Shown here piece by piece: positions 1 through 35,178 of a stretch of DNA of 35,178 bases. The first letter of the stretch is position 1. Every line of letters starts with the position of its first letter. Under the pieces are notes generated by a model, which made no database searches, was not told the DNA's origin, and saw only the letters and a list, made by a program, of their open reading frames with translations. The position numbers and the translations under genes are program-made. Origin of the DNA: Candidatus Heimdallarchaeota archaeon (GTDB lineage: Archaea; Asgardarchaeota; Heimdallarchaeia; Heimdallarchaeales; Kariarchaeaceae); NCBI GenBank assembly GCA_015523565.1, contig WAKA01000029.1:1-35178 (forward strand), in the 5' to 3' direction.

Positions 1-138
1 AAATTAAAAATAAAAACCTTTTTAGTTTATCATATAAGTTTGTTAAAATTAAAAGATTGGAATTATATCAATACAAAATTAGTTATTGGTCATTTTCTTG
101 CAAGAGATAATAAATAAGGAAGATTGAAATGACTATTT

Positions 139-615
139 ATGGAAAATAGTAGAATTGTTGTGTTCAGGTTTTTTGCAGAGCCTACAGATGTCAATTTTGG
201 CGGGAAGGTGCATGGAGGGGCAGTCATGAAATGGTTGGATCAGACAGCATTTGCCTGTGCCTCATCATGGAGTGGCACATATTGCGTAACTGTATTTGTT
301 GGTGGCATTCATTTTGTACGGCCCATCTACATTGGCAATATCGTACAAATCACAGCAAAATTGATCTATACAGGGACGAGTAGCATGCATATAGCATTGG
401 AGGTTAAATCAAAGTCTCCAAAAGAGCATGAATACGTAGTCAACACCCATTGCACCATGGTTTTTGTAGCGGTTGATGACAAGGGGAACAAGGTAAAGGT
501 TCCAAAATGGACGCCAATGACAGAAGAAGACAAAGAAGCTGAAAAACTTGCAGTTCAGATGAAAGGTTTATTTGCAAAATTTGAGGATAACACAAAAAAG
601 TTGATGACCCCTTAG
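139..615 (+). CDS. YciA/ACOT-like hotdog acyl-CoA thioesterase
   Basis: Probable acyl-CoA thioesterase that hydrolyses acyl-CoA to free acid and CoA in the cytoplasm. The 158 residues form a single hotdog domain. The N-terminal signature of the YciA/BFIT/cytosolic acyl-CoA hydrolase group is visible: D17 and N19 in PTDVNFGG, then HGG (25-27), then the helix with D34 in MKWLDQTAF. Length is normal for a one-domain member. The ATG at 139 is 10 nt downstream of another ATG at 129 that opens a six-codon reading frame in another register. The only Shine-Dalgarno-like stretch (aaggaag, about 118-124) fits 129 better than 139. The 3' end overlaps the convergent HAD gene by 4 nt. Substrate chain length cannot be told from sequence. 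Confidence 0.85.
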   Translation: MENSRIVVFRFFAEPTDVNFGGKVHGGAVMKWLDQTAFACASSWSGTYCVTVFVGGIHFVRPIYIGNIVQITAKLIYTGTSSMHIALEVKSKSPKEHEYVVNTHCTMVFVAVDDKGNKVKVPKWTPMTEEDKEAEKLAVQMKGLFAKFEDNTKKLMTP

Positions 616-1310
616 TTTTTACTTATTTGAGCCAAAGCGTCAGGGATATCATGCAGTGTTTCAACGATGATATCAGGATTTGATTCCATTAATGGTTTTT
701 TTGTATATTTGCCCATTGATCCAAGGATGCCAATTGATTTAGCGCCAATATTTTTGGCGGCTTGGATATCTACAGGAAAGTCACCGATCATGACTGTTTC
801 TTCAGGTTTCACGCCCAATTTTTTACATGCAAGAATCAATGCTTGAGGGTCTGGTTTTGCATTTGTAACATCATCTCTCGTGATGATGACATCAAATACA
901 TTGAACTCAGGAAAATCCTCAAGCGCCTTTTGAATTGTTTTCGTGCTGGCACTTGTGACTAGTGCCATTTTTTCATAATTTGTCCGCACGTAGTTTAAGA
1001 CATTCTGGTAGCCATCTATAGGGGTGATGTTTTGAAACTGTTTCCTTCTTTTTCTTAATTTGGCGAGCAAAAGGAGTCGCTGAAAAAAGTTTAGTCCAGA
1101 GATTTTCCCGATATACCAAATTGATTGGAGAACGATATGATTTGATTTTCCTCCTGATTTTTGGATGATGTTTCCAACATTCCTTTTCACTTTTTCTACA
1201 TTTATGTCACTCTTGATTTCCATGATAGCCCCGAATAATGGTTTCACCCATCTTTCTTCAAGGTCAATCAACGTTCCATCGAAGTCAAGGAGCACTGCCC
1301 TGATTTTCAC
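612..1310 (-). CDS. HAD-superfamily phosphatase, phosphoglycolate phosphatase-like
   Basis: Cytosolic haloacid dehalogenase-fold phosphohydrolase of 232 residues. All four HAD motifs are present: nucleophile and acid D9/D11 in DFDGTL, motif II S120 in LVTSAS, motif III K152 in NAKPDP, and motif IV D177/D181 in MIGDFPVDI. A helical cap lies between motifs I and II (about residues 15-95), as in phosphoglycolate phosphatase/beta-phosphoglucomutase-type enzymes. The substrate is unknown; a small phosphorylated metabolite is likely. The start is GTG; no in-frame ATG lies just upstream, and an AT-rich TATA-like stretch (about 1335-1344) about 26-34 nt upstream suits a leaderless message. The stop shares bases with the stop of the convergent thioesterase. 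Confidence 0.85.
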   Translation of the reverse strand: MKIRAVLLDFDGTLIDLEERWVKPLFGAIMEIKSDINVEKVKRNVGNIIQKSGGKSNHIVLQSIWYIGKISGLNFFQRLLLLAKLRKRRKQFQNITPIDGYQNVLNYVRTNYEKMALVTSASTKTIQKALEDFPEFNVFDVIITRDDVTNAKPDPQALILACKKLGVKPEETVMIGDFPVDIQAAKNIGAKSIGILGSMGKYTKKPLMESNPDIIVETLHDIPDALAQISKN

Positions 1311-1346
1311 TATGTATGATATGCTGAATCAAAAGAATAAATTTTT

Positions 1347-1739
1347 CTAACGCACACTTTTCACTTTTTCTTCAAATGATTTCTTGTTTACAACATATCT
1401 GACATGCTCTCCTTCACCAACGATAAATCCTTGATAGCGGACATTGACTGACAGAAATATTTTCTTTCCCTCGACTTTTGTAATTTGTGCAGTTGCAGTG
1501 ATTGTTTCCCCTGGAAGGACTGCCTTCTTATGGTCAACACAGATTCTTATCCCAACAGAGATGTAATCGCTGGGAAGGAAATCTTGGATCAATAGCTTGG
1601 CAGTTTCTTCCATGAAAAGGACCATGCTGGGAGTGGCGAGAACATCGATGTCTCCAGAACCCAATGTTCTAGCAGTATGACCTTCTGTGATTTTATATTC
1701 TCGTTGGAAATATTTACCCACAGTGTTTTCAAGGTTCAC
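1347..1739 (-). CDS. FlK-like hotdog thioesterase
   Basis: A 130-residue single hotdog domain resembling fluoroacetyl-CoA thioesterase FlK and its many uncharacterised relatives. The motif around residues 33-46 (VLATPSMVLFMEET) is typical. T36, E44 and H70 have the same spacing as the FlK catalytic residues T42, E50 and H76, which I recall from the literature. H115 and R117 fall in the C-terminal strand region conserved in the family. Most members do not act on fluoroacetate, so an ordinary acyl-CoA or damaged-CoA substrate is more likely. The start is GTG (1737-1739). A perfect 8-nt inverted repeat lies 10 nt upstream of it, where the TATA element would be expected, so the gene may be controlled by a dimeric repressor. 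Confidence 0.8.
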   Translation of the reverse strand: MNLENTVGKYFQREYKITEGHTARTLGSGDIDVLATPSMVLFMEETAKLLIQDFLPSDYISVGIRICVDHKKAVLPGETITATAQITKVEGKKIFLSVNVRYQGFIVGEGEHVRYVVNKKSFEEKVKSVR

Positions 1740-1749
1740 AAAAGAATCG

Positions 1750-1769
1750 GCTTAAGTTAGTACTTAAGC
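1750..1769. promoter_or_regulatory. Perfect inverted repeat, probable operator
   Basis: GCTTAAGT, four spacer bases, ACTTAAGC: two perfect 8-nt arms in the 60-nt gap between the rhomboid stop and the GTG of the FlK-like thioesterase. It covers positions 11-30 upstream of that GTG, which is where the archaeal TATA box of a leaderless gene would lie. A bound dimeric regulator would block TBP. It could instead be a hairpin at the 3' end of the rhomboid transcript, but there is no T-run after it on the minus strand. Confidence 0.5.
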
Positions 1770-1799
1770 TTACTCATATTGGATTGAAGATAGGAACTG

Positions 1800-2429
1800 T
1801 TATTTTGCGTTTTTTCCAATGAAGGAATAATTTCCCATGAGAAATCCCACTAAAAACCCGAAAATATGGGCAAAAATATTTGTATTTGCACTGGTTGATG
1901 AGAAAATAAGAAAGATAATACCTGCGGCCAGCAGTCGGTTTTTCTCTTCAAGTTTCTTTTTTCTTGCCCAGCCAAGAATTGCCCCCAACATACCAAATAT
2001 AGCGCCAGAAGCACCAAGTTGGAACGAATTTCCAAGAAGGGGAAGGGAAAGAAGGCTGGAAGCAAGACCAGAAACAAAATAAATGAGGAAAATGTCCTTG
2101 TCAGAGAACTTGTGGTCTTCCAGATAAAAGCCATAAATGATAAGGAACAGTGCATTTCCAAAGAGATGAGCTAGGTCGGCATGAAGGAAAAGAGATGTTA
2201 TTGGTGTCCAAATAAACCCCTTTTGCAATGTTTGGGAGGACAAACCAAAAAGAAGTATTGGGAATTCAGGCATCTGGAAAAGATTCATGGATGGTTCAAG
2301 ATCATTCAGATATGCCCATAAACCAATAAAATACGCAAATAGATAGAATAAAAAATTTGCAAACAAGAGCTTTCCTGTTGCCCGTTTCAATTCATCAATG
2401 GAAAATGCATCGGTCTTAGTTTCTTCCAT
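1800..2429 (-). CDS. Rhomboid family intramembrane serine protease
   Basis: Six-helix membrane protein of 209 residues that should cleave transmembrane substrates within the bilayer. The rhomboid signature is complete: H88 and N92 in HLFGN (HxxxN, oxyanion side), the catalytic serine S141 in GASG, and the catalytic histidine H188 in FAHIFGFLVG. Helices run through about residues 20-40, 75-100, 113-130, 140-155, 165-178 and 185-205, with a lysine-rich loop after helix 4. I start at the ATG at 2429; a GTG two codons upstream is also open. A TATA-like stretch (ttatatta, near 2454-2462) lies about 25-33 nt upstream. It is transcribed away from aspS. The substrates are unknown. Confidence 0.85.
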   Translation of the reverse strand: MEETKTDAFSIDELKRATGKLLFANFLFYLFAYFIGLWAYLNDLEPSMNLFQMPEFPILLFGLSSQTLQKGFIWTPITSLFLHADLAHLFGNALFLIIYGFYLEDHKFSDKDIFLIYFVSGLASSLLSLPLLGNSFQLGASGAIFGMLGAILGWARKKKLEEKNRLLAAGIIFLIFSSTSANTNIFAHIFGFLVGFLMGNYSFIGKNAK

Positions 2430-2490
2430 GGGCACAATTATTACAAATTAACCAATAATATAACTTAATTGTATTGAAACACGACCGATC

Positions 2491-2500
2491 GTATTAAAAA
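2491..2500 (+). promoter_or_regulatory. TATA-like element for aspS
   Basis: The stretch gtattaaaaa lies 22-31 nt upstream of the GTG start of aspS, the spacing expected for archaeal TBP sites on a leaderless or near-leaderless transcript. It was found by eye only. Confidence 0.4.
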
Positions 2501-2521
2501 CTGACAAATTCAAGCCATCTT

Positions 2522-3817
2522 GTGTGGAAAAAGACCCATGACATTGGAGAGATTAACCCAAGCATGGATGGAGAAACAATTACCGTCAACGGCTGGGTTC
2601 ATGCGTTAAGAGTAAAGGGGAAGATTGCCTTTCTTGTGATCAGGGATTCTACAGGGAAAATCCAGGCAACTGCATTGAAGAAGAATGATGAAAAGCTGTT
2701 TGAACATCTGAAGGAATTGACACGAGAAACATGTATTTCCTTGACTGGCAAACTGAAAAAGCATCCTGAAGCACCCCGTGGTATCGAAATTGTCCCTGAA
2801 AGGTTGGAGGTTCTCAATTCCGCCGCCACCCCCTTGCCATTCGACCCCTTTGCTGATTTTATCAATACGAATAAAGACACAAGATTTGATTGGAGAATAT
2901 TGGATTTGAGGAATCCAATTCCCTTGGCTTACCATAAACTAAGGTCAGAGGTTATTTTTGAGGTTTCAAAATATATGCAGGAACAAGGGTTCACATTTTG
3001 GACAACGCCCAAAGTTTTGGGAGCAGCTAGTGAAGGGGGTGCAGAGGTATTCAAAGTTGATTGGTTTGGCAAACCAGCTTTTCTTGCAATGTCTCCACAA
3101 CTTCACAAGCAAGCAATCGCCGCAAATACTGGAACCAAATATTTTGAGATCACTCCATATTTCCGTGCAGAGAAAAGCCGAACTCGCCGTCATCTTGCGG
3201 AATTTTCAGGATTTGACGTGGAGGTTCCATTTGCCAGTGATGAGGATGTATGGCCAATAATGGAAGGAATTGTAAAAACTGCGGCAGATGCAATCAACAA
3301 GCATCCAGAGTTGCTTGAGGAATTGGGAGTTGAGGTACCCGAAGTAAAATTACCATTCAAAAGGTTAAGCTATGATGAATGCGTAAACCTTCTTCATGAA
3401 AATAAAATTGAAATGGAATGGGGAGAGGATTTCAGCACTGAACAAGAGGCCAAGCTTTGGGAAATTGTAGGGGAACCGTTTTTCATATATCATTTTCCCA
3501 AAAGTGTTGGAAAGTTCTATGTAAGAGAGGTAGAGGGAGATCCAAAGAAATGCCATGCATTTGACCTCATCTTCAAGCATGAATTAAGTTCAGGAGGTTG
3601 GAGGGAACACAGGTATGACCATCTCTTAAAAAATATTAAAGGGAAAGGCTTGAATCCAGACAATTTTAAGTCCTACTTGAACTTTTTCAAATATGGAGCC
3701 GCCCCTCATGCAGGATTTGGGATGGGTATAGAAAGATTGCTTGTCACCTTACTTAGTGCTCCAGATGTAAGGGAAGTTGTTGCCTTTCCAAGGACAGTTG
3801 ATAGATTGCATCCTTGA
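2522..3817 (+). CDS. aspS: Aspartyl-tRNA synthetase, archaeal type, probably non-discriminating
   Basis: Class IIb synthetase of 431 residues that charges tRNA with aspartate. An N-terminal OB-fold anticodon domain (about 15-100) precedes the catalytic domain. Aspartate-specific residues are present: SPQLHK (191-196, K196), D232, and motif 3 GFGMGIER (398-405, R405). H28 in GWVHALR and P85 in HPEAPRG stand where discriminating archaeal enzymes carry Trp and Lys. That His/Pro pair marks non-discriminating enzymes that also load tRNA-Asn, which would need an amidotransferase (GatCAB). Oddities: the motif 2 loop SRTRRHLAEF (219-228) is the form usual in AsnRS, a Met (190) precedes SPQL where Gln is usual, and W360 replaces the usual Gln in SSGGxREH. 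The start is GTG, which aligns with the normal family N-terminus. Confidence 0.92.
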   Translation: MWKKTHDIGEINPSMDGETITVNGWVHALRVKGKIAFLVIRDSTGKIQATALKKNDEKLFEHLKELTRETCISLTGKLKKHPEAPRGIEIVPERLEVLNSAATPLPFDPFADFINTNKDTRFDWRILDLRNPIPLAYHKLRSEVIFEVSKYMQEQGFTFWTTPKVLGAASEGGAEVFKVDWFGKPAFLAMSPQLHKQAIAANTGTKYFEITPYFRAEKSRTRRHLAEFSGFDVEVPFASDEDVWPIMEGIVKTAADAINKHPELLEELGVEVPEVKLPFKRLSYDECVNLLHENKIEMEWGEDFSTEQEAKLWEIVGEPFFIYHFPKSVGKFYVREVEGDPKKCHAFDLIFKHELSSGGWREHRYDHLLKNIKGKGLNPDNFKSYLNFFKYGAAPHAGFGMGIERLLVTLLSAPDVREVVAFPRTVDRLHP

Positions 3818-3818
3818 T

Positions 3819-4742
3819 TTATTGAGTCAGGACTTCACATCCATTTTCCTTGACAATGATTGTATGCTCAAACTGTGACACATTTGCATTTGGATTTCTT
3901 TCGACAAGCACAGGATAACCCATAATTATTCCAGCTCTAAGCAATTTTCTCAAATCCTTCATGATTGTCTCCTTGTCATTGTTTTCCTTGTCATAAAGGA
4001 AACGGGGTGAGAAGGGGAGTACGCCAACAGTCTTGAAATACTTGGCGAGGATTTTTGCATGTTCCACTTCTTTTTTCTTGGGTTTTCTGACAACCCTGAA
4101 AATATTTGTGCGTTTGCCATTGATTACTTCACCAACCCCATCGGTGGCGAATGGCTCTATTGCATACACCTTTCCTTTTTGTAATCTTCCTTTTATTAAT
4201 TCGAGAAATTTTGATCCATGATTCGGGATGGTTTGACCTGCGTGAAGGACATAACGTTTGATTTGGTGACCAGACAGGTTCCTGATGGGTTCATATCCCG
4301 CAGAAGTGATTGTTTTCTCGATGACTGCACCAACTTCCATTACTTTGACACCATCTTTCACAATTGAGAGAGCCGCTTCAAGAGCTTCGTTTGCCACTTT
4401 TACAAGTTCGTTGTATTGTGGATTGAAGTTTATTGTTATTGCGGTATCAACAATATATCCATCCACATGAGCACCTAAATCCACCTTGATGGTGTCATTC
4501 TTTCCGACAGTTCTAGAATCATTGATTTCAGGGGAATAATGAGCTGCTTCGTTGTTGATGGAAAAGTTCAGTGGAAAAGAGGGTTTTGCACCTTCTTTTC
4601 TGATAAATCCCTCTATTTCCTCTGCAATCTGAAATGCATTTTTTCCAGGCCTAATGGTTTTTTCAGCGATTCTTTTAGCTTCAATTGATATCCTTCCAGC
4701 TTCCCTATATTTTGAAAGAATTTCTTTTGCCTTACTTTCCAT
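3819..4742 (-). CDS. map: Methionine aminopeptidase, type 2
   Basis: Removes the initiator methionine from nascent proteins; a cytosolic dinuclear metalloprotease. Its 307 residues carry the type 2 insertion domain (about 160-250), which marks archaeal and eukaryotic MetAP2. Metal ligands and catalytic histidines are visible: H68 in AAHYSPE, D88 in KVDLGAH, D99 in YIVDTAI, H159 in SGHQIKRYVLH, H167, E196 in AIEPFAT and E292 in QFEHTI. It lies one base beyond the aspS stop in convergent orientation. Upstream, on the same strand, the first subtilase gene ends 40 nt before the ATG, so cotranscription is possible, although this is a housekeeping gene. Confidence 0.95.
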   Translation of the reverse strand: MESKAKEILSKYREAGRISIEAKRIAEKTIRPGKNAFQIAEEIEGFIRKEGAKPSFPLNFSINNEAAHYSPEINDSRTVGKNDTIKVDLGAHVDGYIVDTAITINFNPQYNELVKVANEALEAALSIVKDGVKVMEVGAVIEKTITSAGYEPIRNLSGHQIKRYVLHAGQTIPNHGSKFLELIKGRLQKGKVYAIEPFATDGVGEVINGKRTNIFRVVRKPKKKEVEHAKILAKYFKTVGVLPFSPRFLYDKENNDKETIMKDLRKLLRAGIIMGYPVLVERNPNANVSQFEHTIIVKENGCEVLTQ

Positions 4743-4782
4743 GAATTTTCGACCCTTATTTTGTTACAATAAAGTTAGTTTA

Positions 4783-7755
4783 TCAAGTTTCTTTTCCCTC
4801 AACCAAGTTTTTCAATTCTCTTCCTCCTTCGTTTTTAATCCAAATAACCCAACTTGTCATCAAAAAGAAGAGGATTGTAATGGCAAACAGATCATGGGTT
4901 TTTTGTTGGTTATAGTTTGCCAGTACACCAATTATTTCAGTATATCCATTTGTAAATTGATCTCCATAATAGATTGGGATAAACATGCTATACTTTCCAG
5001 CAAAGTATATGGTTAGTTTCGTTGAATATTCACCATCAACAAGTGTGAAATTAATTTCTGAGATGAATGTAGGTTCATCATTATGGATGAGATATCCTTT
5101 AAGTACAGATGGCAACTGAATAGGAGTACCATTTGAAAATGTAGGGGTTGAAAAGGAAATTGTAAAATTCTTGTAGAGTTCGACATTTATTTCTTCCCTT
5201 GTTTGTAATTTGATATTGTTAACCTTTATTGGAACCTTTATGATCTGATTTTGGATTAGCCATTCAAAAGTATCAATAGCAACATCCTGTGGGATTTCAG
5301 GATCATCAGTGAAAACTGGATTGAAACTGTTTCTTATCATGCCATATCTGAGAACTGGATAAATGAATGGGAGAACGGACGAATAAACAATGACACGTCC
5401 TTTACCGACTTCCTGAGCGGCGGCAATGGGTCTACCATTAAATTCACCCAAAGTGACAACATCATCTCCAAGAATATCCAAATACGGGCCAGTAGTAGGA
5501 AGGGGAGCTTGTTCAGGAAGCACAGTCTGAAATCTCAATGTTTTTCCAACAACATCATATTGAATGCCATAGTCTGGTTTACCATCATTGTTGCTATCTT
5601 TGTTTAACCTGATTCCAATTTGTTGATTGTTTAGATTTAATCTAAAAATTGCATTTAACGAGTCAATGGCAAATGGACCCATAGGACCATATTCTGTTTC
5701 ATATGATCCACCATGAGCCAATACAAGTAATCCACCTCCCAACTCATCAACAAACTTTCGGATAGCTGTATTTTCATCTGCAGAATAATCAACATCAGGG
5801 TCTGCAATGACAAGGATATTGTATTGTTTCAAAAGATTGAGAGTTAAAGACTTATTCTGAAAATCTACAATAAACCCCTTGTCCCGTAGAAGAACATTCA
5901 GGAAAATAAATTTTCCAGTAGGGCCATCATTCAAGAAATAATCTCCGAGGGTGTCTGCATCTTTGGAGATATCAAAAAGAATTTTTCCTCGAGGAAAGCG
6001 GGAAATGCTAAAAACAGAGATATTTGCATATTTCATGGGTTGTAGGGATTGTCCGTCGAGGAAATAAATTTCAGCTTTTACATATTCAACCTTCTTACTG
6101 GTGACCGTAAGATTTATGGGTACGATATTACTCCCCTGTTGAAGTTTTACAAATGTCGGCAAACCAATTTCTATATTACCGAAGTATTTTCTGTATTTAG
6201 GAACAATGGTCAAGTTTTCATCTGAGAAAACAGTAATATTGAAATAACGAGTTTCATTGATGATTGATGCGCGATAATAAAGATTAGATTCAAATCTAAC
6301 TGGATTTCCCTGATCGTCGAACTCCCTTCCATCATGGATTGCAAGGGGAGAAACAGTTACCCTTTCCAATTGAGCATTCTTTGTATTATTATACTTGTTA
6401 TAGAGTATCTCATAAGCTCTTGTGAAATTGACCACACCTCTCCCTTGCCTTTCAACAGCCATTCCCAAATCATTGGCACCAGCCAGGATTGCATGCTTGA
6501 TTTCAATTGCAGTGGCATTTGGAAAGGCCTGACGTAGAAGTAAAGCGCCTGCAGACACTATAGGAGTAGCCATAGAGGTTCCACTCCTGACAACGGGCTC
6601 AGCTGTTTCTGTATTGACTGAGACAATATTTACACCTGGTGCCAGAACATCTGGCTTGTTTAACCTTGAATAAGGTATGGAAGGACCATTGGCAGAAAAA
6701 TCCCAAATGGTTTGTGCATCCAACAATGCTCCAACACTGAGAACATTTTCCAATGCAGCAGGCATTCCCACAGTGCTTCCCCCTTCGTCACCATCATTAC
6801 CTGCCGCAACAACAGCAAGTATATCTTTTTTAGCCACTTTGTTTATGATTTCCGTGAACAAATCAGAAGACCCGTTATAGTTATTGGATCCAAAGCTCAT
6901 TGAGATAACTGAAACATTTAAGGTTGTAGCAAAGTCAATTCCCATTAACACATCAAGATTATTCCCGATACCATTTGAGTCCAGAACACGAATGGATTTG
7001 AAATTAGCCATGGGAGCCATTCCATGACTCTTTGTAAGCTTGAATGAATTATCGAGATAATAATAACCATTTCCGACTGCAATGCCCGCTACATGTGTTC
7101 CATGTCCAGATGGATCTTGTGTAGTATTTTCAGCAGGATTTTGCTTAAGGCTTCCAATAACATAAAATTCACCACGGCTTTTACTTAGATTAAACATGTC
7201 GTTGAAGCTGATCAAATTACTGATTCCTGAATCTACTATTGCAATTGATTGATTTTGACCATAATATCCCATTTTCCAAAGTGGTTCAATAGAAACCCAA
7301 TCCTTTACTTTTTCCAAAGTATTGAATGCCACTTCTTTTGACAATGACCTAGCGTTTTGCCAAGGGTCATTGACCTGTCTTTGATAGTAAGTGACTTGAG
7401 AGGGGATAACTTTCTTGACAGTACGGAATTGGGATGCATCAACATTTTCATTAACAGTGATGGCTGGAACTAAATTGAATACATATTCGACATCATCCCC
7501 CAATAGATCAAGTGCATGATTTCTTTCTTCAAATGAATTGAACCATAGAATTTTCTTGGTTCCTAAAAAACTTTGCAATTCGTGCTTTTTATTCGTTGGA
7601 TAATTGAGGGTTAAACCCCTTGCATCATTTTTTTGCACTATAGGTACGGGATTACTTGGAGATGCTTGATTTTCCGAAAAATCAAGGAAAGGGGCTACCA
7701 TTGGACTTGTCATAACAAGAATAAGGCAGAAGGACAAAAGCATAATGGATCGCAT
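4783..7755 (-). CDS. Membrane-anchored S8 subtilase with site-1-protease-like architecture
   Basis: Secreted serine protease of about 990 residues (numbering here from a GTG three codons upstream; the ATG at 7755 is the likelier start). It has an N-terminal signal peptide (1-25) and a propeptide region (about 55-130). The S8 catalytic domain (155-455) carries D178 in IAIVDSGI, H221 in GHGTHVAG, oxyanion N323 in AAGND and nucleophile S397 in GTSMATP. A Rossmann-like module follows (about 593-800), beginning KILFDIS and containing KQYNILVIADPDVDY, like the region after the protease domain in eukaryotic MBTPS1 (S1P). A DxNxDG calcium-type loop (723-731) lies inside it. A beta domain (855-950) leads to one transmembrane helix (about 958-975) and a short charged tail. 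The protease would face outside the cell. Confidence 0.88.
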   Translation of the reverse strand: MRSIMLLSFCLILVMTSPMVAPFLDFSENQASPSNPVPIVQKNDARGLTLNYPTNKKHELQSFLGTKKILWFNSFEERNHALDLLGDDVEYVFNLVPAITVNENVDASQFRTVKKVIPSQVTYYQRQVNDPWQNARSLSKEVAFNTLEKVKDWVSIEPLWKMGYYGQNQSIAIVDSGISNLISFNDMFNLSKSRGEFYVIGSLKQNPAENTTQDPSGHGTHVAGIAVGNGYYYLDNSFKLTKSHGMAPMANFKSIRVLDSNGIGNNLDVLMGIDFATTLNVSVISMSFGSNNYNGSSDLFTEIINKVAKKDILAVVAAGNDGDEGGSTVGMPAALENVLSVGALLDAQTIWDFSANGPSIPYSRLNKPDVLAPGVNIVSVNTETAEPVVRSGTSMATPIVSAGALLLRQAFPNATAIEIKHAILAGANDLGMAVERQGRGVVNFTRAYEILYNKYNNTKNAQLERVTVSPLAIHDGREFDDQGNPVRFESNLYYRASIINETRYFNITVFSDENLTIVPKYRKYFGNIEIGLPTFVKLQQGSNIVPINLTVTSKKVEYVKAEIYFLDGQSLQPMKYANISVFSISRFPRGKILFDISKDADTLGDYFLNDGPTGKFIFLNVLLRDKGFIVDFQNKSLTLNLLKQYNILVIADPDVDYSADENTAIRKFVDELGGGLLVLAHGGSYETEYGPMGPFAIDSLNAIFRLNLNNQQIGIRLNKDSNNDGKPDYGIQYDVVGKTLRFQTVLPEQAPLPTTGPYLDILGDDVVTLGEFNGRPIAAAQEVGKGRVIVYSSVLPFIYPVLRYGMIRNSFNPVFTDDPEIPQDVAIDTFEWLIQNQIIKVPIKVNNIKLQTREEINVELYKNFTISFSTPTFSNGTPIQLPSVLKGYLIHNDEPTFISEINFTLVDGEYSTKLTIYFAGKYSMFIPIYYGDQFTNGYTEIIGVLANYNQQKTHDLFAITILFFLMTSWVIWIKNEGGRELKNLVEGKET

Positions 7756-7776
7756 TACAATCACATATTGAACAAT

Positions 7777-7793
7777 CTGTATTTTAACTGTTA
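7777..7793 (-). promoter_or_regulatory. TATA-like element for the first subtilase
   Basis: Read on the minus strand, the sequence gttaaaatac lies about 25-35 nt upstream of the ATG at 7755, which supports that start over the GTG at 7764. Confidence 0.35.
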
Positions 7794-7876
7794 TCCGATT
7801 GATTCATGAAAATTGCAAGAAAGCTTTCATATTTCATTTTCTTTTGACAACGAAAAGTCAAAGAAAGTGGAAAACA

Positions 7877-7888
7877 GTTTTATTTTTT
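7877..7888 (+). promoter_or_regulatory. TATA-like element for the CheA-like gene
   Basis: An AT-only stretch (gttttatttttt) lies 22-33 nt upstream of the ATG at 7910. A short perfect palindrome, atgatatcat (7898-7907), sits between it and the start codon. Confidence 0.3.
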
Positions 7889-7909
7889 GAAAATCAATGA
7901 TATCATGAT

Positions 7910-8629
7910 ATGTCACAATCGTTTAGCAAGGGTCATTCAGAATTGGTTCAAATTATAGACTATATAAATCAAACAATTCCATTGGTGACAACTGGTTCCA
8001 GAAAAGCAGATGTCAAACAAATGGTAATTACTGTATCAGAACAAATGAAATCAGAAGATTTAAACCAAATCTCACCACATTTTCGACCCTTGGGAACAAC
8101 ATTGAAAATATTAGTGGGCTCCGATTCTCCACTTTTAACGTCAGTTACGTTTCAAGGGTTTCTACTTGAAATGGCTGAGACATTGAGTGAAATCTCCGAA
8201 CTGATAAATTCAGGAGGAATTCCAGATCCGGCAATAATTCAAGACTTAAGAACAAACGGGGAATTCTTGATAAAGCTTGCAGGCAGAATGCTTTATAGGT
8301 ACAAGATTCAGGTCTACTTTGAACCTGATTATGATGCAAAGGTACTAAGGGCATTCATGCTTGCAAAAGACTTGTCAAAAGTTGTAAGATTTCTGAATGT
8401 CACCCCTGATATTTCACAGCAGACAAATCCCAACCTCGACAATGGCATTACATTGGAAGTATTATCTGCATCCAGTCCCCAAGAGTTAAATGATATCGTA
8501 ATGAATGTTCTTTCTGTCGAATCCTGTCAAATATTCATCGAAAGAAAAGAAAGCAATGTCATTTATCTTGATCCACCATATATTCCAGGGTCTGTAGATG
8601 ATAAGATGGAAAAATACCTTAACGAATGA
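7910..8629 (+). CDS. Orphan protein resembling CheA P1-P2 regions, no kinase core
   Basis: A 239-residue soluble protein. Residues about 130-222 follow the pattern of the CheA P2 (CheY-binding, ferredoxin-like) domain: YKIQVYFEPD, then a helix with LRAFMLAKDLSKV, then FLNVTPDI, a variable loop, ITLEVLSASSPQELNDIV and VESCQIFIERK. Residues 1-125 are helical and may be a worn Hpt (P1) bundle; LEMAETLSEISELINSG resembles its later helices, but the phosphorylatable histidine motif (HTLKG) is absent. There is no dimerisation, ATPase or CheW-like domain, and no chemotaxis gene nearby. It may bind a receiver-domain protein. This assignment is by eye and could be wrong; otherwise the protein is unknown. 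It sits divergent from one subtilase and convergent with another. Confidence 0.45.
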   Translation: MSQSFSKGHSELVQIIDYINQTIPLVTTGSRKADVKQMVITVSEQMKSEDLNQISPHFRPLGTTLKILVGSDSPLLTSVTFQGFLLEMAETLSEISELINSGGIPDPAIIQDLRTNGEFLIKLAGRMLYRYKIQVYFEPDYDAKVLRAFMLAKDLSKVVRFLNVTPDISQQTNPNLDNGITLEVLSASSPQELNDIVMNVLSVESCQIFIERKESNVIYLDPPYIPGSVDDKMEKYLNE

Positions 8630-8712
8630 ATTGTCTTTTGGTGAAATTTAATTATTCTATTTTTGAAGTATCAAATATTCTTTTTTAGAAATGTATTACA
8701 GATTTTCCCTAT
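8630..8712. terminator. T-rich gap between convergent genes
   Basis: The 83-nt gap between two convergent stops carries plus-strand T-runs (ctatttttg near 8658-8666 and attcttttttag near 8678-8689). Runs like these can end archaeal transcripts without a hairpin. No stem-loop was evident. Confidence 0.3.
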
Positions 8713-11700
8713 TTAGCTTTTGGATTTTTTTGATATCTTTCTTTTAAGAACAAAAGCAGAAGCGAACAGGGCAAGCACAAAGAACTGAGATATGGGTGAT
8801 GGGGATGAACTTGCCTCAGATGAAGTTACAGAAGAAGTTTCTGAAGTTGTTTCTGAAGTTGTTTGATTTGTAGGTTGTGATGAAGTAGGTGTACTAGTGA
8901 CTGGTTTTTCACCGATATAGAAGAGCAATGTCACTTTACCTTCATTACCTGCATCATCTTTTGCGATAAAGGTCAAGTTGTGTGTGACAATTGTAGGATC
9001 AACAGCATCCTTTTGCACAATCAATGTTACTTTCGTATCTTCAATAATTCTGGATACCTCTGATACGGGACGTTCAGTTCCATCCAAAATTACCGTAAGA
9101 TCGGAATAAGTGACCTTATAAGTTGAGTCAACCACTTCAAATTCGAACTTATAGACATACAAATCTTCTCCGAACACAGTTTCATTCTCTGTTAGGGGAG
9201 TAATTGTTGGTCCAAGAAGATTCAATGTCATTGTAAATCTAAGATAGTCATCGGCAGTTGTGACTTGAATATTGTGAACCCCATCCTCTGTAGCATTGTA
9301 TACCAATCTAAACCGACCGTTTCCAAGATCAGTCAATGGAATGTCTTGGGCAGGAATAGAGGTTTGCAACCTTCTTGCAGATACTTGTGTTGATGGACTT
9401 CCATTGTCATAGACTGAAAACTCGGCAACAAGTTGATCATCGGTAATATTCATGCTTTCAAGGGAAACACGATTGTTTTCCAAAAACCATTTATATGCAT
9501 TTTGAGCAAGGATACGATCGTATGGAGAATATCCTTGTGCCCCAGACGTTCCACCATTGTCTGTCCAGAAGTTGTTATCAGAAATTATTACCCTTCCACC
9601 ACCTATTTGGTCGTAAAGTGCAATTTGGGTCTTGTCCGCGGTTCCTGTTAGATAATACAAAGCCGCATTTTTGCTTTGGGCAACAGAATAATCCAGACTC
9701 AAAAAGTTGCCAAATGTAGTAACAGTTTTTGCAGACCCAACAAATGAGGTTACATTGTATATTGGTTTGATACGTTGATTAGGATCTGCTGTACTTGGAT
9801 CTGTGGAAGTTAAAGCACCAAATTTTCCAATAACCCTGTTAAGTTCAGTGGCATTGGTTCCGACAAGACCAGCATTGGTATCTGTAAACAAACCATTAAA
9901 GGTGAAAAGAAGATTACCTCCATTATCAACATAGTTTTCCAATGCGGTTATTTCACTATCCAAGAAATATTCTCCCTCATATGGAATATTAAAATCTGGA
10001 ATGCCAATTTCAACTGGGTCAGGAATCCATACAATATCATACCTTGATAAGAGGTCTGAAGTAATTTCCTCGTCAAATTCCTCAACCCAAACACCTTGAT
10101 CCATTGCCAGATCGATCATTCCGCCAGTATTTGTACCTCCAATTCGATCAGATCCAGAATCGTCCCAATCGGTATGGCGAAGGTCGAAGCCCATGATGGC
10201 ACGAGCAGGACCTGTAATTTCATAAGTAATTGAAATTTCAATCTTTTGATTATCTAACTGCACAATCAAGAAACCCGAATAAGAACCGACTGATGCACCA
10301 GTTGAATTCAGATATAAAGGAATTTCTTGAGAGTATGCATTGTTATCCCATGCAGTCTGATTAAAGAAGAGGATATCTGCCAATGATCCGTTGACAGAAA
10401 CAGAAACTTCAGCAGGATGGGAGGAGACAACCGTATATCCGTTAATTGGGGTGACAATGTCAGAAAGGTAGTTTGACCTGAATAGTCGATCATGGAGTGG
10501 AGTGACGGCAAGAGCCTTTGCAGTTCCATTTTGTGCAATGTTCATAAGATAGGTATATGAATTATAGATATTTACAAAACCCATCCCATAATCATAATTT
10601 CCACCGTCAGTTCCCTCTGCACCACGAAGTAAAGCAGCTTTTAGGGTTCCCATGTTCCATGTAATGTTGTTGGCATTAAGTGCGCTTGCCAAAGTAGCCA
10701 AAGCGCCTGAGGTGACAGGAGTTGAAAAGCTTGTCCCATCAACATAACCGAACAAATCACCAGGGTAGGTGGCGGTATAGACATTCTGTCCAGGTGCAAC
10801 CACATCAGGTTTCAGAATCTTTGAGACAGGGGTGGGACCCCTTGAACTGAAACTTGCAATATTTTTGTTATGATCTGTAGCGCCAACAGCAACAACATCA
10901 ATAAATCCACCAGGGAAACCCACAGTGCCTGGATTTGGACCTTCATTTCCAGCGGCAGCTACAACAAGAATACCTAAGTCTGTAAAAGCCTTGATAAGAG
11001 GACCGTTTGAAGGGAATGGTCCACCCAATGACAAGCTCAAAATGTCAATGGTCTGATTATATTCAAGCATTTTATTATATGCATTAAGTAAATCGTTTGG
11101 ATCAATTCCACCACTGCTTGTGGTTGGTAATGCAACAGAATAAATCGAAGCGTTCACAGCAGAACCGTATGCGTTAGGGTCTACGGAACCATCTGTGACG
11201 ATCATCCCTGCTACTGAAGTGCCATGATAGTAGAATTCGCCATTCAATGAGACAAAGACCTGTTCCTTAACTTTTCCTTTCAGGGCAGGGTGGTCAAGAT
11301 AAATACCATTATCGATTATACCAATATTAATTCCAGTTCCATTGTAACCCAAATCATAAAGTTGGGAGACACCCATCATCTGTATATCTTCAAGACCAGT
11401 TAAAGATTGTCCAGGATTTGAGATAGGATTTGGTTTTGGAATGGTGAGGGAATAATCACTCAATGGAAAAACAAAACCATTCCCATAAAGTGTTTTTGCC
11501 ACCTTTATTTGGTTAGAGTCAAGAGGAACAACAACAGCCTTCAAGTTGTCGTAAGATGCCTTTACATCAAATGAAGCCAAAAGGTCTTTATATTCCTCTT
11601 TTGATTGAGCAAAAATCACATAATCAGTTTTGACGGATTTAGACTGACTAGTTAACTTTGCATCCCCAACATTCAAAGGAACCTTTGTATTTGAGGATAC

Positions 11701-11781
11701 ATTGTTTGCGTTTATTGCCACAAGAGATGTAAACATCACTGTGAGCAAAAAGAGAGTGAACCATCTGTTATGATTCTTCAT
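8713..11781 (-). CDS. Large secreted S8 subtilase with C-terminal membrane anchor
   Basis: A 1022-residue extracellular serine protease. It has a signal peptide (about 1-26), an inhibitor-I9-like propeptide (50-112, beginning TDYVIFAQSKEEYKDLL) and an S8 domain (130-415) with D157 in GIIDNGI, H186 in YHGTSVAG, N279 in AAAGNEG and S351 in DGTSFSTP. A Rossmann-like module (about 528-780), again like the post-catalytic region of site-1 protease, includes LLSRYDIVWIPDP and GGGRVIISDNN. Ig-like beta domains follow. A Ser/Thr/Pro-rich stalk (about 965-995, repeating TSET/SSE) leads to one hydrophobic helix and a basic tail KRKISKKSKS, so the protein is cell-surface bound. A TATA-like site lies 23-34 nt upstream of the ATG. 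It shares its layout with the other subtilase but differs in the anchor. Confidence 0.88.
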   Translation of the reverse strand: MKNHNRWFTLFLLTVMFTSLVAINANNVSSNTKVPLNVGDAKLTSQSKSVKTDYVIFAQSKEEYKDLLASFDVKASYDNLKAVVVPLDSNQIKVAKTLYGNGFVFPLSDYSLTIPKPNPISNPGQSLTGLEDIQMMGVSQLYDLGYNGTGINIGIIDNGIYLDHPALKGKVKEQVFVSLNGEFYYHGTSVAGMIVTDGSVDPNAYGSAVNASIYSVALPTTSSGGIDPNDLLNAYNKMLEYNQTIDILSLSLGGPFPSNGPLIKAFTDLGILVVAAAGNEGPNPGTVGFPGGFIDVVAVGATDHNKNIASFSSRGPTPVSKILKPDVVAPGQNVYTATYPGDLFGYVDGTSFSTPVTSGALATLASALNANNITWNMGTLKAALLRGAEGTDGGNYDYGMGFVNIYNSYTYLMNIAQNGTAKALAVTPLHDRLFRSNYLSDIVTPINGYTVVSSHPAEVSVSVNGSLADILFFNQTAWDNNAYSQEIPLYLNSTGASVGSYSGFLIVQLDNQKIEISITYEITGPARAIMGFDLRHTDWDDSGSDRIGGTNTGGMIDLAMDQGVWVEEFDEEITSDLLSRYDIVWIPDPVEIGIPDFNIPYEGEYFLDSEITALENYVDNGGNLLFTFNGLFTDTNAGLVGTNATELNRVIGKFGALTSTDPSTADPNQRIKPIYNVTSFVGSAKTVTTFGNFLSLDYSVAQSKNAALYYLTGTADKTQIALYDQIGGGRVIISDNNFWTDNGGTSGAQGYSPYDRILAQNAYKWFLENNRVSLESMNITDDQLVAEFSVYDNGSPSTQVSARRLQTSIPAQDIPLTDLGNGRFRLVYNATEDGVHNIQVTTADDYLRFTMTLNLLGPTITPLTENETVFGEDLYVYKFEFEVVDSTYKVTYSDLTVILDGTERPVSEVSRIIEDTKVTLIVQKDAVDPTIVTHNLTFIAKDDAGNEGKVTLLFYIGEKPVTSTPTSSQPTNQTTSETTSETSSVTSSEASSSPSPISQFFVLALFASAFVLKRKISKKSKS

Positions 11782-11803
11782 GATTGAATGAAAAATGAAT
11801 AGA

Positions 11804-11815
11804 ATATATATTTAA
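11804..11815 (-). promoter_or_regulatory. TATA box of the second subtilase
   Basis: Minus-strand ttaaatatatat is a strong archaeal TATA-like sequence 23-34 nt upstream of the ATG at 11781, which suggests a leaderless transcript. Confidence 0.55.
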
Positions 11816-11966
11816 CCAAACATCAATAAACAACTTTTCGAGAAATATGTAGTGTAAATAACCATGGGAATGAGCCTTGAATTATTAATCACATATCGGG
11901 CATTCGATGAAACATTGGAGGATTGACATACAAAAGGTCTATGAAGTTTATTGAATATGGGAAGTT

Positions 11967-12407
11967 GTGATACAAGTCAAGTTTGCTCGGATCCACAATG
12001 ATGAAACAATTGGACTGCCAACATTTGCCCACTCTACAGATGCATGTGCGGATATTAGGTCAGCAGTAGATTTGATCATTCCTCCAAAGGAATGGAGAGC
12101 TGTACCAACAGGGCTGAAAGTGGAAATTCCCCATGGCTATGAAATTCAGGTCAGACCAAGGTCTGGTTTGGCACTAAAGTATGGCATTACAGTTCTGAAT
12201 TCACCTGGGACAATTGATTCAGATTATAGGGGTGAAATAAAAGTCCTATTAATTAATCATTCCGACAAGGCATTTGAAATAAAGAAAGGGGACAGAATTG
12301 CACAAATTGCAATAAGAAAAGTTGAAGATGTACAATTTGTTTTAGTGGAGGAATTGAGTGAAACTGAGAGAAATGAGGGAGGATTTGGAAGTTCTGGAAT
12401 ATCATAA
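11967..12407 (+). CDS. dut: dUTP diphosphatase (trimeric dUTPase)
   Basis: Hydrolyses dUTP to dUMP and pyrophosphate, which keeps uracil out of DNA and supplies dUMP. The 146 residues match trimeric dUTPase. The five motifs appear in order: motif 1 STDACADIRSA (23-33), motif 2 RPRSGLA (63-69), motif 3 GTIDSDYRGE (81-90, catalytic D84), motif 4 GDRIAQIAI (108-116) and the glycine-rich arm RNEGGFGSSG (135-144). The motif 1 variant DACADI replaces the usual Gly by Cys, a form also seen in viral dUTPases. The start is GTG; an ATG at 11941 in another frame ends at 11970, across the dut start. The next gene follows after 43 nt. Confidence 0.93.
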   Translation: MIQVKFARIHNDETIGLPTFAHSTDACADIRSAVDLIIPPKEWRAVPTGLKVEIPHGYEIQVRPRSGLALKYGITVLNSPGTIDSDYRGEIKVLLINHSDKAFEIKKGDRIAQIAIRKVEDVQFVLVEELSETERNEGGFGSSGIS

Positions 12408-12416
12408 GAACTGAGC

Positions 12417-12426
12417 AAAATAAATT
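12417..12426 (+). promoter_or_regulatory. TATA-like element upstream of the 325-residue gene
   Basis: The sequence aaaataaatt lies 25-34 nt before the ATG at 12451, so the gene may have its own leaderless promoter despite following dut closely. Confidence 0.35.
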
Positions 12427-12450
12427 AATGAGATTTGATATTGAATTACT

Positions 12451-13428
12451 ATGGAGAGTTTAACTCTTTCCCGAGAAACAAAATTGGAATTGTTGGAGAA
12501 ATCCATAAGTGAGTCCTATTCAGATTTCCGTAATTGTATTGAAGGAATATATTATTCAAGGATAGAAAATGAAAAACCTGTTCTTGAGAGATATTTAATT
12601 TATTCAGAGGAAATAACCGAGGAAATTGCAAAAAACACAATAAATTTGGTTTCATCAATACTAGTTTTGTATAAGGATAAAACATCAGAAATTGAGAATT
12701 TTCAGTATATTGAACTGACAAAGAAGCAGATCATCTTTTTTAAGGGGAACAATGGTGAAATCAAGTCTTTTTCAGTCAAGAAGAAGGAAGGCATAACAAA
12801 TTTGGTATACTTCATTCAATTGTACATAGACAACATAATCCATTATGCAAAAAACATTAGTACAGAAGGGGAAAAATTAGAAGCAATCTTGGATCACGTA
12901 ATTTTTTCAAAAATATTAATGGAACATCCAAAAGCAACTGGAGGAATAAAATCACTAAAAGAAAACGAAATAGAGTCATTGTATTCAATCTATATTGAAC
13001 CATTTAAGTTGAAAAATTTAGTAATTACAAGAATTAGGTCAAATCAATTTCTTTCCCGCAAAAAAATGTTTCAAGAGCTTATAAAAACGTACACAGGAAA
13101 AGAAATTGATTATGGGTTCATAGTATTAAGAGAGGATTTTCAATCATTAACTTGTTCAAATTATGTTATTGAAAACCTTGAAGAGCGAATTTTTGAAATC
13201 TTATGGAATCAAGAGACCCATTTGCAGAAGTATTTGATGAAAATTGGAAAAGATTCAGATTTGTTCAAATTGGATGACAACCATTGGATTCTAATGTATA
13301 TGCCAATCAATAATATTCTTCTGTTTTTTATAGATGATAACAAGTCAACATTAGAGAAAATAGACAATAAAAAATCAGAAATTTACAATAGTGTTTCTTT
13401 CTTTTTTCCAGAATTTGGCAGTTTTTGA
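12451..13428 (+). CDS. Unknown soluble protein, possibly two related alpha/beta domains
   Basis: I do not recognise this 325-residue protein. It has no signal peptide, membrane helix or known catalytic motif. The sequence alternates short strands and helices: strands around 43-48 (RYLIYSEE), 85-98 (FQYIELTKKQIIFFKG) and 104-109 (IKSFSV), then a long helix (115-150), then helices to about 215, then a second strand-rich unit (218-325) with YGFIVLRED, WILMYMPINNILLFFID and a closing helix. Such small repeated alpha/beta units are compatible with longin- or roadblock-type folds, but this is only an impression. It is Lys/Glu/Ile/Asn-rich. The last 46 nt overlap the convergent MFS gene. The ATG start is preceded by a TATA-like element. 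Confidence 0.7.
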   Translation: MESLTLSRETKLELLEKSISESYSDFRNCIEGIYYSRIENEKPVLERYLIYSEEITEEIAKNTINLVSSILVLYKDKTSEIENFQYIELTKKQIIFFKGNNGEIKSFSVKKKEGITNLVYFIQLYIDNIIHYAKNISTEGEKLEAILDHVIFSKILMEHPKATGGIKSLKENEIESLYSIYIEPFKLKNLVITRIRSNQFLSRKKMFQELIKTYTGKEIDYGFIVLREDFQSLTCSNYVIENLEERIFEILWNQETHLQKYLMKIGKDSDLFKLDDNHWILMYMPINNILLFFIDDNKSTLEKIDNKKSEIYNSVSFFFPEFGSF

Positions 13429-14597
13429 ATCAGAAGGACAATCATTGCAATTGAAGCTGAAAGAATTGCAGAGAGAACGAAAGGCAAATTCAAGGAAAGT
13501 GAAATCAAAAATCCACCCATAAGTGGTCCCAATATTCTCATCAATGAGGAAATTCCCTGATTAAGTCCCATTCCAGATCCTTGAAGTTCATCATTTAGTT
13601 CCAATGAAATCTTGTTCAGCAAAGAGGGGTTAAGGAAAGCAATTGCAATAATAAGTGGGGATAGAAAAATTAAGACAAAGAGAATGGAATTCGCAGATGG
13701 GAGTAAAGCAAAAGCAAGGAATGCCAACGAGGCACCTGTGAAAATAAAAAGGTCACTCGGAAATTTTTTGGCCAATGGTCTGTAAACAAGCATTTGGGTC
13801 AATGCCAGTCCCAATCCAAAAATAGAGTAAATCATGCCCAGTACCTGTTCATTGCTTTCAGGAAATCTTTTTGGAATGTAAAGTGCGAATGCGGAGATGA
13901 AATTGCTGAATGAAAGATTATTAAGGGCAAATAGTGAAATGTAAAGTAAGGATTTTCTGTTTGACAATATAATTTTTAAGGAATCAATTGTTCCAATCTG
14001 GTTTGATTGAATTCTCTTGACAACAGGTTCAGGCAAATAAAAAAATGCCCCAAGCATGTTAATAATTGACACGCCCATTGCAAACAATCCAGGGACAAAA
14101 TACAATGGTTTTCCATTGACATGAATTTGAGCCAATGAGCCACCAATCACAGGTCCAATTGCAAACCCAATACCAAATGCGGCACTTAAGAGTCCATAGC
14201 TACGAGCGCGTAGTTTTTCAGTTGAAATATCAGCAATATAGGCATTTGCGGTTGTCAATGTAGAAGCAGTGAAAATCCCAGTAAGGATACGTGACAGGAA
14301 AAGAAGATTGAGTGTGGTTGAATAAGCAAAAACAAAAAATCCAAAACTAGTTCCCCCAATACCTATCAATATTGTCGGTCTTCTCCCTTTTTTGTCACTT
14401 ATTGTTCCCCAAATGGGTGCGGCAACAAATTGAGCAAAGGAGAAAACAGCGATGACAGCGCCATATTGTATTTCAGAAGCACCTAAATTTTCAGCGAAAT
14501 AGGGTAAAAGAGGAATGACAATGCTAAATCCCATTGTATCGATAAAAATAGACAATACAAGCAACCAGATGGTAATGCTTGAATTTTTTTGTTTCAT
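13383..14597 (-). CDS. MFS transporter, DHA1/TetA-like drug:proton antiporter
   Basis: Twelve-helix major facilitator protein of 404 residues in the cytoplasmic membrane, likely a proton-driven exporter. The loop 2-3 motif A is clear (GTISDKKGRR, about 64-73), and the antiporter motif C in helix 5 reads GIGFAIGPVIGG. The N-terminal helix with IDTMGFSIVIPLLP is typical of TetA/MdtG-like DHA1 proteins. The substrate cannot be assigned. I chose the ATG at 14597 because TATA-like ttTAAATA (minus strand, 14623-14630) lies about 26 nt upstream; a TTG two codons earlier is also open. The 3' end runs 46 nt into the last codons of the convergent unknown gene. Confidence 0.88.
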   Translation of the reverse strand: MKQKNSSITIWLLVLSIFIDTMGFSIVIPLLPYFAENLGASEIQYGAVIAVFSFAQFVAAPIWGTISDKKGRRPTILIGIGGTSFGFFVFAYSTTLNLLFLSRILTGIFTASTLTTANAYIADISTEKLRARSYGLLSAAFGIGFAIGPVIGGSLAQIHVNGKPLYFVPGLFAMGVSIINMLGAFFYLPEPVVKRIQSNQIGTIDSLKIILSNRKSLLYISLFALNNLSFSNFISAFALYIPKRFPESNEQVLGMIYSIFGLGLALTQMLVYRPLAKKFPSDLFIFTGASLAFLAFALLPSANSILFVLIFLSPLIIAIAFLNPSLLNKISLELNDELQGSGMGLNQGISSLMRILGPLMGGFLISLSLNLPFVLSAILSASIAMIVLLIQKLPNSGKKKETLL

Positions 14598-14622
14598 TGG
14601 CAATTCCCATCTATTCCATATT

Positions 14623-14630
14623 TATTTAAA
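14623..14630 (-). promoter_or_regulatory. TATA box of the MFS gene
   Basis: Minus-strand tttaaata lies 26 nt upstream of the ATG at 14597. This spacing supports that start codon and a leaderless transcript. Confidence 0.5.
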
Positions 14631-14693
14631 ATGGTTCAATAAATTTCAGGATTTATGCAGAAATCGATAATCGCATTATCAAGTCCACTAAAT

Positions 14694-14703
14694 CTTTTTA
14701 AAC
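14694..14703 (+). promoter_or_regulatory. TATA-like element of the 47-residue gene
   Basis: The sequence ctttttaaac lies 29-38 nt upstream of the ATG at 14732. Confidence 0.35.
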
Positions 14704-14731
14704 CTTAAAAGAAATAAATACATGATTACCT

Positions 14732-14875
14732 ATGTCAGAAGAAGAAAAAAAAACACTACCAAAAGATGTAATGGACGAAATTAAGACCAAAGCTGACGAA
14801 TCAGGAGCTCATGATGTTTCTGAGATTGCCTCAAAGCTTGAGGGAAAAATTCCTACTGAGAAAAAAGAAGAATAA
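14732..14875 (+). CDS. Small charged protein of 47 residues
   Basis: ATG at 14732 to TAA at 14875, MSEEEKKTLPKDVMDEIKTK at the N-terminus and IPTEKKEE at the C-terminus. It is highly charged, Lys/Glu-rich and mostly helical, with no membrane segment and no cysteine. A TATA-like ctttttaaac (14694-14703) lies about 30 nt upstream and a T-run follows the stop, so it looks like a complete single-gene unit. The reading frame ends cleanly between two larger genes, it does not overlap them, and both flanks carry control signals. These points favour a real gene over chance. Function unknown; a small binding or stress protein is possible but unproven. Confidence 0.65.
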   Translation: MSEEEKKTLPKDVMDEIKTKADESGAHDVSEIASKLEGKIPTEKKEE

Positions 14876-14892
14876 TTTTTTTTAATTTTTTA
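14873..14892 (+). terminator. T-run after the 47-residue gene
   Basis: Right after the TAA, the plus strand carries eight T, AA, then six T, a typical archaeal intrinsic terminator. It also contains the stop region of the convergent glycosyltransferase gene. Confidence 0.45.
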
Positions 14893-17370
14893 AGTTCTTT
14901 CAGTTAATCTTGATTGTATTTTTTTGATTGCATTTACATTGAATCTAATTAAGGATTCCCAAAATTCTGCACCCATATAGGGCATCAATGCCATACCAAT
15001 CAATAATATCAAAGCAGGGTTTTGAAGCCTTGGTACTGTAAGTATCATTTTGTTTACAACAAATACGATTGAAATTAGTGCAACAATTTTTGCCAAATCT
15101 AAAATCCAGTGAACAGGATCCATTGAATAGACAATATTTTTCTCTTCATCCCTAACCCAATTGATTGAAAAGTCAAGGTACAGAAAAGTGCAAACTGCCA
15201 ATGCTGCAGCTGTCAAGAAAAAAAATTCCTTTGTTGTGTGTGATTTAAAGAAAAGAGGAGTAACTTGCTGTATCAGGAAAAATAAAATGAGCAAGGGGAC
15301 AGTAAGTACAAAATTTCTAGGTTGAATATCAATTTTTGTAATCGTGGGTAGATTTAGTTTTTCGCTCCAATTCAGCATGACAATTTGTAGACTTAAGGAA
15401 GCAAGAAAGTATGAAAGCATGAAAGATGAAAGGGTAATTATTAACACGTTTCCTTTTATTTTGAGACCTATGAATTCAATAACTGGGTCATTTCTGAAAA
15501 TTGGGAAATTTCCATTCAAAGAGAAGATAAGGATCAATAAATACAGCAACATAATACCAATCTGAAAGTTTTGTATCCTTGATTGAACCTTTTCATCTTC
15601 TGATGAGGATTGAAATGTTTGATCCCATTTCAATGCCTGTAAAAACAATATAAATGAGAAAGGAAGCAAACCTACATTATTGAACAATGCAGAAACAGCA
15701 TCACCATTTGATAATAGACCAAAGAAATACAAGAAAATTGCAATAGTTGAGATGATGGCAAATACGGTAACTAGCACAAGCTCTTTTTCATTCGCTTCAT
15801 CTTTTATTCCATTATTTTGTATTTCATTGTCAGTCTTGGGGATTGGCTTTGGAAGAGTGTCTTCATTTTTTGGACTCGGCCAAATGACCAAAAAGACAGA
15901 AATCGACATCAACAAGAAATTAAAAAGGTTTTTGTCTTGTGGAGTATCTGCAAACAGGGAAACAGACCAGCTAATAACAGCAAATATGAATAATTGAGAA
16001 ACAATCAAAGTCAGGAACATACTCCAATATTTAAAAGATGGTTCCTTAAGCCTAAATGTTGGATCAAAAAATGTGGACCATCCTTTTTTGAGGGCATGTC
16101 CAAACCTGAAATGCAGTGTATTAGGTCGATGTGGAGCCAATGCCAATATCAGGAAAGGCATTAAAAATGGGGTATAATATTTATAGATGCCTCTAGGAAT
16201 TGTACCATGTGCCAAAAAGAAAAACATAGCCGCAAATCTGAAAATGAGGTATGGTTTTTCCTCAATGAATCTATAAGCAGAAAATGCGGTGTATGAAACA
16301 AAAAACAGGGTCAAAACAAATAACAGTTGAGTATTCACAAGTTTCGCCATTTTTGATGCAAATTCATAATCCTCATTTGCCACAATTGATGACACAAGGT
16401 TAGGGGCAATGCCTCCGTTTGACAAAAGATATTCCAAAGAGGGAACCGAGGAGGGCGCGCGAGAAGCCAAAAACAGTTTGATTACATAGGAACGTGGAGA
16501 CACAACAATGTAAGGAAGGGAGAAAAGAAGTGACCAAATGATAAATTCCATTAAAAATGTGAAACCCCTTAGCCAACCATATCGTCTAACCATAAGCATC
16601 AAGGCAGGCATTGCAAAGAGAAGTGGAAACTGTTTAGTCAAGAAACCGAGGGAAAGAATCACAAAGCCCATGCTGTCATGGTGTTCCAAATAGAACCAAA
16701 GATATAGGACACCAAAAAATGTCATTTGAGGGGTATTCAATCCGTAGATATTTGCATAAAACAGAGATATTGGGACAACGGAATGCATCATTCCCAATAA
16801 AAATGCAATTCCATTTCCCGTGTATCTTTTGGCTAGAATGTAGACCAGTACACTTGTCAATGAGTCAAAAATGACATTGGAAACAAGGACAGACTGCCAG
16901 GCATCTAGTCCAAAAAATATTTTCCCGATAGAAATCCAGAGAATGTAAAATGGACCATAGACATATCCACCCATTCTTTCAGGGTAGTAAATAGCAGTGG
17001 TCTCTCCTTCATAGGGGTTCCACCCATATGCAAAGTTGTCCACATAAGGCAAGTAGTACCATGAGAAGTCAACATAACCTTCTGTTTGGATAACTTGATC
17101 TGGTTCCCATCCAAAAAGCCTAGTCAACCAAAAAAACTCAGGATAGCTGTTTTTGAACTCAAAGCCAGAATTGTTGCCAACTGTTTGAATATAGAAGGAA
17201 ATAATAAAAAACTTCAACCAATATGAGACACCAAAAATTATGAGAGCAAAAACCAAATCAGTAAGCCTGTCTTGTCTTGCCTGCTTTTCAACTTTTGATT
17301 GAGCGGGTGTTTCTCGGACAAATTCTACAATTTTAACTATGGATGGCAATCTATTCTTCCAAACACACAT
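14890..17370 (-). CDS. Polytopic GT-C-type glycosyltransferase-like membrane protein
   Basis: A large membrane protein of 826 residues with about 16-20 hydrophobic helices. The N-terminal part looks like a GT-C glycosyltransferase: helix 1 (about 37-62), then an outside loop with acidic residues D101 and D111 in YVDFSWYYLPYVDNFAYGWNPY-like sequence, then GPFYILWISIGKIFFGLDAW (helix 2 start), and many helices after it. GT-C enzymes move sugars from polyprenyl-phosphate donors on the outer face of the membrane. A hydrophilic loop near residue 510-530 splits it from a C-terminal half of further helices. It is last in a same-strand group with an unknown membrane protein and a CDP-alcohol phosphatidyltransferase, which suggests glycolipid or surface glycan assembly. 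Donor and acceptor are unknown. Confidence 0.65.
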   Translation of the reverse strand: MCVWKNRLPSIVKIVEFVRETPAQSKVEKQARQDRLTDLVFALIIFGVSYWLKFFIISFYIQTVGNNSGFEFKNSYPEFFWLTRLFGWEPDQVIQTEGYVDFSWYYLPYVDNFAYGWNPYEGETTAIYYPERMGGYVYGPFYILWISIGKIFFGLDAWQSVLVSNVIFDSLTSVLVYILAKRYTGNGIAFLLGMMHSVVPISLFYANIYGLNTPQMTFFGVLYLWFYLEHHDSMGFVILSLGFLTKQFPLLFAMPALMLMVRRYGWLRGFTFLMEFIIWSLLFSLPYIVVSPRSYVIKLFLASRAPSSVPSLEYLLSNGGIAPNLVSSIVANEDYEFASKMAKLVNTQLLFVLTLFFVSYTAFSAYRFIEEKPYLIFRFAAMFFFLAHGTIPRGIYKYYTPFLMPFLILALAPHRPNTLHFRFGHALKKGWSTFFDPTFRLKEPSFKYWSMFLTLIVSQLFIFAVISWSVSLFADTPQDKNLFNFLLMSISVFLVIWPSPKNEDTLPKPIPKTDNEIQNNGIKDEANEKELVLVTVFAIISTIAIFLYFFGLLSNGDAVSALFNNVGLLPFSFILFLQALKWDQTFQSSSEDEKVQSRIQNFQIGIMLLYLLILIFSLNGNFPIFRNDPVIEFIGLKIKGNVLIITLSSFMLSYFLASLSLQIVMLNWSEKLNLPTITKIDIQPRNFVLTVPLLILFFLIQQVTPLFFKSHTTKEFFFLTAAALAVCTFLYLDFSINWVRDEEKNIVYSMDPVHWILDLAKIVALISIVFVVNKMILTVPRLQNPALILLIGMALMPYMGAEFWESLIRFNVNAIKKIQSRLTERT

Positions 17371-17394
17371 GCATTAAAAAATCATTCTCAATGG

Positions 17395-18261
17395 TCACTT
17401 CTTGTTTTCTATCAATGTTTTTTCGCTTTTTTCGCTGTTTTCCTCTTTTGGCTTGTAAAGGAACTTAATGTTATTTTTTTCAATGTAATTGATTGACACT
17501 TGATAAATCTCTGCAATTATCCATACAGCCATAAACAAATAGGGTATTTCTATATTGTCCCTGTCTAGTATTCGAATATACCTTTGGAATTTGTTTACCA
17601 CCTTGTAAGTATGGTCAAGTCGATAGACTATCTTTTGGTTTTCATCTCTTTTTATGATATGAACTGCTGTTCTTTCAATAAGACCAGATTCATAGTTATT
17701 GGTATTCATTTCAACATTGACAGTCAGGTTTTTGGTTCCTTTTGATGTTTGAATTTGCTGTATGAACTCAATGTTGAAATTAAAGAAGTCAATTGTTTTT
17801 TCAAGATTGAACCTACAGTTTTCCTGTTCACAAATCAAATTCCTGAGAAAATCATTCTCGGTGGTATTAAACGGAAAGGATTCAAGGTCTGTATTATCCC
17901 TTACCAACAACGGTACCATGGAGAAGGATGATGGATATCCATTTTCATTTATTTGAAAATAAAAGATGTAATTGGCGGGTTTGACAGGTTGCACAATAGT
18001 GGAAATTTCACCGTCACTTCCATCAGCAACTACTTCAATTGTGGCAGACTTATTATTTTTATCGATCTTGAAAGAATCCAAATAAAATGTATTGCTTTCT
18101 TCGAATCTAAGAGTGTGTCCCCCAAAAATAGAGTAGCCACTTCGTGTTTCCGTGATAACCCATCCCTTGTCAACATATGGATTAGTGAAAATCAAAAAGG
18201 ATGGTAATACAAATATCATGAAAAAAAGGGAAACGAAAAACAAAATTTTTGATTTTTTCAT
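17395..18261 (-). CDS. Unknown membrane protein with extracytoplasmic domain
   Basis: Unrecognised protein of 288 residues. It has an N-terminal hydrophobic helix (5-26), an extracytoplasmic beta-rich region of about 200 residues with two cysteines close together (ICEQENC, likely a disulfide) and several N-glycosylation sequons, a second helix near 242-258 (YLFMAVWIIAEIYQVSI), and a Lys/Glu-rich cytoplasmic tail. The gene ends 24 nt before the GT-C-like gene, so the two are probably cotranscribed and may work together. A TATA-like attttata (minus strand, about 18279-18287) about 18-26 nt upstream of the ATG suggests a promoter of its own in addition to any read-through from the CDP-alcohol phosphatidyltransferase gene 57 nt upstream. 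Confidence 0.75.
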   Translation of the reverse strand: MKKSKILFFVSLFFMIFVLPSFLIFTNPYVDKGWVITETRSGYSIFGGHTLRFEESNTFYLDSFKIDKNNKSATIEVVADGSDGEISTIVQPVKPANYIFYFQINENGYPSSFSMVPLLVRDNTDLESFPFNTTENDFLRNLICEQENCRFNLEKTIDFFNFNIEFIQQIQTSKGTKNLTVNVEMNTNNYESGLIERTAVHIIKRDENQKIVYRLDHTYKVVNKFQRYIRILDRDNIEIPYLFMAVWIIAEIYQVSINYIEKNNIKFLYKPKEENSEKSEKTLIENKK

Positions 18262-18318
18262 TTATGTATTGTTTATCGTATAAAATTTAATGATTTAGTT
18301 GCAACCCTATTAACAAAA

Positions 18319-18930
18319 CTAAGAAGTTGTTTCCATTCCTTGCAATTTGAGAAGAGAATAAACCTTGACAAACCTGTGAAGGGCGGTTATTGCAGTAAGG
18401 GCCATTAAGACTTCCATAATAACAACTACAGCAATTTCACCCATAAAGTATCCAAAAAATCCAGCCATAAAGAGAAATGTCATGCGTTCTGCACGTTCCA
18501 TAATTCCAATACCAGCAAGGGAAACACCAAGACCTTCACCTCTTGCACGGAGATAAGATACAGAAAAGGCGGCGGCCAAAAGGGTAATTGCCATCAATTG
18601 AGTACCAGAATTTGAAAAGCTTAGAATAAGACCAGTATAGATGGCAGCTTCACCAATCCGATCTGCCACAGAGTCAAGGAAAGCGCCATGGTCTGAAGCC
18701 ATTCCCCTAATTCTTGCAACACCACCATCAAGGGTGTCCATAATTCCACCTATTAAGATTGCGGCGGCGGCAACACCATAGTCGTGGGTATAAAATGCCC
18801 AACCTCCAATAATTGAAAAGGCAAGACCAATCATTGTCAAGAAATTGGGGGTGACGCCTATTTTTGCTAAAAATGCATACACAGGCTTCATCATCTTTGT
18901 TATTGGAGCTCTAAACTGATTTAAGACCAT
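18319..18930 (-). CDS. CDP-alcohol phosphatidyltransferase (archaeal phospholipid head-group enzyme)
   Basis: Integral membrane enzyme of 203 residues that swaps CMP of a CDP-lipid for an alcohol head group. The full family motif is present: D65, D68, G69, A72, R73, G82, D86 and D90 (DTLDGGVAR ... GAFLDSVAD). The four aspartates bind two metal ions and the CDP-lipid. Six transmembrane helices fit the length. In archaea the candidates are archaetidylinositol-phosphate, archaetidylglycerol-phosphate and archaetidylserine synthase. The N-terminal IGVTPNFLTMIGL and a single phosphorylated-alcohol type motif recall the inositol-phosphate enzyme, but this is not decisive. The neighbours downstream are an unknown membrane protein and a GT-C-like enzyme, consistent with glycolipid synthesis. 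Confidence 0.88.
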   Translation of the reverse strand: MVLNQFRAPITKMMKPVYAFLAKIGVTPNFLTMIGLAFSIIGGWAFYTHDYGVAAAAILIGGIMDTLDGGVARIRGMASDHGAFLDSVADRIGEAAIYTGLILSFSNSGTQLMAITLLAAAFSVSYLRARGEGLGVSLAGIGIMERAERMTFLFMAGFFGYFMGEIAVVVIMEVLMALTAITALHRFVKVYSLLKLQGMETTS

Positions 18931-19004
18931 GGATAATCTATATCCATATAATACTTTATGCTATTTAATTGTTTTGAAAATTTTTGGGAATGGTCTTCTG
19001 AAAT

Positions 19005-19022
19005 CTAAAAATTTGAAAAAAC
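19005..19022 (-). terminator. T-run downstream of the coiled-coil operon
   Basis: On the minus strand the sequence after the stop of the 1477-residue gene contains T6 and T5 runs (gttttttcaaatttttag), which could end the large operon before the phosphatidyltransferase promoter. No hairpin was evident. Confidence 0.35.
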
Positions 19023-19055
19023 GTTCAACAATTTCAGGGATTTTTTTACGATATT

Positions 19056-22000
19056 CTACCAACGTGGCATTGCTCTGTATGAACTGATAAGTGTACCCAA
19101 TTCATCAACGAAAATCGGATCTTGGGTAACAATGCCATATGCATTCTTATTTTTGAGAGGAGTTGCAAAGAGGAATTCTTCTCCGTCTCTGCTGGCAATA
19201 ATCATATTCAAGGAAGATGCACCGAATCCTTTTGCCTGGAATTTTCGGAATTGAATATTATTGTCAGATGCCTTCATCTTCTCTATTACTTGAGTATCTC
19301 CTGCGGTGTGGGCAGTAGGATCTGTGACTATGGTGACAGAGGTTCTACGATATTCTTCCCAAAGTTTTGGATCTATCCAATCAACAGTTGGAGTGACAAT
19401 TGTCAAATTGCTTCTTGTTCTTGATATCAAAGCATTAAGATCGGCAATCAGTGCCTCTCTTGTTGCGTCTACATAAGTAGCCTCTACAGTTTTTGGCTCA
19501 AATGCTTGGGCACCTTCTGAAATTTGTCTTAATAGATTCATTGCCTTGCCTGCGGCATCCAATGTTTCAGAAATAACTGAAGGGATTTTTCCAATTGTAT
19601 CTGAAATTTCTTTTCTTCCTGCATTCACAGATTGTTCAAGTTCATTTGTCAAGGTTTGTCCAAACTTTGAAACTTGACCTTTGAGAGTTGTCATAGTTTG
19701 TTCTATTTGGTTATTGACTTCATCAACATGGGATTTGAATCTGTCATTCATGGATCCAAGATCCTTACTTAAACCATCATCAACAATTTTTTCATAGTTT
19801 GCGACGGATTGTCTCAATTGTTGTTCATAAGCAAGAAGATCCTGTGTATTTTTATCAATCAATTGTACTATTTGATCAGACACATCCTTTGATGCCTTTG
19901 AGATGTCATTTTTTGCTTGTGAAACTGCATTGAGGATCAGGTTCTCAACCGTTGCCTGCATATTTGATACGGCACCATTGATTTCCGTTTGAAGGTCATT
20001 TGTTTGCCCTAAAACGAATTGGGATACAGAATCAACGAAACCTACCAATTCATCGATTTGGGCATTGAGTGTGGAAATGAGATTGTCATAATAGGTTCCA
20101 TTGAAATTGGCAATTGAATTTTTGTATTCTTGAAGCCTATTTGCCATTGATTCATTCAATTGTGATTTCAGTGCTTCAATACTGTCCATGAATGACTTGA
20201 AATCATTCACCAATGCATTAGTGACCTCAATAATCTCTTTTGAGGTGGAAACAGCATCCTTGAAGATGCCTCCAACCTTCTTGGATTCAGCATCTGCAAT
20301 TTTCTTGGTATCCTTTTCAAAATTCTTGTCAAGCTTTTCTGCTTGTTTCTTAATATCAATTAATGGCTTTCCTACATCATTGTTCATTGATTTGGCAGAT
20401 GCGTCAATTGCTTTTTCCGCTTTGTCAAATGATTGGGAAAGGTTTGCCAAGGTCTTTTTCAGGTTTTCCTCTTGTGCACTTTTTGCTTGCTCTAAAGTAG
20501 AGGAAAGTGAAGTATTAGTCTCCTCCCTGATTTTTTCCAGTCCCTGATTGAATTCCTCAAATTTGTCTGCAATTTCCTTAAGCCGCGTGTCCGTATCTTG
20601 TTTGAGATTGGTTGTCTCAGTTTGAACACCTTCCTCAATTTCGCGGATTCGTTCGGAGATAATTTTTTCAAGATTTTCAGAGGTTGAATCAGAATGTTTT
20701 TTCAACTGTTCCTTGGTATTTGAGACAACATCAGCAAGGGCAGACCCCATAGTTTCAGAAAATTCATTCATGACAGAAAGTTGCTTTTCCAAGGTTTCCT
20801 TATAGTCTGAAAGGAATTGAGTCTTAATGTTGTTTGTATCTTCCAATGCGGTTGCAACGCTTGAATCCACTTGGGAGTGGGCATTAGTGAAATGAGTGTC
20901 CGCTGTTTCAACAAATTTGTGGAAGGCTTTATCCAATAGGGAAATCAAATTCTCCTGCGCTGCAAGGACGATGTTTTCTTGGGTGTTTGCATCTATACCT
21001 TTTGCAAGGAATTCAGCCTTCCCTATCAAAGACAAGAGAGGTTCACTGAATGTGTTGGCCAGCTCATTTTTCACTTTGTCTTCCATTTCATTTAAAAGTT
21101 CATTGCTTGAACTTGTTATTGAATTTAGAAATGTGGTATGGGATTTATGAACTTCTTGACCCAATTCATTCAATATTGAGCTTAACCTTTCGGTATGGTC
21201 GTTTACGAGCCCTTCTACTTTTTCGACTTCATCTTGAACAGTTTTGCTCAAGGAAGACAAGACTTCCTCTTGGGTGGTTTCTGTATCTTCAGTTGCATTG
21301 CGAAGCATTGTTGCCAGATTTTGGGATAGTTTTTCATAATCTGACATTAACTTCTTATGTTCTTCCAGCTTTTGAATCACAAAATCTTTCTTACCAAACA
21401 TACCCTTGGTATTTTGTTCCAATGCACTCTTCAAATCCAAGAGCATTTTCTGGGATTTAGCTTGATATACTTCGAATTCTCTTTTGAGATTTGATAGTTG
21501 GTCGTGATGGTCATTGAATATTCTTTCAATCTCTTGAGGGAGTTCTTCTCTAATAGTGACAATGTTCAGTTCAAAGTCAGACTTGAACTTATTCAATTCA
21601 TCCTTATTTTTTGAGGAGATTGAGTTCAGGTCATTGTCAAAGGTTTTTAGTCCTGTTTCAGTTTCTTCCTTGAATTTTTTCAAGCTTTCATTTTTTACAT
21701 TCCCTATTGTGGAACTGAAGCTGGAGATAAGTTTTTCACGTGATGCGTTTGCATCAATTTGAAGCTTTTCAGCTTCAGATTTGAAAAGATCCATCTGAGC
21801 TTTTTGTCGGGAAATAACATCTTCCCTTGCAGACTTCATTTCTTGAAAACCAGAATTGATTGCTGTTTCAAATGTATTCTTGGAATTAGAAAGGTCATTG
21901 GAAAGCCTATCCTTCATTTGATTGAGATACTGGGTAATTTTTGTGTGAAATTCGTTTAATTTGTTTTCTGCAACTGTTGCCGCATTTTCAGCTTTTTCTT

Positions 22001-23489
22001 TTGCATCATTGACAAATTCTTCTCTGTCTTGGGTTGCTTTGTCCTCAATTTCGTTCAAGGAATCTGTTACACCAGAATTTAAGGTGTTCATCGCCTCATT
22101 GATTTCACTTTTTGTTTCGTTCAGGAAATTTGTTATGAAATTTTGCAAGGAAGTTAATTCCTTAGTAATGTGTTCAACAGAATTGTTTGAGGCTTCTGTC
22201 AATTGATCTCTGAAGTTGTTGTTATTGGTTTGTACCTCATTGAATTTTTCTTTCAATGTGTCTTGTAATTGGGTATTGAGCTTTTCCAAATCCTTGTCAA
22301 GCTCATTCTTGTTTCCACGGAGGGATTTTTCGATATTTGAATTTGCAGACTTCAGTTCTGACTTTGTCTGGTTCAATATTTTTGACAGCCCTTCCACAGA
22401 TGTTTTTTGGGTTTCATCAATAGCCTTAACCAGTTCTGATTTTATGTTTTGAACATTTTTTGCCAATGATGAATGCAAGTTTGCAATGGCTGATTTTGTG
22501 ATTTCAACAGCTTGTTTTTCTGCATTCTTTGCCTTGTTGTCAATTTCCTTGGTTCCTTCGTTTAAGGATTTCACAGTATTTGAATGGCTTTCCTTGAGGG
22601 ATTCGTGAAATGAGTCAAAGTCTGTTTGTGTTTTTGTGACATAATCTGATGAAAATGTTTCAATTTCATTTGTTAACTGGTCTGATAATGTTTTTGAGTT
22701 ATTATGCAATGTTTGCCTCATTGTTTCCAAATTGGATTTGTTAGGTTCAGCCATACCCTCAATTGCTTGATCAACAACAGTGACCCTCGCATTGACAGTC
22801 ATTCCCAATTCAGTTGCATAATCGATAATTTCTGTTTTCATTTCGTCATTTGTCGTATCAAGCTTGGTTCTATGCGTTTCAATTAGTGTATCTATAGAAG
22901 TGACAGTATTGTTTTTAGTTTCTTGCAGTAACGAGCTTTCTTTGTTCAGATCGTCGGCAATATTTTGAATTGGAGGGATAACTGCCTGCTTTATGTTGCT
23001 AGCAAGATTTTCAGACAGTTTATTGATTGATTCACGTTCCTGATGTGCAAGCTTCAGGAATTTATCTTTTTCCTCTTGATTGATTTGGTCAAGAGACTGA
23101 TTGAAACTAGAAATGGAATTGTCCTTTTCATCTATAAATTTGGTCTTGAATTGGAGTATTTGCTTTTCGGAATCTGACCATATCTGATTTACCTTTTCTC
23201 CAATTTCTCCAAGCTTATTTGACAACCTAGAACTGACGTCCGCCCCCAAAGCAATTTTTGGTGCTTCAGGGATGTATATTTTTGCATTTTCTCCTTTGAC
23301 TGCCAATGACTTTACATATCCTTTGCTTTCCAAGTTGTTCAGGGAATTTTTTACATCCTCAATGGAAACGTCATCCAAGTATGCCGCGACTTGTCCTGCT
23401 GTTCTGAAACCAAATGCAACAAGAACCTCATAGGCTTTTGCATCCAGTTCAGAAAATCCAAGAGTAATTAGATCATCAGAAAGAGCCAT
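19056..23489 (-). CDS. Giant coiled-coil protein with TrmB-type N- and C-terminal domains
   Basis: A 1477-residue cytosolic protein in three parts. Residues 1-80 form a TrmB-family winged helix: DDLITLGFSELDAKAYEVLV, TAGQVAAYLDD, then the recognition region VKNSLNNLESKGYVKSL. Residues about 90-1330 are almost entirely Glu/Lys/Asn/Ser/Leu-rich coiled coil with few prolines, no cysteine and no membrane helix; a continuous rod of this length would be about 180 nm. Residues 1335-1477 resemble the PLD-like effector domain of TrmB regulators (ALISRTRSNLTIVTPTVDW, FLFATPLKNKNAYGIVTQDP), without HKD nuclease motifs. Ordinary TrmB regulators are about 250-350 residues, so a rod has been inserted between the two halves. 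It is last of a packed operon, 2 nt after the preceding stop, with a strong Shine-Dalgarno site. It may tether DNA to another structure, or it may use a TrmB fold for protein contacts. Confidence 0.85.
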   Translation of the reverse strand: MALSDDLITLGFSELDAKAYEVLVAFGFRTAGQVAAYLDDVSIEDVKNSLNNLESKGYVKSLAVKGENAKIYIPEAPKIALGADVSSRLSNKLGEIGEKVNQIWSDSEKQILQFKTKFIDEKDNSISSFNQSLDQINQEEKDKFLKLAHQERESINKLSENLASNIKQAVIPPIQNIADDLNKESSLLQETKNNTVTSIDTLIETHRTKLDTTNDEMKTEIIDYATELGMTVNARVTVVDQAIEGMAEPNKSNLETMRQTLHNNSKTLSDQLTNEIETFSSDYVTKTQTDFDSFHESLKESHSNTVKSLNEGTKEIDNKAKNAEKQAVEITKSAIANLHSSLAKNVQNIKSELVKAIDETQKTSVEGLSKILNQTKSELKSANSNIEKSLRGNKNELDKDLEKLNTQLQDTLKEKFNEVQTNNNNFRDQLTEASNNSVEHITKELTSLQNFITNFLNETKSEINEAMNTLNSGVTDSLNEIEDKATQDREEFVNDAKEKAENAATVAENKLNEFHTKITQYLNQMKDRLSNDLSNSKNTFETAINSGFQEMKSAREDVISRQKAQMDLFKSEAEKLQIDANASREKLISSFSSTIGNVKNESLKKFKEETETGLKTFDNDLNSISSKNKDELNKFKSDFELNIVTIREELPQEIERIFNDHHDQLSNLKREFEVYQAKSQKMLLDLKSALEQNTKGMFGKKDFVIQKLEEHKKLMSDYEKLSQNLATMLRNATEDTETTQEEVLSSLSKTVQDEVEKVEGLVNDHTERLSSILNELGQEVHKSHTTFLNSITSSSNELLNEMEDKVKNELANTFSEPLLSLIGKAEFLAKGIDANTQENIVLAAQENLISLLDKAFHKFVETADTHFTNAHSQVDSSVATALEDTNNIKTQFLSDYKETLEKQLSVMNEFSETMGSALADVVSNTKEQLKKHSDSTSENLEKIISERIREIEEGVQTETTNLKQDTDTRLKEIADKFEEFNQGLEKIREETNTSLSSTLEQAKSAQEENLKKTLANLSQSFDKAEKAIDASAKSMNNDVGKPLIDIKKQAEKLDKNFEKDTKKIADAESKKVGGIFKDAVSTSKEIIEVTNALVNDFKSFMDSIEALKSQLNESMANRLQEYKNSIANFNGTYYDNLISTLNAQIDELVGFVDSVSQFVLGQTNDLQTEINGAVSNMQATVENLILNAVSQAKNDISKASKDVSDQIVQLIDKNTQDLLAYEQQLRQSVANYEKIVDDGLSKDLGSMNDRFKSHVDEVNNQIEQTMTTLKGQVSKFGQTLTNELEQSVNAGRKEISDTIGKIPSVISETLDAAGKAMNLLRQISEGAQAFEPKTVEATYVDATREALIADLNALISRTRSNLTIVTPTVDWIDPKLWEEYRRTSVTIVTDPTAHTAGDTQVIEKMKASDNNIQFRKFQAKGFGASSLNMIIASRDGEEFLFATPLKNKNAYGIVTQDPIFVDELGTLISSYRAMPRW

Positions 23490-23491
23490 TT

Positions 23492-24805
23492 TTATACCTC
23501 CTTTGTTTCTTTGATGATTTCAGTGACCATATTGTTCACTGATTTTTCGACTTCCTTGAAGTCGCCGTCCACTTCCTTCTTAGTCGATTCAACAGTGCCC
23601 TTCACTACTTCCTTGCTTTCTTCCATCATTTTTTTGATGTCATTGGTTCCTGCATTTAAAATGGCATTGTTGGCATCCAATGTTTCCTTGGAAAGAGCCA
23701 ACGTCATTTCATTGAATTTGTTTAATTCTTGCATTACCAATGTTCTATTTTCTTTTCCAAGTTTTTCAAGTTCCTGTCTCAATGTTGCGAAAGAATCAAT
23801 GATTTCCTTTCTTGCTTCCGAGATTTGTCCATCCATGAATTCAATTGATCCTTGAACCCTTTTTCGCTGTTCCTCATTCAAGCCAGCCAATTCATTCATA
23901 ATGCTTTCCTTTATTTTGTTCATTTCGCCCCTTATTTCTCCGATGGCATTTTGCGTTTTTTCTTTGTGTTTTTCAAGGAGAACAGTCATTTGCTTATTAT
24001 ATGCGTCCACAATTTCTGAAACAGTTTTTTCCATTTGTTCTTCAAATGCAAGAATGGTGTTTTGCAATTCTCCGACTTCTTGGGTAAAGTGTGCATCAAT
24101 TTCATTATGAAGTCGGTGGAGATTGGACTTTAGGTGGCTTAGGGTATCTGTTATTATACTATCCAAGACTTCCTTTGTTTGAACCACACCTTTGTAAACG
24201 TCCTCAACTTTTGTTCCAATTTGGTTTTGAAAATCATTTTTCAGGGATTCAAGAGATTCATTCAATGTTTCCCCATTAATTTCAAGAATTTGCTTAAGTT
24301 CCGTATTGACAGTGGCATCTCGTTCGGCAACAAGGTCAACAGTTTTATTGATGGTTTCTGTTCCAAGTTCATTGATTCTTTGATCATAGTTTCCAACATA
24401 TTCCAAATGGGAATTGACACTGTCCTTGATATTTGAGAGGCTAGTGTCAAGTTGTAAGGCAATTTTTTGCTCGGCATCATCCAATGTTTGTTTTCCATAT
24501 TCTTCCATGTTGGAGATATTCGAGCTCATATCCTCATTCAGACCAGTAGTGGTGTTCTGCAATTCATTTGTGAAGGTTTCCATGCTTTCAGAGACTTTCT
24601 TTGATGTCTCCTCCTTCAATTGGTTCACTCTTTTAGCAGCATTAGTTAGCTGATCATCAGTTTTTCTTTCGATATTTTCCAATGAATCAACGATTCTCTT
24701 TTTTGCAGTTCCTATTTTTGCGTGGACACTGTCCTTAGTTTTGGTAACTGTCGAATTAATAGACTTTAGTTTTTCAATGTATTTGGAATTACTGTCTTCG
24801 CTCAT
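23492..24805 (-). CDS. Coiled-coil protein, 437 residues
   Basis: Unrecognised soluble protein that is nearly all helix. From residue about 5 to 435 it shows heptad-like Leu/Ile/Val spacing with many Glu, Lys, Asn, Thr and Ser; there is no proline-rich break, signal peptide, membrane segment or enzyme motif. Database searches are likely to return spurious hits to chemoreceptors, apolipoproteins or myosin tails because of composition. It is placed between the ATPase (10 nt upstream) and the giant TrmB-coiled-coil gene (2 nt downstream), so it is very probably made with them, and it could pair with the larger rod. The ATG at 24805 has a GAGGGA ribosome-binding site (minus strand) about 7 nt upstream, across the TAG of the ATPase gene. 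Confidence 0.85.
   Translation of the reverse strand: MSEDSNSKYIEKLKSINSTVTKTKDSVHAKIGTAKKRIVDSLENIERKTDDQLTNAAKRVNQLKEETSKKVSESMETFTNELQNTTTGLNEDMSSNISNMEEYGKQTLDDAEQKIALQLDTSLSNIKDSVNSHLEYVGNYDQRINELGTETINKTVDLVAERDATVNTELKQILEINGETLNESLESLKNDFQNQIGTKVEDVYKGVVQTKEVLDSIITDTLSHLKSNLHRLHNEIDAHFTQEVGELQNTILAFEEQMEKTVSEIVDAYNKQMTVLLEKHKEKTQNAIGEIRGEMNKIKESIMNELAGLNEEQRKRVQGSIEFMDGQISEARKEIIDSFATLRQELEKLGKENRTLVMQELNKFNEMTLALSKETLDANNAILNAGTNDIKKMMEESKEVVKGTVESTKKEVDGDFKEVEKSVNNMVTEIIKETKEV
23496..23501 (-). promoter_or_regulatory. Strong Shine-Dalgarno site of the giant coiled-coil gene
   Basis: Minus-strand GGAGGT, preceded by AAA, lies 6 nt upstream of the ATG at 23489 and within the last codons of the preceding gene. 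It fixes the start and shows leadered translation inside this operon, unlike most genes in the window. Confidence 0.75.
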
Positions 24806-24815
24806 TTGAATCCCT

Positions 24816-26492
24816 CTATGTAGCTATCTTCTTCTTGAAATACTTTTGATGCTGTGGATATTTAACAAAGGTGGTCACAGCCTGTTCTAATACTTCCTTA
24901 GCAGTATTTTTTTCACCAGCCTGCTGGAATGACTCATAGGCGCGGACAAACAATGATCGAACGGCATAATGAAAGATTTCCAAGTTGATATTTCCTATCT
25001 CTCTCCTGAATCTTCTGCCTGCTTCCCTATAGTTAGCTTTTGCTCTCCATTGGATATTGGCCTTTTCAAAATAGATTGCAGATTGTTCATAGGCCATAGC
25101 TGAAAAATACTCTAATTTTTCGATTGCAAATCCTTTTGCCAATCTTTCATATAAATCACCTAACCTTTCATAGTCCCCAGTCTTAAGCAAACCTTCAGAT
25201 GCGATGTCAAGAAGTTCCAATGTCAAATCCTTCAATCCATTGGTTAATGCAACTTCAGCGGTTTTAGCCAATTCTGTTGAGAGCCGGAAGATCAGTAAAG
25301 GGTCCTTTACTCTTTTGACATTCACCCTGATTATTTCCACGTCCTCCTTATGGGGCAGGAGACCAGATTGTGCGAGTCTTTCAATTCTATTGAGCAAGAG
25401 AAGAACTTCGGTTCTTGGATCAATTGGCAAGAAAATGGATGAGACCAATTCCCATATGGACCTAGTGATAAATGCGTAATAATTTCCACTCCTTGTCAAC
25501 ATAAAACCCTGTATCAGTTCATCCAAAGTTTCCTCATCATGGTTTTTCAGAATTTCATTTCTTTCGAAAAGATTTATGTCCCGTTTTGATAGATCCTCAA
25601 GGAGTGAAACTTCTTTTTCAGTCAATCCAAATGCTTTTGCGACTGTTTCCGCGTCTAGTTTGGTTTGATCCACACCTTGTGAAGCAAGAAACTGCCTTAA
25701 TGCAAGATCAAATGGCAACCTTGTTGAAGCACTTAGGACTTTTTCCCTTTCATTCTTAATTAATTTTCCCCGTCTTCGTATCATGAGGTCAGCGTCTTTG
25801 AAATCAAAGTTGGAAACCTCAAGATGCAAGACATTGGATGTCTCCTCCATTCGTTTAATGTCAAGATGTTGATTAACAGAATTGTGGGAAGAAGTAATAA
25901 AGACAATATTCATCATTCGTTTGTTTGTTTCCAGAAAAATATTTTTCAGGATTTCAAATACAGACAGAAAATTGTAATTCATAGCCCTGTCAAGATCGTC
26001 AACAAAAACACCGATGTATTTTCGATCATCCTTGAGCTTTGCATCAGCCCTGTCCAATCGATAGAAAAACGTTTTAAGAAATTCATTCAAGGTTACTGAA
26101 TCGATAGTTTCTGCACTTATTCGATCGAAAAGGGATTGGGGAACCTCCCCAATAGTCACCCCGCGTTTTCTTTCAATGAAGTTCCTCCATTCAGGCGAAA
26201 GATTATTGATTTGTTCTTTGATGTCATTAAAGAAGTTTGGCAGACCATCTTCTGAAATTGGCATCTCTATACTAAACGGAATTACTTCTTGTGATAAGGC
26301 AATATCCTTGAGCTTATTGAGTAATGATGTTTTTCCAGATCCAGCAACTCCAGAGATGTGTATCCATCTCATGATTTTTTGATCACTGACCAGTTCCTTA
26401 ATCCACTGGTAAAATGCATCAATCTGTTCAGATCTTCCAACAAAGTCTATTGGATTTACAGGGTTTATTATTTCTTCCAGAGAAGTCTCCAT
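24816..26492 (-). CDS. AAA/STAND-like P-loop ATPase with TPR/SNAP-like C-terminus
   Basis: A 558-residue cytosolic ATPase. An AAA_16/Orc-like entry motif DFVGRSEQIDAF (16-27) precedes Walker A GVAGSGKT (48-55, K54). Walker B reads YIGVFVDDLDRA (159-170, D165/D166), a form shared with KAP and STAND NTPases. A sensor-1-like strand NIVFITSSHN (195-204) follows. Residues about 270-370 look like a lid and winged helix. Residues about 375-558 are helical repeats like TPR or alpha-SNAP (GDYERLGDLYERLA, SAMAYEQSAIYFEKAN, SLFVRAYESFQQAG). It heads the tight three-gene run with the two coiled-coil proteins. Likely role: an ATP-driven switch or assembly factor whose repeats hold a partner protein. Orc1/Cdc6 is a less good fit because no initiator-specific motif or origin repeats are seen. 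Confidence 0.82.
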   Translation of the reverse strand: METSLEEIINPVNPIDFVGRSEQIDAFYQWIKELVSDQKIMRWIHISGVAGSGKTSLLNKLKDIALSQEVIPFSIEMPISEDGLPNFFNDIKEQINNLSPEWRNFIERKRGVTIGEVPQSLFDRISAETIDSVTLNEFLKTFFYRLDRADAKLKDDRKYIGVFVDDLDRAMNYNFLSVFEILKNIFLETNKRMMNIVFITSSHNSVNQHLDIKRMEETSNVLHLEVSNFDFKDADLMIRRRGKLIKNEREKVLSASTRLPFDLALRQFLASQGVDQTKLDAETVAKAFGLTEKEVSLLEDLSKRDINLFERNEILKNHDEETLDELIQGFMLTRSGNYYAFITRSIWELVSSIFLPIDPRTEVLLLLNRIERLAQSGLLPHKEDVEIIRVNVKRVKDPLLIFRLSTELAKTAEVALTNGLKDLTLELLDIASEGLLKTGDYERLGDLYERLAKGFAIEKLEYFSAMAYEQSAIYFEKANIQWRAKANYREAGRRFRREIGNINLEIFHYAVRSLFVRAYESFQQAGEKNTAKEVLEQAVTTFVKYPQHQKYFKKKIAT

Positions 26493-26548
26493 AGTATGAT
26501 CTACCTGTCCTTGAATGGTTTCGGTACAACTTATTTTTCACATTCTCC

Positions 26549-26564
26549 TTTAAATTCTTAATTG
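26549..26564 (-). promoter_or_regulatory. Possible internal promoter before the ATPase gene
   Basis: Minus-strand aattaagaatttaaag lies about 57-72 nt upstream of the ATG at 26492, in the 151-nt gap after the HEAT/CPBP-like gene. It could give the three downstream genes a promoter of their own with a leader. I see no clear terminator in the gap, so read-through from upstream is also possible. Confidence 0.3.
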
Positions 26565-26643
26565 TTGGAATTTGCTCTTTTGGATGAATGGACGAACAAA
26601 CAGAATACAAAGTCAATAAAACGTAAAACATTTTTGATGTTTT

Positions 26644-28824
26644 TCAGATTGCTATGCTTAAGTTATCCCTTACTCCTGCAAGAGGATAATTGGGGTCTAT
26701 TGCAAGGATTGCTGTTTCTGCAATTTTCACCAATTCAGGATTGGGATTGCTTTCAAGTACATTGACCATCCATGAAAGATCTTCTGGCTTGCCTTTTTTG
26801 CCAAGCGCCCAATATGCGGCTTTTTTCACCTCGATATCGGGATTTTTCAGGGCTTCAAGCAATAGCCAACGGGAGTCAGATGTTCCAACCAACCCAAGAC
26901 CCAATAATATTCCAATTAATTTACCACGAGAAATATCTTCCTCCTTGCTCATTTCCAAAAGCTTATCCTCGTTTAGAAGTTCTATCTTACTGGCAAGCAA
27001 AATCACTCCAGAAACCACTTTTTCATGAGGGTGGTCAAATAGACCCTCATACACTTTTTCAAAATCAGTGGAATCAAATTTCTCAACCCACCGGAATGTT
27101 GCGGATCGACCATATTGTCCCAATCCATAAGAAAACTCATTTTCCGCCTTTTCGACAGTTGTTGGCCAGATGGTCAAAAGCAATGGCAGAAAGAATGGGA
27201 AAAATGACCAATGAAATGTTATCGTTGAGGCAGAGGTTGTCCAAATATAGATGTTCATGAAAAGGAGGAAAAAGAAGAAGAAATTAAGCCATTTCCTCCA
27301 GCTTTTCGAGAAGAAATACCCAAGTTTCATTGATCTGGCCCAATAAAATGAAACCATCATAAAAACAAGAAGAGGTATTAAAACCATAAAGATTACATAT
27401 TTGATTTGGTCACTGAAAGACAATCGGTCAAGCTGTCTGTAAGCCGCGGTAATAAAAAGAAGGTACAAATAAAGAAATCCAAAAATTGATGCCAACCTAA
27501 TTCCATTGAAATACCACGGTTCATTTGATTCAAGCATTTCAATGTCTTCTTGAACATCAATTGGATAAAATTCATTCAGATTCTTGACATCCTCAGTGAA
27601 TTTGCCTGCCATTATGAACATTGTTTCCTGGGTTGGTGAAGGAAGTAACATGTAGACAAATGGGAGTACAAATCTGAGAACAATAATAGATACAATGAAA
27701 CCAACTACCAATAAAAGTGGATTTACCGAATTACTCATGAACACTGAGAAAACAATGTCAATCACAAAAAATGCAAATATGACAATTATAAGCCCTTTTT
27801 TCTGGAACTTGAAATCTCGGATGATTGTTTTTAGAACTGGTATTGTTTCTCGATATCCTAGAAGCACAGAAGGTAGTGCCAATAAAATCAAAGAAACTCT
27901 AAGAAACAAGAACAAGGTTTTAACCTGTGAAACGAAATCAGAGCCGAATTGTATAAATTGAATATTGTCCTGAATTATAGAAAGGATGTCAAGAGCCACC
28001 CTTTGAAATACAGAATTTGAGGAAAGAAGGTTCATGACAACAGAAAAGAGCGAAGAACCCCAGAAATTCCGTGTTCTCCACCAGATGATACCAGAGACCA
28101 ATCCCCAAATGAACATCCGTAAGAATACAAAAACATATACATCCCAATCATAGAAAAGTAAGAAGAAGTTGGAAAAAGCAGTTGCTTGAATTATGGCACC
28201 AACCAATATTGCAGTTCCCATGCCCAACTTTGAGACACGTGCAAAGTTTGCAATCAAACCCCTCAGGAGATATTCAATACCAATATAAGTACCAATGAAG
28301 CTTAGAAAAAGAAGAATCTTTTCACGATCCGCCTTGTCGTCAGGACTTATGATATTGTAAATGTTTGCTTGGTAAAAATCAGGGGACGTGGTAATGGATT
28401 GACTTTTGAAAATTACATCCTGCCCTCTTGTTGCAATTATGGTTGTGGAAAGAATGAATTCAAGAAGAAAATAGGTACCAAGAGCCATGATTACATAAAA
28501 AAGAGTTGCCTTCACATTTTTTTTGCGGAGAGGTGGAGAGAGACCAATACCCATTTTTTTTAATTCATATTCAGAACTGACAATTATTAAAATTGGAATA
28601 AGGATTGACATGGAAAGGTATGTATTGACATAAAATTGAATCTGATCAGTTGGCTCCAAAAATAAATTTCCATATTTACCAGTCAAGGCACCGACCATTT
28701 GGTTACCAAAAAGTAACCCAATTGCCAATGACCCAATATATGCAGGAAAATAAACCCCATAAAATAAGTTGAGAAATTTAGGACCAATTGCCTGGTCTAT
28801 TACATATTGGTTTGATTTAGACAT
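26644..28824 (-). CDS. Polytopic membrane protein with degenerate CPBP core and HEAT repeats
   Basis: A 726-residue membrane protein. Residues 15-270 contain about eight helices and resemble the CPBP (CAAX protease/bacteriocin-processing) fold: IEYLLRG (183-189) matches the EExxxR motif with the first Glu replaced by Ile, and SLFSVVMNLL (258-267) matches the last motif with its His replaced by Val. The histidine of the middle motif is also missing, so protease activity is doubtful. Further helices run to about residue 570. The last 140 residues are soluble HEAT-type repeats (DIEVKKAAYWALGKKG and similar). The ATG at 28824 is favoured over one at 28863 because GGAGG lies 9 nt upstream and the previous stop is 1 nt away. 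It is translationally tied to the surface-protein gene and precedes the ATPase gene. Confidence 0.75.
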   Translation of the reverse strand: MSKSNQYVIDQAIGPKFLNLFYGVYFPAYIGSLAIGLLFGNQMVGALTGKYGNLFLEPTDQIQFYVNTYLSMSILIPILIIVSSEYELKKMGIGLSPPLRKKNVKATLFYVIMALGTYFLLEFILSTTIIATRGQDVIFKSQSITTSPDFYQANIYNIISPDDKADREKILLFLSFIGTYIGIEYLLRGLIANFARVSKLGMGTAILVGAIIQATAFSNFFLLFYDWDVYVFVFLRMFIWGLVSGIIWWRTRNFWGSSLFSVVMNLLSSNSVFQRVALDILSIIQDNIQFIQFGSDFVSQVKTLFLFLRVSLILLALPSVLLGYRETIPVLKTIIRDFKFQKKGLIIVIFAFFVIDIVFSVFMSNSVNPLLLVVGFIVSIIVLRFVLPFVYMLLPSPTQETMFIMAGKFTEDVKNLNEFYPIDVQEDIEMLESNEPWYFNGIRLASIFGFLYLYLLFITAAYRQLDRLSFSDQIKYVIFMVLIPLLVFMMVSFYWARSMKLGYFFSKSWRKWLNFFFFFLLFMNIYIWTTSASTITFHWSFFPFFLPLLLTIWPTTVEKAENEFSYGLGQYGRSATFRWVEKFDSTDFEKVYEGLFDHPHEKVVSGVILLASKIELLNEDKLLEMSKEEDISRGKLIGILLGLGLVGTSDSRWLLLEALKNPDIEVKKAAYWALGKKGKPEDLSWMVNVLESNPNPELVKIAETAILAIDPNYPLAGVRDNLSIAI

Positions 28825-28825
28825 T

Positions 28826-30643
28826 TCAGGGTTCCTCCTCAATTGTGAGAATTGCATCAACACGTGATCTCTTCAATTTTCTCATGGAGATGAATTTTTG
28901 GTATGCTGTTTTCATGACATAAACTGTTGTCAGTATTAAAAATAACCAGAAAGAGCCCCGTAATCTGATATTTTTGATCACATGAATTTCAAGGGAAACG
29001 GAATTGTCATCCTCATTGATTTCAGTAACTTCGTTATTCAAATCAATTGTAGCTGACAGTGACATGTTTTTTGTATCGTATTTCAGGAATGTCCGATATG
29101 TATAAACAAGTGATGTATTGATTTGCAAAAAGGAAATCTCATCCTCAATAATTGGTTCTCCGTCAAGGTTCACTTGCAGTTTGAAATTTCCAGCAGGCAA
29201 AGACCCGTTTGAAATGAATGTGACCTTAATCAATAATGACGAGAATTCTTCTGCTGGTTCTGGAAATATCTCAATGGATGAAACTGCAAGGTTTGTGAAC
29301 CGATACCATGTTGCAAAAATTCCAGTTACATTCTTATAGAGGGTTTGCTGATTCAACGGAAGTAGCACAAAAGCAGTGCTTGGCGCCATGAAATGACCAA
29401 TCCTGCCAGGAGAAACTGCGATTCCATAAAGACTGTCATTTGCGACAACAATATTTGGACTATCTTTTCCAGGAAGTGAAACAGATGCAACTTCATCAAA
29501 TTTCCAAGCTTCCCTATTTGCAAGTACATAACCACTACTTGAGTAATCCGCAACTGTCAAGTTGGTATTGGGTTGCAAAACTGCAAATGATGCAGAAAAG
29601 TTGGAGGGGATGGTGAACAATTCACCTGCACGCATTTCAGGGGCTTCAATAAGTTGAACAAATGAAGAACGAATAAGTCCCACATATTGAATTTTTATGT
29701 TGATTGAAACGTCGATATCGGCCCTTATGGATGTGAGGGATTTGATTCCAGATGAAAGAGCCAATTGTGTAAATCCAAATATTGACAAGATTTGTGTAGA
29801 ATTGTTTTCATACTCTATTTTCACTTCAGTTGGAGATTCAGGCAGAATTTCAATTGTGGAAAAATCTAATTGGTCTTTTGATAAATCATACAAGTGATTT
29901 GGAATAACATATCTATTTCCGCGCAAGAATTTTGGGACACCCATTGTTGCAACGTACCCTGTTGATTCATTTGGGGAATAAAATGTAACCGTTGTTGGTT
30001 CAGAAGTGTTGATATACGTACCTCGAGTGACAGGGTATATTTGTGTGCTAAATGGTCGGAAAATCTGTTCTTTCTTAAATGTATCATTTGGAAATGCAAA
30101 ATTAACTGTTGTCAATGAATCTTCCGTAAAGACCACCGCATATCCGTCAAACGGAGACTTGTATTCAAATCCTCTCATTCTATCTGGGAGGACTGTATAA
30201 CCAAATGATTTGTCTGCAAAATCGTCTTGGCTTGATCTATGAACGAAAACTTGTGCAGGAGATGTAAGCCTAATAAGAGATCCATTGGTTAAACCCCGAC
30301 TAGTGGAGGGGTTAAAAGTTATTGTTGTAGGTTGGTTAAAGACTCTTTGATTAACACCAGATTCATCCATTTGAAAGCTTGTTATCATTAATGAGGGTTG
30401 GATAATTGTCACAGTAACTGATGCAAGACCGTCCTTATGCGTTTCATCAAAAATTAAGGGGATATAATAATCAAAAAATAAGAATCCCCCACCACCGCCG
30501 CCACTGCCTCCATTTGGATCGCTACCTGGTGGGGCAGGATCACCTTCTGATGATGATGCATTTGGAAAAAATGAAATTGGAGACAATAATATGGTCAAAA
30601 CAATAATTCCAGCAAAGACAAGGCGTAACTCCAACCATTTCAT
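28826..30643 (-). CDS. Secreted, membrane-anchored surface protein with CARDB-like domain
   Basis: Unrecognised surface protein of about 605 residues. It has a signal peptide or N-terminal anchor (about 5-28), a Ser/Pro/Gly-rich linker ending in a run of six glycines (about 30-55), and a long beta-rich ectodomain with many N-glycosylation sequons. A CARDB/Ig-like domain (about 455-555) ends in the typical DLNNEVTEINEDDNSVSLEI. One transmembrane helix (about 562-580) and a basic cytoplasmic tail (KFISMRKLKRSR) with an acidic end follow. I favour the ATG at 30643; a TTG three codons upstream is also open. The stop is 1 nt before the next ATG, so it is cotranscribed with the CPBP/HEAT protein. 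It probably senses or binds something outside the cell. Confidence 0.78.
   Translation of the reverse strand: MKWLELRLVFAGIIVLTILLSPISFFPNASSSEGDPAPPGSDPNGGSGGGGGGFLFFDYYIPLIFDETHKDGLASVTVTIIQPSLMITSFQMDESGVNQRVFNQPTTITFNPSTSRGLTNGSLIRLTSPAQVFVHRSSQDDFADKSFGYTVLPDRMRGFEYKSPFDGYAVVFTEDSLTTVNFAFPNDTFKKEQIFRPFSTQIYPVTRGTYINTSEPTTVTFYSPNESTGYVATMGVPKFLRGNRYVIPNHLYDLSKDQLDFSTIEILPESPTEVKIEYENNSTQILSIFGFTQLALSSGIKSLTSIRADIDVSINIKIQYVGLIRSSFVQLIEAPEMRAGELFTIPSNFSASFAVLQPNTNLTVADYSSSGYVLANREAWKFDEVASVSLPGKDSPNIVVANDSLYGIAVSPGRIGHFMAPSTAFVLLPLNQQTLYKNVTGIFATWYRFTNLAVSSIEIFPEPAEEFSSLLIKVTFISNGSLPAGNFKLQVNLDGEPIIEDEISFLQINTSLVYTYRTFLKYDTKNMSLSATIDLNNEVTEINEDDNSVSLEIHVIKNIRLRGSFWLFLILTTVYVMKTAYQKFISMRKLKRSRVDAILTIEEEP
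28834..28838 (-). promoter_or_regulatory. Shine-Dalgarno site that fixes the CPBP/HEAT gene start
   Basis: Minus-strand GGAGG (28834-28838) lies 9 nt upstream of the ATG at 28824 and within the last codons of the upstream gene. It supports this start over the ATG at 28863, which would overlap the upstream gene by 38 nt. Confidence 0.6.
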
Positions 30644-30708
30644 GTGTAGCAAATGACCATCTTTTCACACCTATTTCAATATAATGATTTTAGGCAATGA
30701 AGATTTGG

Positions 30709-31317
30709 TTAAAATATCATTGTTTTATGCTTTTCACAGACAGGGATACGTTGAGAGATAAATTCTTGTCCAATTGAAAAATTGACAACATTTATTCTTA
30801 CGGTTTCTTTTCCGCATTTTGCACATTTTAAAGGGGAAGGGCTGAACTCCACGATTTTTTTTGCGTGTTCAATACGTGACCTTGTTGACTTGACAAAGAA
30901 TTTCCAAGCCTTTACAATTTGTTGTCCTTCTTTTGTATCTTTAGGTCTATTTCCTGTTCTTGAGGTGTATGAATACCAAAAAATCAAGTCAAACAATGCG
31001 ACAAGCTTGTTGGGGGGTATATAGGGAACTCCATCTATTTGGATAATAATATGATTCTCATCGGCTCGCATTTTGACCAATAGAGGGAATTCATGTGCCT
31101 TAAATGGAATATATTTTTTAGAGATGCTTTTCATTGCGGATTTAAGTTGAATGAATAGCTTTACCAACAAATCGGGTTTTTTGAGTGTTTTTGCCTCATG
31201 AACGATTTGAAGAGTTGTTTCACCATAGATTCTCAAAATGACCTGTCGATTCAATGAATTGAACTTTCTGACAAAAAGTTTGACAATCGATGTTGGATAG
31301 TGGATAATCTGGCTCAT
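30709..31317 (-). CDS. Unknown protein with C-terminal zinc-binding motif
   Basis: Unrecognised protein of about 202 residues. The first two thirds are mixed helix and strand with a hydrophobic segment around LVALFDLIFWYSY; no clear membrane helix. The C-terminus has CxxC (KCAKCGKE) and, 26 residues later, CxxH (VCEKH), a likely single zinc site of the treble-clef or ribbon kind. The segment between carries VNFSIGQEFISQRIPV. It is Lys/Arg-rich, so nucleic-acid binding is possible but not shown. I start at the ATG at 31317; a TTG at 31350, directly after the stop of the upstream thioesterase gene, would add 11 residues. An AT-only stretch (attaaatatttaaat, 31325-31339) lies just before the ATG. 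Confidence 0.72.
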   Translation of the reverse strand: MSQIIHYPTSIVKLFVRKFNSLNRQVILRIYGETTLQIVHEAKTLKKPDLLVKLFIQLKSAMKSISKKYIPFKAHEFPLLVKMRADENHIIIQIDGVPYIPPNKLVALFDLIFWYSYTSRTGNRPKDTKEGQQIVKAWKFFVKSTRSRIEHAKKIVEFSPSPLKCAKCGKETVRINVVNFSIGQEFISQRIPVCEKHKTMIF

Positions 31318-31350
31318 GAACCCAATTAAATATTTAAATGGTTGATGCAA

Positions 31351-31851
31351 TTAACTATAGGGAGAGGAAGTTAAAAGTGAATCTTCTAGTGATCTTTTGG
31401 GGACAAAATATTCGAACAGAAGAGGTTTTTCTGTTCTTATCAAATCAGAAATGGATTTGGCTGCAATCTTTCCATTTGACAGTTTAAGATCAACCTCAAT
31501 TGTTATGATTTTTCTTCCGTGCTTGATCACGTTTGAAGTGACTACAACTTTTTCATTTAATGGAACAGGTCTTAGAAAATGAGTCTGCATTGAAACTGAA
31601 GCAAAAAAATTGGTTTCTCCTAAACTAAAAATGGTTATTCCCATAAGATCATCCATCATTGCAGTTGCAATACCACCATGAAGAGTTCCCGTCAAGTTAA
31701 GCATGTTTTGTCTTACTTGGAATTCATATTGAATGGATCCGTAATTTGCAGAAATTAATCGACCCCCCAGCCAATGGTTGATCAGCGAGTTCTTTTTCGT
31801 GATATAATAACCCTCATATTTTTTAAGGATTTCAAGTTGGGAATTTTCCAT
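31351..31851 (-). CDS. PaaI-like hotdog thioesterase
   Basis: Acyl-CoA thioesterase of the PaaI/YbgC-like hotdog family, 166 residues. The family core is clear: LNLTGTLHGGIATAMMDDLMG (core G55, H58, G59, G60 and D67/D68), where HGG lies at the start of the central helix and the acidic residue supports catalysis. The later strands (FLRPVPLNEKVVVTSNVIKHGRK) fit the fold. PaaI enzymes act on aryl- or acyl-CoA in the cytoplasm; the substrate here is unknown. It is the third hotdog thioesterase in the window, from a different subfamily from the other two. The downstream zinc-motif gene starts 0-33 nt after its stop. Its promoter region is shared with the divergent nuclease gene. Confidence 0.85.
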   Translation of the reverse strand: MENSQLEILKKYEGYYITKKNSLINHWLGGRLISANYGSIQYEFQVRQNMLNLTGTLHGGIATAMMDDLMGITIFSLGETNFFASVSMQTHFLRPVPLNEKVVVTSNVIKHGRKIITIEVDLKLSNGKIAAKSISDLIRTEKPLLFEYFVPKRSLEDSLLTSSPYS

Positions 31852-31872
31852 GAATTGGATAGCAAAGAACCA

Positions 31873-31882
31873 GTTTTAAATC
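31873..31882. promoter_or_regulatory. TATA-like site in a divergent promoter
   Basis: The sequence gttttaaatc lies about 30-39 nt before the ATG at 31912 on the plus strand and, read on the other strand as gatttaaaac, about 22-31 nt before the ATG at 31851. It could serve either or both genes. Confidence 0.35.
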
Positions 31883-31911
31883 GATGCACTTAACCTATTT
31901 GAGAAAATCCA

Positions 31912-32400
31912 ATGTTTGTATCCATGAAAAGTTTGGAGGCAATTGACTGGAATAACTTGAGTTGGAATGAAGCCCAGCGAATTGTTGTTGAGTTTCTCCA
32001 TTCCCATGGGTATATGAGCTTTCATGAAAGTCAAAATAAAGAAGGAAGGGCGGATGGGTATGCAATCAGAAAAACGGAAAAGGAAATCATCAAGGTAATT
32101 GTTGAAGTCAAACATTACAAAAAAATTACAGACATCACCGTAAAAAGAGCAATTGCACAAGGGCTCAAATATATGGATACCGTCATTTCAAAGGACAACA
32201 AAAGCAGGAAAAGGTTAGTTAAGCCAATTAGGTATGTAGTGGTTGTTGTGTTCACAAAAGATTATCCAGTCAAGAACATAAAACCCATAGAAACCAGAGA
32301 AAAAGTTGAGGTCATTTACTGTTCTGGAAAATCTCTAGAGAAAAAATTGAAGGAATACAAGTTGATTGACAACCAAAAACGATTAGACGAATTCTTTTAA
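31912..32400 (+). CDS. PD-(D/E)XK-fold nuclease-like protein, Mrr-type
   Basis: A 162-residue protein with a restriction-endonuclease-like core. The catalytic pattern is visible: D48 in GRADGYAIRK and E65-x-K67 in KVIVEVKHYKK, followed by a helix with Q83 (RAIAQGLKYMD) and strand RYVVVVVFTKDY. An N-terminal helix with E20 (WNEAQRIVVEFLHSHGY) is usual in Mrr/RecB-like families. It should cut DNA with a divalent metal. No methyltransferase, helicase or other restriction gene is adjacent, so it may be a repair nuclease or a solitary defence gene. An ATG four codons in is an alternative start. The TAA overlaps the TAA of the convergent isomerase gene. Confidence 0.72.
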   Translation: MFVSMKSLEAIDWNNLSWNEAQRIVVEFLHSHGYMSFHESQNKEGRADGYAIRKTEKEIIKVIVEVKHYKKITDITVKRAIAQGLKYMDTVISKDNKSRKRLVKPIRYVVVVVFTKDYPVKNIKPIETREKVEVIYCSGKSLEKKLKEYKLIDNQKRLDEFF

Positions 32401-33173
32401 GGTTGTGCCTTTATAATGGGGAAGAATTTCTCACTAGACAAAGATGCACTCCCAATAAGTCCACCTTGGATTTCTTCTCGTGCCAATAGTTCTTTTGCAT
32501 TGGTTGAATTCATTGATCCTCCATAAATGATTGGGACATTATTTGCATCTTCTCCAAATTTATTCAAGAGCCATTGTCTTATTGATTTATGCATAGCCTC
32601 TGCATCTTCAGGAGATGCAGGCGTGATTTTTCCAACTGGATTCAAGAGAGTATTATTAATTGCCCAAACAGGCTCATATGCAATAACAAGACCAGAAATA
32701 TCAGTGATTCCCTTCAATCCCTCGCTTAGTTGGTCGTAGATCACACCGATTGATTTTCCTTTCCTTCTCTCTTCTGCTGTCTCTCCCACACAGAATACAG
32801 GAGTCAAGCCATGTGACAATACAAGCTTCAATTTTTCATTGATTATGCTGTCTTTTTCACCAATAATGATTCGACGTTCGCTATGACCAATGATAACATA
32901 TTCCACACCCAATTCTTTGAGTGTAAGAATTGATGTTTCGCCAGTCATTGCTCCCTTTTCAATACTGCCAACGTTCTGCGCAGCCAAAGAAATTGGAGAG
33001 TTCTTCAACATCTTGGAAGCTAAGGGCAACATCGGCAGGGAAGGAGCAATAAAGACTTTCGTGTTCTTTTTAAAGGTAGGGCAATTCTCCACCATTGAGT
33101 TTATTATTTTTTCAGTTTCCTTCATTGAAGTGATTTGCATTTTCCAATTTCCGCCAAAAATATAGTCTCTCAT
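32397..33173 (-). CDS. tpiA: Triosephosphate isomerase, bacterial/eukaryotic length, altered loop 6
   Basis: Interconverts dihydroxyacetone phosphate and glyceraldehyde 3-phosphate in central carbon metabolism. The active-site residues are in place: N9 and K11 in GGNWKM, H97 in IIGHSERR, and catalytic E167 in AYEPVWAI. Phosphate-site sequences YGGSMN (217-222) and GGLIGSASL (237-245) are close to the usual YGGSV and GGLVGGASL. At 258 residues it fits the bacterial/eukaryotic type rather than the shorter archaeal type (about 220-230). The lid loop is odd: after PVWAI the usual GTGK is replaced by NNTLLNPVGK, an insertion of about six residues. The stop overlaps the convergent nuclease stop by 4 nt. 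A TATA-like stretch lies about 20-30 nt upstream of the ATG. Confidence 0.92.
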   Translation of the reverse strand: MRDYIFGGNWKMQITSMKETEKIINSMVENCPTFKKNTKVFIAPSLPMLPLASKMLKNSPISLAAQNVGSIEKGAMTGETSILTLKELGVEYVIIGHSERRIIIGEKDSIINEKLKLVLSHGLTPVFCVGETAEERRKGKSIGVIYDQLSEGLKGITDISGLVIAYEPVWAINNTLLNPVGKITPASPEDAEAMHKSIRQWLLNKFGEDANNVPIIYGGSMNSTNAKELLAREEIQGGLIGSASLSSEKFFPIIKAQP

Positions 33174-33261
33174 TGTTTGTCAAATGAGGTAAAAAATATA
33201 GTAATAAATTTGTTTGTGATTGTTTTCGTCAAACAGTTCAAATAATTTTGATCTAACGAAT

Positions 33262-33927
33262 TTATCTTCGGAATGGTTCAGAAGAGGCACCAATCCCTAT
33301 TTTTCTTTCCTTGAACCATTTGTAGAGTTGCACTGTCTCATTATAATGAATGTCAATTGACTGGATGAAATTTGCGATAGCCAATGCCAGTGCGGCAAAA
33401 TTTGTCTTTTCTTTCTCTTCAACTGACCAATTTTTTGTAAGGCTCTCGTCCTCTTCAATTGTTGAAATGGGAATGAATTGTTCAGACATTGTTGTCTTTA
33501 ATTCTCCAGACAATTCAAAAAGACTGTCGTCAATTCTTTCCACAGTGGGGGATATGTCTCCTGAAGGATACAGCAGGAATTCTTCCGCCTTATGAAATTG
33601 ATCTGTTATGAAATTGATTTCCGTGACAATGGATAATTCCACCTCATAAACGAGATACAGTACACCCTTTGTGTCATAATCAATATCTTGCCTCACAAAA
33701 ACCTCAAAGCGGACGGGAAGTAAAGAATTAACCAGATAGAAACCGATGGTGGCTTCCCTGTCACTAATTGAAATATCATCGATTTGATAACCAGAGACCC
33801 AATCCTTTTCCTTTAAAATCCTAAGGAAATAATTCATGAATGAAAGGGCATATTCCTTGGGGCTGGACAATTCAAACCCCAAATCTCCAAAAATATCTTC
33901 TACAAGCCGATTGATATCTATTTTCAA
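33262..33927 (-). CDS. Unknown soluble protein, 221 residues
   Basis: I do not recognise this protein. It has no signal peptide or membrane helix. It begins with a helix (about 5-40), then a strand-rich middle with alternating polar and hydrophobic residues (VRFEVFVRQDIDYD, GVLYLVYEVELSIVTEINF), then an acidic linker and a final helical part (NFAALALAIANFIQSIDIHY ... LYKWFKERK). The start is probably TTG at 33927: there is no in-frame ATG before residue 31, an AGGA site lies about 6 nt upstream, and a TATA-like element lies 26-34 nt upstream. Using residue 31 would cut off the well-formed first helix. It shares a divergent promoter region with the C45-like gene. Confidence 0.68.
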   Translation of the reverse strand: MKIDINRLVEDIFGDLGFELSSPKEYALSFMNYFLRILKEKDWVSGYQIDDISISDREATIGFYLVNSLLPVRFEVFVRQDIDYDTKGVLYLVYEVELSIVTEINFITDQFHKAEEFLLYPSGDISPTVERIDDSLFELSGELKTTMSEQFIPISTIEEDESLTKNWSVEEKEKTNFAALALAIANFIQSIDIHYNETVQLYKWFKERKIGIGASSEPFRR

Positions 33928-33952
33928 GTGATTCCTATGTGGTATTCAACAC

Positions 33953-33961
33953 TTAAATATA
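33953..33961. promoter_or_regulatory. TATA-like element in a 68-nt divergent promoter
   Basis: The sequence ttaaatata lies 26-34 nt upstream of the TTG start of the minus-strand unknown gene and 35-43 nt upstream of the ATG at 33996 on the plus strand. It reads as a TATA-like box on both strands. Confidence 0.45.
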
Positions 33962-33995
33962 GATCGATTCAGCTAAGGCGCCAGATCAGTGAGGG

Positions 33996-35057
33996 ATGCT
34001 TTTCTTTTTCAGAAAGTTATTAATCAATCATTCAACAAAGCAATCAATGGAAAAATTTCCAATATTCAATATTAATGGGAATGCAAGAGAAAAAGGGTTG
34101 CAACAGGGAAAACTGTTGAAAGAAAGAATCGAGAGAACCATTGACTTTTACAGGAAAGTATTCAGGGTAGACGAAAATCAGATCTTGGAAGAAGTGAGAC
34201 CGTTCATCAAATCTATCAGAGAATTTGACAGGGAGATAGCCAATGAGATAGAGGGAATAGCAGGAGGGTCTGGAATTGATGAAAAATGGATCTATGCATT
34301 GAATTGCCGTACAGAACTGCTAGGCAATTTCACTAATGAATGTACCGCTATATATTTTCCAAAATCAGGGATTCTCGGACAGAATTGGGATTGGGCAAAA
34401 GAATTGGAAAACTTGGCGGTTTTCCTCAAGATAAAAGAGAATGATGGTACACAAATCCTGATGATGACTGAACCAGGAATTATTGGCAAAATTGGATTCA
34501 ATTCACATGGACTTGGAGTCACATTGAACTTGCTCAAAATTGACCAAAAGTTATCTGGCGTTCCCATACATGTCATCCTTAGGTCAATTCTCAAGTCCAG
34601 AACCATAGAGGAAGCACTTGCAAAAATAGAAATGTCAAAACAAGGAAAATCAAGCAATATCGTCATTGGCACTGGAGAAGGGAGGTTCGTCGACATTGAG
34701 TTTGCAGGCAACAGAACATTTACTTTTGATAAGACGGAAAATATCTGGATTCATACAAACCATTTTTTGGGGGAACCGATAAATACAGACCCTATTGAGT
34801 TTGCCAGCTCATTTTCCAGGTATCGCAGATCAAATGAATTGATTAAGACAAATGAAGGAAGAACAGTTGAAGACATGAAAGAAATACTGCTTGACAGGGA
34901 AAACAATGCCTTCCCGATTTGCAGGAAATATGTTCAAGACGATTACATAGACAATGTAGGGACAGTGACAACATTGATAATGGATTTGAGGAAAAGAAAA
35001 CTCCATTTTACAAGAGGCTCTCCTTTGGAAAATCCGTTTGAGCAAATCACGATCTAA
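33996..35057 (+). CDS. C45/acyl-CoA:6-aminopenicillanate acyltransferase-like Ntn hydrolase
   Basis: A 353-residue protein of the C45 peptidase/AAT-like family: proenzymes that cut themselves before a cysteine, which then becomes the N-terminal nucleophile. C116 in NECTAIYF is the likely cleavage site and nucleophile, followed by the typical ILGQNWDW (126-133). The N-terminal piece carries NAREKGLQQGKLLKERI, like the GxxxGxxhG helix of the family, and residues 80-110 contain IEGIAGGSGI and ALNCRTELLG. Later conserved segments include GKIGFNSHGLGVTLN and HTNHFL. Family members hydrolyse or transfer amide-linked acyl groups; the substrate here is unknown. The ATG at codon 18 (34047) is an equally good start and would remove a hydrophobic and basic leader. 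Confidence 0.8.
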   Translation: MLFFFRKLLINHSTKQSMEKFPIFNINGNAREKGLQQGKLLKERIERTIDFYRKVFRVDENQILEEVRPFIKSIREFDREIANEIEGIAGGSGIDEKWIYALNCRTELLGNFTNECTAIYFPKSGILGQNWDWAKELENLAVFLKIKENDGTQILMMTEPGIIGKIGFNSHGLGVTLNLLKIDQKLSGVPIHVILRSILKSRTIEEALAKIEMSKQGKSSNIVIGTGEGRFVDIEFAGNRTFTFDKTENIWIHTNHFLGEPINTDPIEFASSFSRYRRSNELIKTNEGRTVEDMKEILLDRENNAFPICRKYVQDDYIDNVGTVTTLIMDLRKRKLHFTRGSPLENPFEQITI

Positions 35058-35143
35058 AATTTTTTGGAAAATTAAAGTTCACTTTTTAAGGGGTACATTC
35101 TGCCATTTGTTTTTGCAAATCCATCTAAAAATTTCAAAAAAGA

Positions 35144-35152
35144 TATATAAAT
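35144..35152 (+). promoter_or_regulatory. TATA box of a gene leaving the window
   Basis: The sequence tatataaat lies 18-26 nt upstream of the ATG at 35170, a good archaeal TATA match for a leaderless gene. Confidence 0.5.
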
Positions 35153-35169
35153 TGATCAAAGGTTTTATC

Positions 35170-35178
35170 ATGACATTG
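35170..35178 (+). CDS. Possible gene start cut by the window edge
   Basis: ATG-ACA-TTG opens a frame at the last nine bases, placed correctly downstream of a strong TATA-like box. Nothing can be said about the product. Confidence 0.35.

Follow-up and report, generated by a model that had tools for sequence, protein, structure and literature searches.

The question raised by this locus is whether it bears on the origin of the eukaryotic site-1 protease (S1P; MBTPS1, SKI-1), the enzyme that initiates SREBP and ATF6 signalling. The locus lies in a stretch of 35,178 nucleotides from Candidatus Heimdallarchaeota (contig WAKA01000029.1; hereafter the window), which encodes two large subtilases, P0001 and P0002. 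A first-pass annotation, made from the letters alone, had proposed that a Rossmann-like unit following the protease domain of both proteins resembles the corresponding region of S1P, and that the pair would be relevant to the origin of that enzyme if the host were an Asgard archaeon. The host is indeed a member of the Asgards (Heimdallarchaeia), and no discussion of a prokaryotic source of S1P was found in the literature searched.

Domain organization of P0001 and P0002

Both open reading frames were recovered where the first-pass annotation had placed them, and its description of each as a subtilase with a signal peptide, a propeptide, an intact Asp-His-Asn-Ser S8 domain and a single C-terminal membrane helix was borne out (Table 1). 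The tetrad residues are invariant in the alignments of the respective proteins. Exactly two membrane segments per protein are predicted from hydropathy (1-19 and 958-976 in P0001; 7-25 and 994-1012 in P0002), by a simple test that calls a C-terminal helix in 41 of 59 longer ORFs. The propeptide regions are aligned by phmmer with that of Tk-SP (PDB: 3afg). No other solved S8 sequence scores as high against either protein, the match taking in the propeptide; the 539-aa chain of Tk-SP is aligned over the pro-region and S8 domain only, and lacks the additional α/β domain discussed below. A furin-type P domain was also considered for the region after the S8 domain and dropped, as the furin/kexin (S8B) P-domain model PF01483 had no match in either protein at E 0.1.

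Table 1. Features of the two proteases and of neighbouring genes (positions in the window)
Feature	Residues	Position	Strand	Basis and remarks
P0001 gene	1-993	4783..7764	-	993 aa, GTG start; S8 protease containing a GIFT domain, predicted to be secreted and anchored by a C-terminal membrane helix
P0001 signal peptide	~1-24	7693..7764	-	hydropathy segment 1-19; putative cut site
P0001 propeptide region	~25-158	7291..7692	-	phmmer alignment with ProN-Tk-SP from residue 79; beta-alpha-beta elements in model
P0001 S8 catalytic domain	169-455	6400..7260	-	PF00082 E 7.7e-46; tetrad D178/H221/N323/S397
P0001 beta-strand linker, S1P P-like position	456-588	6001..6399	-	position and hhalign path (pooled profile A1); low model confidence
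P0001 GIFT (GATase-like) domain	589-835	5260..6000	-	PF23090 2.2e-5; GIFT HMM 166 bits (P0001 is part of that profile); fold search
P0001 C-terminal membrane helix	957-977	4834..4896	-	hydropathy; model helix 959-979
P0002 gene	1-1022	8713..11781	-	1022 aa; S8 protease containing a GIFT domain, predicted to be secreted and anchored by a C-terminal membrane helix
P0002 signal peptide	~1-26	11704..11781	-	hydropathy segment 7-25; putative cut site
P0002 propeptide region	27-130	11392..11703	-	phmmer alignment with Tk-SP from residue 73
P0002 S8 catalytic domain	148-411	10549..11340	-	PF00082 E 1.9e-43; tetrad D157/H186/N279/S351
P0002 beta-strand linker, P-like position	412-526	10204..10548	-	position and hhalign path; low model confidence
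P0002 GIFT domain	528-767	9481..10200	-	GIFT HMM 165 bits (P0002 is part of that profile); family profile; hhalign; fold search
P0002 C-terminal membrane helix	994-1014	8740..8802	-	hydropathy; preceded by Ser/Thr-rich stalk, followed by basic tail
Rhomboid protease		1800-2435		PF01694 2e-23
M24 peptidase		3819..4742	-	PF00557 9.8e-34
CheA P2-type domain gene		7910..8629	+	PF07194 4e-10

Identity of the post-catalytic module

The Rossmann-like unit proved to be real and of the S1P type: Pfam, family profiles and hhalign identify it as a GIFT domain, for which solved structures come from human S1P and IFT52, and on sequence criteria the second α/β domain of P0001 and P0002 is a member of this fold group. 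The GIFT domain of S1P and its oxyanion loop have been described previously (PMC11231238). The Pfam model MBTPS1_4th (PF23090) detected P0001 in hmmscan with an E-value of 2.2e-5 and 24.5 bits, below the 27-bit cut-off, reached 28.9 bits on P0001 with its neighbours in the genome search, and had no hmmscan match in P0002. A pooled profile of the linker and GIFT domain of Asgard subtilases retrieved IFT52 (7e-20), S1P (3e-13) and, marginally, OST48 (0.18) from the PDB, and separate profiles of the P0001 and P0002 groups recovered IFT52 with E-values of 2.8e-10 and 1.8e-7 respectively. Comparisons with the S1P module by hhalign gave scores of 51-104, against at most 23 in shuffle controls (30 shuffles each), with a value of 92.5% for P0002 to S1P. 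The hhalign path also traverses the P-like region of S1P; the structural models of P0001 and P0002 are poor at the corresponding linker, and an HMM of the linker used alone did not match S1P. Other GIFT proteins, namely IFT52, OST48/Wbp1 and GldG, share the module but, unlike P0001 and P0002, lack a protease domain. Although the pooled profile scores IFT52 above S1P, the GIFT domain of IFT52 groups weakly with bacterial versions and not with those of P0001 and P0002.

The resemblance to S1P (PDB: 8uw8, 8uwc, 9csd) extends across the protein, with the signal peptide, pro-region, S8 Asp-His-Asn-Ser tetrad, position of the beta-sandwich linker, GIFT domain and single C-terminal membrane helix being shared in the same order and with similar spacing, at ~18-24% identity across the shared region. 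The median distance from the S8 to the GIFT domain is 123 residues (117-181) in the Asgard proteins versus 149 in S1P, a full-length Asgard profile (A2) aligns residues 200-862 of S1P, and the catalytic tetrad is retained in 103 of 108 Asgard proteins combining both domains. In Foldseek searches of 350,542 PDB chains S1P was the top hit of each model (E 2e-28 and 2e-26), with alignments of 752-777 columns and the next entry ~5-6 orders of magnitude behind. The superposition on S1P proposed in the first-pass annotation is itself weak, with models of mean pLDDT 54, TM 0.3-0.4 and rmsd ~14 A. There are also differences. The stretch TTWELPGGYGR, seen in the S8 domain of human S1P, is absent from P0001 and P0002 in alignment A3, and the two are therefore not classed as S1P orthologues. 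Further, P0002, unlike S1P, has an extra beta region and a Ser/Thr stalk ahead of its anchor, and S1P is characterized by a Golgi location, autocatalytic A and B sites, a substrate motif, binding and control by SPRING, and its SREBP/ATF6 substrates.

Phyletic distribution of the S8-linker-GIFT architecture

The S8-linker-GIFT architecture is nearly universal in Asgards. A match to the linker plus GIFT profile is present in 220 of 224 Asgard genomes, and the occurrence of the S8 and GIFT domains in one frame was verified in 78; PF23090 alone, which detects 35 of 228, is too weak for measuring distribution. Given this breadth, the locus is one example of the architecture rather than a special ancestor. 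The concern of the first-pass annotation that the module might be common to many bacterial and archaeal subtilases was not borne out by the non-Asgard phyla tested. Of 80 sampled S8 genes, four are Asgard, and three of these carry a GIFT domain after the S8 domain; none of the 76 others does. Inspection of the higher-scoring GIFT loci in 1,088 genomes from five other phyla, TACK not being among them and Bacillota entering through the S8 sample only, turned up a single S8+GIFT protein, a Thermoplasmatota giant with different spacing. With S1P as the sole query, 85,000 genomes yielded no relative, the short search patterns being too specific.

It is unlikely, on these counts, that the architecture predates the Asgards or extends beyond them (for instance, to TACK), or that S1P was transferred from another prokaryote, which would make the occurrence of the architecture in Asgards unspecific: one odd giant aside, it is absent from the inspected loci of the five phyla, as it is from the 76 non-Asgard S8 genes. 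This alternative does draw on the S8 domain of S1P being as similar to some bacterial versions as to those of Asgards, with 37.4% identity in Planctomycetota versus 37.6% for the best Asgard.

As the arrangement occurs in nearly all Asgards searched and is all but missing from the ~1,090 genomes of the five other phyla, we suggest, short of proof, that eukaryotes inherited S1P from their archaeal ancestor via the Asgard family, and not from P0001 or P0002 themselves.

Phylogenetic position of S1P

The trees include one eukaryotic S1P sequence. S1P forms a long branch. In the S8-only tree it lies within an unresolved comb, and the S8+GIFT tree is likewise unresolved; its position shifted with sampling across both, and no placement is claimed. 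Approximately unbiased (AU) tests accepted the union of S1P with the P0001 clade (p 0.52), the P0002 clade (p 0.23), all GIFT proteases (p 0.29) and non-Asgard S8 domains (p 0.34). The S8 phylogeny called for in the first-pass annotation hence fixes S1P neither near to these proteins nor far from them.

P0001 and P0002 each fall in an Asgard-only subclade without S1P, supported at 100/99 and 95/95 in the S8 tree and at 100/98 and 99/97 in the S8+GIFT tree. Direct orthology of either with S1P is allowed by the AU tests, and no protein of the host genome matches S1P better than P0002 (E 1.2e-26); nevertheless, given these subclades and the many other Asgard proteins that score S1P higher, we regard it as very improbable and have dropped it. 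On sequence grounds, the two proteins are members of Asgard-specific subfamilies that are relatives of S1P, with orthology not being claimed. The module, the architecture and the Asgard host thus support the proposed relevance to the origin of S1P in part, but these results do not tie P0001 and P0002 specifically to it.

In the GIFT-only tree S1P branches among the Asgard domains (83/86, not starred) and IFT52 with the bacterial versions, while AU tests reject neither a grouping of the S1P GIFT domain with non-Asgard versions (p 0.19) nor one with IFT52 (p 0.20). The acceptance of separate placements, the age and wide occurrence of both domains, and the Thermoplasmatota giant, whose other spacing implies that the fusion can recur, might point to an independent S8-GIFT fusion in eukaryotes. 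Such convergence has a low probability in our assessment, in view of the position of S1P in the GIFT tree and of the identical domain order, nearly the same spacing, linker position and signal/anchor topology common to S1P and the Asgard proteins. Taken as a whole, P0001 and P0002 are probably exported, anchored subtilases of S1P architecture belonging to a near-pan-Asgard family of which S1P is probably the eukaryotic descendant.

Functional implications

Proteins of this organization would be exported as zymogens, mature by removal of the propeptide and stay tethered outside the membrane, where processing or shedding of other surface proteins is a candidate role. By analogy with human S1P, the GIFT domain may pack against the S8 loops bearing the oxyanion Asn, thereby tuning activity or recruiting substrates that are perhaps glycosylated. 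It is possible, though less likely, that they are instead nutrient-scavenging surface subtilases degrading environmental protein, with the GIFT domain as an accessory that binds, for example, glycans or the cell wall, a functional difference compatible with common descent with S1P. The abundance of S8 genes (24 domain matches) and the four GIFT proteases in the host genome favor such a role, as does the proposal that GIFT domains bind sugars (PMC7226087). However, the membrane anchor and the retention of the family in nearly all of the phylum better suit a housekeeping role, and the catalytic residues are lost in some family members.

The first-pass annotation saw no site-2 protease in the window, and there is no M50 match among the window proteins scanned; an M50 match is present elsewhere in the host genome. 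It is conceivable, if improbable, that S8-P-like-GIFT and M50 proteases already constituted a two-step system of membrane-protein cleavage for surface sensing in an Asgard-related ancestor, from which S1P was inherited and the SREBP/ATF6 pathway relocated from the archaeal surface. The matching architecture of Asgards, so far nearly absent elsewhere, offers a concrete and testable candidate origin for the Golgi enzyme, and the Asgard proteases a means of asking what role such a protease had before the Golgi existed. The S8-linker-GIFT order also adds a domain-architecture marker common to Asgards and eukaryotes.

Genomic neighbourhood

The rhomboid gene reported at 2.3 kb from P0001 lies at a measured 2.35 kb. 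In four further genomes of the family, too, the M24 peptidase gene adjoins the P0001 orthologue. The arrangement with the CheA P2-type domain gene between the two proteases is kept in a congener, L356, in which a 60% identical gene likewise sits between both.

Identification and architecture of the two proteases

The contig (C29) belongs to a draft genome of 3.57 Mb, and its host is indeed an Asgard archaeon, the case in which, according to the first-pass annotation, both subtilases might be informative on the origin of S1P (human MBTPS1); the host shares its class with Candidatus Heimdallarchaeota archaeon S146_22 and SZ_4_bin2.246. The coordinates proposed for the two genes were likewise confirmed. 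Both products are recognized by a strong S8 domain in Pfam scans, preserve all four catalytic positions in alignments, carry a single hydrophobic segment at each end, and have a pro-region alignable to that of the archaeal subtilisin Tk-SP.

Coordinates of the proteases, other genes of the window and two further loci
Feature	Coordinates	Strand	Length (aa)
P0001	4783-7764	-	993
P0002	8713-11781	-	1022
Helical-repeat protein, large	19056-23489		1477
Helical-repeat protein, small	23492-24805		437
HEAT-repeat protein	26644-28863		739
L414, Thermoplasmatota	G704:C19:273500-284500		>2,700
L026, GIFT-like frame	G000:C217:8125-8382		365

The extra unit following the S8 domain was delimited here to residues 589-835 (P0001) and 528-767 (P0002), in agreement with the earlier ranges of 593-800 and 528-780. 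The Pfam model MBTPS1_4th matches P0001 at 2.2e-5, under its curated cut-off, and found no match in P0002. A profile (A1) built on the region after S8 in 17 Asgard proteins, searched against all PDB sequences, recovered IFT52 as the top match (7e-20), followed by residues 614-776 of human S1P (3e-13), with OST48 at 0.18; IFT52 was also found by the P0001-family and P0002-family profiles, each run separately. GIFT domains are present in IFT52 and OST48/Wbp1 (PMC10191852, PMC7226087), and in the human S1P structure residues 617-998 are named the GIFT subdomain, preceded by a P-like sandwich at 479-616 (PMC11231238). The hhalign scores against the S1P module (A1, 104; P0001 family, 51; P0002 family, 55.5) exceed both the best of 30 shuffles per profile (17-23) and the S1P S8 domain used as a negative (10-15). 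On the strength of these profile matches and scores, the extra units of both proteins are assigned as GIFT domains. The proposed resemblance to the post-catalytic module of S1P thus stands, as a likeness to the GIFT superfamily including S1P and not to S1P only.

The resemblance extends over the whole protein, with a full-length Asgard profile (A2) covering S1P from 200 to 862 as a single continuous alignment. In Foldseek searches of 350,542 PDB chains, the S1P ectodomain takes both ranks 1 and 2 for each of the P0001 and P0002 models (E = 2e-28 and 2e-26; next-best entries, 6e-22 and 4e-21). As S1P is the sole S8+GIFT protein surfacing in the PDB searches, this rank supports shared architecture rather than descent. 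The models derive from shallow alignments (15 sequences, mean pLDDT 54), being good in the S8 domain, fair in the GIFT core and poor in the linker, and their superposition on S1P is loose (TM 0.3-0.4, rmsd 13-15 A).

Phyletic distribution of the S8-GIFT architecture

Of 80 S8 genes sampled across many phyla, 4 are Asgard, and a GIFT domain comes after S8 in 3 of these; none of the 76 non-Asgard genes has this arrangement. The A1 profile matches 220/224 Asgard genomes at E-values of 1e-12 or better, and an S8 domain in frame with the match was verified for each of the 30 best Asgard loci and in 78 distinct genomes overall. Being built from Asgard proteins, A1 is less sensitive outside the Asgards, yet it picks up human S1P and IFT52. 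GIFT matches are frequent elsewhere, both at 1e-3 (Halobacteriota, 90/247 genomes; Chloroflexota, 49/201) and at 1e-8 (Thermoplasmatota, 31/243; Planctomycetota, 23/199; Bacteroidota, 33/198). Among the matches listed for five non-Asgard phyla, up to 30 per search, none has S8 in the GIFT frame except one Thermoplasmatota giant, L414 (S8, 168-469; GIFT, 883-1060). This protein has two GIFT matches, and its S8-GIFT gap of 414 is unlike the spacing of 123 (117-181) in 108 Asgard proteins; that of S1P is 149.

In some Asgard S8-GIFT proteins (L384, L391 and L409) the tetrad reads DHDA or DHDL; having lost catalytic residues, they may be pseudoproteases.

Our literature searches, which covered few subscription papers so that an earlier description is possible, found no paper pairing site-1 protease with Asgard or subtilase with Heimdallarchaeia, and, judged by title, none on S1P-like Asgard subtilases under MBTPS1 and archaea.

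Phylogenetic relationships

A tree of 87 S8 domains assigns P0001 and P0002 to different clades, both well supported (100/99 and 95/95); S1P, the one eukaryotic S1P sequence in our trees, lies in an unresolved comb with an end branch of 2.07. The suspected link of S1P to either protein hence lacks tree support. The nearest rows to S1P by path are Asgard GIFT proteases; by identity, one Planctomycetota protein is equally near. Adding the linker and GIFT columns left its position without resolution, and AU tests rejected neither S1P with the P0001 clade (p = 0.52), the P0002 clade (0.23), all GIFT proteases (0.29) or non-Asgard S8s (0.34), nor all GIFT proteases without S1P (0.26). In the GIFT-only tree S1P lies within an otherwise all-Asgard group (83/86); neither its placement with IFT52 (0.20) nor with all non-Asgard GIFTs (0.19) was rejected. 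The case for descent is therefore one of shared architecture and distribution.

In the same tree the IFT52 GIFT groups weakly with Chloroflexota and other bacterial GIFTs, apart from the Asgard S8-linked GIFTs. This grouping gives a hint that S1P and IFT52, the two GIFT proteins of eukaryotes, had different sources.

Functional considerations and genomic context

In human S1P, the loops supporting the oxyanion Asn carry the packed GIFT subdomain, which SPRING stabilises (PMC11231238). By analogy, P0001 and P0002 would be GIFT-controlled, membrane-tethered processing proteases at the archaeal surface; the main rival function is nutrient proteolysis.

An M50 (site-2 type) peptidase has one match in the host genome and occurs in 193/201 Asgard genomes and in all 14 control genomes, so its presence says little on an S1P-S2P pathway. 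Several genomes of the order have two adjacent GIFT proteases, and a congener has the CheA-P2-type gene flanked by the P0001-P0002 pair, as in the window. In four other genomes of the family, the P0001 orthologue has an M24 peptidase gene next to it, the orientation of which varies.

Elsewhere in the host genome, the open frame L026 lacks S8 and has a GIFT-like domain (68.7 bits), and contigs C165 (L009) and C72 (L015) hold two GIFT proteases besides P0001 and P0002. Within the window, the two helical-repeat proteins match apolipoprotein-type repeats, the larger beginning with a TrmB-type helix-turn-helix, and the HEAT-repeat protein shows a weak Rce1-like CAAX-protease match.
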